A program made the translations under genes and the position numbers. A stretch of 64,000 bases of DNA, from the NCBI GenBank assembly GCA_002282445.1, contig NCJK01000002.1, positions 1 to 64,000 on the forward strand, written 5' to 3'. The DNA is from Burkholderiales bacterium 39-55-53. Lineage in GTDB: Bacteria > Pseudomonadota > Gammaproteobacteria > Burkholderiales > Burkholderiaceae_C. Shown here in pieces: positions 1-64,000 of this stretch. The notes beneath the pieces were generated by a model. The model was not told where the DNA came from, did not search any database, and worked only from the letters and a program-made list of their open reading frames with translations. The first letter of the stretch is position 1, and each line of letters starts with the position of its first letter.

Positions 1-3000
1 CGTCGTCGTTGTAGGTCTGAGCACCGGAGGTGGTGATGCGAGCGCCTTGGATGATGGCTTGGCCGCCGGCGTTGGTGGTGAGGCTAGCGGCGTCGACGGT
101 ATCCCCTAGGGTGGTGACACCCGACGTGTTGATAGTCAATGTGTGTGCGCTATCGACAGTCGATACAAAACTAATTGCGCCTGAGCTTGAGCTGCTAAGC
201 GTCGTATCTACGCCCAAGGTCACGGGGCCGCTATAGCTTTGCGCGCCTGACGTGTTGACCACACCGCCATTGATGGCTACGCTGCCACCTGCGGTCGTGG
301 CTAGGCTACCCAATTCGGCACTGTCTCCGATAGCCGCAGTGAAGGTGGTCGCACCTGTGGTTTGGATGGTCAATGACTTGGCCGCAACGCCGTTGGCTGA
401 GTTGATGGTTCCGCCGAAACTGACATTGCCACTGCCCGTGCTGATGATGACGTTGTCAGTCAACTCCAAGTCTGCACCACCCATCACCACGTCCGTATTG
501 GTCGTGCTGATCTGTCCTGCTGCAGAGATATGGCTCGGTGCTGTCGCGGTCAAGCCTCCTGTCAACACCAAGGTATCGGTCGCGGCATCACCCAAGGTTA
601 AGGTACCTGTTTGATTGAACACGGCCCCATTGCTCACGGTGGTTGTGCCACCTAACAACTTGAGGTTGTAGCCACGGACGGTCGTGGTCAGTGTGGGCGT
701 TGTCAAGTCATCTTCAAAGCTGATGTCTTGGCCTGTGCTTGTGTCACTGAGCACCACGCTGGTGTTGGCTTTGACTTCACCGCCGAATGTAGCGCCATTG
801 CTGTTCGTCAAAGTCAGGGTCTGCAAAGGTGTAGCTGCACCCACTGAACCCAACATGCTCACCGAACCTGTGCTGCCCGCATTCAAGTTGAGCGATTGGG
901 TGTCGGCCAATGTACCCTCCACGGTTCCACCGACTTGCAGGTTTGCACCTGCGGTGGTGAGCCAAACGTGGTCGGTCAGCGTCACGGCTGTGTTGTTGTC
1001 ACCCAGACTTAGTAACCCTGCACCGCTGGTGCTGATGTGACCCGCCGCGTTGATGCTGCTAGGTGCTGAAGCCGTTACCCCACCTGCAAAGCTGAGTGTG
1101 TCCGTGTTGGCATTGCCCAAAGTCAGACTACCCGTGTGGTTGAACACGGTGTTATTGGTGATGGAGGTGTGATCACCAAGCAGCTTGAGGTTATAGCCAT
1201 TGCCCGTTGTGCTCAGCGTGAGCGTGGTCAAGTCATCTGCGAAGGTGATGTCGTGCGCTGCATTTGTATTGCTCAACACCACGCTGGTGTTGGCTTTGAC
1301 GACGCTACTGAATGTGGCACCGTTGCTGTTCGTCAACGTCAAGGTCTTCAGCGGTGTGACCAAGCCCACGGTGCCCGTCACAGTCACGGCACCGGTGCTA
1401 CCAGCGTTCAGCGTCAAGGACTGCGTATCGGCCTGTGAACCCTCCACTGCGCCACCAATGCTCAGGGCGGCACCCGCAGTGCTGAGCGAGGCATGGTTGC
1501 TCAAGGTCACAGTGGTGTCGGAATCCCCCAAAGTCAGTGCGCCTGAACCGCTGGTGCTGACCACACCCGAGACGCTGATACCACTTGGTACGGTGGCCGT
1601 GACGCCCCCCACAAAGCTCAGGGTGTCAGTCACCAAATTACCAAGTTTCAGCGCACCGGTATTGGCGAAATTGGTCACGCCTGCACCCGTGATGCTGGTA
1701 TTCGCACCCAACAACTCCAACACATAAGGCTCGCCCATGGTGGTCAAGAGAGGCGTCGTCAGGTTACCCGCGAAGCGAATGACATGACCATCAGAGGTAT
1801 CGGTCAACACCACGCTGGTGCCCGTCGTGACGCCAGTGCTGAAGGTTGCACCGTTGCTGTTGAGCAACGTCAATGAACTCAAGGCTTTCGAGTCACCGAT
1901 TGCACCAGTCACCAAGACCGCGCCAACCGTTCCGGCATTGAGTGTCACAGCTTGTCCGTTGACAGTGCTGCCATTCAAGGTTTTGCTAAAGGTGATGTTT
2001 GCTCCAGCGATCGATCCGCCGTTGGTGGTATCAAAAGTGGTGTCTGTGGTCACCACCACGTCGTCAGCGAACACCATGGAGTTGAGACCGCTGGTGCGCA
2101 CGCTGCCGCCACTGAATGTAGTGCTGCCAGCGGCATCGGTTTCAAAGTGCACGGGCGCGTGCGTTGAGCCAATCGCACCTGTGAAGGTGCTGTTACCACT
2201 GTCATTGACGTTAACTATGGTGGTCGCATCCAGCGTGCTGCCAAAGGTGATGCCCGCTCCAGTGAAAGTCGTCGTACTTGTTGCCAAGCCGCCAATGTCA
2301 ACAAGACCGTTGTAGGTCTGTGCGAACGCACCTGAATTCACGCTACTTCCGTTTAGCGTGGTATCCCCGTTGATGGTGAGCTCGCCTGCCGCCGTGACCG
2401 CACCATCCAAAGTCAAACTGTTTGCGTTGATTGTGGTGGCACCACCTAAGGTCAAGGTATCACCAAAATCAAACGAGTTGGCAGACAAGGTGGCAGGATT
2501 GGTGAATGTCACAGGGCCCACAAAGCTAACCGTCCCTGTACTGGTGAAGTCACCATCCAAGGTGGTGGGGCCGGTGCTGAGCATGCGTAATTGGTACTCA
2601 CCCGCCAGCACCGGACTAGCCACATGCAAACTACCAGAGCCACTATCTATGTCAGTCATTTGTTGCAGGCTGATGTTTGTGGCACTGCGACCCAAAACCA
2701 TAGCGGAATTGTTCGAACGAATCAAACCTGCCATCGTCAAACCGCTTGGCGCTGTAGCCGTCAAACCACCTGCAAAATACAAGTTGTCTGTTTCGATAGC
2801 ACCCAACTGCAATGCACCGGTATTGGCCAAGGTAGTCGAAACTGTCGAGTCCGTCACACTCACTTGGCCGAGCAAGGTCAGACCAAAAGGCTTGGCTGCC
2901 ACCAACAGCTGAGGTGTGGTCAATCCGCCGTTAAAGGCTATGGTGCCAGCTGTCTCTGTCAACACCACGCTGGTGTCTGTGGTCACCTCTCCAGTGAAAG

Positions 3001-3550
3001 TGGTTGAGCCGCTATTCACTACCTCCAGTGTCTTCAATGACACTGCGCCACCCACCACACCTGCCGTGCTGACAGCACCCGAGCTACCGCCATCCAACGT
3101 CAAGGTCCGAGTGTTGGCAATGTCGGCATCAACTGTTTGCATGAAGCTCAATTGGCTGGAGGCTTTCACGGTCACATCAGTAAAGACTTTGACGATGTCG
3201 TAGAACACCGCATTGGTACTCGTCTGGATGCTGGCTCCTTTGAGGTGGGTCTCGCCCGCACCTGTGGTGAGAGAGTCAGTCGTCAGGTTGGTCAACGCAG
3301 CAGTACCGCCGATGATGCCGCTCAACACAGTGGTGCCGCTGTCATGCAGCGTCAAGTCGTAAGTACCGTCTACGGTGGACAGCACGGCCAAATTGACGCC
3401 TCGCAGGACAGTGGAAGCCGTCAGATTCACCATCTCGTTGTAAGTTTGTGTTCCTGTAGTGGTGATGCTGCCGCCATTCATCGTCACGCTGCCACCTGCA
3501 TTCGTCGTCACACTCGTCAAGGCAGTACCACCACCCACAACGCCACCAAA
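1..3550 (-). CDS. Out-of-frame continuation of the giant TPS exoprotein (partial, runs off left edge)
   Basis: I read the minus strand codon by codon from the 20-bp duplication down to base 1. The frame whose codons begin at coordinates 1 modulo 3 has no stop. It encodes the same Ser/Thr/Gly/Asn-rich beta-helix text as the upstream gene, for example TTSGAQTYND near base 40 and TNAGGSVTMNGGSITT near 3490. It has no start codon or ribosome site of its own and joins the preceding frame seamlessly if one 20-bp copy is removed. It is therefore the distal part of the same exoprotein, and is translated only in the non-duplicated form. The C-terminus lies outside the window, so a surface anchor, toxin or other end domain cannot be judged. 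Confidence 0.85.
640..1760 (-). repeat. Roughly 525-bp repeat in the distal part of the exoprotein
   Basis: The segment encoding GYNLKLLGG followed by TTVS begins at matching points near 666 and 1191 (525 bp apart), and a diverged third copy lies near 1720. The flanking NTSVVLSDTSTG-type and TLTNSNGATF-type segments repeat in step. It is a further beta-helix block of about 175 residues. Confidence 0.65.
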
Positions 3551-6500
3551 CCACCCACAACGCCACCAAATGTCGTGACGCCGGTAGTGTTCACCGTCAA
3601 GCTCTTCGCACCATCAACGGTGCCGCCAAGTGTGATGTCACCCGAACCAGTGCTGACCAAGGTCGTATCAACGCTCAAAACAACTGCTCCGTTGTATGAC
3701 TGAGCTCCAACGGAATTAATCGTCGCACCGTTCAGATTTGCCTGACCGTTGAACGTGACGTTTGAACCACTGCTAATAGTTTGATTGACCGTCACTTCTG
3801 GCGCGTACACAGAAATAGGGCCCGCTATGGCAACTGCACTGTTCAAAATAATATTTGTCAAGTTACCTGACTTACCAAGTGTTAATGCGCTGACGTTGCT
3901 GTCAAACGTATAGTCGCTAGTGACCAAGCTACTGAAGCTTGTACTGGCAGGTTGAATCGTGACAAAACCCGAACCTGTAAACCCGACTGTGCTAGGCGCA
4001 GTGTTGTTGGTAAACACAACGCCCCCTGCACTTCCCGTCTCTGTTGAACCCGTGTAGCTGTTTAAACCTGTCAGGCTTAGTGTGTTGCCACCAAGTTTGC
4101 TCAAGTCCCCGATACCAGAAATAGCATTACTGACAGTTACGTCATCCGAGCGGTTAAATACCAAGGAACCAAAGACCGACACCGCCCCAGTACCCAAAGT
4201 ACCCGTGGTCCCTGCATTGCCGATTTGCAAAGTCCCTGCACTAACCGTGGTGGCACCATACGTATTGGCACCCGAAAGTGTGAGTGAGCCATTGCCCGAC
4301 TTGGTTAAGCCGTTATTGCCAGCAATGATGCCCGCGTAGTTGACGCTCTTAGACGCATCAACAGCAAAAGTACCACCATTGCTGCCCAGTGTGATGCCAC
4401 GGTTGGCATGGAGTGTGAGGTCGGCGGTGGCTTGCAAAGTGCCACCATTGATAGTGATCTTGTCTGCCACCGCAGCAACCGGTGTTTCACCCAAATAAGC
4501 GTCAGCCGCCACCTCCAAGGTACCGCCATTCACCACAATCTTGCCTGCATGAGCATGGGCATCGCTGCTGGTCAATGTGCCGGTGAAAGTGCTGGGCAAC
4601 TCCGCAGTCCCAACGTTGCCGCCATCAGGCAAAACGCCCGTCTGGCCCAAGGCACCCGTCACTGCCCAGTTGGCAGCCTCTGACCAATTACCGTCACCGC
4701 CCACCCAAGTGGCAGAGGTCAGTTGGGTAATGTTTGCCGTTCCGTTGCCCGATGACAGGTTCACGCTGTACGAGCCAAAGTCTGCGCCACCCATCACCAC
4801 ACCTGTAATGGTCACTTGTTTGTTGGTTCCCACATGGCGGGAATCAAACGTTCCGGTCGCGGATGTGAAGGTCACCACATCGCCATTGGCAACCCCTGTA
4901 AAGCCAATCGGACCCGTGTTAATGAGAGGGCTGAAGCTTGCGTTCACATTGCCGTCGTAGACCTTGTCGTCGATCTTGAAGTTGTCCAAAATGAGCGCCT
5001 TTTTGCTCACCGTCAGCAGACTGCCGCCAGTTTGACTCATGGCATAACCTAATTTACTCAGGCCATCGGTGAGTGCGTAGGGCGTGGTGGTGTATTCCAA
5101 CTTATTTGCATTGGAGTAAGCCGCGTTTTCAATCACGACACCCAATCCAGCCACGGACTCATCACCGTTCAACGCAACGCGGAGCGTAGACAAGGGGTTT
5201 GTGCCATCAAGCTTCAAATTACCCAAAGTCAGGGTGTGATCGAAACCATATTCAGTGTTGAAACTCTCGATATTCGCTGAAGCCGTGGGACGTTCGCGGT
5301 AAATCGCGTTCGCCGCATCCGAACTGAGTGCCCAGGTGTAGTTAGTGGCACTCTCGTCCGAGTTGTAACGGAAGTTGCCAGAGCCTGACTCCACCAAGGT
5401 CGTCAATCCGGTACTGTCTGTCACGCTACCAGTGAACAACTGAATCGTGCCGCCTGTGCCCACTGTGAAACTAGCGTCTCCAGAAATCAAAATATTTCCG
5501 CTGGCTGTGGAACCAGTACCGCCCACATTGGCTGACTTGCCCGCATTCAAACGAATGGCCGTGGCTGATGTGCTGGTGGTGCTGACAGGCTCGGTCACCG
5601 TCAAATTGCCGGTCACCGTTTCAATCAACACATCGCCAGTAGCGGTGATACCTGTGGGATTGACTGTGCCAATCGTCATGGCACCCGCGTTCACATAGGT
5701 CAATGCACCCACGTCGCTGGCAGCAAAGGTATTGACACTGTTGTTGACGTTATCCAACGTGACACTGCCTCCGATCAAGGCCAGTTTGTCAGCAACGATG
5801 TAGCCTGACGCGCCATCACTGACGGTGCCAGAAGCATTCAAATAAACAGTGTTGTTGGTTGCTGTTAAGAGGGCGTTCACGCTCAGGTTGGCACCATACA
5901 AACGAATAGGACCATTGACTGTCGTGGCAGCACTCACTGAGACATCGCTGGTGTTACCCGACTTACCCAAAGTCAAGCCCGTGAGACCCGAAACGGTCAA
6001 TAAATTGCTTGAATCGGGCCAACTGACTGCGCTGGAGAAAGCGTTGCCAGCTGATTCCACAGTCAGCGTGCCTGTTGTCGCAATATTCAAGTCTGACTGC
6101 AAGGTCATGCGATCTGCTTGCAGCAGTACGTTGCTACTTGATTGGGTAATACTTGAGCCAGTTTTTGAACCCATGTACAGCTTGCCCAAATGCGTCGCGT
6201 CTTTGTAGGTCTTGATGCCACTGGCGCCGCCAAGCAGCGCAATTTGCCCAGTCGTAGCCAAGAGATTGACCTCGGTATCCCACCAAGGATTTCCGATTTG
6301 CATGGCGTAACCATTGGCTCCCGTGCCCGCGCCCTCAAGGGTGATCCCCCCGCCATTAGGTGCCAACACATTCACCTGACCTTCAAAGTACAAGCCCAAG
6401 GAATCAACCGCCGTTGACTGACCCTTGATATAAATCGCATCAGTGGCAGTGCTGCGCGATGTGATGGTCAACTCGCCTGTCACGCCAGCCACGCTGCTGT

Positions 6501-9500
6501 GCGTTCCCATCACAATGGCCATGCTCGAGCCCACCGCATCCAAACTTAACTTACCCGTCCCACTGCTAATTTGCGTTTGGTCGTAAGTCAAAATGCCATA
6601 GCCACTTGTGGAGCTGCCCTTGATCACGATGTCACCATTGCCTGAATTGATCGCAGTGTGCAGCAGTGCAATGCCACCCGACTGAACCGTTCCCAACTCA
6701 TACGCCACGGCAGTGCCACTGGTTGCGTAGCCGTCGCCTACCGTGAGACCGTTGAAATTGGCAGTGCCACTGCCGCCGCCAATCCAAACATGGCCGCCCG
6801 ATGTTGCAATGCTTGAACGTTCTTTGAGAACCACCATGCCGTTGCTGGCTTGACCGTCCGAGTTGGCCCACAACACCACATCGCCGCCAGTGGTGGTGAT
6901 GGCTTTGTCGCGAGCCAATGAAATATCACCGCTGGATTTGAGCAGCACATCGCCAGCTGCACCAGCCGCGGTGGTGTCCAGATTGCCACTCACATGGATC
7001 GTGCCGCCATAGGCACTGACAGGTCCTGCAATCGAGATGTCATACAAAGACACCGCATTGGCATTGGTGGATTTACCCACCGTCAAACCACCCAACGAGC
7101 TGTCAAATGTCCAGCCGGATGTTGAGAATGCACCCGTAAAGCCAGTTCCTGCAGATTCAATCAACAAGTTGCCTGCGCCCGAGAAGGAAGCACTGGCTGT
7201 TGTTGGCGCATCGTTTGACAACAACAAGCTGCCAGCATTCACGGCTGTGGCGCCAGTGTAAGTGCCATTGCTGGTGAGGGTCCAAGTGCCGGTTCCTACT
7301 TTGGTCAAACCGCCAGCACCCGAGATCGCACCGCCAAACGTGGTGCTGGTGTTGTTGGCACCCGTGCTCAAGAGAGCTCCGGCGCTCAGCACCAAGTTGC
7401 CACCGGTGGTGCCACCCCCCGCCAATGAACCAATGTCCAAACTGCTGTTGAGTTGCAATGTGGTGCCGCTGACATTGCTCAAGGTCACCGCTGAGTTGTC
7501 ACCCAGTGCGTTGGCATGTGAGGTGACGACCTTACCGCCTGTGATGCTGGTGTTGCCTGTGTAGGCGTTGTCACCACTGAGCGTCAAGGTGCCACCGGTG
7601 GCGTTCAATGACAAACCACCAGCGCCTGTGATGCGACCAGAGAACGTTGGGGCAATCGCATTCAACGTAAGTGAACCAGTCCCCGCAATGCTGAACGTGT
7701 GGAGGCTGTAACCGTTCGCAGAACTTGTACCTGCGGTATAAACCCCGCCTGTACCTGCACTTGTCCCCATATAGCGGACGACCACCAATCCAGAACCGCC
7801 GGTACCACCGGGGGTGTAGTTTCCGTTCGAGTTGCCCGCGCCACCGCCACCGCCACTGCCTGTGTTGACAGATGCTGAACCACCAGCGGTCGACAAGCCA
7901 CCGGCAATATAGGAGCCACCTGCACCCGCGCCCGTGACGACTGACCCGCCTGGGAATCCACCGCCGCCGCCGCCGCCAGCGTAAATCACGTCCTCACCAG
8001 TAATAGCGTTTGTGACACCATCGCCACCTGCACCACCTGTGGTTCCTGTGAAGTTGCCACCCGCGCCACCCGCACCGCCACCGCCGCCAGCAGCACGGTC
8101 GTGGATACCTGTACTGGCATCACCACCTGCAGTCCCCTGGTTACCTGCGGCTCCGTCGCGGTTAGCAGCCGTCGCACTGACAGCACCACCGCCACCCGAA
8201 GCACCGGACTTGGCCGCACCGCCTGCCCAATAGTCAGCGCCACCACCGCCACCCAAGGCGGTCAAGGTACCCAGCACCGAGCTGGTGCCATTGACGCCCA
8301 AACCTGTTGCGGCTGTTGTGCCATTACCACCTGCGCCGCCCGTTCCGACCGTGACCGTGTAAACCCCATCCAGCATCGACGTGGTCGTCCCAGACAACAC
8401 GCCACCCGCACCGCCGCCGCCGCCGCCATGCTCGTTTGGTGTACCGCTGCCACCGCCACCGCCGCCGCCAACAACCAAGTAGTCAAGCGCTGTGTCAAAG
8501 TCGACGGTGGTGGTGCCATTGAGCACCATGTCATTAGCCACGGACGTCACCCCACGACCCAAAATCAAGCCTGTGTTGTCTGCCAGCGTCAAGGCGCCAG
8601 TACCCAACGCGCTGTTGTGATAGAGACCCAAGGTGCCTGCGTCCAGGGTTTTAGCGCCTGCGTAGGTGTTAGCCCCCGTCAGGCTGAGGACAGACGCTGC
8701 ATCTGTGTCCTTGACCAACAACGTATTTGCCGTGTGACCGCCGCTGATCACACCGCTCAAAACTTGCTCTGCGCTGGAGCTGTAGACGAGCTTGGCGTTG
8801 TCAGCCTGTGTGCTGCTCAACGCAATGTCACCGGCGTAGCTGCCGCCACCCAAGCTACCTGAGCCCCCGACTTTCAAGGTACCCGCGTTGATGGTTGTGT
8901 CACCCGTGAAGGTGTTCACGCCTGTCAACGTGAGCGTTGACAAAGTGCCTGTGTCCTTGACCAAGACCGTGTTGCTGGCATGGCCACCGCTGATCACACC
9001 GCTGAATGTTTGGTCTTCGGTTGAGCTGTATTTCAGCTGGGCGTGATTGGCTTGTGTGGTGCTCAACTCGATATCACCTGCATAGCTGCCGCCGCTACCC
9101 AAGCTACCTGCGCCACCCACTTGCAGGGTACCTGCGCTGATGGATGTGTCGCCCTCGTAGGTGTTCACGCCCGTCAAGGTGAGAACTGATGTCGTCCCCG
9201 TGTCTTTCACCAATGTCGTATTTGCTGAATTTCCGCCACTGATGACACCACTCAGTGTTTGGGCTGCACTTGAGCTGTATTGCAGCTTCGCCACGTCAGC
9301 TTGAGCGGCGCCCAAAGTGATGGTGCCTGCATAAGTACCCGTGCCTAGGCTACCTGCACCAGCGACTTTCAACGTCCCTGAATTGATGGCTGTGTTGCCC
9401 GTGTAGGTGTTCACCCCTTGCAGGCTGAATGTGCCGGTGCCCGACTTGGTGAGACCACCCGTGCCAGCGATCACACCGGCATAGCTCAGACTGACCGCGG

Positions 9501-12500
9501 GATCGACAGAGAATGCACCCCCGTTCGCTCCCAAAATGATGCCTCTATTGGCATTGAGAGTGAAGCCCCCTGTGGCCTGCAAGGTGCCGCCATTCAAGGT
9601 AATGGCGTCGGTGACCACACTGGCTGGCGTTGCACCCAAGTAGCTGTCGCTGGCAGATTGAAGCGTGCCGCCATTGATTTGAATCTTGCCCTGGAAATTG
9701 TTTGCGCTGTTGGTGACCACGTTACCTGTGAAGGTAGATGGAATCACCACCGTGGCCACGTTGTTGAGCGTTGGAATTGCCCCCGTCTTGGTCAAGTCGA
9801 ATGAGGGTGCCCAATAAGCTGGATTGCTCCAATTGCCATCTGTGGGGCCCACCCAGACGGCTTGCTCGAGTTGCGTGATGGAGGCGCTGACAGAATTTGT
9901 GAAGAAGGCGTTGGTCAGTTGATAGCCGTAAACCGTGATCAAGCCATTTGCAGCATTGAGGTTCTTCGCCGTTACGTCGGATGAGCCAATTTGGACTGTG
10001 TAATTGGTACCAATCGCGGTCACTAAATTGCCATTGGCATCTTTGAAACTGCCCGTGGTGGATACGTTCAGTGGCGTGTCGCCGTTCACAAAACCAACAG
10101 GGCGGGCAATGTTGCCCATGCCAATGCTGCTGACATCCGATGAACCATCGTATTGTTTGGTGATTTCACCTGAGATGTCGACGGTCACGGTGGGAGCATA
10201 GGTGTAGAGAATGCCGTTGCCCGTGCCGAGGATGGCAGTTGTGCCATAAATCGCGTTGTACTGAACGTAGTCATTGAGCAAGGTAGCAACGTTGTCACCC
10301 GTGGTGGCGTGGTAGGGGTTTGCATTTGTGCTCCAAACCTGCCAAGTTTTTCCGTTCGGTACGCTCAGTGCGGTCGTGCCCAATTGGTTATTCACGCTGC
10401 TGGCTTTGAGAACAATATTGCCATTCGTGGTGGAGATACCTAGACCACTCACCAGTGTTAAGCCCGCGGTGTTGAGTACGGTGACATCTCCCGCGCTGCT
10501 GAGGGTACCCACCGTCAGCGCCGCACTGTTTTTCGCATTCAAGCCGCCAATGGCGGATGTGGTGTTCAACTTCGAAATCGTGTTCGCGGTATTGCTGAGC
10601 GTGTAATTGCCCGCCCCTGCAAGGTCAAGGTTGTAGCCTTGGCTTGCCACCACGCCCGAAACTGTAAGTGCGGTACCCGCCACATTGAAGGCACTGTCGG
10701 CCCCCAAGTTGATGCCCCCTGCCAAGGAACTTGTGCCCGTAGAGGTCGACAAGGTACCACCGTTCAGGTTCACGGTGTTGCCCCCCACTGTGACGTCTTG
10801 CAAGTCGAGTGTGGCACCAGAGGCGACGATCGCCTGACCCGTGACCGCCCCCAAACCTGTGTTGGTGGTGATGGCGAGCGTTCCTGCGTCAATCACGGTG
10901 TTACCGCTGTAGGTGTTCACGCCCGTCAACTTCAGCACGCTTGCGCTATCGGTGTCCTTGACCAACACGGTGTTGCCCACCACGCCGCCGCTAATCACAC
11001 CACTCAAAATTTGATCAGCACTAGAGCTGTATTCAAACTCGGGGGTATTCAGTGCCGTGCTGCCAAAGGTCAAGCTGCCGTCGTAAGTACCTGAGCCCAA
11101 GGTACCTGCACCACCCACTTTGAGGGTACCGGCATTGATCACCGTGTTGCCTACAAATGTATTTGTGCCAGTCAACGTCAACACGCTCGTGCTGGAAGTG
11201 TCTTTCACCAACACGGTGTTGGTCGCCTCGCCTCCAGCAATCACACCACTCAACGTCTGCGCCGCGCTTGAGCTATAGGCAAATTGTGCAGCGTTTGCCA
11301 AGGTGCTGCTGAGGGTCAATGTGCCGTCATACGTGCCAGAGCCCAGCTGACCCGATCCGCCGACTTTCAGGGTACCGGCATCAATATTTGTGTTGCCGAC
11401 GAAGGTGTTCACTCCAGTCAGTGTCAACACGCTTGAAGCCGATGTGTCTTTGACCAATACGGTTTTGGCGGCCGCGCCACCCGAAATCACGCCACCCAAG
11501 GTTTGCGCAGCACTAGAGCTGTAGGCAAACTGGGCGTCGTTTGCCGCGTTGCTGTTCAGGGCTATCGTGCCGTCATACGTACCTGAACCCAACTGACCCA
11601 CACCACCCACTTTCAAAGTACCTGCATCAATCAAGATGTTGCCAGTGAAGGTATTGGCGGCTGTCAAGGTCAACACGCTGTTGGTAGAGGTGTCCTTGAC
11701 CAACACCGTGTTCGAGGACGCGCCGCCTGAGATCACGCCACCCAAGGCCTGTGTGGCACTCGAGCTGAAGGCAAACTGAGCCGCGTTGGCCGCAGTGCTG
11801 CTCAAGACGATCGTGCCGTCATACGTGCCTGAACCCAAGCTACCCGCACCGCCTACCTGCAGAGTACCGGCATCGATAACCGTGTTACCAGCAAAGGTGT
11901 TCGTCCCCGTCAGCGTCAACACGCTGGTGCTTGACGTGTCTTTGTGCAGTACGGTGTTACCCGCAACACCACCACCCATGACGCCACTCAATGTTTGTGC
12001 TGCGCTCGAGCTGTATTCAAACAAGGCGTTGTTTAATGGATTGGTACTAAACGTCACGGAACCACCATAGGTGCCCGTACCCAAGCTACCGGCGTCAGCT
12101 ACTTTCAGGGTACCGGCATCAATGCGCGTGTTGCCAACGAACGTGTTTACCGCCTTCAGTGTCAACACACTGGTGGCAGAAGTGTCTTTGACCAACACGG
12201 TATTTGCGGCTACGCCGCCAGAAATCACACCACCCAAAGTTTGCGCAACGCTAGAGCTGTAGGCAAACTGGGCTTCGTTGGCTGCAATGCTGCTCAAGAC
12301 GATCGTGCCGTCATACGTGCCTGCACCCAGATTACCGGCGCCACCAACCTTGACGCTACCGGCATCAATGAGCGTGTTACCTGCAAAAGTGTTCACACCT
12401 GACAGTGTCAACACGCTAGTGCTTGAGGTGTCTTTGACCAACACCGTATTGCTTGCCACGCCGCCACCAATGGCACCGCTCAGGTTTTGTGTGGCGCTCG

Positions 12501-15500
12501 AGCTGAACTTGAACTCAGGGTTGTTAGCTGCTGTCGTACCCAAAGTGATCGTGCCTGCATAGCTGCCGGAGCCCAGGCTACCTGCAGCACTCACTTGCAA
12601 GGTACCGGCATCGATGAGGGTGTTTCCAACGAAGGTGTTGACACCAGTCAGCGTCAACACGCTGGTGCTTGAGCTGTCTTTCGTCAAAACCCTGTTACCC
12701 GCCACACCACCACCGATCACACCGCTTAGGGTTTGTGATGTGCTGGAGCTGAACTCGAGCTCAGGGTTGTCAAGGGCTGTACTACCCAAGTTGATGGCCC
12801 CTGCATAAGTACCCGCACCCAAGCTGCCCGTGCCGTTCACTTGGAGGGTGCCGGCGTTGATGGTGGTTGCGCCTGCGTAAGTATTGGCCGCCGTGAGGGT
12901 CATGACACCCGCGCCGTTCTTGATCAACTGGGTACTGTTACCCGTGATCAACCCCACCGTACCTGTGCTGGTTGGATTGAAAGTCACAGAGCTGGTGGCA
13001 TCGACATTGGCAATCGTCATGGTGTCCGAGGAGAAACTCACATCGTTCAAACCAGTACCCCCCCCGACTGAGTCGACTGTGATGGCTCCGGTGCCCGCGT
13101 TCACCGTCAAGCCTTGTGCACCTCCCGCCGAGGTCGTCGCACCGACCACGGTGACATTTGCACCACCCGACAAAGAGGAATCCAATTGCAAGGTGCCTGT
13201 GCCGTTCAACACCACATCGCTGCTGTAGGTTTGGTTGCCGTTTGAGGTGACGTTGCCCCCCAAGGTGGCCGTGCTGCTTACATCCAGAGTACCCAAATTG
13301 GTCATCGCCCCACCTGAGGTCAGCATGCCATTCACCACCAAGTCATAACCTGCCCCACCGACAGTGGAGGAAGTTGTGACTTGTGTGCCCGTCATCGTGG
13401 CATCAGCACCCAGTGTGATCGGGCCGAAGTAAGTCTGACCATAGGTGCTGACATAAGTTCCGCCCGACAAGGTGAGCGCGACGCCAGCGTTGCTGCTGCT
13501 ATTGACTGTGATCAAACCTGCATTGCTGGCACCTGCCGTTGTCGCTTTGAGGTAACTCAGGGCTGTGTCGATATTGAAGCTCGGCTGTGTCACCGTCAAT
13601 TCAAGCGACGAATTGGTGGGCATTTTGGCAGCCGTGGCTGCGTAGTGCGTAGCCCCCATGGTGTTACTCATGTTGGTGTTGAGGGCTGTCATGCTCAGAT
13701 CAAGCGTGGAGCGCAACTGCGTTAAGCCCTGCCAAACTTTGCCCAGCCCCGTCGCTGCACCATTGATGACCAAGTTGTTGTCGCTGTTGAGCACCTGTGT
13801 ATCGCTGTAAGCCATTCCCACGTAATTACCAGGCGATGTGAAGCTCAGCGCATTTGCCATCTTTGTGGTGGAGCTGATCACCAACTGAGAATCAGCAAAC
13901 AACACACTGGAGGATGGTCCCACCAGCTCATAAAAATAACCATTCGCGCCGGTCGTGACCATGCCACCGTTGAGCAACTTGCCGTCGCCATATACGCCCA
14001 CGAGAGCGCCCGCTGAAATGGTGGTGCCATCTGTTTGATAGGCAAATCCAGAAATAGATTGCGTAGGCGAGGCGCCATAAATAGAAACCAAGTACGGATA
14101 CAAACCAGCGCCTCTACTCCACGTCGATGAAGAGAAGTTGGTTGGCAACGCGCTCATGAGCGTGGCGGTAGACAATCCCGTTGAAGGCGAAGTCAACCCT
14201 GGCAGCGTGATGTCACCCGTTTGACCAGAGGTATCGGTGTCGTAATAAATGTAATTACGGTTGACACGGTAGGTGTAGACCCATGGGTCGTTAATTGTTT
14301 GGCGGTAATGAGTTTCGTAGTTATCCACATAGCCAAACGTTGGACCAAAATATGTCGGAGTTGCAGTCGACGAAGTGACATATCCGGTCGCATAGGCATT
14401 GGTGAACGTGCCACGCAATACACCGCCCATCAGTCCGCCGACATAGTCACTCCCTCTGACGGCACCCATGGCGTAAAAGTCGGACATCGTTCCGTAGTAA
14501 TTGGAATGAACATAGCCAGCAAAACCACCTGCATAGTTTTGAGTGGCAAGAACGCGTCCTGTTGCGTAACTCTTAGAAATCGACCCGTCATTGGTGGCGT
14601 AGCCTAAGAAGCCCCCCACATAGTTGGTGCCGTCAACAGAACCTGCAGCCCGTGAATTGGTGATGTTGTAGCCAGAGTAGGTATTGAAATAGCCTACAAA
14701 TCCGCCAACATTATTGGTTCCGGTCGTATTCGAGCTGGCATAAGACTGGTTGATGCTGCTGTGGTAATTGATAGATCCGACAAAACCACCCGTGTTCGTG
14801 GTGCCTGTGGCGGTACCTCTAGCGCCTGAATTGTTGATGGAGCTGTAGGACATCAAACCAATAAAACCACCGGTGTTGTCTCCGCCAGTGACATCGCCAT
14901 AGGCTGTCGAGGATCCGATAGAAGACCACGATGTCATTTGACCAGCAAAGCCGCCAGAGTTAGAACCACCCGTGACGGCACCCGTGGATGTGGATGACGA
15001 GATCGAACTGGAGTTGTTGATCAACCCAACGAATCCACCGACGTTTGTACCCAAACCCACGACTTTTGAATTGGTGCTTGAACCAGAAATAGAGGATGAG
15101 TCATTCAAATAACCAATGAATCCACCAACGTGATTGGTGCCCTTCACGCCAAAGTAAACAGTGGTGGCGCCATTGGCGTAGGAGCCACTCGTCTCGTTAG
15201 ACACGGTGGAGGTGTTCATGCTGCTGTTGTAGGAATAGCCAACCAAGCCACCAACGCTGCTGGTGCCTGACACCCATCCCTTGGCGGTGGAGTTGTAGAC
15301 CGAACTGCCATACATACGACCCACCAAGCCGCCAACGCTGTCGGAACCCTGCACGGTGCCAGTGGCAAGCGTGGCACCACTTTGACCGATCGCATACCAA
15401 TAATTGATGCCGGCCAAGCCACCCACATCGTTTGAACCAGTCACATTACCTGTGGCTGTTGCGTTGTTGATGTTGGCCTGATTTTGTCCAACCAGACCAC

Positions 15501-18500
15501 CGGTCTGATACTGACCCGCGACATTTCCGGTGGCGGTGACGTAGTTCAATGAAACATAGTTCAAGCCAACAAGGCCTCCGGTGTAGCTGCTGGAGGTGCT
15601 CGTGACATTACCTGTGGCATAAACGTTGGTAATTGACCCACCTTCGGCCGACCCCACCAAGCCGCCCACACGCTCCCAATTGGCGGTCACATTGCCGGAT
15701 GCATAAGTCGTGCTTGAGCCGACGGTGGGTGAAGAGCCCGAAATGGTCCCAGAGCTGTAGCCAGCGAGTCCCCCGACATACGATGAGTTACTTTGCACCT
15801 CACCCGTGCTGAACGAATTAGTAATGGAAGACTGACTTCTGCCCACCAAACCACCCGTTTGGTGGCCGCCCTTGACCAAAAGACCTGTGTACTTGCTGTC
15901 GTTCACAGAGACATTCGAATACCCGATCAGACCACCGGAATAAGTGCCCGAGTAACTAGGAGAGCCAGCAGAGCTATAACCGGTGACCCGGCCCGATGCA
16001 GACGCATTTTTGACAGAACCCGAGCTGGCATAGCCAATCAGGCCACCGACATAATCACCCGCAGCCTCTACGTCATTGGTCGCAAAGGTGCTGTAGTTGG
16101 GGGTGGCAGCGACGACTGTGTCACCGATCGTTCCTTGGGATTGCCCGATCAAACCGCCCACATAGTTCACACCTTTGACCAAACCATCTGTGTGCGAACT
16201 CAACTTAAGCCAAGAACTGCTTTGCTCCAAGGCTCCCAGCAAGCCACCCACATAGTTACCACCACCGGTGACAGCACTGGTCGAGCTCGATCCTGTGAGT
16301 GAGCCATAGTACAAACGGCCAGCCAAACCACCCACATACGAACCACCGGAGACAGCACCAGAAGTCGTTGAATTAGTTAAGGTACCTGTATTCACGCGAC
16401 CTGCGATACCCCCCACATCGGTGCCGCCTGTGACAGCAACGCTCGAGGTTATGTTGTTCAACAAGTTGGTTGCGCTGGATGTCGAATTGATAAAGCCAAC
16501 CACACCACCCACGTTGCTATAACCCGTGTTTGTGGTCGACCCATAAATGTTGTCGTTGGGATCCCCAACGTAGCTGATGTCGCTACCGGTCACATCGCCA
16601 GAAGCGGTGATGTTGGTCAAGGCACGCAGATAAGAAGCGCCAACAGCTGCACCCACATTCAACTTACCCACCACCGACGCGGTGCTGAGGGTCCAGTTAT
16701 CCATGGCTTGGGCTGAGGTATCGCCGCGGCCGTTAACGTAACCCAGGAAGCCCAAATTAGAGGTGTTTTGGCTCAAGGTCAAATTGCTGATCGTCATGCC
16801 GTTTGGATTGAACAAACCAGACACATAGGGAATGAACAAACCCTTATCAGCCACGCTGTCGAGCGTGATGCTTTGCGAGAGCTTGAATTTCAAAGAGCTT
16901 TGGTCCGAGTAGCCCAAGTAGTCTTTCAAATTTTGTGCTGTTGCAAGTTTGTAATAGCCGTCCGTATCCGCGGCACCAAAGTAACCTTCAAGCACAGGCG
17001 TATTGGTCGCGGCAAGTCCGTCAAGTCCTGCATTGAACCAAGTGGTGTACTGAGTCCCAAACAAACCACCGGTCGTGATCAAACCTGTGATGGCTGATTT
17101 CACCCCCGCACTGCTTGGGGTGGGGCCGGTGATGCTCACCGCATCCAAGTTGTAGTGGGCGTTGACCGTGGTGGAACCGGGTGTCATGAACCCCACCAAA
17201 CCGCCAAAGTTGCTGTCTGCCGTCACCGAGCCCGTGGAATACGCGTTTTTGATCACAGCCGTCGTGTCTGCGCGACCGACCAAACCACCCACATCGTTTC
17301 GACCCACCACACTGCCTGAGGCGAATGAGAACTTCGTGCCATACGTACCCAACACGCCTGAATTTTCTTGGATCGTGCCGGCCAACTTACCCACCAAACC
17401 GCCCACATAGTCCGATGACGCAGTGACGGGTCGCAGTGTGGACGAGCCCATGATCACTGCAGAGCTGTCCGTGATACCGACCAAACCACCCACATAAGCA
17501 GTAGCCGTCACAGATCCAGTGATGTATTGAGAGTCCGTGATCACGCTACCAAATTGCCCACCCACCAAGCCACCCACATAGAAAGAGGATGAGCCTGTAC
17601 CCAAACTCAGCGTGCCAGACGCATAGGAATTGGTCACGGTGCTGCTGGAGTAACCAATCAAACCGCCGACGTAATTGGAGGCAAAACTATCCGCTATCAC
17701 CACATTACCCGTGGCGTACGAATCCGTCACTGAGCTATACGAACGGCCGACCAAGCCGCCTACATAGTTATTCCAATTGCCATTACTTGTCACAACACCC
17801 GTCGCGTACGACGTACTGATCGCGTTTTGCGATCGTCCGACCAAACCACCTGTGAAATCGGATGAGTTTTGAACCGCTCCCGTCGCAAAGGAGTCGGAGA
17901 TCGTGCTGTCGTTATAGCCAACCAAACCGCCGACGTAATAGTTGGTTGATGAGACATTACCCGTTGCATTTGAAGTCGTCACTGCACCGTTGGTATAGCC
18001 CAGCAAGCCGCCCACATAGTTGGAGGTCGATTCAACAACACGATCGGAATAAGAATTACTCACGGCAGCCAAGTTATAGCCAACCAAACCACCCACATAA
18101 GTGCCACTTGCAGAGACCTTCCCCACCGTCGCATAGCTGCTGTCAATGATGGTTCCAGATCCTGCGTTACCGACCAATCCACCCACTTGTCCCCCCGAGG
18201 TGGCTGTGGCGACGACCTCGCCTGTGGCCCACGAGTTGGTCATCTTGCCGCCGACGTTGAGACCACTCCACACCATGGAGAAAGAACCAATCAAGCCGCC
18301 CACTTGGCCGCCGCCCGTTTGTGTCACTTTGCCAGTGGCGCTCAGTTGATCAAACAACAGGCCATTGGACGCGCCAATCAAGCCACCCACAAAATTGCTA
18401 GCGCCTGTCACTGCGCCGGAAGCAGAAGACGAACTCAGGTTCAACACAGCGTTTGTTGGGTTCAAGCTCATGCCGTAGAACTGGCCGATCAAACCACCCA

Positions 18501-21500
18501 CATAGGCGCCACTGGCGGTGACGGCACCGCTTGCTGTGAGACCCGTCCCCAAGTAGTCGGTGACGTTTGCGTTGCCAGGGGCATAGTAAGAGTTGTAGTA
18601 GCCCACCAAGCCACCCACAAGCGTCGTGCCCTCGACGATCACATTGCTGGTCAGATTGGTTGCCGCCACGCTATCCATGCGTCCCACTAGGCCACCGGTA
18701 TTTCCCGTGGCAGGTGCAATGGCAGACACGGCGTGCGTGGTGTTGATGACCTTGGATGTACCGGCCACACCTTGTGCTGAAGCCGAGTTGTACATCACGC
18801 CTTGGTTCACATGTCCGACCAAACCACCCACGTAGTTGCTGCCACTCACGTTGGCAGACAACGTGGAGGTGCTATCTGCTATCACCCCGTTGTAAACGGC
18901 GCCAGCCGCAGCACCGATGTATTCAAGTCCGTTGACCAATCCTGAGTTATTAACCTTCAGGTTCGACAAGGTTGATTTGTGCACCATCCCCAAGAAACCG
19001 ATGCCAGAAGTTTGGCGGTCAAACGCAAAGTTGTTGACCTCATAGGTGTTACCCACAAACGCCGTACCGCCGAAGTACGGCAAGTACTTGGTCGTCGCAG
19101 TGCTCATGTCTAGATTGCCACCCAGCTTGAAGGTGTAGTCGCTCACAGCGCCACCCACGCCAGAGTCAATGAAGGCCAAGGCTTTGCTGAGGTCCGACAA
19201 GGTTCCCGTGTCGGTCACAGACGTGATGAGATAGGTATTTCCCGTCAGATCCGATGTGTCTGCCGTCAGGTAACTGGAAATGCTGAGTGGGGTGCGACTG
19301 GAGGGCGTCACGATCAGGCTACTGCCCGTCGGGTTAGACCACGTCAAATACTGAGATGCGTACAAGCCACCCGGCGTCAAGAACGTTGCGGTGTTGAATT
19401 TGCTGTTATCGAGGTCGTAATAACTGTTACGCAACCAAGTACCGGGCACCATATAGCCTGCAAGTCCACCGTAATTAGAGGGCGTTGCGTCTGTCGTGAT
19501 TTGGCCTGAGTAATACGCATCTTGGATGGATCCACCCAAGGTGTTACCACTTGTTCCCATGCGCCCTACCAAGCCGCCAATGAAGCCTGCATTGGCTCCA
19601 CTCACAGAGATGTTGGCGTTGACATAAGAATTTGAAATTGCAGCCCACGTAGAAGCGTCACCCACCAAGCCGCCTACATAAAGTTTGCCTGTGGTCGCCC
19701 CTGTAGAACTGATCGTCCCATTGACATAGGAGTTAGAAATCGTGGCAGTCGTTGCACTACCCACCATGCCAGCAATGTAATTACCTGTACCTGTGACCGT
19801 CGAGTTATCGACTGAAGACGTGTTGACCGTTGCCGTGGGGGTGTAACCAACCAAGCCTCCCACATAGCTGCTCGTGCCCGTGCCACTCACGGCAACGCCA
19901 TTGACGCTTGAATTGCTGATTGAGACGAATGAGCTTCCCCAGGTTGGCGTCGGGGTTGCGCCAACAAAACCACCCACAAAGCCACCAGCACCGGTCACAG
20001 AAGGTGCCGTCACCGTGGTATCGCTGATCGTGGCGCTACAACCGTACCAGCAGTAATAGGTTGAATACCATTCGTAATAGGAGTTGCGATAAACACTGCC
20101 AACAACCCCGCCGGCATAGGCGCCTGTCGCCGCCCCGGACAGACTGCCGGTTCCAGTGGCAGTCACTTTTGCATTTGATGTGGGCGAGTAAGCTGCGCCA
20201 TAGGTCGCGGGAGCACTGCCATCGGACTTGAGGGTCAACGTGGAGCCCACGGTGCCCACCATGCCACCCACACTGTAAGTACCTTGAATACCTGAACCGC
20301 CATTGGCGATGTTCACATACGAATTACGGATGTCGAGGGTGTTGTAGGTACTGCTCATACCCACTAAACCGCCGACAGAGTAGGTCTGGCTCGTGACCGA
20401 TGCGCCGTCGTAGTGGGATGCGTAAATATTCAAGACACCGTCCGCATGTCCAACCAGTCCACCCACATCATTTGCAGTGCCAGTCACTGTTCCTGAAGCA
20501 TATGAGTTGCCACTGATGGTCAGGGTGGAGCCCGCACCACCCACAAGACCGCCGACATAGGACGATCCACTGACATTTCCTGAGGCATAGGAGTTGGTGG
20601 TGATGGTCAGAGGTGAGCCAGAACCACCCACAAGTCCGCCAACGTATGAGCCCCCAGCGACAGGACTCGACACATTTGAATTGGTGATCGAGCCACTTGA
20701 ATTGTGATAGCCAACAAGTCCGCCCACAAATGCTGAGCTACCGCCGGTGACCGTGGGGGAAGTGACGGACACATTATTCAGGCTAACAGTACCGTATGAG
20801 TACCCCACAATACCGCCCGCATAGGCTCCTGTAGAGCCGTAGTTGTAGTCGCTGTAGTAAGGACGACCGTTGGATGTCGCTGTCACGCTTGCATCCGTAT
20901 AGGGTGCAGTCGCTCCGTAATTTGTATCGAGCTGGACGTTCAATGTCGACCAAGTGCGTCCGACCATACCTCCAACATAGAAGCCACCTTGGATGGCCGT
21001 CGTACCGCCAGATTTATCAACAAACGAACTGCGAACATTCACAGCACCGCCACTGTAGCCGACCAATCCGCCTACGTCACTGCCCGTACCGCTGACCGTT
21101 GCACCGCCGTAGGACGACGCATAAATATTCAACGCCCCACTCGACCCCACCAAGCCACCCACAGAAGACCCACCGCTGACGGCGCTTGTGGCAGAGTCGT
21201 TTGTCAGGGTCACTGTGTTGCCTAAACCGATCAATCCGCCAACGTTGCTTCCTGTCGAAACAATGGATGAGCTCACACTTGAGTCGGTGATGGTCGCGGA
21301 ACCTCCTTGATTGCCGACAAAACCGCCCACGTTGTGACCCGAGCCAGAAATCGTCGCAACGCTGACGTTAGCGCCAGTGATCGTCGATGCACCGCCAACA
21401 TAGCCGGCTAGGCCACCTGCGTTAACGTAGCCGGTGTTGACGGCTCCTGTTGTCGCTGTGACGTTGGCTTTTGAGTAGGGCGACAGCTGAGTGCCATAGG

Positions 21501-24500
21501 TCGCGCTGTCTGCGTTGGAGGCCAAGGTAAACGTCGATGACGCATTGCCCACCATACCGCCAACGTTGTAGGTACCCTGGACAGCACTTGTCCCGCCCGA
21601 CTTCTCGACATACGAGTTCACAACGCTCAGGGCACCAGAACTCAATCCCACCAAGCCGCCCACGTCATAGCTCGTGCTCGTGACCGAGGTTCCGCCGTAA
21701 TACGAGCCATAAATATTCAGGGCACCGTCGCTGCGACCTACCAAACCACCCACACCATTCGCACTGCCCGTCAGCGTGCCTGTGGCGTAGTTGCTCTTGA
21801 GTGTGCGGGCCACGTTTCCGCTCATCCAGCCCACCAAGCCGCCCACGGCATACGAGCCGCTGACATTGCCGGTCGAGTAAACATCGCTCAGCGTGCCAGT
21901 CACTGACATATTGCCCACCAAACCACCCACGCCGTAAGTGCCCGTCACGCTGGCGGCAGAGTACGGGGTGAGTGAGGTGCCGTAGGTCGACACATCTGAG
22001 CTGTCCGCTTTGAGGGTCAATGTCCCGCCTGACAAGCTACCAACCAAACCGCCCACGTAGTAAGTGCCTTGCAACGCACTGGTACTGGCCATAGAGGTAT
22101 TTCGGATGTCCAAGGTGGCGCTGCTTGCGCCCACCAATCCACCTACGTCATGGCCCGTTGCAGACAACGTCGTACCGCCAAACGTGGAGGCGTAGATTTT
22201 CAAGACGCCGTCACTTTGGCCGACCAGTCCACCCACATAACTTCCGTTCGCAGTGGTCGCGCTCACGGTTGTGCCTGAGAACGTATCGTCCTTGAGGGTC
22301 ACGACGCCTGTGGCTGCAACACCGCCGATCAAACCGCCCACATAGCCGCCCGCACCCGTCACCGTGGTGGCGCTCACGCTGGCACCTGTGATGGTGGTTG
22401 TCCCCGCCACATAGCCTGCCAAGCCGCCCACGTAAACAGCGTTCAATCCGTTTCCTGTGGTTCCCGTCACGCTGGCCTTGGAGTAAGGCGCCAGTGATGC
22501 CCCGTATGTGGCTGATGACGAGGCATCCGCAATCACGGTCAATGTTGAAGCACTGTTGCCCACCATGCCGCCCACGTTGTACGTGCCCTGCACCGTCGTT
22601 GTGCCGTCTGCTTTGCCAGCATACGAATTACGGATATCCAAGGCGCCGGAGCTCAGGCCCACCAAACCGCCCACGTCGTAGCTCGTGCTCGTGATCGACG
22701 CACCGCTGTAATTCGAGTCATAAATATTCAAGGCACCGTCACTGCGGCCCACTAGGCCACCCATGCCGTTCGCCGCACCTGACAATGTGCCAGTGGCATA
22801 GCTACTCTTAAGGGTACGGGCCAAGTTGCCGTTCATCCAGCCCACCAAGCCACCCACGGCATAGGAAGAACCCGTCACGTTACCCGTGGCGTAAACATCG
22901 CTCAGCGTGCCAGCCACAGACATATTGCCAATCAATCCACCCACGCCGTAAGTGCCCGTCACAGCAGCCGCAGAGTAAGGTGTGACGGAAGCACCGTAGG
23001 TCGACACACTGGAGTTGTCGGCCTTGAGGGTCAAGGTCCCACCTGACAAGTTACCAATCAAACCACCCACGTAGTAGGTGCCTTGTAAGGCACTGGTGCT
23101 GTCCATATAGGAGTTGCGGATATCTAGTGTGGCCGTGCTGGCCCCCACCAAGCCACCCACGTCGTGACCCGTGGCTGAGAGCGTTGTGCCCGCAAATGTG
23201 GAGGCATAAATATTCAACACGCCATCACTACGGCCCACCAAACCGCCCACATAGTTACCGTTCGCCGTGGTGGAACTCAGCGTAGTACCCGTGAATGTGC
23301 TGTCTTTGAGGGTCACTGCGCCTGTCGCTGCGACACCGCCGATCAAGCCGCCCACATAGCCACCGGCGCCTGTGACTGTGGTGGCATTCACGGTTGCGCC
23401 CGTGATGGATGTCGTCCCAGCGACATAGCCAGCCAAACCACCCACATACACCGCGTTGGATCCGTTGGCAGTGGTTCCTGTCACGTTAGCCTTGGAGTAA
23501 GGCGCCAGAGATGCCCCATAGGTTGCAGAAGACGAGCCATCTGCCGTCACCGTCAAGGTCGAGGCGCTATTGCCCACCAAGCCACCCACGTTGTACGTGC
23601 CCTGCACGGCACTGGTGGCGCCTGTCTTCTCTACATACGAATTACGAATATCCAAGGCACCCGTAGCCAAGCCCACCAAGCCACCCACGTCATAGCTAGC
23701 GCCTGTGACCGAGGCACCACCGTAGTAGGACGCATAAATATTCAAGGCACCATCACTACGGCCCACCAAGCCGCCCACATCAATGCCGCTGCCTGTCACT
23801 GTGCCTGTCGCGTAATTGCTCTTGAGGGTGCGCGCCGAGTTGCCGTTCATCCAGCCCACCAAGCCGCCCACGGCATACGAGCCGCTGACATTGCCCGTGG
23901 CGTACACATCGCTCAGCGTGCCAGCCACAGCCATATTGCCAATCAATCCACCCACGCCGTAGGTGCCCGTTACCGCAGCGGCTGAATATGGAGTGAGGGA
24001 TGCACCATAAGTTGACGCATTGGAGCTATCCGCTTGCAATGTCAACGTGCCGCCTGACCAACTGCCGATCAAACCACCCACGTAGTAAGTGCCCTTGACT
24101 TCAGACCCGCCGGTTTTCTCGACATACGAATTGCGAACGTCCAAGGTGCCACTGCTCAGGCCCACCAAGCCGCCCACGTCGTAGCCGGTGGTGCCACCTG
24201 TCACTGTTGCGCCACCGTAGTAGGAGCCGTAGAGGTTCAGCGTTCCCGAGTTGCTACCCACCAAGCCACCAATGTCTTTGACACTGCCGGTGACCGAGCC
24301 CGTGGCGTAGGTGTTGGTGAGTGTGGCGGTGTTGTTGTTAGAACCCATCAAGCCGCCGACAGCAGTGCCGCCACTGACGGTGGTCACGCTGTAGGAGTTG
24401 CTGATCGTGCTGCCCGTGTAGTGCCCCACCAAGGCACCCACCGAGGTTGCACTGGTTGCCGTGACGGTGCCAGTGGCGATGACATCAGACATCGTCAACC

Positions 24501-27500
24501 CGCCGTAGCCCAACAAGCCACCCACACCGATTTTTGCCGCGCTGTTGGTGACGGTGCTGCCAAATTCGTACACACGGGTCAACGATCCGGTACCTGCATG
24601 ACCAATCAAACCGCCCACATAGTCGCCGCTGCCGGTGACAGTGCTGGCTGAGGCCGCAGAGCCCAACACCACATTGGTCAGGGTCAGGCCGTCAGAGGCC
24701 TTGCCAATCAGGCTACCCGTGTAGTTCGCCCCAGTGATGGTGGCGCCCGTCAACATGAAATCGCGCATCAGGGCAGTGCCGGCGGTGGAATAGAAAATAC
24801 CCACGTTCGAGGCCGCAGACGTACCGAGCTTCAGGTTTGAAATGGTGTGGCCAAGGCCCGCCAACGTTCCGCCGAAACCTGACGCGCCAGAACCTCGCAC
24901 GTTGTTGTAAACCGCACCGCCAGCAGCGCCGGTGGTGGTGAATGTGCTGGCATTGATGTTTTGACCAAAGGCGTAATTCGTGTTGGTGTCACAGGCGCTG
25001 GCACACAACATGTCAGACAGCGCGTTCACCACCGTGTAGGTCTTGGCCGCGGCGTTGTAGTTTTGGGTGCTGAAACTCGAGGCTGAGTTGCCAAAGTTGA
25101 TCGACCCCGTAAAGCTGGCTGCCAAGCCGGTGCCAGAACCGCTGGTGGCGAAGCCAAAGAGGTAATCACCTTCCAAATTGCCTTGGTTGTACTTCAGGGT
25201 CACACCCGAACTTGAGGTCGTCCCGTTGGACGTGACCAAGCTGTAGATGTTGATGTTCTTGTCCGCGGTGAGCGTGATCATGGCGTCCGCACTGGATGTC
25301 ACGGCACTGTTGATGGTGATGTCTTTGCCGTTGCCTGCCGTGAGTCCGATGCTGCCAGCCACGGTGGTCGCAGCATCCATGTTCACGGCGCCAGCTGTCA
25401 CGGTGTAGGCCGTGGGCGCTGTGGTGCCACCGACGATGCCTTGTTGGGTAAAGTCGTTGGTCCCTGTGTCCACGGTCAGGCCGAAAGCGCCGTTGACTGT
25501 GCCGAGTGAGAAGGCGCCCGTGCTGGAGATTTTGATCAGGCTATTGCCCGTCAGTGTGATGGGCGCAAGCAGCGAAACGGTGGAAGCCGCAGAGTTAAAC
25601 ACCGCGCCCCCCGATGAGACACCCGTGCCGCTGAGTGACAGCGCGTTCAATTCTTCGTAGCCGTTCAAGTCCAGCGCGCCACCTGAGCCCACGCTGATGG
25701 CGCCTGTTCCAAAAGCCCCGTTCGTCACGGCAGAAACTGCCCCTGTGGATGCAATACCCGTCTTTGCCACACCCGCCGCAATCGTGGTGCCGCCCGAATA
25801 GGTGCTCGCGCCCAACAGCGTCATGGAGCCCGTGCCCGTCTTGGTCAAGGCGCCAGCGCCGGCAATCACGCCCGCGTAGTCCAGGTTCTTGGCAGTGTCG
25901 ACGGACAATGTACCGCCAGCAGCGCCCAAGGTTATGCCGCGGTTGGTGTTGAGTGTGAGGTTGTCGGTGACCTTAAGGGTGCCGCCGTCCAAGGTGATGG
26001 CATCAGCCTGCGCTGCAGCGGGCACCGCACCTAAATAGGTTTCATTGCCGACCGACAAGGTGCCGCCGCTGACCTTGACCTTGCCGGTGTAGTTGTTCGC
26101 GGTGTCGGCCACCACAGTCGCCGTGAAGGTGGAAGGGATGATCGCCAGTGCCACGTTGCCGGCATCGGGCAGCGCGCCGACTTTGGTCAAGTCACTCGTC
26201 AGGGCCCAATTTGCTGCGGTAGACCAATTGCCATCTGTCGCCCCCACCCATGTCACCGAGGGTTGGATCGTGATGTTGCCCGAGCCGGTGAGCACGGATG
26301 CGGGGTCAAGCGTGTAGTTGGCACCGCCAGCGCCGCCGAGTGTGACGCCTGAGACGGTGAAATTCTTTGCGGTGCCGACATGGCGATCTGCAAAATTGCC
26401 AGTCACTTCAGATACGCTAACAACGTCGCCATTCACCACACCGTTCAAGCTGGTTCCAGTGCCAGCCCCTGTGACCAGAGTGGCGCCGTCGTACACCTTG
26501 TCAGCCGAGATGGCGCCTGAGACTGTGACGTACTTGGGCGTGATGCTCAGCAAACCCACGTTGCTGTAAGTCACTGTGTAGCCTGGGTTCACCACCCCGT
26601 TAGCCGCTGTAATGGCGTAGGGCCCACCGTTGACAGTGGCCGTTGTGGTGTTACCTGTAGAGTCAACCGTGGGCAAGGTACTGAACAAATCAGCCACAGT
26701 GAGTGTTCCACTTGCAGTCGTCAGGTAAGGCCCTGAAGATGGCGCAGCAGAAACAACCAGTTTAGAAGACAAGTCAATCGAGGCACTGCCGTATTCTTTG
26801 CTGGCATCGGTGGTCGAAACAGTGGCGCTTCCGCCTTGGAAATTGGAAGCAAACACATAACGGTTGCCCGCACCCACACTAGCTGGAGCCAAGCTACTGT
26901 AGTTACTTGACCAATAGGCCACGTTGCCACTGTTTAAGTCACCGAAGGTGTTGGCTGTCGGGTCATTGCTGTACACCACCCAACGCCCACTGTTGGTGGT
27001 TAGAGCGGAAGCTCCCGCGTTGTTGATAAAGTTTCCTGTAGCCGCCAGAACCAAGTTACCGCCTGCTTGGGTGTTGGTGATCGAAGCGCCTGAGTTGAGG
27101 GTGACGTTGCCGCCTGTGAGTAAGGTGAGGTTGTCTACAAACGTATTCGCACCGCCAACGGTGATGTTGCCTGCATCGCTTCCACCAATCACGATGCCAC
27201 TGAAACCATTTTTGAACAAGGAGGTACCGCTGAACAAACTGTTGTTCAAGGTCCAAGCGCCTACACCGGTGCCCACGCCAATGGAGGTGCCAGCTGTGTA
27301 GGGTTTAAGCGTAAGGACACCACTACTTTGAACGGTGGCAGCGCCATAGTCGATCAAATCACCGATGAAAGTGATGTCGCTGGATGAAGAAGTGACGCTA
27401 CTTCCCGATTTAAAACCAATGGAAGCGCCTTGCGCATTAATGGCTGTGTGTGCGCTGTCGTTCTCACCCGTGATGGTGATAGGTCCTGACTTAGCCAACA

Positions 27501-30500
27501 CGCTAGAACCACCCAAACCTATTGCAACGTCAACTCCTGCGCCAGTGCCTGACTTTCCCGTTATGGTGATGCCACCACCAGTACCCGTCGCCTCGATGGT
27601 TCCCGCGAAATTGATGCCCAAACTCGTATTGGTTGCGTTTACCGCTGAAGCATCCCCCTCAACCGTGATGGCCTCCGCCGTTGTGTTGGCTGAGCGCAAC
27701 GTGTACCCACTGCCATAAGATGAAACGGCTTGCGCATTAGCCGAGGCCGAACCCGTGGCCTTGCCGGCGATAGAAATTTTTCCGGTGCCGGAGTCTACTG
27801 TCACGCCACCACCCATCACACCAAAAGCCATGGCGCCGGCTGATGTATTCACGTTTTGACCGCGTAAGGTAATGTCACCGCCGCCCGAAGTAAGTGAGGT
27901 ACCCGACTGCAAGTTCACACCAGCTATATAAAGCCAGTGTAAAGGTTCGGTCACCGTGTCGCGTGTGGCCTCACCGCGGGCATAGCCTGTGGTGATATCG
28001 GTGCCTCCACCCAAGGTAATGGCCCCCCCACTGCCACCGGTGGTGGTGATGGATGAGTTAGCCAGCATCTGCGCATAACCAGTGCCATTGCCATCACTAT
28101 CTGCCCAGAAGGTGACATCGCCGCCATTTGTAGTCAGGGACTTGCCGCTGGCCAGCGACACGTAGCCAGAGGCCTTGAGCAAGATGACGCCGCTGGCCCC
28201 AACACTGGTGGACAAATTGTTGTTCACGCTAATGTCGCCGCCAAATACCCTGATGGGGCCTGCAATGCTAAGTGCCGCACTAATTGTTGCGTCGGTTGTA
28301 TTGGCAAAGCTGTAGGCAGTGTCCCCCGCCACTCCGCTGCCTAGGTAATTGCCAAAAGTCAATCCACCCAAACTCGCCACGTTTTTGATGACGAGGCCCG
28401 CCAAGTAACTGCTGCCAGTTAAATCACCGCCCGCCGTGGTTCCAGCGAAGGTGACAGGATTCTCAAAAACGGCGCCACTCAGAGGCGCCAAGGTCAAGTT
28501 ACCGGTGGTGGTGAGATTAAGCTTGTAGGAGCCATAGTCATAGTTCGAATAACGTGTCAAGAAACTAATGTTGCCTGCACCAGTATTGATGTTTCGGCTT
28601 CCGCCACGAGCGGCAATGTCAACCCATCCATTGCCCCGGGCCGCACTGCCCACATAAGCCAGCATCATGACATCGCCACCGCTGGTGGTAATGTCACCAT
28701 ACAGATCTATACCGTTATAGTCAGTGTTGCCAACTGCGCCCTTGCTACCAACGGCGAGCCCCTTCCAAATATTGGTTTTGGGACCGGCGCCAAGCCAGAT
28801 ATCGCCACCATTTGTGGAGATTGCATTCGTTCTGAGGTTGTACGTACCACCGTCATCTAACTCGCTGATCATCACGACATTGAGCTTGCCTGTACCACTG
28901 GCGGAGATGCTGCCTTGGGTTCTAACGAGGCCGTTGCCTTCGATGGTCAATGTGCCCGAGCCTGCAGTTTTGGCAATGCTAACCCCGACCGCAGTGTCGA
29001 AGCTCACGCCATTGTCCCGCCCCGAAAATATCAAATCTCCGTTGGCCGAACTGGTGATGTCGGCGTTGACCGTGATAGCGCCACCATAAATGCTGATGGG
29101 CCCTGCAACGCTTATCGGGTTGCTGAGGGTGATGTCGTAAGTGTTAGTCGTCTTACCAATCGTCAGACCGCTAAGCGAGGTGCCAAACTTCCAGTTGCTG
29201 TCAAACTTAATCTCTGTTCCTGGTGAGCTGTTTTCAGCCTTCAATCGTGTGAAGCTGTCGCCAACGCTAAGAATGCTCAATTTTCCAGTCGTCTGCAAGT
29301 TAATGTCTTTGCCATTTGCGCTGGCCGAACTGCGCTGGCCAATCCGGTCAGACTTGATAACGATATCACCGCTGTATGCGTTGGTGCCGTCATATCCAAT
29401 CGTGATTGGCGATGAATTTTGGATTCGAATGCCGTCGTCAAAATAACCCGTGTCTGAGTTGCTGCCTGTGATGGTGATATCGCCTGACTGTGAAATCACT
29501 TTACTGTCACCCATCAAAGCTACCCCAGCGGAGTCGTCACCAGAGTAAACGGTCGTTCCGGTACCTGTCAGCTCAATTGCCCCTGAGGTGGATTTAATCG
29601 TTCCATACACAGCCAAGGCATGCCGCCAGCCTGTGGCGCTACCCGCTTGGTCATCCATCGTGCCGGTGATGGTGATTATTCCGCTACCACTCTCAACAAC
29701 ACTTGTTCCGTCAACTAAGATGCCGTAACCGTTTTTGTAAATACCGTTGAGATCACCCGAGAGAGTGATAGCGCCCGTGGTTGTTGACAACGTGGTCCCC
29801 ACTAAAGAAACGCCCGCATTGCTGGTGCCAGTATTGGTTCCGGCTGAGACAAAGCTCTGACCACTCAAACTGATGTTGCCTGCATTAGTGGTGATAGTGC
29901 TGGAAGAGAGGTCAATTGCTTGTACGTTGTCGCTCTTAGTTATGGCTGACCTTGAGCCGACGTTTAATCCGTTCCAAGTTGACTCTGCACCTCCACCCAT
30001 CCATACATGACCACCATTGGTTGTTATGGTCGTTCCATTTACTTTAATAGGACTACTCTTACCCGTATCAGTGGCATCACTCCAAAGCACAAGGTTCAAG
30101 GCACCTGAACTGGAAGTAATCGAATTATTTGTAAGATTAATGCTGTGATTTGCATTAATTGACGTCTTCATTGTCAGCGTGGCATCGCCCCCCCCGGTCT
30201 TTGCCAAAGTCACACCAGAATCCCAATTGATGCTACCTGCCACAGCGTTTGTGACACTTGTTCCAGTGTTCAACGTGGCTTCATAACTATTTGCCACAGC
30301 TTGTGTTATCTGTGAGTCAGCGGGATCTAATAACCAAAGCCCACCGATACCCTTAGGTGCACCTGCATTCACAAAAGCGTTGTCAACATTGAGGATGTAG
30401 CCGGAGGTTTCAACCTCACCGCCATTGCCACCGTTCACGCCAGCCTTTGCGTAAATGCTTCCGTGAAAAATCGTCTCTGAGTTTGCGTTGTTGACGTCAC

Positions 30501-33500
30501 TCCACAGCACCACCTTGCCGCCGTTGCCGGTGTGTGTGGCGCTCGCGTCAATCAAACTGTCAGCACTCATGTTCACGCGCGTGGCTTGACGCATCGTCCC
30601 ACCGCCCTGCCAGTCGCCACCGATCAGCACCACACCGCCGCCCGTGGCGCCCGTGGCATCAATGAAGGTGCCGTTGTCTAGCGTGATCTCGTCACCCTCG
30701 ACCTCAACATGACCTGCCAAGGCTCTGCCACTGCCTGCACGGATCGTGGCCCCACTCAGCAGGACAACCCCGCGCAGGGGTTGGAGGGGTGTGCTGGGGT
30801 CAACGGGCGCACCGTTGGCTTGGATGTAGATACGCCCGCCGCCGCCCTGCGCTGAGGCGTCAAGGACGGCGCCCAACACGTCGACACGGCGTGTGGCTTG
30901 CAGGTGGATGGTGCCGCCGTTCGTCAAAATCTGGCTGGCTAGGTTCAGCACAATGCCGTCCGTCACCTTGCTGGCGATCAGCGCCACGTCACCGCCGTCA
31001 GTCTGAAGAACAACCCCAGAGGCAAGGCTCATGTTGCCGCCTTGCATGGAAATGTGACCCAAGATACTCAAGGAACTGCCTACGGCTATGTCGGCGGTGT
31101 TGCTAAAGCTCACACCACCCATGCCTGAGTAATGCCCGACCGAGAGGCCACGCAGGTTGGCGATGTTGACAATCTTCAGGCCGGCCCCTGCACCGCCCAC
31201 ATGGGCTAGGGTGAAATCGTTACCACTGCTCGTTCCTGTCCACTCAAAGACGGACCAAGAGGTGGGGGTGTCCGGCGCCAATGTGAGCACGCCGCTTGAG
31301 TCGACGCTGAGCGTTTGCCCCCAAATGGCCGGCGTGATCAGAGTGACGTTGCCCGAACCGGCATTGATGAAGCCGCCTGCGCCAACACTGAAGCCGCCCT
31401 TGGCGACCAAGCCCGCGCTGCCGGCCCACATGAGCACGTCACCGCCTGAGGTGGTGACGCTGCCGCTGAAATCAAACGCGTTGACGCTGCCAGCGGCTGG
31501 GCCAGTCGCGGCGCCGTTACCGACCGTCAGGCCGTTCCATGTGCTGGTGCCGCCTCGGGTCCGTGTGCCGCCAGCCCAGAAGTGGCCGCCGTTGGTGGAG
31601 ACAGCACCCGAGAGGCTGACCCCGCCGTCTGAGTTATCGCCGTTACCCGACCAAAGCACCACGTTCAACTTGCCCGATGTGCTTGAAATGTCTTGCGCCA
31701 CCACCACACGGCGGCTGGCTTGGAGGACCAAATTGGCGTCGCCACCCGCCGTTTTGGCGATGGCGCTTCTGACCGTGATGTCACCCACGTTGGGGGTACC
31801 GTTAGAGGTGACCACGGTCACGCTGGTGCCTGTGCTGAGTGCCCCCGAAATGCTGGCTGCGGCTGCGGCATTCACATCAAAGTCGTGCGGGTCAATCAGC
31901 CACCCACCGCCCTCGCCTGCCGGCGCACCTGCGTCGACGGTGAGTGCGCTCATGTGGATGTGTGCGCCCGAGGTTTCTACCTGTCCCCCGTTGCCACCGT
32001 TAGGGCCACCCTTGACATTGATCAGGCCGGACAGATCGGTGACGGCATTTGCGTTCAAGATGTCGGTCCACAGCACCACTTTGCCACCATGACCGTTGTC
32101 AGTGGCACTGGCGTCAATCACGCTGTTGGCGCCCATGGTCACGCGGGTGGCCTGGCGCATCGTGCCGCCACCTTGCCAGTCGCCGCCGATCAATACGGTG
32201 CCGCCGCCGGTGGCCCCTTGGGCCTCGATGCGTGAACCGTTGGCGAGCGTGATGGCATCGCCCTCAAGCACCACGAGACCGGCCACGCCTTGGGCGCTGT
32301 TGGCTTGGAGGGTCTTACCTTCAGCGAGACTGACTTGCCCCGTACCGTGCAATGAAATGCCTGCTCCACCAAGCGTGCTAGTAAGGTCTGAGTTGACAGT
32401 GATGCTGCCGCCGTAAAGCTTGATTGGGCCTGCAATGCTGAGGCTACTCGTGGTCGTCAAGTCAGCGGTGCTGCGCACGGTCACACCTAGGGCGTCTGTG
32501 TACTGGCCCACGTTTAAACCGCTAATGCCGGCTACGTTTTTAATTGTTAAGCCAGCGCCCGCCCCGCCAATGTTGTTGAGCGTGAAGTCTGCACTGGCTG
32601 TGGTGGTGCCGTAGCTGCCAGACCATGTGAAGCTCGACCAAGCACTGGAGTAACTAGGTGCGAGGGTGAGTAGACCGGTGCTTGCAACACTGAGCGTGTT
32701 ATTCAAAATGGCGCTGGTCATGAGGGTGACATTGCCCGAGCCTGCATTGATTTGCACTTTCGGTCCAACCGAAATTGCATTTATGGGGCTCTGCTGACTG
32801 ACTCCAGTCCTTATCAACACATCCCCGCCTAGTGATGTGATGGCCGCATTGAGCTCAAACCCGTAGCCTGATGAACCGAACAGGTTGAGCTTTCCAGATT
32901 CGCTCGTAATGTCCTGCCCGAATGAGATCCTGCCGTTGGCCTTGAAGCTTAGAGTCGCATCGACGCCTGATTTTTTATGAATGGCGGAGGTGAGCAAGAC
33001 GTCACCTAACGCACGAACGTTGACATGAGCGCCTGAGTTCAAGACGCCCTCAATGGTTTTCACATTTGCAGCGCCTATGCTGAACTGTGAAGTCTCCACT
33101 TGCCAAGAACCGGCCGTGCCATTGCCCGCCCCTACATGGAGGGTCAGTGCTTGGGTGTCGAGTTGGCTTCCCGACGTCTCCACCCTACCGCCATTGCCCC
33201 CGTTGGCGCCGCCCGTGGCGTTGATGATGCCCATCAAGGTGGTCATAGAGGCGACGTTTTGGATGTCACTCCACAGCACCACTTGGCCGCCGTGACCGTT
33301 GTCGGTGGCGCTAGCGTCGATGAGGCTGTCGGCGCTCATACTGATGCTTGTAGCTTGGCGCAATGCGCCGCCACCTTGCGAATCACCGCCGACCAACACC
33401 ACCCCACCTGCAGTGGCTCCTGTGGCGTCCATGCGCGTCGCGCCCTCGATGCTGATTTCGTCGCCCTCCACCTCAACACGTCCGGCAAAGGCGCGCTGGC

Positions 33501-34989
33501 TATTGACGCGCAACTCGGTGTTGCTGCGTAAGAGCACTGCGCCGCGCACAGGTTGACTTGGATTATTCGCAGGCACGGGTTCGCCATCTGCCTGCAGGTG
33601 AATGCGCCCGCCTCCGCCCTCGCCTGAAGCATCAAGCACTGCGGTAGTCAAGTCAATGCGACGAGTAGCCTGCAAATGAATGGTGCCGCCCAGAGCGTCA
33701 GCCACAATGTGTGCGGGGTTGTTGACAATACCGTTGGCAAACACTCGGCCACTTAGGGTTAGGGCTTGCGCTGTCGCAATGTCAATTTGCCCAGATTGAG
33801 CTGCGATGGCGGATACATCTAGCAAGCCGCTGCTGTCTTGTGTGAAGATTTCTGCCTGAATACTGATGCGGCCAGCTTCTGCCGCCGTTTTGCCGCTTTC
33901 GGGGAAAAAGTTTGCCGCTGAGACTGTGCCGCTGTTTTGAACTTCAGGCGCATTGAAGTTGACGGTGCCCGCAGGACCACCGTCAATGCCACCGGCTGAA
34001 TTGGCATGAATCACGCCGCTGTTGAAGATGCTACTTGTTGCTTCCAGCAGGATGCGACCTGCGCGGCGCACCATACCTGCTGCTTCGATGGTGCCAGTGT
34101 TATTGATGACTGCTGTTTGCAGGCGGCTAGCGGCTTGCGCAGACAAGATGATGAGGCCACCCGGTGCCTTGATGGCACTTTTATTCTCTACCAAAGTATT
34201 AATGGATGAAGCCGAGACGCGAACGCTGCTGAGCGAGCCGCCACCGTCAAATTTAAGCTCAAAGGCTTCGCCTGCTGCTAAGGCCACGGTTCCAAGGTTG
34301 GCCACGATAACGCCACTGTTGCGCACCTCGGGAGCCAGCATAGCGATGTAGCCACCCAATGCCGCCCTGAGTTCGCCCTCGTTTTCTACTTTAGCAGTGC
34401 TGCCATTACGAGCAAACTTGAACTTGCCTTCCATGAACTCTTGATTAACGGCGTCGTGAGTTGTGGCGACCAATCCGCCCACATCAACACTAGATGTTTT
34501 ACCAAAGTACACACCTTGCGGGTTGACCAAAATAACTTGGCCAGGCGCGGTAATGCGGCCCAAGATTTGGCTGGGCTGCGTGTCAGTGACGCGATTAAGC
34601 GTAGCGGACTTAGCATCGGGCTGCTGAAAATTGACTGTGGCGTCTTTGCTGACGTTGAAGGTACTCCAGTCAAGGATTGCTTTTGGGGTGGTTTGGTTGA
34701 TGTTGAGTGTGTTGCCCGATTGACTGATCGTGGCCTGCCCCCCACTGACCTGTCCGCCAGTGGGTAACTGGACACTTGGTGCTGGTGCCGGATTTTGCGC
34801 AATCGCTGACGCCGAGAACACCCCTGGCCCTAGAGCCAATACCAGCGCACAAATGGATACACGCGATACGACATTCAGACGTGTGAAAACGGCTGTTTCG
34901 TAGGGGCGTGTTTGTACTGTGCGTGACATAGCCATTCTGATTCGGACTGGCGGCGGCGTTCTTGAGGGGATCAAGTGAAAAATATCCAC
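3517..34989 (-). CDS. Giant two-partner-secretion exoprotein (filamentous haemagglutinin-like adhesin)
   Basis: This 10,490-codon frame encodes a secreted, surface-type beta-helical adhesin that the FhaC-like partner encoded just upstream should export. A long-n-region signal peptide ends near AIA-Q. The haemagglutination-activity (TPS) domain spans about residues 64-330 and carries the hallmark NPQGVYFG followed by VGGLVATTHD. Later come three copies of a GGNGG-rich beta-helix module (33,480-30,400), YDG domains near 26.4, 10.0 and 4.9 kb, autotransporter-type strand repeats, a GLUG array (24.85-14.1 kb) and a Gly-rich domain (8.49-7.77 kb). The GTG at 34,989 begins three bases after the tpsB stop; ATGs at 34,935 and 34,929 are equally plausible, and none has a clear Shine-Dalgarno site. 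Translation stops early because of the 20-bp duplication. Adhesion is inferred from the family; the ligand is unknown. Confidence 0.9.
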   Translation of the reverse strand: MDIFHLIPSRTPPPVRIRMAMSRTVQTRPYETAVFTRLNVVSRVSICALVLALGPGVFSASAIAQNPAPAPSVQLPTGGQVSGGQATISQSGNTLNINQTTPKAILDWSTFNVSKDATVNFQQPDAKSATLNRVTDTQPSQILGRITAPGQVILVNPQGVYFGKTSSVDVGGLVATTHDAVNQEFMEGKFKFARNGSTAKVENEGELRAALGGYIAMLAPEVRNSGVIVANLGTVALAAGEAFELKFDGGGSLSSVRVSASSINTLVENKSAIKAPGGLIILSAQAASRLQTAVINNTGTIEAAGMVRRAGRILLEATSSIFNSGVIHANSAGGIDGGPAGTVNFNAPEVQNSGTVSAANFFPESGKTAAEAGRISIQAEIFTQDSSGLLDVSAIAAQSGQIDIATAQALTLSGRVFANGIVNNPAHIVADALGGTIHLQATRRIDLTTAVLDASGEGGGGRIHLQADGEPVPANNPSQPVRGAVLLRSNTELRVNSQRAFAGRVEVEGDEISIEGATRMDATGATAGGVVLVGGDSQGGGALRQATSISMSADSLIDASATDNGHGGQVVLWSDIQNVASMTTLMGIINATGGANGGNGGRVETSGSQLDTQALTLHVGAGNGTAGSWQVETSQFSIGAANVKTIEGVLNSGAHVNVRALGDVLLTSAIHKKSGVDATLSFKANGRISFGQDITSESGKLNLFGSSGYGFELNAAITSLGGDVLIRTGVSQQSPINAISVGPKVQINAGSGNVTLMTSAILNNTLSVASTGLLTLAPSYSSAWSSFTWSGSYGTTTASADFTLNNIGGAGAGLTIKNVAGISGLNVGQYTDALGVTVRSTADLTTTSSLSIAGPIKLYGGSITVNSDLTSTLGGAGISLHGTGQVSLAEGKTLQANSAQGVAGLVVLEGDAITLANGSRIEAQGATGGGTVLIGGDWQGGGTMRQATRVTMGANSVIDASATDNGHGGKVVLWTDILNANAVTDLSGLINVKGGPNGGNGGQVETSGAHIHMSALTVDAGAPAGEGGGWLIDPHDFDVNAAAAASISGALSTGTSVTVVTSNGTPNVGDITVRSAIAKTAGGDANLVLQASRRVVVAQDISSTSGKLNVVLWSGNGDNSDGGVSLSGAVSTNGGHFWAGGTRTRGGTSTWNGLTVGNGAATGPAAGSVNAFDFSGSVTTSGGDVLMWAGSAGLVAKGGFSVGAGGFINAGSGNVTLITPAIWGQTLSVDSSGVLTLAPDTPTSWSVFEWTGTSSGNDFTLAHVGGAGAGLKIVNIANLRGLSVGHYSGMGGVSFSNTADIAVGSSLSILGHISMQGGNMSLASGVVLQTDGGDVALIASKVTDGIVLNLASQILTNGGTIHLQATRRVDVLGAVLDASAQGGGGRIYIQANGAPVDPSTPLQPLRGVVLLSGATIRAGSGRALAGHVEVEGDEITLDNGTFIDATGATGGGVVLIGGDWQGGGTMRQATRVNMSADSLIDASATHTGNGGKVVLWSDVNNANSETIFHGSIYAKAGVNGGNGGEVETSGYILNVDNAFVNAGAPKGIGGLWLLDPADSQITQAVANSYEATLNTGTSVTNAVAGSINWDSGVTLAKTGGGDATLTMKTSINANHSINLTNNSITSSSGALNLVLWSDATDTGKSSPIKVNGTTITTNGGHVWMGGGAESTWNGLNVGSRSAITKSDNVQAIDLSSSTITTNAGNISLSGQSFVSAGTNTGTSNAGVSLVGTTLSTTTGAITLSGDLNGIYKNGYGILVDGTSVVESGSGIITITGTMDDQAGSATGWRHALAVYGTIKSTSGAIELTGTGTTVYSGDDSAGVALMGDSKVISQSGDITITGSNSDTGYFDDGIRIQNSSPITIGYDGTNAYSGDIVIKSDRIGQRSSASANGKDINLQTTGKLSILSVGDSFTRLKAENSSPGTEIKFDSNWKFGTSLSGLTIGKTTNTYDITLSNPISVAGPISIYGGAITVNADITSSANGDLIFSGRDNGVSFDTAVGVSIAKTAGSGTLTIEGNGLVRTQGSISASGTGKLNVVMISELDDGGTYNLRTNAISTNGGDIWLGAGPKTNIWKGLAVGSKGAVGNTDYNGIDLYGDITTSGGDVMMLAYVGSAARGNGWVDIAARGGSRNINTGAGNISFLTRYSNYDYGSYKLNLTTTGNLTLAPLSGAVFENPVTFAGTTAGGDLTGSSYLAGLVIKNVASLGGLTFGNYLGSGVAGDTAYSFANTTDATISAALSIAGPIRVFGGDISVNNNLSTSVGASGVILLKASGYVSLASGKSLTTNGGDVTFWADSDGNGTGYAQMLANSSITTTGGSGGAITLGGGTDITTGYARGEATRDTVTEPLHWLYIAGVNLQSGTSLTSGGGDITLRGQNVNTSAGAMAFGVMGGGVTVDSGTGKISIAGKATGSASANAQAVSSYGSGYTLRSANTTAEAITVEGDASAVNATNTSLGINFAGTIEATGTGGGITITGKSGTGAGVDVAIGLGGSSVLAKSGPITITGENDSAHTAINAQGASIGFKSGSSVTSSSSDITFIGDLIDYGAATVQSSGVLTLKPYTAGTSIGVGTGVGAWTLNNSLFSGTSLFKNGFSGIVIGGSDAGNITVGGANTFVDNLTLLTGGNVTLNSGASITNTQAGGNLVLAATGNFINNAGASALTTNSGRWVVYSNDPTANTFGDLNSGNVAYWSSNYSSLAPASVGAGNRYVFASNFQGGSATVSTTDASKEYGSASIDLSSKLVVSAAPSSGPYLTTASGTLTVADLFSTLPTVDSTGNTTTATVNGGPYAITAANGVVNPGYTVTYSNVGLLSITPKYVTVSGAISADKVYDGATLVTGAGTGTSLNGVVNGDVVSVSEVTGNFADRHVGTAKNFTVSGVTLGGAGGANYTLDPASVLTGSGNITIQPSVTWVGATDGNWSTAANWALTSDLTKVGALPDAGNVALAIIPSTFTATVVADTANNYTGKVKVSGGTLSVGNETYLGAVPAAAQADAITLDGGTLKVTDNLTLNTNRGITLGAAGGTLSVDTAKNLDYAGVIAGAGALTKTGTGSMTLLGASTYSGGTTIAAGVAKTGIASTGAVSAVTNGAFGTGAISVGSGGALDLNGYEELNALSLSGTGVSSGGAVFNSAASTVSLLAPITLTGNSLIKISSTGAFSLGTVNGAFGLTVDTGTNDFTQQGIVGGTTAPTAYTVTAGAVNMDAATTVAGSIGLTAGNGKDITINSAVTSSADAMITLTADKNINIYSLVTSNGTTSSSGVTLKYNQGNLEGDYLFGFATSGSGTGLAASFTGSINFGNSASSFSTQNYNAAAKTYTVVNALSDMLCASACDTNTNYAFGQNINASTFTTTGAAGGAVYNNVRGSGASGFGGTLAGLGHTISNLKLGTSAASNVGIFYSTAGTALMRDFMLTGATITGANYTGSLIGKASDGLTLTNVVLGSAASASTVTGSGDYVGGLIGHAGTGSLTRVYEFGSTVTNSAAKIGVGGLLGYGGLTMSDVIATGTVTATSATSVGALVGHYTGSTISNSYSVTTVSGGTAVGGLMGSNNNTATLTNTYATGSVTGSVKDIGGLVGSNSGTLNLYGSYYGGATVTGGTTGYDVGGLVGLSSGTLDVRNSYVEKTGGSEVKGTYYVGGLIGSWSGGTLTLQADSSNASTYGASLTPYSAAAVTGTYGVGGLIGNMAVAGTLSDVYATGNVSGSYAVGGLVGWMNGNSARTLKSNYATGTVTGSGIDVGGLVGRSDGALNIYASYYGGASVTGASYDVGGLVGLATGALDIRNSYVEKTGATSAVQGTYNVGGLVGNSASTLTVTADGSSSATYGASLAPYSKANVTGTTANGSNAVYVGGLAGYVAGTTSITGATVNATTVTGAGGYVGGLIGGVAATGAVTLKDSTFTGTTLSSTTANGNYVGGLVGRSDGVLNIYASTFAGTTLSATGHDVGGLVGASTATLDIRNSYMDSTSALQGTYYVGGLIGNLSGGTLTLKADNSSVSTYGASVTPYSAAAVTGTYGVGGLIGNMSVAGTLSDVYATGNVTGSSYAVGGLVGWMNGNLARTLKSSYATGTLSGAANGMGGLVGRSDGALNIYDSNYSGASITSTSYDVGGLVGLSSGALDIRNSYAGKADGTTTVQGTYNVGGMVGNSASTLTVIADASSSATYGASLAPYSKASVTGTTGNGLNAVYVGGLAGYVAGTTTITGASVSATTVTGAGGYVGGLIGGVAATGVVTLKDDTFSGTTVSATTANGSYVGGLVGQSDGVLKIYASTFGGTTLSATGHDVGGLVGASSATLDIRNTSMASTSALQGTYYVGGLVGSLSGGTLTLKADSSDVSTYGTSLTPYSAASVTGTYGVGGLVGNMSVTGTLSDVYSTGNVSGSYAVGGLVGWMSGNVARTLKSNYATGTLTGSANGVGGLVGRSDGALNIYGSYYGGTSVTSTSYDVGGLVGLSSGALSVVNSYVEKSGGTSAVQGTYNVGGMVGNASSTFTLASNADSATYGTQLSPYSKANVTATTGAVNTGYVNAGGLAGYVGGASTITGANVSVATISGSGHNVGGFVGNQGGSATITDSSVSSSIVSTGSNVGGLIGLGNTVTLTNDSATSAVSGGSSVGGLVGSSGALNIYASSYGGATVSGTGSDVGGLVGYSGGAVNVRSSFVDKSGGTTAIQGGFYVGGMVGRTWSTLNVQLDTNYGATAPYTDASVTATSNGRPYYSDYNYGSTGAYAGGIVGYSYGTVSLNNVSVTSPTVTGGSSAFVGGLVGYHNSSGSITNSNVSSPVAGGSYVGGLVGGSGSPLTITTNSYASGNVSGSSYVGGLVGGAGSTLTISGNSYASGTVTGTANDVGGLVGHADGVLNIYASHYDGASVTSQTYSVGGLVGMSSTYNTLDIRNSYVNIANGGSGIQGTYSVGGMVGTVGSTLTLKSDGSAPATYGAAYSPTSNAKVTATGTGSLSGAATGAYAGGVVGSVYRNSYYEWYSTYYCWYGCSATISDTTVTAPSVTGAGGFVGGFVGATPTPTWGSSFVSISNSSVNGVAVSGTGTSSYVGGLVGYTPTATVNTSSVDNSTVTGTGNYIAGMVGSATTATISNSYVNGTISSTGATTGKLYVGGLVGDASTWAAISNSYVNANISVSGANAGFIGGLVGRMGTSGNTLGGSIQDAYYSGQITTDATPSNYGGLAGYMVPGTWLRNSYYDLDNSKFNTATFLTPGGLYASQYLTWSNPTGSSLIVTPSSRTPLSISSYLTADTSDLTGNTYLITSVTDTGTLSDLSKALAFIDSGVGGAVSDYTFKLGGNLDMSTATTKYLPYFGGTAFVGNTYEVNNFAFDRQTSGIGFLGMVHKSTLSNLKVNNSGLVNGLEYIGAAAGAVYNGVIADSTSTLSANVSGSNYVGGLVGHVNQGVMYNSASAQGVAGTSKVINTTHAVSAIAPATGNTGGLVGRMDSVAATNLTSNVIVEGTTLVGGLVGYYNSYYAPGNANVTDYLGTGLTASGAVTASGAYVGGLIGQFYGMSLNPTNAVLNLSSSSASGAVTGASNFVGGLIGASNGLLFDQLSATGKVTQTGGGQVGGLIGSFSMVWSGLNVGGKMTNSWATGEVVATATSGGQVGGLVGNAGSGTIIDSSYATVGKVSASGTYVGGLVGYNLAAVSNSYSDRVVESTSNYVGGLLGYTNGAVTTSNATGNVSSTNYYVGGLVGYNDSTISDSFATGAVQNSSDFTGGLVGRSQNAISTSYATGVVTSNGNWNNYVGGLVGRSYSSVTDSYATGNVVIADSFASNYVGGLIGYSSSTVTNSYASGTLSLGTGSSSFYVGGLVGGQFGSVITDSQYITGSVTATAYVGGLVGITDSSAVIMGSSTLRPVTASSDYVGGLVGKLAGTIQENSGVLGTYGTKFSFASGSVVGRNDVGGLVGRADTTAVIKNAYSTGSVTADSNFGGLVGFMTPGSTTVNAHYNLDAVSITGPTPSSAGVKSAITGLITTGGLFGTQYTTWFNAGLDGLAATNTPVLEGYFGAADTDGYYKLATAQNLKDYLGYSDQSSLKFKLSQSITLDSVADKGLFIPYVSGLFNPNGMTISNLTLSQNTSNLGFLGYVNGRGDTSAQAMDNWTLSTASVVGKLNVGAAVGASYLRALTNITASGDVTGSDISYVGDPNDNIYGSTTNTGYSNVGGVVGFINSTSSATNLLNNITSSVAVTGGTDVGGIAGRVNTGTLTNSTTSGAVSGGSYVGGLAGRLYYGSLTGSSSTSAVTGGGNYVGGLLGALEQSSSWLKLSSHTDGLVKGVNYVGGLIGQSQGTIGDTVVAATPNYSTFATNDVEAAGDYVGGLIGYASSGSVKNASASGRVTGYSSAGSPSYSGTYSGGLIGYSNVSVNDSKYTGLLVKGGHQTGGLVGRSQSSITNSFSTGEVQSNSSYVGGLAGYSSGTISGSSPTVGSSTTYASGNVTANWERVGGLVGSAEGGSITNVYATGNVTSTSSSYTGGLVGLNYVSLNYVTATGNVAGQYQTGGLVGQNQANINNATATGNVTGSNDVGGLAGINYWYAIGQSGATLATGTVQGSDSVGGLVGRMYGSSVYNSTAKGWVSGTSSVGGLVGYSYNSSMNTSTVSNETSGSYANGATTVYFGVKGTNHVGGFIGYLNDSSSISGSSTNSKVVGLGTNVGGFVGLINNSSSISSSTSTGAVTGGSNSGGFAGQMTSWSSIGSSTAYGDVTGGDNTGGFIGLMSYSSINNSGARGTATGTTNTGGFVGSINYHSSINQSYASSNTTGTNNVGGFVGYFNTYSGYNITNSRAAGSVDGTNYVGGFLGYATNDGSISKSYATGRVLATQNYAGGFAGYVHSNYYGTMSDFYAMGAVRGSDYVGGLMGGVLRGTFTNAYATGYVTSSTATPTYFGPTFGYVDNYETHYRQTINDPWVYTYRVNRNYIYYDTDTSGQTGDITLPGLTSPSTGLSTATLMSALPTNFSSSTWSRGAGLYPYLVSIYGASPTQSISGFAYQTDGTTISAGALVGVYGDGKLLNGGMVTTGANGYFYELVGPSSSVLFADSQLVISSTTKMANALSFTSPGNYVGMAYSDTQVLNSDNNLVINGAATGLGKVWQGLTQLRSTLDLSMTALNTNMSNTMGATHYAATAAKMPTNSSLELTVTQPSFNIDTALSYLKATTAGASNAGLITVNSSSNAGVALTLSGGTYVSTYGQTYFGPITLGADATMTGTQVTTSSTVGGAGYDLVVNGMLTSGGAMTNLGTLDVSSTATLGGNVTSNGNQTYSSDVVLNGTGTLQLDSSLSGGANVTVVGATTSAGGAQGLTVNAGTGAITVDSVGGGTGLNDVSFSSDTMTIANVDATSSVTFNPTSTGTVGLITGNSTQLIKNGAGVMTLTAANTYAGATTINAGTLQVNGTGSLGAGTYAGAINLGSTALDNPELEFSSSTSQTLSGVIGGGVAGNRVLTKDSSSTSVLTLTGVNTFVGNTLIDAGTLQVSAAGSLGSGSYAGTITLGTTAANNPEFKFSSSATQNLSGAIGGGVASNTVLVKDTSSTSVLTLSGVNTFAGNTLIDAGSVKVGGAGNLGAGTYDGTIVLSSIAANEAQFAYSSSVAQTLGGVISGGVAANTVLVKDTSATSVLTLKAVNTFVGNTRIDAGTLKVADAGSLGTGTYGGSVTFSTNPLNNALFEYSSSAAQTLSGVMGGGVAGNTVLHKDTSSTSVLTLTGTNTFAGNTVIDAGTLQVGGAGSLGSGTYDGTIVLSSTAANAAQFAFSSSATQALGGVISGGASSNTVLVKDTSTNSVLTLTAANTFTGNILIDAGTLKVGGVGQLGSGTYDGTIALNSNAANDAQFAYSSSAAQTLGGVISGGAAAKTVLVKDTSASSVLTLTGVNTFVGNTNIDAGTLKVGGSGQLGSGTYDGTLTLSSTLANAAQFAYSSSAAQTLSGVIAGGEATNTVLVKDTSSTSVLTLTGTNTFVGNTVINAGTLKVGGAGTLGSGTYDGSLTFGSTALNTPEFEYSSSADQILSGVISGGVVGNTVLVKDTDSASVLKLTGVNTYSGNTVIDAGTLAITTNTGLGAVTGQAIVASGATLDLQDVTVGGNTVNLNGGTLSTSTGTSSLAGGINLGADSAFNVAGTALTVSGVVASQGYNLDLAGAGNYTLSNTANTISKLNTTSAIGGLNAKNSAALTVGTLSSAGDVTVLNTAGLTLVSGLGISTTNGNIVLKASSVNNQLGTTALSVPNGKTWQVWSTNANPYHATTGDNVATLLNDYVQYNAIYGTTAILGTGNGILYTYAPTVTVDISGEITKQYDGSSDVSSIGMGNIARPVGFVNGDTPLNVSTTGSFKDANGNLVTAIGTNYTVQIGSSDVTAKNLNAANGLITVYGYQLTNAFFTNSVSASITQLEQAVWVGPTDGNWSNPAYWAPSFDLTKTGAIPTLNNVATVVIPSTFTGNVVTNSANNFQGKIQINGGTLQSASDSYLGATPASVVTDAITLNGGTLQATGGFTLNANRGIILGANGGAFSVDPAVSLSYAGVIAGTGGLTKSGTGTFSLQGVNTYTGNTAINSGTLKVAGAGSLGTGTYAGTITLGAAQADVAKLQYSSSAAQTLSGVISGGNSANTTLVKDTGTTSVLTLTGVNTYEGDTSISAGTLQVGGAGSLGSGGSYAGDIELSTTQANHAQLKYSSTEDQTFSGVISGGHASNTVLVKDTGTLSTLTLTGVNTFTGDTTINAGTLKVGGSGSLGGGSYAGDIALSSTQADNAKLVYSSSAEQVLSGVISGGHTANTLLVKDTDAASVLSLTGANTYAGAKTLDAGTLGLYHNSALGTGALTLADNTGLILGRGVTSVANDMVLNGTTTVDFDTALDYLVVGGGGGGGSGTPNEHGGGGGGAGGVLSGTTTSMLDGVYTVTVGTGGAGGNGTTAATGLGVNGTSSVLGTLTALGGGGGADYWAGGAAKSGASGGGGAVSATAANRDGAAGNQGTAGGDASTGIHDRAAGGGGGAGGAGGNFTGTTGGAGGDGVTNAITGEDVIYAGGGGGGGFPGGSVVTGAGAGGSYIAGGLSTAGGSASVNTGSGGGGGAGNSNGNYTPGGTGGSGLVVVRYMGTSAGTGGVYTAGTSSANGYSLHTFSIAGTGSLTLNAIAPTFSGRITGAGGLSLNATGGTLTLSGDNAYTGNTSITGGKVVTSHANALGDNSAVTLSNVSGTTLQLNSSLDIGSLAGGGTTGGNLVLSAGALLSTGANNTSTTFGGAISGAGGLTKVGTGTWTLTSNGTYTGATAVNAGSLLLSNDAPTTASASFSGAGNLLIESAGTGFTGAFSTSGWTFDSSLGGLTVGKSTNANAVSLYDISIAGPVSAYGGTIHVSGNLDTTAAGAAGDVLLKSSGDISLARDKAITTTGGDVVLWANSDGQASNGMVVLKERSSIATSGGHVWIGGGSGTANFNGLTVGDGYATSGTAVAYELGTVQSGGIALLHTAINSGNGDIVIKGSSTSGYGILTYDQTQISSGTGKLSLDAVGSSMAIVMGTHSSVAGVTGELTITSRSTATDAIYIKGQSTAVDSLGLYFEGQVNVLAPNGGGITLEGAGTGANGYAMQIGNPWWDTEVNLLATTGQIALLGGASGIKTYKDATHLGKLYMGSKTGSSITQSSSNVLLQADRMTLQSDLNIATTGTLTVESAGNAFSSAVSWPDSSNLLTVSGLTGLTLGKSGNTSDVSVSAATTVNGPIRLYGANLSVNALLTATNNTVYLNASGTVSDGASGYIVADKLALIGGSVTLDNVNNSVNTFAASDVGALTYVNAGAMTIGTVNPTGITATGDVLIETVTGNLTVTEPVSTTSTSATAIRLNAGKSANVGGTGSTASGNILISGDASFTVGTGGTIQLFTGSVTDSTGLTTLVESGSGNFRYNSDESATNYTWALSSDAANAIYRERPTASANIESFNTEYGFDHTLTLGNLKLDGTNPLSTLRVALNGDESVAGLGVVIENAAYSNANKLEYTTTPYALTDGLSKLGYAMSQTGGSLLTVSKKALILDNFKIDDKVYDGNVNASFSPLINTGPIGFTGVANGDVVTFTSATGTFDSRHVGTNKQVTITGVVMGGADFGSYSVNLSSGNGTANITQLTSATWVGGDGNWSEAANWAVTGALGQTGVLPDGGNVGTAELPSTFTGTLTSSDAHAHAGKIVVNGGTLEVAADAYLGETPVAAVADKITINGGTLQATADLTLHANRGITLGSNGGTFAVDASKSVNYAGIIAGNNGLTKSGNGSLTLSGANTYGATTVSAGTLQIGNAGTTGTLGTGAVSVFGSLVFNRSDDVTVSNAISGIGDLSKLGGNTLSLTGLNSYTGSTETGSAGGVVFTNNTAPSTVGFTGSGFVTIQPASTSFSSLVTSDYTFDSNVSALTLGKSGNLTNIILNSAVAIAGPISVYAPEVTVNQTISSGSNVTFNGQANLNGATINSVGAQSYNGAVVLSVDTTLVSTGSGDITLGGTVDGAKSLTVNTTGVTTFGGVVGGLVALWVVVLP
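3531..3570. repeat. Exact 20-bp tandem duplication that frameshifts the giant gene
   Basis: Bases 3531-3550 and 3551-3570 are identical and adjacent. Twenty is not a multiple of three, so the second copy shifts the minus-strand frame and leads to a TGA at 3519-3517. Deleting one copy restores codons reading FGGVVGGGTALTSV across the junction. It could be a natural slippage mutation, a reversible on/off site or an assembly error. Confidence 0.97.
7768..8490 (-). other. Gly-rich domain inserted among strand repeats of the exoprotein
   Basis: Between VLNGTTTVDFDTALDYLVVG and SGLVVVRYMG lie about 240 residues that are mostly Gly with Ala, Ser and Thr, including runs of seven glycines. The opening DYLVVGGGG and closing GSGLVVVRY are the edges of a known Gly-rich domain found in other large surface proteins. 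Strand-repeat sequence resumes on both sides, so this looks like a domain insertion. Confidence 0.8.
8620..9440 (-). repeat. Second, shorter array of about four 246-249-bp strand repeats
   Basis: Units of the same kind as at 10.9-12.9 kb recur, with landmarks at 9419, 9173, 8924 and 8678 (steps 246, 249, 246 bp). They read TLTGVNTFTGDTTINAGTLK and SSSAEQVLSGVISGG. About 1.5 kb of other sequence, including a second YDG-type domain, separates the two arrays. Confidence 0.85.
10880..12920 (-). repeat. Array of nine 246-bp autotransporter-type strand repeats
   Basis: The landmark gtcaacacgct and its variants fall at 12,899, 12,653, 12,407, 12,161, 11,915, 11,669, 11,423, 11,177 and 10,931, every step being exactly 246 bp (82 codons). 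Each unit reads like VLTLTGVNTFxGNTxIDAGT, then LGSGTYxG, then SSSAxQTLSGVISGG. This is the autotransporter-associated beta-strand (PATR) pattern of passenger beta-helices. Sequence differs between units but length does not. Confidence 0.9.
14100..24850 (-). repeat. About 10.7-kb array of GLUG motifs in the exoprotein
   Basis: The motif VGGLVG/VGGLIG recurs roughly every 25-45 residues over about 3,500 residues, typically followed by a short variable stretch and ATGxV. Three classic array openings of the FxGxxxxISNL type, near 24.85, 19.1 and 16.8 kb, split it into three sub-arrays. The last ends near 14.1 kb with YYDTDTSGQTG and a LYPYL-type closing segment, as in other GLUG proteins. GLUG repeats occur in large surface and IgA-protease-like proteins; what they bind is unknown. 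Confidence 0.9.
21100..24090 (-). repeat. Higher-order tandem repeat (1011/1014 bp) inside the GLUG array
   Basis: A block of ten GLUG motifs is itself repeated about three times. The landmark gctcagcgtg, within the TLSDVY segment, lies at 23,911, 22,900 and 21,886, giving spacings of 1011 and 1014 bp (337 and 338 codons). Other landmarks, such as the WMNGN/WMSGN segment and the ATYGASLAPYSKA segment, repeat with it. The third copy diverges in its last third. This points to duplication of whole ten-motif blocks. Confidence 0.85.
30400..33480 (-). repeat. Three copies of a Gly-rich beta-helix module in the exoprotein
   Basis: A module containing GVVLIGGDWQGGGTMRQAT, then ASATDNGHGGKVVLW, then GGNGGEVETSG occurs three times: roughly 33,480-33,130, 32,270-31,960 and 30,690-30,400. 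The first and third copies are preceded by a segment with ATRR and LDASxxGGGGRI. The copies are close enough to come from duplication within the gene. Such modules are common behind the TPS domain of large exoproteins. Confidence 0.8.
34000..34800 (-). other. TPS / haemagglutination-activity domain of the exoprotein
   Basis: Just after the signal peptide the protein reads SGNTLNINQTTPKAILDW, then ILGRITAPGQVILVNPQG and VGGLVATT. This matches the conserved N-terminal secretion domain of FhaB/HMW1-type proteins, with NPQG in place of the usual NPNG. In known TPS systems this domain is bound by the POTRA domains of the TpsB partner and seeds beta-helix folding at the cell surface. Confidence 0.9.
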
Positions 34990-34992
34990 CCG

Positions 34993-36792
34993 CTAGAAAG
35001 GCACAGTGACTTGCAACCAATAACGGTTGCGGTCTCGGGTGCCATCTTGATCGGTGCCCGTCTGGGTGGGGTTAGGGTTGTGGCCCTGGCGACGTGCCCA
35101 ACTAGCCCTAAAGTTCACACCATCGTCGTTGGTGTAAGCCACACTCGCACCAAAACCTCTATAAGTGTTTCGGTTGTGTTGCGGACCGCCTGGGTAGTTG
35201 GGATCATGCTGAAGCCAAATTTGGCCCCAGTCGTAGAAGCCAGCGAGATTAATGCCAGATCCGAGGTTGTGTCGCAACTCAAGCTGAATCAGCTGACCAT
35301 CGACGCCCGAGCCTTCGCCAGTAGGATACGCACGCACACCATTCATGCCACCGAGTTGCATCTTTTCAGATGAGTCAAGATTTTTATCTGCCACCTGTCC
35401 CGTGTAAGAAATAAATGCAGATGTTTCGGTGGTGATGGGTTGCAGCCAAGTGCCCGCAACCCTAAGTTTGTTGAACGCTCCCGCTGTTTTGACACCCGTT
35501 TGGTCTGTTTGCAGGCTTGGCGAACCCTGTAAGTTGACGTTACCGTGAGACAACTGTACTGAGTAAGTACCCGTTCCACCGCCTGGATTGATGTCACGCA
35601 TAAATCCTGAGACCTGTGCCGCGACTACTTTTGTGTCGTAATCAGAAATCAACTGACTTTGGGCTGAGGTATTTTTGAAGTTTTTAATATCTGCGGTCAG
35701 GCTCACAGTAGCACTGACGTCGTCGCGACGGATGAGCGGATACAGCCACTCCATGCCTTTCGTGAGGGAGTGGCCTACAGCACCCAAGATGCCTTCTTCG
35801 CCCACCACCACTTCATACTTTAGGGCCGAAATGTTCATGCCCATGCGCCAACCGTCTACGCCAACAGGGATGCTGTAAGCCAATCTAGCGTAGTCACTGC
35901 CCTTGGTATGAACAGCCACAACGTTCAATAAATCGGCCATGTCATTGGGGTTGAACCAAGTCATGCTGGCCATAACTCGCATGAAGCCAGTAGATCGAGA
36001 GCCTGCGTTGTCCATACTCAGCTCAGCTTGACGCGTACGCCCTTGATACAACTTAAGCAGTAGTTCCGTCTCACCAGCTTCACGACCTTGACGCAAAGAG
36101 CCTTGGGCACTGATACCCGGAACATCGTTGGCCAATGCCAATGCACGATCAAGTGATTTGGCATTCAAAGGTTCGCCAATTTTTTGTTGTGACTCAATGA
36201 TGGCTACTACATGCGCCTGAGTGTTGGGCAAGTCAGCCAGCTCTTGCTCGACTTCGACTTTAGAAAAGACGGATTCAATGACATCAACCGTCAAAACACC
36301 GTCGGTCAAGTCTTGCGGCGGCAAGATGGCACGTGCCAAATAGTTATTACTTCGATAATAAGACTCAACGACCATGCCGATTTCTAGCATTTGCTCATAG
36401 GTCATAGGAGTGTTGATGAAGGGCTCGACAAGCCCCTTAAGCTCCATATCACCGAGGATCGTGACGCCTTTGAATGTGATCGATTTAAGAGTTATCTGCG
36501 ACTTGGCAGCTTCAATGACCTCTTTTTCTTCAACTATTTTTTCCATCAAAGCACCCACAGTACCTGGCGCATAGACCTCGGCTGGGCTAGGTAACTCGGT
36601 CGAATTGGCAGTGATTGGTTTTCCAGTGATGGCCTCGGTCCACTCAGTGACGGGCAGCTTGGTTTTGTTCTCAATCGCGCGCAGGACAGCGCCTGTGTTT
36701 TTTGGTAACACTGGGTCGTAGATGCTCAACGACCCACCCAAAAGGCACAGGAACGCAATCGCAGCAATAAATCGCGATCGAGTTAATTTCAC
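34993..36792 (-). CDS. TpsB-type outer-membrane transporter (FhaC/ShlB family)
   Basis: At 599 residues this has the usual length and layout of a TPS outer-membrane transporter. It begins with a signal-anchor-like segment (FIAAIAFLCLLGGSLSI). A POTRA region lies at about residues 100-185, with SITFKG, then YRSNNYLARAILPPQDL and VDVIES. A second POTRA-like stretch follows, then a 16-strand-type barrel ending in the aromatic terminus WLQVTVPF. The loop-6 tip motif is present as GVRAYPTGE, a variant of VRGY. It should recognise the TPS domain of the giant exoprotein and pass it unfolded across the outer membrane. The start is GTG without an obvious ribosome site. The stop lies three bases from the exoprotein's first possible start, so the two are surely co-transcribed. 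Confidence 0.93.
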   Translation of the reverse strand: MKLTRSRFIAAIAFLCLLGGSLSIYDPVLPKNTGAVLRAIENKTKLPVTEWTEAITGKPITANSTELPSPAEVYAPGTVGALMEKIVEEKEVIEAAKSQITLKSITFKGVTILGDMELKGLVEPFINTPMTYEQMLEIGMVVESYYRSNNYLARAILPPQDLTDGVLTVDVIESVFSKVEVEQELADLPNTQAHVVAIIESQQKIGEPLNAKSLDRALALANDVPGISAQGSLRQGREAGETELLLKLYQGRTRQAELSMDNAGSRSTGFMRVMASMTWFNPNDMADLLNVVAVHTKGSDYARLAYSIPVGVDGWRMGMNISALKYEVVVGEEGILGAVGHSLTKGMEWLYPLIRRDDVSATVSLTADIKNFKNTSAQSQLISDYDTKVVAAQVSGFMRDINPGGGTGTYSVQLSHGNVNLQGSPSLQTDQTGVKTAGAFNKLRVAGTWLQPITTETSAFISYTGQVADKNLDSSEKMQLGGMNGVRAYPTGEGSGVDGQLIQLELRHNLGSGINLAGFYDWGQIWLQHDPNYPGGPQHNRNTYRGFGASVAYTNDDGVNFRASWARRQGHNPNPTQTGTDQDGTRDRNRYWLQVTVPF

Positions 36793-36923
36793 AAAATGAG
36801 TACTAAAACTACCATAAGGGTAGACTTAATGCAAATTCCGTGCCTTGCCGCTTTATTGACGGTTTTACAGGGGGATTTGGGGTGTTCTAGTCGCTAGGCC
36901 TCTGTTTGCCTAACTTTGCCAAC

Positions 36924-37364
36924 TTAGCGTTTAGGTTTATTTGGGGGAATCGTCTCAATCACTTGGATGATCAGCTCTGCCCCTGTCAGATCTTGGCGTG
37001 GAATGTAGGCCTGCACCAACCACCCTCTTTTGCGATATTCCTCAGTCACGGCATCGGTCAAATGCTTCAAATCATGCTCATTCAAAGCCCGATTTGCAAA
37101 AGATTTGACGCTTGCCAGCAAATCTGCGTCGCTCAATCGGGCGTTTCCGAGAAACTTGAATCGCTGCACAACGATCGATGTGGCGTCAGTCAACACAGCT
37201 TCAGGGGGCAAAGCCACGCGCGTTTGAAAGCTAGGCTGGGTTTGACTGAATCGTATGTTTTGCTCGGTTTGGCGCATCAAAGCGCCTGCATCTGGGATGT
37301 TTTGCGCTGCCGCGGCCGCGCTGAAAAGCACAGAAAAAGCGACGGTCAATTGCGTGTTGCGCAT
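36924..37364 (-). CDS. Secreted stand-alone POTRA-domain protein of the TPS operon
   Basis: This 146-residue protein has a signal peptide (VAFSVLFSAAAAAQ) and a single ShlB-type POTRA domain with VVQRFKFLGNARLSDADL, then YRKRGWLVQAYIPRQDL and LIIQVIETI. It ends a few residues later (PPNKPKR) where a transporter would enter its barrel. A strong ribosome site (GAGGGGG) precedes the ATG. It sits 131 bp upstream of the full transporter in the same orientation. It could be a periplasmic chaperone or adaptor holding the exoprotein's TPS domain, or the preserved stump of a duplicated tpsB. The clean signal peptide, good ribosome site and short polar end favour a functional protein. The role is inferred. 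Confidence 0.8.
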   Translation of the reverse strand: MRNTQLTVAFSVLFSAAAAAQNIPDAGALMRQTEQNIRFSQTQPSFQTRVALPPEAVLTDATSIVVQRFKFLGNARLSDADLLASVKSFANRALNEHDLKHLTDAVTEEYRKRGWLVQAYIPRQDLTGAELIIQVIETIPPNKPKR

Positions 37365-37429
37365 TCATACCCCCTCAAGTCAGAAAAAGTCTGAAACAAA
37401 CCAAGCATAGCGCGTGCCTAGCCAGATGC

Positions 37430-37903
37430 CTAATTGCCCATGGCTCTTTTCTTGAAATCATCCGGAAGGTTGCATTCAGCCAACTCGGATTCAAGTTGGG
37501 CGTCTCCTACGATGTATTCACCGCGTTTTGAGAAGTTATCTTTCAGTCGCTGGCTGTAAACCTCGGAAACCACGCCAACATTTCGATGGACTGTTTTCAT
37601 CGTGTCTTTGCTCTTGAGGCCACGTTTTTTGTCGGTTTCACGCTCATTTGCTTCAGAAAGCACCATGTAATGCTGCGCCAAAGCCTCAAAGTCACTGGCG
37701 CCTTTGGCCTGTCCTTTGCGCGCCAACAGCGCTGACACATTCAACTGAAGTGCCGCGCAACGGTTGTACATATATGACAACCGTGTTGGGTCTTTGTAGG
37801 TTTGGTACTGCGTGCGCAAATCGTCAAACGACTTTAAATCGGCTGCTTGAGCGGATGCAGCGCCCCACACAAGGACGATCCAGAGAAACTTTGCACTTTT
37901 CAT
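37430..37903 (-). CDS. Exported protein of unknown function heading the TPS operon
   Basis: I do not recognise a family. The start is placed at the ATG at 37,903 because GGAAG lies eight bases upstream; a start 21 bp earlier would put a charged stretch before the signal. The 157-residue product has a signal peptide (KFLWIVLVWGAASAQAA) and a mature, mostly helical, Lys/Glu-rich domain with two cysteines (YNRCAAL and AECNLPDDF) that could form a disulfide in the periplasm. The gene is first in a minus-strand series with the POTRA protein, the transporter and the exoprotein. That placement suggests, but does not show, a role in their export or surface handling. It is divergent from the TPR gene, 77 bp away. 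Confidence 0.7.
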   Translation of the reverse strand: MKSAKFLWIVLVWGAASAQAADLKSFDDLRTQYQTYKDPTRLSYMYNRCAALQLNVSALLARKGQAKGASDFEALAQHYMVLSEANERETDKKRGLKSKDTMKTVHRNVGVVSEVYSQRLKDNFSKRGEYIVGDAQLESELAECNLPDDFKKRAMGN

Positions 37904-37931
37904 ATTTGTAACTTCCACTGTCAATTATTCG

Positions 37932-37948
37932 TTGGCACGAGTTGTGCT
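37932..37948 (+). promoter_or_regulatory. Candidate sigma-54 (-24/-12) promoter for the TPR gene
   Basis: The element reads TTGGCAC, five bases, then GTGCT. This matches all six positions of the -24 TGGCAC box and four of five of the -12 TTGCW box, with the required 12-base GG-to-GC spacing. It places a start near 37,960, just before AGGAG (37,971-37,975) and the ATG at 37,981. The GCAC/GTGC halves also form a small palindrome, so a repressor site is an alternative. Confidence 0.55.
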
Positions 37949-37980
37949 TATCTCAATTGAATTTTATTCAGGAGTAAACC

Positions 37981-38262
37981 ATGTCACACCAATACTTATC
38001 AGGCGCCAAGCACACAAGCTTCACGCTGAACGAACTCATTCAAGCAGCTGAGATGCTACAGGCATCCGGCCAATACCAAGAAGCGATCGATTTGTATCGC
38101 CAATGGTTGCAACACGGTAAAGATGACTGCAAGCACGTTGCTTGGTTCAACTACGGCTGGTTGCTGCAAAAGCAGAACAAATTTGATGAGGCAGCCAATG
38201 CCTACAACCAGTTAACAGATAACTACGCGAGCTATTTGTCCGGAAACACTGCCATGGCTTGA
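37981..38262 (+). CDS. Small TPR-repeat protein
   Basis: This 93-residue protein consists of about two TPR helix pairs, with LQASGQYQEAIDLYRQWLQ followed by AWFNYGWLLQKQNKFDEAA, then a short tail. It has a very good ribosome site (CAGGAGTAAACC before ATG). It resembles the N-terminal TPR start of SPINDLY/HMW1C-like protein glycosyltransferases, which often modify TPS adhesins, but no catalytic part follows in any frame before the tRNA gene. It is either a true small adaptor protein or what remains of such an enzyme. It is cytoplasmic, as no signal peptide is present. The divergent TPS operon and the upstream sigma-54-like element suggest regulated expression. Confidence 0.75.
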   Translation: MSHQYLSGAKHTSFTLNELIQAAEMLQASGQYQEAIDLYRQWLQHGKDDCKHVAWFNYGWLLQKQNKFDEAANAYNQLTDNYASYLSGNTAMA

Positions 38263-38416
38263 CCTTGGCTGAGGTCAATCGTTCAAGCTACTTTTCAAGT
38301 GGCAAGCATCAATTCGCCCTGAACTTTTGGTTCTACTCCCCTAGGGCGGTTTTTGCTTGAGCCTCTTATTTACATAAGATTAATCGTATGGCCATAAAAA
38401 TCACACGGACAAAGAA

Positions 38417-38446
38417 AAAAGGACTTAGATTTCTCTAAGTCCTTTT
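38417..38446 (-). terminator. Rho-independent terminator of tRNA-Lys
   Basis: A perfect 13-bp stem (38,417-38,429 with 38,434-38,446) with a four-base loop is flanked by A/T runs. It lies 10 bp past the tRNA 3' end and could work in both directions, also ending the TPR transcript. Between 38,263 and 38,416 I see only a short CCCTAGGG palindrome followed by a T run. Confidence 0.85.
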
Positions 38447-38455
38447 AAAGATTTT

Positions 38456-38531
38456 TGGTGGGACCAGCGGGGGTCGAACCCACGACAAACGGATTAAAAG
38501 TCCGCTGCTCTACCAACTGAGCTATGGTCCC
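38456..38531 (-). tRNA. tRNA-Lys (anticodon UUU)
   Basis: The 76-nt minus-strand sequence begins GGGACCATAGCTCAGTTGGT and ends GGTCCCACCA. It has a matching acceptor stem, a D-loop AGTTGGTAGA, an anticodon loop CTTTTAA giving UUU, and a GGTTCGACC T-loop. The 3' CCA is encoded. It decodes AAA/AAG lysine codons. Confidence 0.97.
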
Positions 38532-38578
38532 ATCACGCTTGATATTCAACCTAAGTTTCGTATCCTGCGAAGCCTAAA

Positions 38579-38608
38579 AGTATAACGCAATTTTTAGTGT
38601 TTTGGCAA
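38579..38608 (-). promoter_or_regulatory. Sigma-70-type promoter for tRNA-Lys, overlapping the tcdA end
   Basis: On the minus strand TTGCCA (38,608-38,603) and TATACT (38,584-38,579) are 18 bp apart, each matching five of six consensus bases. This would give a leader of about 40 nt before the tRNA. The -35 box lies inside the last codons of tcdA. Confidence 0.6.
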
Positions 38609-39382
38609 TGGGCGTGAAGAAATTTGGTCAAAAACCCATCCTGCTGCGCACTGCCCAAACGTGGCTGTGACGCTGACCACCGAGCCGTAGCCACTGCAGT
38701 TCAAAGTGCCATCGCCTTGAACATCACAACTCGCATCAGGAGACACGACCGCCTCTCGGCTGAACACACAGGCCACGCCCATTTTTTTTCCATCGCGTGC
38801 TGCGCCATGCTCGCGGCGCAAGTTGTAGCGAAGCTTGGCCAGTAAAGGATCGTGGCTGGTATTGCACAGGTCATCAATGTCTACCTTGTGTGCCAAGCGC
38901 TTGCCACCCGCAGCGCCCACCGTGATGAACAACACTTTGTGATAAATGGCCCATGCCGACATGGCCGTTTTGGCTTTGACTTGGTCGCAGGCATCCACCA
39001 CGGCATCCACGTCAGCACCATTCAAAATGCTGGGCCAGTTGCTAGGCTCCACAAAGTCTTCAATGCAAGTCACCACGCAGTCGGGGTTGATGTGGGCAAT
39101 GCGCTGGCGCATGGCTTCGACCTTGGCCATACCCACGGTGTCATCAAGCGCATGGATCTGGCGGTTGATGTTGGACTCGGCCACGTTGTCGAGGTCAATC
39201 AGGGTCAAGCGCCCGACTCCACTTCGGGCCAAGGCCTCTACCGTCCATGAGCCGACGCCACCTATGCCCACCACCACCACATGGGCGGCGCGTATGCGAG
39301 CGGCGCCAGTGACGCCGTAAAGGCGGGCTAAGCCACCAAAGCGGCGATCAAGATCCGCTGGCTCGGGTAATGGCTCAGGCAC
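38594..39382 (-). CDS. tcdA: tRNA threonylcarbamoyladenosine dehydratase
   Basis: This 262-residue E1-like/ThiF-fold protein matches TcdA (CsdL). The nucleotide-binding GIGGVGSW is at about residues 39-46. DLDNVAESNINRQ, CDQVKAK and VGAAGG follow, and a GYGSVVSVTATFG segment is near the end. TcdA uses ATP to cyclise t6A37 to ct6A37 in tRNAs that read ANN codons, including the tRNA-Lys encoded next door. The start is GTG, and the first eight bases overlap the end of the yedE-type gene, suggesting coupled translation. The CPxC motifs expected for zinc in some ThiF relatives are not seen. Confidence 0.93.
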   Translation of the reverse strand: MPEPLPEPADLDRRFGGLARLYGVTGAARIRAAHVVVVGIGGVGSWTVEALARSGVGRLTLIDLDNVAESNINRQIHALDDTVGMAKVEAMRQRIAHINPDCVVTCIEDFVEPSNWPSILNGADVDAVVDACDQVKAKTAMSAWAIYHKVLFITVGAAGGKRLAHKVDIDDLCNTSHDPLLAKLRYNLRREHGAARDGKKMGVACVFSREAVVSPDASCDVQGDGTLNCSGYGSVVSVTATFGQCAAGWVFDQISSRPLPKH

Positions 39383-40457
39383 AAGAGCTGCGCTCTAAGC
39401 GAGCGGCTTGCAGGCGCAACGACACCACGGCTCCCACCACGATAGCCGCCAAAGCTAGCATGGCGTTGAGACTGAGGGTAGAGATACCGCTCAAGCCTTG
39501 GCCAATGGTGCAACCCATGGCGGTGACCCCGCCCACGCCCATGAGCACACTGCCCAAAAGGTGTTGCCCTAAGTCACGCGGATTGGCAAAGCCTTCTAGG
39601 CGGAACTTTTTACCTTGCAAGGCCGAAGTGGCAGCGCCACAAATCACACCCACCACAGCCAACACGCCGGCTGTCAGCACCTTGGAGGCATCGCTGTAAA
39701 ACATCAGCCAATCTAGGCTATTGGCAATAGGTGCGACAAAGTTAAAGGCCTCGATGCGCCCCGAGCTGGTGGCTAAGTAAACAGCATCCAATGTTTCTGG
39801 GTGCTCAGGCACAAAGCCCAAATGGCCGCTGACCCACCACATGGCCACCACGATGGCGCCCACGCCAACACCAGCTACCGCGCTGTTGAGGCTCCAAAAC
39901 GCTTTGTCGCGCAAGACCCACACCAGCAGCAAGACAGCCACGATGTAGCCAAGGCCGGGAATACCTAAGGCGTTCAAATTAGCGCCTGCGGGCATAGCGA
40001 TGAACACTTGGTCCACCGTGCTGTCTCGCAGCACAGCAGTGATGCCTTTAAGGGTTGCGAATGCGCTGATGCCCATGACCACGAAAACCACCACTGATTT
40101 GAGGTTGCCGCCGCCAATGCGCACCAAGGCTTTGTTACCGCAGCCCGAAGCGATGACCATGCCGTAGCCAAACATCAAACCGCCCACCAGCGTCGACAGC
40201 CACATCAGACGCGTGCCTGCGTACAAACTTTTCGAGGGGTCGATCAAACCTGCATCCGACAAAGCCGTAAAGCCCAGCATGGCAACAGCGATGGCACAGA
40301 CCCATTGACGGGCGCGGGTCCAGTCACCCATGTGCACAACATCTGCTATAGCGCCCATGGTGCAAAAGTGGGTGCGGTGGCTGATGATGCCCAGCAAAAA
40401 ACCCCCAAGAAAAAAGGCCCCTAGGACCTCTTTGGTCAGTGTGGCTAACTCGCTCAT
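39375..40457 (-). CDS. YeeE/YedE (TsuA-like) sulfur-compound transporter
   Basis: A 360-residue integral membrane protein with about nine or ten hydrophobic segments. It keeps the three cysteine motifs of the YeeE/YedE family: THFCTMG (C32), SGCGNK (C106) and MGCTIGQG near residue 325. In the characterised thiosulfate transporter TsuA, equivalent cysteines relay the substrate through the membrane. Thiosulfate or a similar sulfur species is therefore the likely substrate, but this is inferred. Its ATG overlaps the cpoB stop (ATGA) and its 3' end overlaps tcdA, so all three are probably translated from one message. Confidence 0.88.
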   Translation of the reverse strand: MSELATLTKEVLGAFFLGGFLLGIISHRTHFCTMGAIADVVHMGDWTRARQWVCAIAVAMLGFTALSDAGLIDPSKSLYAGTRLMWLSTLVGGLMFGYGMVIASGCGNKALVRIGGGNLKSVVVFVVMGISAFATLKGITAVLRDSTVDQVFIAMPAGANLNALGIPGLGYIVAVLLLVWVLRDKAFWSLNSAVAGVGVGAIVVAMWWVSGHLGFVPEHPETLDAVYLATSSGRIEAFNFVAPIANSLDWLMFYSDASKVLTAGVLAVVGVICGAATSALQGKKFRLEGFANPRDLGQHLLGSVLMGVGGVTAMGCTIGQGLSGISTLSLNAMLALAAIVVGAVVSLRLQAARLERSSCA

Positions 40458-41185
40458 TTGAGTTTGGCCAAACGCTCAGATGCCGCGGCGGCGGCCTCTG
40501 TATGGGGGTAGTTCTTCACAACGTCACCCAGGGTTTTGCGTGCTGCTTTGATTTCCTTCAGCTCCAACTGGCAATTAGCCACCGACAGCATGGACTCAGG
40601 CGCACGCATGTGGTTAGGGGCTTTGGTCAGCAACGTGTTGAAGTTGTTGATGGCGCTGGTGTAGCTGCGGCTTGCATATTGGGCATTGCCCAACCAAAAC
40701 AACGAGGGCAAGACGTAGCCACTTTTCGGGTTGCGTTTGATGAAATCATTGAACGCTGTACTTGCAGCAGAAAACTCACCCTTGCGGAAAATGGCCAACG
40801 CGTCTTCGTAAGCTTTGGTCTCGGCAGGATCAGCGACAAACTCGACGCCATCGACCTTGACTGTTGCTGGTTCAAATTTCTTCAAGCGGTCATCCACGCC
40901 TTGAGACAGTTCTTGAGCACGACGCAGCTCTTGGGTCAACTCTTCTTTTTCTCCACGCAAGCGCGCTGTTTCGGCACGCAAGGCCTCAAACTGGTTTTGC
41001 TGTTCCAGCAAGCTGCGTTGAAAGTTTTGAATTTCTTGGCCTTGACGCTCCACACGTTCACGTAAATCCAAGATGGCGCGGCGCGCCTCGTCGTCTTCAA
41101 ACAATGCAGCTTGAGCAGTGGCTGACAGCAACATGGCAGCAGCCAAGGCTACCGCGCGGATAGAAAAAGAAGCGTTCATGGTCAT
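40454..41185 (-). CDS. cpoB: Cell division coordinator CpoB (YbgF)
   Basis: This 243-residue periplasmic protein has a signal peptide ending at AQAALF, a coiled coil at about residues 35-105 (LRERVERQGQEIQN onward) that drives trimer formation, and three C-terminal TPRs (about 125-235; FRKGEFSAASTAF, WLGNAQYASRSY). CpoB links Tol-Pal to the peptidoglycan synthase PBP1B during constriction. The start overlaps the pal stop as ATGA; an ATG two codons later is an alternative. No tolQ, tolR or tolA is seen in this window. Confidence 0.95.
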   Translation of the reverse strand: MTMNASFSIRAVALAAAMLLSATAQAALFEDDEARRAILDLRERVERQGQEIQNFQRSLLEQQNQFEALRAETARLRGEKEELTQELRRAQELSQGVDDRLKKFEPATVKVDGVEFVADPAETKAYEDALAIFRKGEFSAASTAFNDFIKRNPKSGYVLPSLFWLGNAQYASRSYTSAINNFNTLLTKAPNHMRAPESMLSVANCQLELKEIKAARKTLGDVVKNYPHTEAAAAASERLAKLK

Positions 41186-41691
41186 TGGTAATTCAGTGCA
41201 GCGCGGCGGTTTTGTGAGTACGCTGACTCGTCAGAGCCTTGTGCCACTGGTTTTTCTTTGCCAAAGCTCACAGCTTCCATTTGTGCTTCAGGCACGCCCA
41301 AAGTGCTGAGGGCGCGACGCACGGCATCCGAACGCTTCTGGCCCAAGGCCAAGTTGTATTCGCTACCACCGCGTGCATCGGTGTGACCTTCGAGGTTTAC
41401 ACGACGGTTGCGGTCTGCACGCAAGTAGCGTGAATGTGCTTCGAGCACACTTTGGTATTCGCCCTTGACGGTGTAGCTGTCGAGGTCAAAGTAAATGATG
41501 TGCTCAACACCCACGGGGCCAGTTTTAATGCCTTCCATGGCGCCAAGATTGCGAGAGCTCAAGCCATTGACGCTGCTTTGACCAGCAGCACCGCCTGAGC
41601 GGTCATCCACTTGCACATCGTCAAGCTTGACGCCAGAGGCGCAACCAGACAACACGGCCGCGATAGACACGAGTAACAGAAGTTTTTTCAT
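41182..41691 (-). CDS. pal: Peptidoglycan-associated lipoprotein Pal
   Basis: The 169-residue lipoprotein has a lipobox LSGC at Cys17 and a short linker. An OmpA-type peptidoglycan-binding domain fills about residues 60-169, with IIYFDLDSY, then EGHTDARGGSEYNLALGQKR and SQNRRA. It is anchored in the outer-membrane inner leaflet, binds diaminopimelate-containing peptidoglycan and partners TolB. It lies 30 bp downstream of tolB. Confidence 0.97.
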   Translation of the reverse strand: MKKLLLLVSIAAVLSGCASGVKLDDVQVDDRSGGAAGQSSVNGLSSRNLGAMEGIKTGPVGVEHIIYFDLDSYTVKGEYQSVLEAHSRYLRADRNRRVNLEGHTDARGGSEYNLALGQKRSDAVRRALSTLGVPEAQMEAVSFGKEKPVAQGSDESAYSQNRRAALNYQ

Positions 41692-41721
41692 ATATGTCGA
41701 TTTAAAAAGTAAGAAACAAAA

Positions 41722-43005
41722 TTAAGGCAAGGCTTTGCTGAATGGGCCCCAGTTGGGCTCACGCAAATCGCCACCTTGGCCAGACAAACGGGCTTTGATG
41801 CGGCCATCCAGTGTGGTGGTCATGAGGGCTTCACGACCATCTTGCTGGGTTGCGTACACAATCAAACGGCTGTTGGGCGCAAAGCTGGGGCGCTCGTCAC
41901 GGCTGGTGTCGGTGATGGCAGCCACGTTGCCGCTGGCAATGTCCATCACGTGCAGCTTGAACGCACCGCCAATGCGAGAAATGTAGGTCAGCCAACGGCC
42001 GTCGGGGCTGATAGCGGGTGAAATGTTGTAGGTGCCGTTGAATGTCACGCGGTTGGCTGGGCCACCCGAGGCAGGCATGCGGTAGATCTGAGGCGCACCG
42101 CCGCGGTCGCTCACAAAGTAAATAGCTGTGCCATCGGGCGAAAAGACTGGCTCTGTGTCAATGGCCGCGGATTGTGTCAAACGACGAGGCTCGCCGCCAG
42201 TCGCATCAATCACAAACAACTGAGAACCGCCATCGCGGCTCAAAGTCACTGCCAAACTGCGGCCATCAGGCGACCAGCTGGGCGCACTGTTAGAGCCACG
42301 GAAGTTGGCAACCACACGGCGCTTGCCGGTAGACACATCGTGGACATACACCACAGGCTTGCGAGACTCAAATGACACATAAGCCAATTGATTGCCCGTG
42401 GGCGACCAGCTGGGTGAAATGATGGGTTCTGGGCTGGCCAAAGCAGATTGGGCGTTTTCACCGTCAGAGTCAGCCACCCACAGGTTGAATCGGCTGCCGG
42501 CCTTGGTCACATAGGCAATTCGCGTGGAGAACACGCCTTTGTCGCCCGTGAGTTTTTCGTAAATGAAGTCTGAAATCTTGTGCGAGGCCAAGCGCAAATC
42601 GCCCGTCACCACCACATAGCTCATGGCCCCGAGGTCTTGGCCTCGCACCACATCCCACAAGCGCACACGCACGTCGTATCGGCCGTCATTCATTCGACTG
42701 ATGCTGCCCGTCAACAATGCGTCTGCGCCCTTTTGACGCATGGCGCTGATGTCGGGGCGCTGGGTTTCGTCCACCACAACGCCTGCAGACACGCCACGGA
42801 ACTGGCCGCTGCGCTCTAAATCAGCCTGTACGATCGCTGAAATCTTTTGAGGCGAGGTTTCTTCACCACGCAAAGGGGCAAAGGCAATCGGCACTTGGGT
42901 CAAACCCACGCCCGACACTTCGACCCGGAACTGCGCCCACGCTGACAAGGCCAACAAGCCTGCGGTCAAGAACCCAAGTGCAAAGCGTAAAAAGTGACGT
43001 GTCAT
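41722..43005 (-). CDS. tolB: Tol-Pal system protein TolB
   Basis: The protein has a signal peptide ending SAWAQ, an N-terminal anticodon-binding-like domain (about residues 25-150, with [11 protein letters not shown] and ADALLTGSI), and a six-bladed beta-propeller of TolB/WD-like repeats ([30 protein letters not shown]). It is periplasmic and shuttles between Pal and TolA. I chose the ATG at 43,005 over an in-frame TTG 18 bp upstream, which would add HH-rich residues before the signal peptide. It heads the tolB-pal-cpoB-yedE-tcdA series and is divergent from msbA over a 93-bp gap. Confidence 0.95.
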
Positions 43006-43098
43006 GGTGTGATGGGTAGCCAAATGAATGTGTAGATTTTAGTGGTGAACGAGTGGCGATAATGCCTTGTATTGCGTTTCTTGCAACTCTAAGAATTT

Positions 43099-44895
43099 AT
43101 GACCACCACAGCACCATCCACACCGTCAGACTCCTTGTTTCTAAGGCTCAAACGTGTGGCTCCCTGGTTCTCGGGCCACCCCGGTGCGTTGGCCTTGGGC
43201 ATTGTGGGCATTTTTGTCGGCGCCGCGACTGAACCCGCCATCCCCGCCATGATGAAACCGTTGCTCGACAGCGGCTTTGACCGTGGCACGCTTGATTTGT
43301 GGATGATTCCTGTGGTCTTGCTGCTGTTGTTTGGAATTCGTGGGTTTGCTGGTTTTATAGCCGCCTATTGCTTGGCCCGTGTGACCAACTACTCTATGGA
43401 GCGACTGCGCCAACGCTTGTTTGAAAAGCTCTTACGCGCCAACCCTCAGTTATTTACCGACAAACACACCAGTGGCCTCACCAACACCATGGTGTATGAA
43501 GTCAACAATGGCTCTAGCTTGCTGGTCTCAACCATGCTGGCTTTTGCCAAAGACTTAGTCACCCTTCTCGCCTTACTTGGCTATCTGCTGGTGCTGAATT
43601 GGAAACTCACACTCATCGTGTTTGCCATCTTCCCGCCCATCGCATGGGTGGTGAAAAATCTCTCGCGCCGACTCGATAACGTGACCCGTGCCAGCCAAGA
43701 TGCCACCGATGAGTTGGCCTATGTGGTAGAAGAAAACGTACTGGCCTACCGCATGGTCCGCTTGCACAACGCACAAGCAAGCCAAACCGATAAATTCGCA
43801 GGCTCAAACCAAAAACTACGCCAACTGGCCCTCAAAGCGGTCATTGCCAACTCGGTGATGACGCCTCTCATCCAGATGCTGGCAGCTTTGGCATTGTCAG
43901 CGGTCATCATGGTGGCGCTCTACCAAAGCACAGGTGATAACGTCAGTCAAACCGTAACTGTAGGCAGCTTCGCCGCTTTCATCACAGGCATGCTGATGCT
44001 GATTTCACCCATCAAGCACTTATCTGAAGTGGCGGGCACGTTGACGCGCGGCGTCACCTCACTTGAACGCGGGCTCAACTTGCTCGACCTTGCTCCTGAC
44101 GAAACCCAAGGCACACACACCAGCGAACAAGCCAAAGGCGAAATTTGCTTTGACTGTGTCGGGTTGCAATACCCCTCGGCCACCAGCCCCGCCCTGAACG
44201 GCTTGAGCTTGACCATCCAACCTGGCCAAACTGTTGCATTAGTTGGGCCTTCGGGTTCAGGCAAAACCACACTTGCCAACTTACTGCCACGCTTCCTCGA
44301 CCCCACATCAGGCCAAGTCAAATTAGACGGTGTGCCACTCAAAGACTGGTCTTTGGCCAGCTTGCGCAGCCAAGTGGCCTATGTGAGCCAAGACGTGGTC
44401 ATGTTCAACGACACCGTGGCTCAAAACATCGCCTTGGGCGAAGCTGTAGACAGCACCCGCGTTTGGGCAGCACTAGAAGCCGCCAACTTGGGCGACTTTG
44501 TGCGTGGATTGCCAGCCCAAGAAAACACGCTGGTAGGCCACAACGCCACCCAACTCTCTGGCGGCCAACGCCAACGCTTGGCCATCGCCCGCGCCATCTA
44601 CAAAGACGCGCCCATTCTTATCTTGGACGAAGCCACATCCGCCTTAGACACCACCTCTGAGCAGGCCGTCAAAGACGCATTGCATGTGTTGATGCAAGGC
44701 CGCACCTCGCTGGTCATCGCGCACCGTTTGTCCACCATCGAGCACGCAGACCTGATCGTGGTCATGCAAGCAGGCAGCATTGTGGAGACCGGCACACACA
44801 GCCAACTCATGGCCCAAAACGGAGCTTATGCGGCGCTTTACCAGGTTGCAGCACAAAGCACAGACAACCATTTTTCTGACGCAACCAGCATCTGA
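43099..44895 (+). CDS. msbA: Lipid A export ABC transporter MsbA
   Basis: This 598-residue half-transporter has a six-helix ABC transmembrane domain (about 20-325) and a nucleotide-binding domain carrying Walker A GPSGSGKT, signature LSGGQRQRLAIARA, Walker B ILILDEATSALD and the switch His in VIAHRLST. It flips core-lipid A across the inner membrane. In this window it fits with lpxK and kdsB, which act in the same pathway about 18 kb away. The next gene starts seven bases after its stop. Confidence 0.94.
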   Translation: MTTTAPSTPSDSLFLRLKRVAPWFSGHPGALALGIVGIFVGAATEPAIPAMMKPLLDSGFDRGTLDLWMIPVVLLLLFGIRGFAGFIAAYCLARVTNYSMERLRQRLFEKLLRANPQLFTDKHTSGLTNTMVYEVNNGSSLLVSTMLAFAKDLVTLLALLGYLLVLNWKLTLIVFAIFPPIAWVVKNLSRRLDNVTRASQDATDELAYVVEENVLAYRMVRLHNAQASQTDKFAGSNQKLRQLALKAVIANSVMTPLIQMLAALALSAVIMVALYQSTGDNVSQTVTVGSFAAFITGMLMLISPIKHLSEVAGTLTRGVTSLERGLNLLDLAPDETQGTHTSEQAKGEICFDCVGLQYPSATSPALNGLSLTIQPGQTVALVGPSGSGKTTLANLLPRFLDPTSGQVKLDGVPLKDWSLASLRSQVAYVSQDVVMFNDTVAQNIALGEAVDSTRVWAALEAANLGDFVRGLPAQENTLVGHNATQLSGGQRQRLAIARAIYKDAPILILDEATSALDTTSEQAVKDALHVLMQGRTSLVIAHRLSTIEHADLIVVMQAGSIVETGTHSQLMAQNGAYAALYQVAAQSTDNHFSDATSI

Positions 44896-44902
44896 GCCCC
44901 CT

Positions 44903-45775
44903 ATGAGCCAAGCATCCATCAGCGGTTTCACCTTCATTCGCAACGGCGTAGAGCTGGGCTTCCCGTTTGAAGCCTCGATCCGTTCACTCCTACCCTTGGT
45001 CGATGAGTTTGTGGTGGTGGTCGGCAAGAGCAACGACGACACCTTGGCCCGCATTCACGCCATTGGGTCACCCAAAATTCGCGTGATCGAAACCATCTGG
45101 AACGAGCGCATGGCCGACCGTGGCTTTGTGTATGCCCAACAAAAAATGATGGCGCAATTTGCCTGCACAGGCGACTGGGCGTTTTACCTTGAGGGTGACG
45201 AGGTCGTCCACGAAGCCGAACTTGCCAACATCCGCGCCAGTGTGGACAAGCACCATAACAACCCCGCTGTCGAAGCCTTTGTGTTTGACTACTTCCACTT
45301 CTACGGCACGCCTGACTATGTGGCCAACAGCCCTGCTTGGTATCGCCGCGAGTGCCGCCTGATTCGTAACACCATCCGCTCGTATGCACCCGATGGCCAG
45401 TATTGGCTCATCACGGCTGACCACAAAAAAGGCCGTAACCCACAAGCCGCCTTGGCCAATGCACATATCTACCACTACGGCTGGGTTCGCAGCAACGAGG
45501 CGATGCAAAAGAAGCTTGACCAAGTGAGCAAGTTTTGGTCGCACGGCTCGCCCACCATTCGCTACAGTGAGTTTGATGCGCAGGTGTTGCAGCCATTCAC
45601 AGGCACGCACCCAGAGCTGGTGAAACCTTGGCTAGAAAGCTCGGCAGAAAAGAGCTTCACGATTGACCCGAACTACAAGCTGACCAAGCGTGAGAAGCGT
45701 CACCGTTGGTTAATGAAGCTTGAAAAGGCCTTTGGGCTGGACTTCAGCCGCAAGCACTTCAAACTCGTCGCGTGA
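44903..45775 (+). CDS. Small glycosyltransferase, probably for lipopolysaccharide core
   Basis: The 290-residue protein looks like a GT-A family 2-type transferase. It opens SGFTFIRNGVELGFPFEASI, typical of WaaE/KdtX-like enzymes. An acidic pair follows in YLEGDEVVHEAE, where DxD normally sits, then a C-terminal basic helix (KREKRHRWLMKLEK) suited to membrane contact. The start is the ATG at 44,903, seven bases past msbA; an earlier in-frame ATG inside msbA gives an implausible leader. Placement with msbA suggests it adds sugar to LPS core or another envelope glycan. Donor and acceptor are unknown. Confidence 0.8.
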   Translation: MSQASISGFTFIRNGVELGFPFEASIRSLLPLVDEFVVVVGKSNDDTLARIHAIGSPKIRVIETIWNERMADRGFVYAQQKMMAQFACTGDWAFYLEGDEVVHEAELANIRASVDKHHNNPAVEAFVFDYFHFYGTPDYVANSPAWYRRECRLIRNTIRSYAPDGQYWLITADHKKGRNPQAALANAHIYHYGWVRSNEAMQKKLDQVSKFWSHGSPTIRYSEFDAQVLQPFTGTHPELVKPWLESSAEKSFTIDPNYKLTKREKRHRWLMKLEKAFGLDFSRKHFKLVA

Positions 45776-45825
45776 GTCTTTGTTTTTGAGTCACTCCTCT
45801 CGCACGCCCACGTCACGGCCAGCAC

Positions 45826-46020
45826 CTGACACGGCTTAACGTCCCTGCGGGCCGTGATGGCGCCGTATCAGGCACTGACCGCGACGTGTGCTGAAGTTGA
45901 AGTTCGTATCGCGCTAGCTATCTAGCGATGCGCAGCAAGCCCAGAGCTTGGGGTGTTTGATTTGGCGCCATCACGGCCCGAAGGGACGTTAAGCCAAGTC
46001 AGACACCCCAAGCTCTGGGC
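45826..46020. repeat. Two interleaved long inverted repeats between convergent genes
   Basis: Arm A (45,826-45,864) pairs with A' (45,964-46,002) at 36 of 39 positions. Arm B (45,939-45,960) pairs with B' (45,999-46,020) at 21 of 22 positions. The order is A-B-A'-B', so the hairpins are mutually exclusive or pseudoknotted. A small hairpin (CGCTAG/CTAGCG) lies between A and B. The 275-bp gap holds no gene. A bidirectional terminator or a mobile repeat element are the simplest explanations. Confidence 0.85.
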
Positions 46021-46050
46021 GCTCTCAGCCAACGAAGTGAAGTTCAAATC

Positions 46051-47538
46051 TCAAAGCAACACAATGTCGTACTGCTCTTGCGACATCGCACCTTCTGCCT
46101 GCAAAGAAATAGGCTTACCAATGAAGTCGCTCAAGCCAGCCAAGTGCTGGCTTTCTTCATCTAACAAGATGTCAATCACATCGGGTGAAGCAATCACACG
46201 GAACTCGCGCGGATTGAACTGACGGGCCTCGCGCAAGATCTCGCGCAAGATGTCATACGTCACGGTGCGTGCAGTTTTCACGCTGCCTTTGCCGTCACAC
46301 ACAGGGCATGGCTCGCACAACATGTGGGCCAGTGATTCTCGGGTGCGCTTGCGCGTCATCTCTACTAAACCCAAGGCCGAATAGCCACTCACCATCGTTT
46401 TTACGCGGTCACGGGCGAGCTGCTTGCGGAACTCGGCCAACACCGCATCCCGGTGATCTTCGCGCGTCATGTCGATGAAGTCGGCAATCACGATGCCGCC
46501 TAAGTTGCGCAGGCGCAGTTGTCGTGCAATAGCGCCCGCAGCCTCTAGGTTGGTCTTGAAAATTGTTTCGTCAAAGTTGCGAGCGCCCACAAAGCCGCCC
46601 GTGTTCACGTCCACCGTAGTCAAGGCCTCGGTTTGATCCACGATGAGGTAGCCGCCAGACTTCAATTCCACACGACGGCCCAAAGCCTTACCCACTTCTT
46701 CATCAATGTTGAAGAGGTCAAAAATCGGGCGTTCGCCTTTGTACAGCTGCAGCTTGTCCACCGCGCTGGGCATGAACTCTTGGCCAAAGGTTTGCAGTTT
46801 CTTGAACTGCTCGGCCGAGTCAATGCGGATGGTTTGTGTGGTCTCGCTCACCAAGTCGCGCAGTACGCGCTGCAACAGGCTCAGGTCTTGGTGCAACAGG
46901 GATTTAGGGGGCAAGCGGGTCGAAGCTTCTTTGATGCGTGCCCATGTTTTGCGCAAATAAGCAATGTCTTCGCTCAGCTCAGCATCATTGGCGTCTTCGC
47001 CATTGGTGCGCAGAATAAAGCCACCGGTTTTGCCGTCTACTGCAGCAGCATCAGCCAAGCCTTGCAAGCGTGAGCGCAATGCCTCACGCTGCTCAAACGG
47101 GATTTTTTGCGACACGCCGATGTGTTGGTCTTGCGGCAAAAACACCAGCAAGCGACCCGCAATGCTGATTTGCGACGACAAACGTGCGCCTTTGGTCCCA
47201 ATCGGGTCTTTGATGACCTGCACCAACAGTGACTGGCCTTCAAACACTTGTTTTTCAATGGGTACAACCGGCGCTGGCTCGCCCTTGTCGTCGGCGTGGC
47301 GTGCGGCCACACTGCTCATCAAATCGGCCACATGCAAAAACGCAGCACGCTCTAGACCAATGTCGATGAACGCCGATTGCATGCCTGGCAACACGCGCGC
47401 CACCTTGCCCAAATACACATTGCCGACCAAGCCGCGTTCAAGCGAACGCTCAACATGCAGCTCTTGCACCGCACCTGTTTCCACAATGGCCACACGGGTT
47501 TCTTGCGGAGAGAAGTTGATCAGGATGTCTTGTTGCAT
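46051..47538 (-). CDS. rng: Ribonuclease G
   Basis: The 495-residue RNase E/G-family endonuclease starts at the ATG at 47,538 (MQQDILINFSPQE), 13 bp after maf; an upstream extension reads into maf and is not family-like. It has an S1-like domain (about 35-130), the catalytic DVNTGGFVG and ADFIDM aspartates at about 300-350, and a CPVCDGKG zinc-link motif near residue 410. RNase G matures the 16S rRNA 5' end and turns over some mRNAs. It lacks the long C-terminal scaffold of RNase E. It closes the yebC-to-rng cluster. Confidence 0.95.
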   Translation of the reverse strand: MQQDILINFSPQETRVAIVETGAVQELHVERSLERGLVGNVYLGKVARVLPGMQSAFIDIGLERAAFLHVADLMSSVAARHADDKGEPAPVVPIEKQVFEGQSLLVQVIKDPIGTKGARLSSQISIAGRLLVFLPQDQHIGVSQKIPFEQREALRSRLQGLADAAAVDGKTGGFILRTNGEDANDAELSEDIAYLRKTWARIKEASTRLPPKSLLHQDLSLLQRVLRDLVSETTQTIRIDSAEQFKKLQTFGQEFMPSAVDKLQLYKGERPIFDLFNIDEEVGKALGRRVELKSGGYLIVDQTEALTTVDVNTGGFVGARNFDETIFKTNLEAAGAIARQLRLRNLGGIVIADFIDMTREDHRDAVLAEFRKQLARDRVKTMVSGYSALGLVEMTRKRTRESLAHMLCEPCPVCDGKGSVKTARTVTYDILREILREARQFNPREFRVIASPDVIDILLDEESQHLAGLSDFIGKPISLQAEGAMSQEQYDIVLL

Positions 47539-47551
47539 GTGCAAATCCGGC

Positions 47552-48178
47552 TTAAACCTTGAATCCAAACTCGCGCAACAGCTGCGCGGTTTCAAACATC
47601 GGCAACCCCATGATGCCAGAGTAGCTGCCGCTGATGTGCTCGATGTACGCCGCTGCCCTACCCTGGACCGCATACGCACCGGCTTTGCCCATGGGCTCAC
47701 CGCTGGCTACGTAGTTTAGAATTTGTGTACGCGTCAACTGTGCAAAACGCACGTTGGAAACGCTCAGAGCTTGCTGAGTTTTGAGCGACTTGCCCGATTT
47801 AGACAGCGTGCCCATAGCGACCGAGGTCAACACGCGATGAGTTTGACCGCTCAATGCGCCAAGGATTTGGGCCGCATGCTTGGCGTCGTCGGGCTTGCCC
47901 AAAATGGTTTTACCCAAAGCCACGGTGGTATCGCTGCACAGCACAGGCGCAAACGGCAAGCCACGGCGCTTCATACGATTCAGTGCGGCTTCTAGCTTGA
48001 GCAAAGTCACACGCTGCACATAGGCGCGCGGGGCTTCGTTGGGCAGCACCACCTCTAGCGCTTCGGCGTCTTCATGCTCGTCAGCCAACAACAACTCGTA
48101 GCGAATGCCCAGCTGCTCTAACAGTTGGCGGCGGCGTGGGCTTTGCGAGGCGAGGTAAACGAATTTGGAGTCGGACAT
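47552..48178 (-). CDS. maf: Maf-family nucleoside triphosphate pyrophosphatase
   Basis: The 208-residue protein begins [17 protein letters not shown], the Maf signature, and has the catalytic acid segment CSDTTVALG near residue 82 and SVSNVRF later. YhdE-type Maf proteins hydrolyse dTTP, UTP and modified nucleotides to monophosphates and have been linked to septum control. Position between rlmH and rng is conserved in betaproteobacteria. It is spaced 53 bp from rlmH. Confidence 0.93.
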
Positions 48179-48231
48179 AAAGGCTGGTTGAATCGGTGAG
48201 CTATGGCAGCGTATTTAATAGCGCAGTTGAC

Positions 48232-48699
48232 TCACTCGCGGTGATACGGATGGTTGGCATTGATCGACCACGCACGGTACAACTGCTCTACCAGCAGCAC
48301 GCGCACCATGGCATGCGGCAGAGTCAGGTCTGAAATACGAATACGCTCGTGCGCTTGTTTTTTGAACTCAGGGCACAAGCCGTCAGGCCCACCAATGACC
48401 AGCGCCACATCGTCCGCTTCAAGCTGCCAGTGTTTGAGCTTGGCGGCCAAGGCCACGGTGGTGAGGTTGGTACCGCGCTCGTCCAAAGCGACAATGCGGC
48501 AGCCGCGCGGAATGGCGGCTTCTATGCGCTCGCGCTCGGCGGCGTAAATGGTGTCTAGCGTTTTAGAGCTGCGCGGCTCGGTTTTGACGGCCTTGAGCTC
48601 GACCTTCAGCTCAGACGGAAACCGCTTGGCGTAATCGTCCCAAGCGATTTGCGCCCAGTCAGGCACACGTTGGCCGACTGCGACGACCCACAGCTTCAT
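48232..48699 (-). CDS. rlmH: 23S rRNA pseudouridine-1915 N3-methyltransferase RlmH
   Basis: At 155 residues it is the normal length for this SPOUT-family, knot-fold enzyme. It carries LDERG, the SAM-binding VIGGPDGL and the C-terminal [20 protein letters not shown] signature. It methylates Psi1915 in helix 69 of assembled 70S ribosomes. The start overlaps the rsfS stop by four bases (ATGA), coupling it to another ribosome factor. Confidence 0.97.
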
Positions 48700-49523
48700 G
48701 CTTTGCGGGCAGTGGTCTTTTTAGCGGCTGGGCGTTTGGCCGCAGTTTTTGCTGCAGGCTTACCAGCCGTGGTTGTCGCTGTGCGTGCAGCTGACTTGGA
48801 AGCGGACTTCGCACCCTTGAGTGCCACCTTGACGATAGGCAACTTGGCTGGTGCTGCAGCTGGCTTTTTGGCTGCTGCAGTTTTGGCCGGTGCGCTCTTG
48901 GCTGATGCTGATTTAGCAGCTGTCGTTTTAGCAGGTGCTGCTTTGACTGGGCCGCGTGTCGAAGTGCTGCGCGTGGCTGGCTTGGCTGCATCGCTGCGTG
49001 TGTAAGAGGTGCGTGAGCTCGAATCAGCGCGTGAACCGGAGGTTGCACGAGCAGCAGGCTTTTTGTCACCGGCAGCAGCTTTCTTGGCCGCTGGCTTTTT
49101 AGCAGCCGATTTCTTGGCCGGTGCAACTTCCGGCTCCGCCGCTTTGACAGGCTTTGGCGCACCGAACTTCAAACGCACGGGCTTCTCGCCCCAGATTTCT
49201 TCGAGGTTGTAGTAACCACGGATGGTGGGCTGCATGACGTGCACCACCACAGCACCGCAATCCACGATGATCCATTCGCCGTTGTCTTCGCCTTCGATGC
49301 GAGGCTTGCCAAAACCAGCTTCGCGCACTTTGTCGCGTACGCTGGAGGCCAGTGCCTTGGTTTGACGGTTGGATGTACCCGACGCCACGATGACTCGCTC
49401 AAACAGCGAGGACAAGTGCTCGGTGTCAAACACCACGAGGTCTTGGGCTTTGACGTCCTCCAACGCATCCACGACGGTGCGTTGCAATTTTTGGACATCT
49501 TTTTTGGCGGAGGTTTCGGTCAT
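48696..49523 (-). CDS. rsfS: Ribosome silencing factor RsfS with a long Lys/Ala-rich tail
   Basis: Residues 1-120 are a standard RsfS domain ([52 protein letters not shown]). RsfS binds ribosomal protein L14 and blocks subunit joining when nutrients are scarce. Residues 121-275 are a low-complexity tail rich in Lys, Ala, Pro, Ser and Thr with repeated AAKK/PAAK motifs, like histone H1 or AlgP-type bacterial tails. Typical RsfS proteins stop after about 105-120 residues. The reading frame is intact and overlaps rlmH at its end, so the tail is real coding sequence. It probably binds rRNA, DNA or polyphosphate (inference). Confidence 0.93.
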
Positions 49524-49528
49524 CTGAT

Positions 49529-50140
49529 TTATCGGTAAAGGCTGTGTTTTTCAATGTAGTGCTGCACAGCGGCAGGCAACCACGCGTGCATCTTGGTGTC
49601 TGCATGTGTGCCATGGGCAACGTGCGCACGAATCTCGGTGGCACTCACATTCAGGCTTGGCATGTCCAAGCGTTGTACGTCGGGGGATACCGCATTGTGC
49701 CACTGACTGGCCTTGCCGCCCTGCCCCTCGATGGGCCGATCTGCCACCACCACGGTAGCAAGGCCCAAAATCTCTTGCCAACGATGCCATGTTTTGAAGG
49801 CATTCGCTTGGTCTGCACCGATGAACAGGTACAAATCGGCCTCTGGTTGCTCAGCTTTGAGCTCATGCAGCGTGTCAAACGTGTAGGTCGCGCCTTCGCG
49901 GTCGATCTCACGCGGGTCTACCACGCATTGCGCCACATCGGCAAAAGCCAAACGCGTCATTGCCAGTCGGTGTGGCGATGGCGTGAGGGTGTGAGCCTTG
50001 TGCCATGCGTCCCCCGTGGGGATGATGCGCAGCTCGTTCAAATGGAACTGCTCGATCGCGTGCTTGGCCAGCGCAAGGTGCGCAATATGTGGCGGGTCAA
50101 ACGAACCACCAAAGATGCCTAGGCGCTTGGCGTGGTTCAT
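49529..50140 (-). CDS. nadD: Nicotinate-nucleotide adenylyltransferase
   Basis: The 203-residue protein has the nucleotidyltransferase signature GIFGGSFDPPHIAHL at the N-terminus and ends with LNVSATEIR, the ISSTxIR-type motif. It joins nicotinate mononucleotide and ATP to form deamido-NAD in NAD synthesis. It lies five bases upstream of rsfS, the widespread nadD-rsfS pairing, and 10 bases after hemF. Confidence 0.96.
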   Translation of the reverse strand: MNHAKRLGIFGGSFDPPHIAHLALAKHAIEQFHLNELRIIPTGDAWHKAHTLTPSPHRLAMTRLAFADVAQCVVDPREIDREGATYTFDTLHELKAEQPEADLYLFIGADQANAFKTWHRWQEILGLATVVVADRPIEGQGGKASQWHNAVSPDVQRLDMPSLNVSATEIRAHVAHGTHADTKMHAWLPAAVQHYIEKHSLYR

Positions 50141-50150
50141 TGAATGTTGT

Positions 50151-51101
50151 TCACTTCAGCCAATCACGCGGCACCAAAAAGTCATGCAACAAAGCATGCT
50201 CAGGTGTACCGGCTTCAGGCTGGTGCTGGTATGACCAGCTCACCAGTGGTGGCATGGACAGCAGAATTGACTCTGTGCGCCCACCCGACTGCAAGCCAAA
50301 GTGCGTGCCACGGTCCCACACAAGGTTGAACTCCACATAGCGGCCACGGCGGTACAGCTGATGGTCGCGCTCGCGCTCGCCATAAGGTGTGTTCACTCGG
50401 CGGTCCACGATGGGCAAATACGACTCTAGAAAGGCATCTCCCACGCTTTGCAGCATTTCAAAACTGCGCTCGAAGCCAAGTTCTGAAAAGTCGTCAAAGA
50501 AAATGCCGCCAATACCGCGCTGTTCGTTGCGGTGCTTGTTGCAGAAGTACTCGTCGCACCAAGTTTTAAAGCGTGGGTAAAGCTCGTCACCAAAGGGCTG
50601 CAACGCGTCATGGCACACCTGATGGAAATGCTTGGCGTCTTCGGCATAGCCATAGTAAGGCGTGAGGTCCATGCCGCCACCAAACCAAGCCACGGGTTTG
50701 CCGTTGGCAGGCGTGGCCACAATCATGCGCACGTTCATATGCACGGTGGGCACGTAGGGGTTGCGCGGGTGAAACACCAGCGACACGCCCATCGCTTCAA
50801 ACGGCGCGCCTGCCAACTCGGGGCGATGTTGCGTAGCCGACGGTGGCAGCTTGGGGCCGCGCACATGCGAAAAGCCGCAGCCCGCACGCTCAAACACAGG
50901 GCCGTTTTCTAAGATTTGCGTGATGCCGTTGCCCTGCAGCTGTTCGCCCGGGCCCTTCTCCCACTTGTCCACCAAAAACTTGGCTTGACCGTCTTTGGCT
51001 TCAATCGCACTGGTGATGCGGCTTTGCAGGCCAATGAGGTAGTCGCGTGCGGCGGCTACAACGTGTTCGTGGCTATGTTCGTGGGTAGTGGCGGTCATCA
51101 T
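50151..51101 (-). CDS. hemF: Oxygen-dependent coproporphyrinogen-III oxidase
   Basis: The 316-residue enzyme shows family blocks [44 protein letters not shown] and [20 protein letters not shown]. It performs the oxidative decarboxylation of coproporphyrinogen III to protoporphyrinogen IX, aerobically, in the cytoplasm. It sits between the acyltransferase gene (four-base gap) and nadD. Confidence 0.97.
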
Positions 51102-51105
51102 TGGC

Positions 51106-51759
51106 TTAATTCAAAGGGGTAGAGCTGGGCGCTTGGGCCGGAGCCACGCGGGGGGGCAAAGGTCGGATTGGGGCTGCTTGGGTCACATGAAAGCCTTGCA
51201 CGCCCTCATACACCTTGGCCATGTGCGCGTAGTCGGCTTGCACATCGCCCGTCAAGCGCATGAAGTCATTGATTTTGGCTACTTTTTGACCGTAATCGAT
51301 GCGCAGCATCAGCAACGGTACATCAGCGCCCAAAGCCAGTTGGTAAAAGCCACTTCGCCAGCCGTCGGTCAGCTTGCGTGTGCCTTCGGGCGACAAACCA
51401 ATCCAAAGGATTTCATCGTTTTGCTTGTGACTTTTCAAAGAGTCCACCATCTCGCCCACCACGCCCTTGGGCGACGAGCGGTCAATTGGCACAGCGCCAA
51501 TGAAGCGAATCCAGCGACCAAATAGCGGAATGCTAAACAAACTGTGTTTGGCAAAGAACTGAATCGGCAAACCCAAGGCCCACTTAACCGGCATCATGGT
51601 GATGAAGTCCCAGTTGCTGGTGTGTGGATAGCCAATGAGCACGCCTTGTTTGGTGGGCAGCCCATCAAACTCGATCCTCCACCCCATCAGCTTGACCAAC
51701 CAAGCGGCCCACGCTTGAGGTTTGCATTGCACGGCCATGGGTTTGGTGAATTCGGTCAT
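51106..51759 (-). CDS. PlsC-type phospholipid/glycerol acyltransferase
   Basis: The 217-residue protein has the acyltransferase HX4D motif as PHTSNWD (about residues 45-51), a [10 protein letters not shown] and GAVPIDR segment, and GLSPEGTRK in place of the classic FPEGTR. These mark the lysophosphatidate-acyltransferase fold, probably attached to the inner face of the membrane. Substrate is uncertain: it may acylate lysophospholipid or another acceptor. The Pro/Ala-rich end ([12 protein letters not shown]) is atypical and looks disordered. It lies 55 bp after purD. Confidence 0.85.
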
Positions 51760-51814
51760 CTGTGTTTATGAGCAATCGGTTGAACGAGGATTGGCGTAGA
51801 CGTTATTGAAACGT

Positions 51815-53107
51815 TCAGCGCGAAATTGCGCGGTAGCCAATGTCGGTGCGGTACTGCACACCATCAAAGTGAATGCCCTTGATGGTGTCATAAGCCTGCT
51901 GCTGAGCCAGCTTCAAAGTGCCACCCAAAGCCGTCACGCACAACACACGGCCACCGCTGGTGACCACTTGGCCGTCAGCCATTTGCGTGCCGGCGTGGAA
52001 CACCACCACATCGTCGGTGTCTTGCGGCAAACCGGTGATGGCGTCGCCCTTGCGGGGGCTCATCGGGTAGCCATGCGCGGCCAACACCACACCAATGGCA
52101 GTGCGGCGGTCCCACTCCAGCTCAAAGTCGTCAAAGCGAGTCTCGGCGTTGGTGGCTGTGGCAGCCATCAGCACATCAACCAAATCGGTTTTCAGGCGCG
52201 CCATGATGGGCTGAGTTTCGGGGTCTCCCATGCGGCAGTTGAACTCAAGGGTTTTGACGTGGCCTTGTGGGTCAATCATCAAACCTGCGTACAAGAAGCC
52301 GGTGAACGGAATGCCGTCTTTTTCCATGCCCTTGATGGTGGGCAAAATGATTTCGCGCATGGCGCGGGCATGCACTTCGGGCGTAACCACGGGGGCTGGC
52401 GAATACGCGCCCATACCGCCGGTGTTAGGCCCAAGGTCTGCATCGAGCAATCGCTTGTGGTCTTGGCTGGTTGCTAAAGGTAAAACGGTTTTGCCATCGC
52501 ACATGACGATGAAGCTAGCCTCTTCGCCTTGCAAAAACTCTTCAATAACCACGCGCGCGCCACCTTCGTTGTGGCTCACACCCAGCTTGTTGTCGAGCAA
52601 CATGAAATCAATCGCTTCGTGGGCCTCGGCGGCGGTCATCGCCACCACCACACCCTTGCCTGCGGCCAAGCCATCAGCCTTCACCACAATAGGTGCGCCT
52701 TTGGCGTTGACGTAATCGTGCGCGGCTTGTGCATCAGTAAAGGTTTCGTACTCCGCCGTGGGGATGTTGTGGCGCTTCATGAACGCTTTGCTGAAAGCCT
52801 TCGAGCTTTCCAGCTGCGCCGCTGCCTTGGTGGGGCCAAAAATACGCATGCCGTGCGCCCGAAATTCGTCCACCACGCCTGCCGCCAATGGCGTTTCAGG
52901 CCCGACCACCGTCAGCTCAACGCCATTGCTTTGGGCAAACTCGCGCAGGGCTTTGACATCGGTGATATCGATGTTGTCCAAACGCTTGTCGCGTGCTGTG
53001 CCGCCGTTGCCGGGAGCCACAAACACTTTTTGCACCTTGTTGGATTGAGCAATCTTCCACGCCAAAGCGTGCTCGCGGCCACCGCCGCCAATAACTAATA
53101 CGTTCAT
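51815..53107 (-). CDS. purD: Phosphoribosylamine-glycine ligase
   Basis: This 430-residue ATP-grasp enzyme starts [18 protein letters not shown]. It contains [16 protein letters not shown], the nucleotide-binding [16 protein letters not shown], and CRMGDPETQ near the metal site. It makes glycinamide ribonucleotide in purine synthesis. Its ATG overlaps the yebC stop (ATGA), so the two are co-translated. Confidence 0.97.
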
Positions 53108-53823
53108 AGTGCTGCGTTGTGATAGACCTCTTGCACATCGTCAAGGTCTTCTAGCGCGTCCAGTAGTTTTTGCATCTTCGCAGCGTCATCACCCTCGAGT
53201 TCGATGGTGTTGTCTGCACGGTAAGTCACCTCGGCCACTTCGGGCTTGAGGCCCGCAGCTTCCAAAGCGTTTTTAACAGCCTCAAAGCTGGCAGGTGGCG
53301 TCAGCACTTCAATCGCGCCGTCGTCATCGGTGATCACATCGTCTGCGCCCACTTCGAGCGCAATTTCCATGATTTGGTCTTCATTGCTGCCCGGTGCAAA
53401 CACCAGTTGGCCGCAATGCTTGAATTGAAACGCCACTGAGCCCTCAGTGCCCATGTTGCCGCCGTTTTTGCTGAAGGCAAAACGCACTTCAGCCACGGTA
53501 CGCACGCGGTTGTCGGTCATGGTGTCCACGATGATGGCGGCTCCGCCTACACCGTAACCTTCGTAGCGAATCTCCTCATACACCACGCCGTCAAGGTTGC
53601 CTGTGGCTTTGTCGACGTTGCGTTTGATGTTGTCGGCGGGCATGTTGGCCGCCTTGGCTTTTTCGATGGCCAAACGCAAACGGGGGTTCAGGCTCAGGTC
53701 GCCGCCGCCCAAACGGGCAGACACAATGATTTCACGCGTGATGCGTGTCCAAATCTTGCCGCGCTTCTCGTCTTGACGCCCTTTGCGGTGTTGAATATTT
53801 GCCCATTTACTGTGGCCAGCCAT
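53104..53823 (-). CDS. YebC/TACO1-family translation factor
   Basis: The 239-residue protein has the family opening [20 protein letters not shown], followed by [17 protein letters not shown] and an acidic C-terminal domain. Members were first annotated as transcriptional regulators; recent work assigns YebC-type proteins a role at ribosomes stalled on proline-rich stretches. The ribosome site AGAGGA sits well before the ATG. It begins the nine-gene minus-strand cluster and is divergent from the HerA-like gene (68 bp). Confidence 0.95.
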
Positions 53824-53891
53824 CAGAAATCCTCTTGAATTGAATTAACCTTATCTGGTTATTTTACTTTTCATGCGATGGAGAACTTTCG

Positions 53892-55427
53892 ATGGCCGAA
53901 CCGATGCTGATTGCGCGCCGCAATACGACTGAATGCCACATGTTGCCAGCCTTGGCCAACCGCCACGGCCTCATCACGGGGGCTACGGGCACAGGCAAAA
54001 CAGTCACGCTGCAAACCCTGGCTGAAAGCTTCTCCAAAATCGGCGTGCCCGTCTTCATGGCCGACGTCAAAGGCGACTTGGCCGGCATCAGCCAGCCAGG
54101 CAACATCCCGCCCAAGCTCGCAGCTGCGGTTCAAGAACGCGGCTTGCCCATGCCAGAGCCCATCGGTTGCCCCACCACGCTTTGGGATGTGTTTGGCAAG
54201 TCTGGCCACCCCGTGCGCGCCACCATCACCGACATGGGGCCGCTCTTGCTGGGCCGCATGCTCAACCTGAACGACACCCAAGCTGGGGTGCTCAACATGG
54301 TGTTCAAGATTGCAGACGACCAAGGCCTGCTGCTGCTTGACCTCAAAGACCTGCGCGCCATGCTGCAACACGTGGGCGAACACGCACGCGAGTTCACCAC
54401 CGAATACGGCAACGTCAGCGCTGCCAGCGTAGGCGCGATTCAGCGTGCCTTGCTAGAGATCGAAGCCCAAGGCGGCGATGTGTTCTTTGGCGAGCCCATG
54501 CTCAACATCCAAGACTTCATGCAAACAGATGCCAAAGGCATGGGCGTGATCAACCTCTTGGCCGCAGATAAGTTGATGAACGCCCCTCGCCTGTACGGTA
54601 CGTTCTTGTTGTGGATGCTCTCTGAAATGTTTGAGCAACTACCGGAGATTGGCGACGTCGAGAAGCCCAAGATGGTGTTCTTCTTTGACGAAGCGCATTT
54701 GCTGTTCAACGAAGCTCCCAAAGTGCTGCTGGAGCGCATTGAGCAAATGGTGCGCCTGATTCGCTCAAAAGGTGTGGGCGTGTACTTTGTCACCCAAAAC
54801 CCGCTGGACGTACCCGAAACCGTGCTGGGCCAGCTGGGCAACCGCGTGCAACATGCTTTGCGTGCCTTCACACCGCGTGACCAAAAAGCCGTCAAAGCCA
54901 CCGCGCAGACCATGCGCGGCAAAGCGGGCCTAGACATTGAAAAAGCCATCACCGAACTGGGCGTAGGCGAAGCCTTGGTGAGTTTGCTAGATGCCAAAGG
55001 CCGCCCGTCCGAGACTGAACAGGTCTACGTGCTGCTACCCGGCAGCCAACTTGGCCCCATCACGCCGGAGCAACGCCAGGCCTTGCTGGCCAATTCGTTG
55101 GTGGCCGGTGTGTATGAAGAAGTGATTGACCGCGAATCGGCCTATGAGCGCCTCAAAGGCGCAGCGCCTGCTGCGGGTGGTTCGCCTGCTGCGGCTGGAA
55201 CCATATCTGCCCCCGCTGGCCAAGCGCCAGCGCAAGCCACTGTGACCGATCAAGTGTTGTCAGGCTTGGGCGACGCCCTGTTTGGCTCCACCGGCCCGCG
55301 CGGTGGTCAGCGCCAAGGCCTGGCGCAAATGATGGTCAAGTCTGCTGTGCGCAACATCGGCTCGGCCGTGGGCCGCGAGATTGTGCGTGGGGTGATGGGC
55401 AGCATTTTGGGTGGCCGCAAGCGCTAA
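53892..55427 (+). CDS. HerA-like ATPase of the DUF853/YjgR family
   Basis: At 511 residues it has Walker A GATGTGKT near residue 31, a [13 protein letters not shown] segment, Walker [14 protein letters not shown] near 260 and an arginine-finger region ([17 protein letters not shown]). An Ala/Gly/Pro-rich linker precedes a basic C-terminal end. The family is related to HerA/FtsK DNA translocases, but its cellular role is not established. A GGAG ribosome site precedes the ATG. It is a stand-alone gene with a strong terminator 22 bp downstream. Confidence 0.9.
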
Positions 55428-55448
55428 GCCAATATCGACAGCCCATTG

Positions 55449-55484
55449 AAAAACGCCGCCTGTGGCAACACAGACGGCGTTTTT
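55449..55484. terminator. Bidirectional rho-independent terminator
   Basis: A 16-bp stem (55,449-55,464 with 55,469-55,484, one mismatch) with a four-base loop has A's on one side and T's on the other. It sits between the convergent HerA-like gene and clpA and can serve both. Confidence 0.9.
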
Positions 55485-55519
55485 GTTTCAACGGTTGAAC
55501 CAGCAACCGAGCGACAAGC

Positions 55520-57853
55520 TTAGCTCGCCGCTGGCTCCTCAGAAGCCGTGTGTTCGCCCTTGGCAGCCTTTTCCTTCTTAGGCAAAGGTGTGATGTCGAG
55601 CAGCACTTCTTCTTTGTCGTCAATGTCCACGCTCAGGCGGCCACCGTCAGTCAGGCGGCCAAACAGCAACTCGTCGGCCAGGGCCTTGCGAATCGTGTCT
55701 TGGATGAGGCGTTGCATGGGGCGTGCGCCCATGAGTGGGTCAAAGCCCTTCTTGGCCAAGTGCTTGCGCAGCGTGTCGCTGAAGGTAACTTCGACTTTCT
55801 TCTCAGCCAACTGGCCTTCGAGTTGCAGCAAGAACTTGTCGACCACGCGCATGATGACGTTTTCGTCCAAGGCCTTGAAGCCCACGATAGCGTCCAAGCG
55901 GTTGCGGAACTCTGGCGTGAACAAGCGCTTGATGTCGCCCATTTCGTCGCCCGCAGCGCGAGGGTTGGTAAAGCCAATGGTGGCCTTGTTCATGGTCTCA
56001 GCGCCAGCATTCGTCGTCATGATGAGGATGACGTTGCGGAAGTCTGCCTTGCGGCCGTTGTTGTCGGTCAGCGTGCCGTGGTCCATCACCTGCAACAACA
56101 CGTTGAAGATGTCTGGATGCGCTTTTTCAATCTCGTCCAGCAACAACACGCAATGCGGCTTCTTGGTCACGGCTTCGGTCAGCAAACCGCCTTGGTCAAA
56201 GCCCACATAGCCGGGGGGCGCGCCAATCAGGCGGCTCACAGCATGGCGCTCCATGTACTCAGACATGTCAAAGCGAATCAGGTCAATACCCATGATGTAG
56301 GCCAACTGCTTTGCCGCTTCGGTCTTGCCCACGCCGGTGGGGCCGCTGAACAAGAACGCGCCAATGGGCTTGTCCGACTTGCCCAAGCCTGAGCGCGCCA
56401 TCTTCACGGCAGATGCCAGCACTTCAAGCGCTTTGTCTTGGCCGAACACCACGCTCTTCAAATCGCGCTCGATGGTTTGCAGCTTGCTGCGGTCGTCGTT
56501 GGACACGTTGGCGGGCGGAATACGTGCAATCTTGGCCACGATGTCTTCAATCTCGGCCTTGCCAATGGTTTTCTTGCGCTTAGACGCCACCAAAATGCGT
56601 TGTGCCGCACCGGCTTCGTCAATCACGTCAATCGCCTTGTCTGGCAACTGGCGGTCGTTGATGTACTTGGCGCTCAGCTCAGCAGCGGCTTGCAGCGCAG
56701 CCACGGCGTACTTGACGTTGTGGTGCTCTTCAAAGCGTGACTTCAGGCCTTTGAGAATGTCCACGGTTTCAGAGACGGTGGGCTCGACCACATCCACCTT
56801 TTGGAAGCGACGGCTCAGGGCTGCGTCTTTTTCAAAGATGCCACGGTATTCAGTAAAGGTCGTTGCGCCAATGCACTTGAGCTGGCCGCTAGACAAAGCA
56901 GGCTTGAGCAAGTTAGACGCATCCAACGTACCGCCAGAAGCAGCACCCGCGCCAATCAGCGTGTGGATTTCGTCGATGAACAAAATCGCGTTGGGCTTGC
57001 CCTGCAAGTTCTTGATCACGCCCTTCAAGCGTTGCTCAAAGTCACCACGGTATTTGGTACCAGCCAGCAAAGCGCCCATGTCCAGCGAATACACGATAGC
57101 TTCAGACAAGATTTCGGGCACAGCGCCTTGGGTGATGCGCCATGCCAAACCCTCGGCAATTGCGGTTTTACCCACGCCAGCCTCGCCCACCAACAGTGGG
57201 TTGTTCTTGCGGCGACGGCACAAAATTTGAATCGTGCGCTCCACCTCGTACTCGCGGCCAATCAGCGGGTCAATCTTGCCGTCTTTAGCAGCTTGGTTCA
57301 GGTTTTGGGTGAACTGCTCGAGGGGCGAAGCCTTCTCGTTCTTTTCAGACGTTGCACCGCCCTCTTCCTGCTCGGCTTGGTTGGACTCACCGCCTTTGAC
57401 AGCTTCAGGTGGATCGCTCTTTTTGATGCCGTGGGCAATGAAGTTCACCACGTCCAAGCGCGTCACGCCTTGTTGGTGGAGGTAGTACACCGCGTGTGAG
57501 TCTTTCTCACCAAAGATCGCCACCAGCACGTTAGCGCCAGTCACTTCTTTTTTGCCATTGCCTGTGGACTGCACATGCATGATGGCGCGCTGAATCACGC
57601 GCTGAAAACCCAGCGTGGGCTGTGTATCCACCTCTTCTGTGCCTGACACCTGTGGGGTGTTGTCAGCGATGAAGTTGGAGAGGGACTTACGCAAGTCGTC
57701 AATGTTGGCCGAACAAGCGCGCAGCACTTCGGCGGCGCTGGGGTTGTCCAGCAAGGCGAGCAGCAAATGCTCGACGGTGATGAATTCGTGTCGTTGTTGA
57801 CGGGCCTCGACAAAGGCCATGTGCAAGCTGACTTCTAGTTCTTGGGCAATCAT
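55520..57853 (-). CDS. clpA: ATP-dependent Clp protease ATP-binding subunit ClpA
   Basis: The 777-residue AAA+ unfoldase has a Clp N-domain (about 1-145), D1 Walker A GEAGVGKTAIAEG near 225 and D2 Walker A GPTGVGKTEAAK near 510. Its D2 Walker B is LLLDEIEKAHP. The ClpP-docking loop is IGF (ATIGFTN), not the common ClpA IGL. There is no ClpB-type middle domain. It unfolds substrates, including N-degron proteins delivered by ClpS, for ClpP. The start has an AAGGAAAA ribosome site. It lies 96 bp after clpS. Confidence 0.96.
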   Translation of the reverse strand: MIAQELEVSLHMAFVEARQQRHEFITVEHLLLALLDNPSAAEVLRACSANIDDLRKSLSNFIADNTPQVSGTEEVDTQPTLGFQRVIQRAIMHVQSTGNGKKEVTGANVLVAIFGEKDSHAVYYLHQQGVTRLDVVNFIAHGIKKSDPPEAVKGGESNQAEQEEGGATSEKNEKASPLEQFTQNLNQAAKDGKIDPLIGREYEVERTIQILCRRRKNNPLLVGEAGVGKTAIAEGLAWRITQGAVPEILSEAIVYSLDMGALLAGTKYRGDFEQRLKGVIKNLQGKPNAILFIDEIHTLIGAGAASGGTLDASNLLKPALSSGQLKCIGATTFTEYRGIFEKDAALSRRFQKVDVVEPTVSETVDILKGLKSRFEEHHNVKYAVAALQAAAELSAKYINDRQLPDKAIDVIDEAGAAQRILVASKRKKTIGKAEIEDIVAKIARIPPANVSNDDRSKLQTIERDLKSVVFGQDKALEVLASAVKMARSGLGKSDKPIGAFLFSGPTGVGKTEAAKQLAYIMGIDLIRFDMSEYMERHAVSRLIGAPPGYVGFDQGGLLTEAVTKKPHCVLLLDEIEKAHPDIFNVLLQVMDHGTLTDNNGRKADFRNVILIMTTNAGAETMNKATIGFTNPRAAGDEMGDIKRLFTPEFRNRLDAIVGFKALDENVIMRVVDKFLLQLEGQLAEKKVEVTFSDTLRKHLAKKGFDPLMGARPMQRLIQDTIRKALADELLFGRLTDGGRLSVDIDDKEEVLLDITPLPKKEKAAKGEHTASEEPAAS

Positions 57854-57949
57854 GTGTTTTCCTTCGGTGCTTGCATCTGAGATTCAAATGTATATGGAAA
57901 CAAAACCCGTTTATTCAATAGGCCTGTTTCTTTAGTGCAAACCATAGGT

Positions 57950-58297
57950 TTATTCGATGGGCTCTGCCACGCACTGCAGCGGGTGGCCAGACTTGCGGGC
58001 TGCGTCCATCACTTGGTCCACCTTGGTGGCGGCAATGTCTTTGCTGTACACGCCGCACACGCCTTTGCCATCCAAGTGGATTTGCAACATGATTTGCGTA
58101 GCTTGTTCACGGTCTTTGCTGAAAAACTCTTGCAACACCATCACCACAAACTCCATGGGCGTGAAATCGTCATTGAGCATCAGCACCTGAAACATCTGCG
58201 GCGGCTTGGTGCGCTGCGTGATGCGCTCTAAAACGACCGATCCGCCATCGTCACGGTCGGGCAGTTGGACTTTGGGAGTAGGCTTTTTAGTTGGCAT
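57950..58297 (-). CDS. clpS: ClpA adaptor protein ClpS
   Basis: The 115-residue adaptor has a disordered N-terminal arm and the ClpS core with [15 protein letters not shown], which includes the N-degron pocket residues, then [13 protein letters not shown]. It binds proteins with N-terminal Leu, Phe, Tyr or Trp and hands them to ClpA. It is transcribed ahead of clpA and is divergent from the DUF192 gene. Confidence 0.97.
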
Positions 58298-58351
58298 TGC
58301 TTCATTCTATCGAGGCACGAAAGCCCCCTTGGGCTGAGCTACAGTTCTCGC

Positions 58352-58795
58352 ATGAAACGCGCACTGCTCACCCTCCTCTTTTCTGGCTTGGCTCTTTTAG
58401 CCTTGGCCCAAGACACGCCACAAACCAATCTGCCCCGCATCAAGCTGCAAGCGGGCATGTATCAGATCGACACGCAAGTGGCGCAAACCGAGGCGCAACG
58501 CCAGACGGGCCTGATGTTTCGCAAAGAGATGCCGCAGCACGAAGGCATGTTGTTTGTGTTTGAGCAGCCCGCTACCCAGTGCTTTTGGATGAAGAACACC
58601 TTGCTGCCCTTGACGGCTGCATTCGTGGCCGACGATGGAACGATCGTGAACTTGGTGGACATGAAGCCGCAGACCACGGAATCGCATTGCTCAGAAAAGC
58701 CGGTGCGCTTTGTGTTGGAGATGAACCAAGGTTGGTTTGCTAAAAAGGGGCTGAAAGCGGGCAACCGCTTGAGTGGCGTGGCGTTTAAGCCATAA
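58352..58795 (+). CDS. Exported DUF192-family protein
   Basis: The start is the ATG at 58,352, which gives a signal peptide (KRALLTLLFSGLALLALAQ); an earlier in-frame ATG would overlap clpS and lose it. The 147-residue product has the DUF192 core TGLMFRKEMPQHEGMLFVF, then CFWMKNTLLPL and FVLEMNQGWF. The family's biochemical role is unknown; it is periplasmic here. A terminator follows 22 bp after the stop. Confidence 0.9.
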   Translation: MKRALLTLLFSGLALLALAQDTPQTNLPRIKLQAGMYQIDTQVAQTEAQRQTGLMFRKEMPQHEGMLFVFEQPATQCFWMKNTLLPLTAAFVADDGTIVNLVDMKPQTTESHCSEKPVRFVLEMNQGWFAKKGLKAGNRLSGVAFKP

Positions 58796-58817
58796 AACAA
58801 AACACGCTTAGCCCACA

Positions 58818-58843
58818 AAAAGCCGCCTATGAAGGCGGCTTTT
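58818..58843. terminator. Bidirectional rho-independent terminator
   Basis: An 11-bp stem (58,818-58,828 with 58,833-58,843) with a four-base loop and flanking A/T runs separates the convergent DUF192 gene and sodB. Confidence 0.88.
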
Positions 58844-58883
58844 AACGTCTGAACGAGCATCAAGCCCGTCAAAACTGGCTGAA

Positions 58884-59465
58884 TTAAGCGAAGTTAGCTT
58901 CAGCGAAAGACCAGTTCACCAAGTGGTCGAGGAAAGTCTCGACGAACTTAGGACGCATGTTGCGGTAGTCGATGTAGTAGGCGTGTTCCCACACATCAAC
59001 AGTCAACAAGGCTTTGTCGCCAGTGGTCAACGGTGTGCCAGCAGCACCCATGTTGACGATGTCCACAGAACCGTCGGCCTTTTTGACCAACCATGTCCAG
59101 CCAGAACCGAAGTTGCCCACGGCGCTCTTGACGAAGGCTTCTTTGAATGCAGCGTAGCTGCCGAATTTGGCGTTGATGGCAGCAGCCAATGCGCCTGTGG
59201 GTTCGCCGCCGCCTTGTGGCTTCATGCAGTTCCAGAAGAAGGTGTGGTTCCAGATTTGGGCAGAGTTGTTGTAGATGCCGCCGCTGGACTTCTTGATGAT
59301 TTCTTCCAGCGCCATGCCTTCAAACTCGGTACCTTTTTGCAGGTTGTTCAAGTTCACAACGTAGGCGTTGTGGTGCTTGCCGTGGTGAAACTCCAAAGTT
59401 TCTTGGCTGTAATGAGGGGCCAATGCGTCGATGGCGTAAGGCAGTGCGGGGAGCGTGTGTTCCAT
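58884..59465 (-). CDS. sodB: Iron superoxide dismutase
   Basis: The 193-residue enzyme carries the metal ligands in [13 protein letters not shown] and DVWEHAYY. The Gln in [11 protein letters not shown], contributed before the second ligand, is typical of Fe rather than Mn enzymes. No signal peptide, so it acts in the cytoplasm to convert superoxide. An AGAGGA ribosome site precedes the ATG. It lies 35 bp after xseA on the same strand, a common betaproteobacterial pairing. Confidence 0.96.
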
Positions 59466-59500
59466 GAAGTCCTCTTATGTAAAAACGTGGATTGTAAAAA

Positions 59501-60784
59501 CTAAATTTGGGTTGATGGTGCCACACGCAAATCAACCACGCCGTCAGCAAGGGTTGCTTGCAAGGCTTGGCCTTCTGCGGTTTGTGCCACCGAGGTGATG
59601 GCTTGGCCTTCGGCATCGCTGAGCCACGCAAAGCCGCGTTGCAGTACGAGCTTGGGGTCTAGCAAGTCTAGGCGCAAAGCGGCGCGGTGCAGGCGCTCCC
59701 GAGCAGTGGCTGGGGTCAGTTGCACGCCACGGGCCAAACCGCTGGCGAGTATGGCGAGTTCGTTGTGGCAGCGCTGGGTGCGGGTTTGCACAGCTTGGCC
59801 CAGACGCTGTTGCAAGCGCAAGAGCTGCATTTTTTCGGTGCTCAGGCCTTCAGACGGGCGGCCTAAGCGGGCTTGGGCGCGATCTAAGCGTTGTTCGTGG
59901 GTGTCGAGCTGGCGGTGAGCGATGGTTTGCAGGGCGTTGCCCCACAGTTGCAGGTTAGACAACAGCTCGGCTTGCGGCAAGGCGCACATTTCGGCGGCGG
60001 CGGTGGGCGTGGGGGCGCGCAGATCGGCGCAGAAATCGGCAATGGTGAAGTCTGTCTCATGACCCACACCACTGATGATGGGCACGGGGCTGGCCACGAT
60101 GGCACGGGCTAGGTTTTCGTCATTGAAAGCCCACAGGTCTTCCATGGAACCGCCGCCACGCACCAGCAGGATGACGTCAATGGCGGGCTGCAGGCTGAGT
60201 TGCTGCAAGGCTTGCACCAGAGTAGGCGGCGCGTCTGGCCCCTGCACGAGTGAGGGAGCCAACACCACGGGGATGTGCGGCACACGGCGCTGCAAGGCAG
60301 TGGCCACATCGTGCAAGGCGGCAGCACCCAGTGAGGTGACCACGCCGATGCCACGCGGCATGGTTTGAATGGGGCGTTTGCGCTCGGCATCAAACAGGCC
60401 TTCGGCTTCGAGCTTGGCTTTGAGTTTGAGGAACTGCTCAAACCACGCACCCTGCCCCGCACGGCGCATGTGTTCGACCACCATTTGCAGTTCGCCACGC
60501 GGTTCGTATACACCTAAACGACCCTTGATTTCGACAAGCTCGCCGTCCACAGGGCGAAAGTCGAGCATTTGCGCGGCGCGCTTGAACATGGCACAACGCA
60601 ATTGTCCGCTTGCGTCCTTGAGGGTGAAGTAGCAATGACCGCTGGCCGCACGTGTGAAGCCAGAAATCTCGCCCCGAACGGCCACGGGGTTAAAGCGACT
60701 GTCCAAGACATCAGCAACGGCGCGGCATAGCGCCCCAACTGCCCAAATTCGGGGCGTCAAACCTGGCGATTCTGAGGTTGGCAT
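59501..60784 (-). CDS. xseA: Exodeoxyribonuclease VII large subunit
   Basis: The protein has an N-terminal OB-fold (VRGEISGFTRAASGHCYFTLK), the catalytic core with VTSLGAAALHDV, VLLVRGGGSMEDLWAFND-like and SGVGHETDFTI segments, and a long helical C-terminal region (about 260-400) for XseB binding. It degrades single-stranded DNA from both ends. I place the start at the ATG at 60,784; an in-frame GTG at 60,799 would add five residues and cannot be excluded. The small subunit xseB is not in this window. Confidence 0.95.
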   Translation of the reverse strand: MPTSESPGLTPRIWAVGALCRAVADVLDSRFNPVAVRGEISGFTRAASGHCYFTLKDASGQLRCAMFKRAAQMLDFRPVDGELVEIKGRLGVYEPRGELQMVVEHMRRAGQGAWFEQFLKLKAKLEAEGLFDAERKRPIQTMPRGIGVVTSLGAAALHDVATALQRRVPHIPVVLAPSLVQGPDAPPTLVQALQQLSLQPAIDVILLVRGGGSMEDLWAFNDENLARAIVASPVPIISGVGHETDFTIADFCADLRAPTPTAAAEMCALPQAELLSNLQLWGNALQTIAHRQLDTHEQRLDRAQARLGRPSEGLSTEKMQLLRLQQRLGQAVQTRTQRCHNELAILASGLARGVQLTPATARERLHRAALRLDLLDPKLVLQRGFAWLSDAEGQAITSVAQTAEGQALQATLADGVVDLRVAPSTQI

Positions 60785-60791
60785 TGAGGAC

Positions 60792-60988
60792 TCATCCACA
60801 AAAAATATTTTTATCCCAGTTTAATTGTTAAATGAACAGATTCACGAATCGGCGTAGTAAGTCATTGATTTATATTGGTTTTTTACCGCTCAATTTTCGG
60901 TCAATCTGTTGAATCTCCCCTGTGATGCGGGTTGCGAGGGGGGCAAACAAAGCTTATCCCCAAAGTTATCCACAGTTCATGTGGATGG
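60792..60988. promoter_or_regulatory. AT-rich intergenic region with a cluster of DnaA-box-like sites
   Basis: A perfect DnaA box TTATCCACA (60,966-60,974) follows TTATCCCCA (60,954-60,962) by 12 bp. TCATCCACA (60,792-60,800) and a reverse TGTGGATGG (60,980-60,988) flank them. Bases 60,800-60,900 are AT-rich, with a GATTC/GAATC palindrome at 60,839-60,850. The rest of the 252-bp gap between xseA and exbB holds no gene. It may be a DnaA-controlled promoter or titration site. Confidence 0.5.
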
Positions 60989-61036
60989 GTGGCTGGGCCA
61001 TAATTGGCGCACACAATTTTCTCTGGAGTGTTGGCT

Positions 61037-61663
61037 TTGTTCACCATCATACAAGCGGCTGGCTGGCCGATTTGGCCCCTTTTGATCTGCTCTGTCGTGG
61101 CTTTGGCTTTGGTCATCGAGCGCATGATGAGCCTGCGCACCCACTTGGTGGCGCCTGAAGGCTTACTTGAGCAAGCACTGAAAGCCTCGCAGAACAACCT
61201 GCCCTCCGAAGAAGCCATGCAGCAACTGCACGACAACTCGGTGTTGGGCCGTGTGCTGGCCTCAGGCCTGCACGCCATGAGAGACGAGCCGCTGATCAGC
61301 GCGGAAGATTTGCGCTCAAGCATGGAGTCTGCTGGCCGCAAAGCCGCCCATGAACTGGAAAAGTATTTGGTGGCTTTGGCCACCATCGCCTCGGCAGCGC
61401 CGCTGCTGGGTTTGCTGGGCACGGTCATCGGCATGATTGATATTTTTGGCTCGCAAACCCCAGGCACGAGCAACCCCGTGCAGCTGGCTCAAGGTATTTC
61501 GATTGCGCTTTACAACACGGCGTTTGGTTTGATCGTTGCCATTCCCGCGCTGATGTTTTGGCGCTATCTGCGCGGCCGTGTGGATGCTTATGTGCTGGGC
61601 TTGGAGTTGGATGCCGAGCGTTTCGTTCGCCACCTCATCGCCATGCGTGCGCGTTTGAAGTAA
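61037..61663 (+). CDS. exbB: ExbB/TolQ-family proton channel subunit
   Basis: The 208-residue protein opens with FTIIQAAGWPIWPLL, has three membrane helices and the conserved APLLGLLGTVIGMIDIF segment at about 125-145 that lines the channel. With ExbD it turns proton flow into work on TonB-like partners. The start is taken as TTG at 61,037, nine bases after GGAG, because it gives the usual family N-terminus; upstream GTG/TTG codons at 61,028 and 61,004 are alternatives. No tonB or tolA is nearby. Confidence 0.9.
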   Translation: MFTIIQAAGWPIWPLLICSVVALALVIERMMSLRTHLVAPEGLLEQALKASQNNLPSEEAMQQLHDNSVLGRVLASGLHAMRDEPLISAEDLRSSMESAGRKAAHELEKYLVALATIASAAPLLGLLGTVIGMIDIFGSQTPGTSNPVQLAQGISIALYNTAFGLIVAIPALMFWRYLRGRVDAYVLGLELDAERFVRHLIAMRARLK

Positions 61664-61680
61664 CAGGCCGTCAACCAGCC

Positions 61681-62106
61681 ATGAAATTTCATCGCGAAAA
61701 AAGCTCAGAGCCCGAGATCAACCTGATCCCGTTCATCGACATTTTGTTGGTGGTGGTGATCTTTTTGATGCTCTCGACCACCTACAGCAAGTTCACCGAA
61801 ATGCAGCTGAACTTGCCTGTGGCAGATGCGGCAGCACCCAAAGAACACCCGCATGAAGTGATTGTGTCCATCAGCAGCGAAGGCGCTTTCAGCGTGAACC
61901 GCAATTTGGTGAACACCCGTGATGTGCAAGGCCTGAGCCAAGCACTGGCCCAAGCCACGCAAACCATTGAGAACCCCATGATCATCATCAGCGCTGACGC
62001 ACAAGCCAGCCACCAGTCGGTGATGATGGTGATGGAAGCGGCACGCCGCAATGGGCTGAACCAACTCACGTTTGCAGCCCAGTCGTCCGGCGGCAAAGCC
62101 GACTGA
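61681..62106 (+). CDS. exbD: ExbD/TolR-family transport protein
   Basis: The 141-residue protein has a short cytoplasmic end and one membrane helix containing the essential Asp (Asp20 in NLIPFIDILLVVVIFLML). The periplasmic domain has ISSEGAFSVN and IIISADAQASH. It forms the proton-driven motor with the exbB product, 17 bp upstream. The ATG is at 61,681; an earlier ATG lies inside exbB. It precedes lpxK by five bases. Confidence 0.94.
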   Translation: MKFHREKSSEPEINLIPFIDILLVVVIFLMLSTTYSKFTEMQLNLPVADAAAPKEHPHEVIVSISSEGAFSVNRNLVNTRDVQGLSQALAQATQTIENPMIIISADAQASHQSVMMVMEAARRNGLNQLTFAAQSSGGKAD

Positions 62107-62111
62107 CGCGC

Positions 62112-63200
62112 ATGAGCGCCCTAACCACCCACACGCTCAAGCAGCAACTGCTGCAGGCGTTGGTACAGGCTTGGAACGGACGCAGCACAGACACCCCCAA
62201 TGTGTTGGGGCAAGTCTTGGTGGTTTTGATGCGGCCCATCAGCTGGCTATTTGCGGGTGCAGTGGCCATCCGTCGCGAACTCTACCGACGCGAGATTTAC
62301 AAGCAAGAAACTATGCCCGTTCCCGTGATCGTGGTGGGCAATGTGATGGTGGGTGGCGTGGGCAAAACGCCCATCACCATGGCCTTGGTGAACCACTTGA
62401 AAGCGCAAGGTTTGCGCGTGGGCGTGTTGTCTCGCGGCTATGGCCGCAAAACCACCAGCACCCTAGCGGTATCACCCAAGAGCCAATCGCTCAACGTGGG
62501 CGATGAACCGTTGCTGATTGCCCGCAGCTGCCAAGTGCCCGTGTTTGTGGGCAACAGCCGTGTGGACGCAGGCCTTGCGCTGCTGAGCTTGCACCGTGAT
62601 GTGCAAGTGCTGGTGTGTGACGATGGCTTGCAGCATGGCCCGCTGGCCCGCGACTTAGAGCTGTGTGTGTTTGACGAACGCGGCCTGGGCAACGGCCACA
62701 TGTTGCCTGCAGGCCCGCTGCGCGAGGCGTGGCCACGCAAAGCGTTGAGCCCCAATGTGCCGTGCTTGGTGCTGAAAACAGGCGGTGAAGCTGGTCCGAA
62801 CGAGTTTGCGGTGCAACGCCATTTGGCTGACTATGCGCTGCAAGCCGATGGCACGAAACGTTCGCTCAGCAGTTGGTGGGACACCCCCGTGCAAGCCTTG
62901 GCGGGTATTGCAAAGCCTGAGGTGTTTTTTGCCATGTTGCGAGAGCAAGGCCTGAATGTGGTGCACACCCAAGCCCTGCCCGACCACGCCGATCTGCAAG
63001 CTTTGCAGATCGACGCTAGCCAAGGCGATGTGCTGTGCACAGAAAAAGATGCCGTCAAGTTGTGGATGCATCACCCCAAGGCTTGGGCAGTGCCGCTGCA
63101 CACCACCTTGCCCGACGAACTTTTGGCCACGATTGATTTGCATCTAGCGGCTGCCCGAAACGGAAAGTTATCATCACCCCATGGACACCAAACTGCTTGA
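62112..63200 (+). CDS. lpxK: Tetraacyldisaccharide 4'-kinase
   Basis: The 362-residue enzyme has an N-terminal membrane-associating helix ([17 protein letters not shown]), Walker [15 protein letters not shown] near residue 78, LSRGYGRK and [14 protein letters not shown]. It phosphorylates the 4' position of the lipid A precursor to give lipid IVA. It lies in one transcript with exbBD, ycaR and kdsB; its end overlaps ycaR by 20 bp. Confidence 0.96.
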
Positions 63201-63363
63201 ACTCTTGGTCTGCCCCGTGACCAAAGGCCCTCTGGAACTGAATCGCGACACGCAAGAGCTGGTGTCGCGCAGCGCACGCTTGGCTTACCCCATTCGCGAT
63301 GGCATTCCTGTGTTGCTGGAAAACGAAGCCCGCACCCTGACCGACGCCGAGCTGGAAGCGTAA
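63181..63363 (+). CDS. ycaR: Trm112/YcaR-family small protein
   Basis: The 60-residue protein has the Trm112-like fold signature [15 protein letters not shown] and [19 protein letters not shown]. Only one Cys is present, so the zinc site of eukaryotic Trm112 is missing, as is usual for the bacterial group. Its position between lpxK and kdsB is conserved; function is unproven. It overlaps lpxK by 20 bp and its stop touches the kdsB ATG. Confidence 0.92.
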
Positions 63364-64000
63364 ATGTCGTTTTGCGTTCTTATTCCTGCGCGCATGGCGT
63401 CATCGCGCTTGCCCGATAAACCACTGGCTGACATTGCAGGCTTACCCATGGTGGTGCGCGTGGCGCAACGTGCCAAGCTGTCTGCAGCCTCACGCGTGGT
63501 GGTTGCCGCTGACGACGCACTCATCGTGGCCGCCTGCCAAGCCCACGGCATTGATGCCGTGCTCACCCGCACCGACCACCCTTCTGGCAGCGACCGTTTG
63601 GCCGAAGCCTGCGACTTGCTGAAACTGCAAGACACCGATGTGGTGGTGAACGTGCAAGGTGACGAGCCCCTGATTGACCCCGCCTCAATTGATGCCGCAG
63701 CCCAACTTCTGCAAACACGCAGCGACTGCAGCATGAGCACCCTTGCTCACGCGATTGACAGCGTGGAAGACTTTGCCAACCCCAATGTGGTGAAGGTGGT
63801 TCTGGATGCGCGCAACACTGCGCTGTACTTCAGCCGCGCACCGATTGCTTGGTGGCGTGATGGGTTTACCCAAGGTATCACCGCACTACCAAGCCCTGCG
63901 CCGCTGCGCCATGTGGGCTTGTATGGCTACCGCGTAGGCTTTTTGCGCGAGTTCCCCAAACTGGCACAAGCGCCAATTGAGGTGACTGAATCGCTCGAAC
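63364..64000 (+). CDS. kdsB: CMP-Kdo synthetase (partial, cut by right edge)
   Basis: The visible 212 codons start directly after the ycaR stop with [20 protein letters not shown], the nucleotide-binding opening of 3-deoxy-manno-octulosonate cytidylyltransferase. [25 protein letters not shown] and [12 protein letters not shown] follow. It activates Kdo with CTP for addition to lipid A. The enzyme is normally about 250 residues, so roughly 40 are missing off the window. Confidence 0.96.

What the first reader, a model, noticed from the sequence alone, without database searches (positions are those of the whole stretch)
3517..3570. A 20-bp tandem duplication breaks a >34-kb exoprotein gene
Two identical adjacent 20-mers shift the frame. 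Removing one rejoins two stop-free frames that together reach the window edge. The rest of the gene, over 10,400 codons upstream and about 1,180 downstream, has no other break. So the change is recent, reversible by repeat deletion (phase switching) or an assembly artefact. Each case matters for how this protein should be annotated.
Basis: seen in the sequence. Interest (0 to 1): 0.85.

Follow-up and report, generated by a model that had tools for sequence, protein, structure and literature searches.

The report
Duplication truncates giant secreted protein gene
In this freshwater bacterium's genome assembly, the gene for a giant secreted surface protein carries an extra 20-letter repeat that stops it early, while the related genes that could be read in full are unbroken; it is most likely a recent one-off mutation or an assembly slip rather than a built-in switch.

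Summary
An exact 20-bp tandem duplication (3530-3570) ends a minus-strand frame of 10,490 codons at a TGA (3517-3519); a second frame of 1,179 codons runs from inside the second copy to base 2. The gene is a two-partner-secretion exoprotein (TpsA) beside its TpsB transporter, in a Limnohabitans-type genome. The window edge is the end of contig C7. The gene very probably continues on contig C1 for 1,560 codons to a conserved C-terminal module and syntenic genes, giving at least about 39.5 kb. Seven homologous junctions in four relatives show no extra copy (five read as DNA). The five relatives' giant genes checked at both ends are unbroken. The downstream pieces have no stop and look as constrained as the upstream part, so the break is young. 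No repeat tract was seen at the homologous sites, which argues against an evolved phase switch. Best reading: a recent, in principle revertible, one-off duplication truncating the exoprotein. Assembly artefact is the main rival and needs reads to exclude. Reversible inactivation by spontaneous tandem duplication is already known (pneumococcal capsule genes).

The parts
3530..3570 (.). exact tandem duplication of a 20-bp unit (2.05 copies), not a multiple of three
3517..3519 (-). TGA stop that ends the upstream frame, 17 codons after the repeat is entered at 3570
3517..34989 (-). upstream frame of the giant TpsA exoprotein gene, 10,490 aa from the GTG; likely true start is the ATG at 34935 (10,472 aa)
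34009..34764 (-). TPS secretion domain (PF05860), the only one found in this genome
2..3538 (-). downstream frame of the same gene, 1,179 aa, open to the contig end; collinear with intact genes of relatives
1..100 (-). contig end; about 95 bp shared with the start of contig C1, where the gene very probably continues (C1:1-4683)
34993..36792 (-). TpsB outer-membrane transporter (POTRA_2 + ShlB), directly upstream
36924..37364 (-). 146-aa protein with a single POTRA domain, upstream of TpsB; found upstream of the close TpsB relatives too

Best explanation
A recent, one-off 20-bp tandem duplication has arisen inside the gene for a giant two-partner-secretion exoprotein (TpsA) in this strain. Shown: the duplication in the assembly, the frame change, the early stop, the open and constrained downstream frame, and the absence of the extra copy at homologous junctions. 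Inferred: the duplication is in the DNA and not only in the assembly; the N-terminal 10,470 or so residues, with signal region and TPS domain, are still made and exported through TpsB as a long beta-helical filament, while at least about 2,700 C-terminal residues are lost, including the conserved C-terminal module (DUF5649 repeat plus a weak He_PIG/Ig-like match). That should alter surface retention or adhesion. Two adjacent identical copies can be lost again by replication slippage, so the change is revertible, but nothing shows that it was selected as a switch.
For: Exact repeat and frames. Seven homologous junctions in four genomes (G023, G027 twice, G028 three times, G068) have the two flanks adjacent with the same three-residue spacing; five of them were read as DNA and have one unit. 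The five giant genes checked at both ends (G005, G026, G027, G028 twice) are uninterrupted. The downstream piece has dN/dS 0.23, 0.24 and 0.27 in its best alignments to G027 and the two G028 genes, within the 0.15-0.37 of the last 3,500 upstream codons; and there is no stop in 1,175 + 1,560 codons, which allows less than about 0.05 (first piece alone) or 0.02 (both, my sum) neutral substitutions per site since the break, against dS of about 1.4-1.6 in those alignments. No 20-mer of 3401-3700 occurs elsewhere in 849,163 sampled bases of the genome, so no repeat at the site was seen that could confuse an assembler. It is the only one of 5 exact tandem duplications of period 10-300 in that sample that is not a multiple of three.
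Against: No reads and no second assembly of the species could be examined, so the extra copy may not be in the DNA. Flanking microhomology is only 1 bp (the 41-bp run), so no good slippage substrate for forming it is evident. The junction lies in a recurrent motif, and several junction alignments are weak (30-66% identity), so some may be paralogous units.
Confidence: 0.58

Rival explanations
1. Assembly artefact: contig ends or local joins with a short overlap were put together without merging the overlap, leaving the 20 bp twice.
For: Draft assembly of 14 contigs. Of the 13 contig starts examined (C14 was not), 5 share about 43 to 99 bp with another sampled stretch, that is overlaps or repeats left unmerged. 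The gene itself is cut at such a place 3.5 kb away. Relatives lack the extra copy.
Against: Only 1 out-of-frame exact duplication of period 10-300 in 849,163 sampled bases, and no N; the site is unique at 20-mer level in that sample; collapse, not expansion, is the usual fate of short tandem repeats in short-read assemblies (recalled).
Confidence: 0.32
2. Evolved phase variation: the tandem repeat is a contingency locus that switches between long and truncated exoprotein.
For: Perfect adjacent copies, length not a multiple of three, inside a surface-protein gene. Reversible inactivation by spontaneous duplication is known in pneumococcal capsule genes (PMC4022640 and PMC4243769, passages, citing Waite 2001 and 2003).
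Against: Only two copies. The five homologous junctions read as DNA carry no repeat tract. In the relatives' giant-gene stretches the other exact tandem repeats (period 8 or more, at least 12 matching positions) are multiples of three. No polymorphism data.
Confidence: 0.08
3. Programmed ribosomal frameshifting reads through the duplication.
For: The downstream frame is open and lies in the -1 frame.
Against: No X_XXY_YYZ heptamer in frame between 3603 and the stop and no homopolymer of 5 or more in 3490-3620; no notable fold (DNA parameters, z +0.80); relatives need no shift.
Confidence: 0.02

Closest known systems
Spontaneous reversible sequence duplications in pneumococcal capsule genes (type 3 locus, cap8E, tts; Waite et al. 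2001, 2003, seen only as cited in passages and reference lists of PMC4022640 and PMC4243769)
   Same: A short tandem duplication inside an open reading frame inactivates a surface-structure gene and can be lost again.
   Different: There reversible loss is described; here only one assembly is known. The gene is a giant TPS exoprotein, not a capsule enzyme.
FHA/HMW1-type two-partner secretion exoproteins (type Vb)
   Same: TPS domain and filamentous-hemagglutinin-type N-terminal domain, neighbouring TpsB with POTRA and barrel.
   Different: About 13,000 residues in all, far larger than FHA (recalled). The C-terminal module is DUF5649 plus a weak Ig-like match, without cysteine in 8 of 8 aligned C-termini, so not the HMW1/HxuA disulfide anchor described in PMC5422565 (passages).
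Tandem-repeat copy-number phase variation in M. tuberculosis promoters (PMC12817950, abstract and outline seen)
   Same: Copy number of tandem repeats changes in clonal populations and is obscured by short-read sequencing.
   Different: Promoter repeats with measured variation; here a coding repeat with none measured.

Membership tests
Two-partner secretion exoprotein (TpsA) | N-terminal TPS domain | tested here: met
   PF05860 E 2.1e-40; TIGR01901 E 1e-22
Two-partner secretion exoprotein (TpsA) | cognate TpsB gene adjacent | tested here: met
   34993-36792: PF03865 and PF08479
Two-partner secretion exoprotein (TpsA) | secreted through TpsB | not testable with these tools
   needs experiment
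Contact-dependent inhibition (CdiA) | C-terminal toxin domain, variable between strains | tested here: not met
   C1 part matches only DUF5649 in Pfam and nothing in PADLOC or NCBIfam; the C-terminus is conserved in 8 of 8 aligned. An immunity gene was not sought; the next frame, C1:4760-5860, has only a weak PADLOC match (MkoC, E 0.0016)
HMW1/HxuA-type anchored TpsA | C-terminal disulfide (cysteine pair) | tested here: not met
   no cysteine in 8 of 8 aligned C-termini of 230 aa
Phase-variable (contingency) locus | repeat length not a multiple of three, inside the reading frame | tested here: met
   20 bp
Phase-variable (contingency) locus | repeat tract kept or copy number varying between strains | tested here: inconclusive
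   5 of 5 homologous junctions read as DNA in 4 relatives lack a second copy, but these are other species; strains of the same species were not available
Phase-variable (contingency) locus | both states within a clonal population | not testable with these tools
   no reads

The most novel reading that the evidence does not exclude
The 20-bp duplication is a real, reversible toggle in natural populations that alternates a giant TPS exoprotein between a full form carrying its C-terminal module and a form shortened by about a fifth that may be shed from the cell: a length switch rather than an on/off switch.
Probability: 0.07. Interest if true: 0.6.

Novelty: new member of a known kind. Interest (0 to 1): 0.3.

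Why it matters
It decides how a very large gene is annotated: as one gene of about 39.5 kb or more, broken by a young duplication and by a contig gap, rather than as three separate genes. It also warns that giant repetitive exoprotein genes need read-level checks before pseudogene or phase-variation claims. If reads showed both states, it would be a case of switching protein length rather than expression.

Tried and rejected
Programmed frameshifting: no slippery heptamer, homopolymer or strong fold. Two genes rather than one: rejected, because relatives read across the junction in one frame. A break in G028 similar to this one looked possible (two frames overlapping by 45 bases), but one search shows the first frame ending in the conserved C-terminus and a second gene beginning with its own signal region, so these are two intact tandem genes. 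CDI toxin: no toxin domain found. Repeat-driven misassembly at the site itself: the site's 20-mers are unique in the sample. Viral contigs: 4 stretches matched a pattern, 0 encode a relative. Paper searches on Limnohabitans with hemagglutinin or adhesin, on giant genes and on short tandem duplications listed no report of this gene; this rests on the listings plus passages of PMC6971282 (Daphnia Limnohabitans MAGs with adhesin transport genes, no adhesin gene named). Weak dystroglycan matches of the C-terminal profile in the PDB (best E 0.22) are not evidence.

Full report
What is there. Window 3530-3570 holds an exact tandem duplication of 20 bp. Four places in the window come within three mismatches of the unit, against 0.01 expected; two of them are the two copies. 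On the minus strand a frame of 10,490 codons (34989..3517) runs into the repeat and stops at TGA 3517-3519. A second frame, 1,179 codons from a GTG inside the second copy (3538..2), runs to the end of the window. In 200 base shuffles of that stretch the longest open run was 278 codons, against 1,204 observed from stop to edge. The two frames differ by exactly the length of the repeat unit.

What the gene is. The upstream frame begins with a TPS secretion domain (PF05860, E 2.1e-40; TIGR01901), and the two inner pieces scanned carry GLUG and PATR repeats. Directly upstream lies a TpsB transporter (34993-36792; PF03865, PF08479). It is therefore the exoprotein of a two-partner secretion system, with the only TPS domain found in the genome (1 match). 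The nearest named relatives of the TpsB are a Comamonadaceae MAG (75%), Limnohabitans sp. Jir61 (74%) and a second Comamonadaceae MAG (72%) among 7 loci, so the organism is of Limnohabitans type.

The gene goes on beyond the window. Window base 1 is base 1 of contig C7. Contig C1 starts with about 95 bp that are also at the end of C7 in the opposite orientation and has an open frame of 1,560 codons to a stop. Its last 230 residues are the same C-terminal module as in seven genes of relatives (47-53% identity to it). Frames behind it match the DNA behind the giant gene in 5 of the 6 relatives' stretches searched (G005, G026, G027, G028, G066; G068 gave none). With a single TPS domain in the genome, C1 very probably holds the 3' end. 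The minimum size is then about 13,180 codons or 39.5 kb (sum); how much is missing at the contig gap is unknown.

Relatives. Of 84 genomes of the genus, 13, the own one included, match the downstream piece at E 1e-3, all listed places without a stop inside. Five giant genes in four relatives were checked at both ends (G005 9,103 codons; G026 11,675; G027 11,249; G028 10,056 and 11,367), and all five are uninterrupted. Others in the fetched stretches were left out of this count: those that run off a contig or stretch (G001, G002, G023, G066, G068) and the 6,460-codon frame of G004, whose ends I did not compare. I queried the 400 residues before the repeat and the 300 after it separately. Of 10 places in relatives where the upstream query matches to its last residue, 7 (in G023, G027, G028 and G068) have the downstream match next to it, each with exactly three residues between; the identities are 30-66%. 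Five of the seven were read as DNA and have one unit. In G005, G026 and G001 the two pieces matched, but not as one contiguous junction. The extra copy is therefore derived, or not real.

Age. The downstream piece has dN/dS 0.23, 0.24 and 0.27 in its best alignments to G027 and the two G028 genes. The last 3,500 upstream codons give 0.15-0.37 where dS could be computed. dS is near saturation, so these are rough; weaker alignments of the downstream pieces gave up to 0.45. With no stop in 1,175 codons, less than about 0.05 neutral substitutions per site can have passed since the break, and less than about 0.02 if the C1 piece is counted (the joint figure is my sum). The break is young or artificial.

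Is it part of a pattern? In 849,163 bases of this genome (window plus 40 stretches, about a third of the genome) there are five exact tandem duplications of period 10-300: four of period 12 and this one. In the relatives' giant-gene stretches the exact tandem repeats found (period 8 or more, at least 12 matching positions) are all multiples of three. Three that are not multiples of three turned up, all in L019, a Sulfuritalea MAG, and were not examined further. In the window part of the gene, 25 of 26 maximal exact repeats of 20 bp or more are spaced by a multiple of three; this one is the exception. So the gene family keeps frame, and this site looks like an accident rather than a habit.

Artefact or mutation? 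For artefact: a draft assembly in which 5 of 13 examined contig starts share 43 to 99 bp with another sampled stretch, and a gap in this same gene. For mutation: the site is unique at 20-mer level in the sample, there is no N and no other out-of-frame duplication of period 10-300 in a third of the genome, and no other break in about 39 kb of this gene. I lean to a real, recent mutation (0.58) over an artefact (0.32). The difference is judgement; no call decides it.

Mechanism. Truncation after about 10,470 residues leaves signal region and TPS domain, so export through TpsB should go on (inference from the TPS pathway; PMC5422565, passages). What is lost includes the conserved C-terminal module, a DUF5649 repeat (8 of 8 members) followed by a weak He_PIG/Ig-like match (5 of 8 at E 1 or better; below the gathering score in the one member shown). 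In HMW1 and HxuA the C-terminus holds the exoprotein at the cell (PMC5422565, passages), though by a disulfide that is absent here, so shedding is only a guess. The duplication can revert by loss of one copy. For tandem insertions of at most nine bases in pneumococcus, PMC4022640 (passages) gives an expected reversion frequency of at most about 1e-5.

Known or new. Reversible inactivation by spontaneous duplication within a reading frame is established (Waite et al. 2001 and 2003, seen only as cited in PMC4022640 and PMC4243769). This would be a new instance, in an unusually large gene, if reads confirm it.

Noticed in passing
window 36924-37364 (-): A 146-aa protein with a signal-like start and one POTRA domain only, just upstream of TpsB. 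The same small frame lies just upstream of the TpsB in 7 of 7 relatives with a TpsB of 73-79% identity, and 16 of 84 genus genomes (own included) match it in a frame under 200 aa; most of the other matches are the POTRA domain inside full TpsB frames. Possibly a third, POTRA-only component of these secretion loci.
   Followed up: partly
L082-L085 (G028 C1:1276001-1356000): Two giant TpsA genes in direct tandem (10,056 and 11,367 codons) behind a TpsB, about 64 kb of exoprotein genes on a 2.65-Mb contig.
   Followed up: partly
L022 4684-20000 against relatives: Frames behind the giant gene are up to 98% identical to G005, while the exoprotein's aligned parts are about 29-70% identical to relatives': the exoprotein seems to evolve much faster than its neighbours.
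   Followed up: no
window 10911-12723: 7.4 imperfect copies of a 246-bp (82-codon) unit inside the exoprotein; the best PATR match lies next to it, at about 12838-12927 (converted).
   Followed up: no
L022 5972-6982 (C1): A YqaJ-like viral recombinase domain protein near the end of the giant gene; it and the frame before it gave no match at E 1e-8 in the six relatives' downstream stretches.
   Followed up: no
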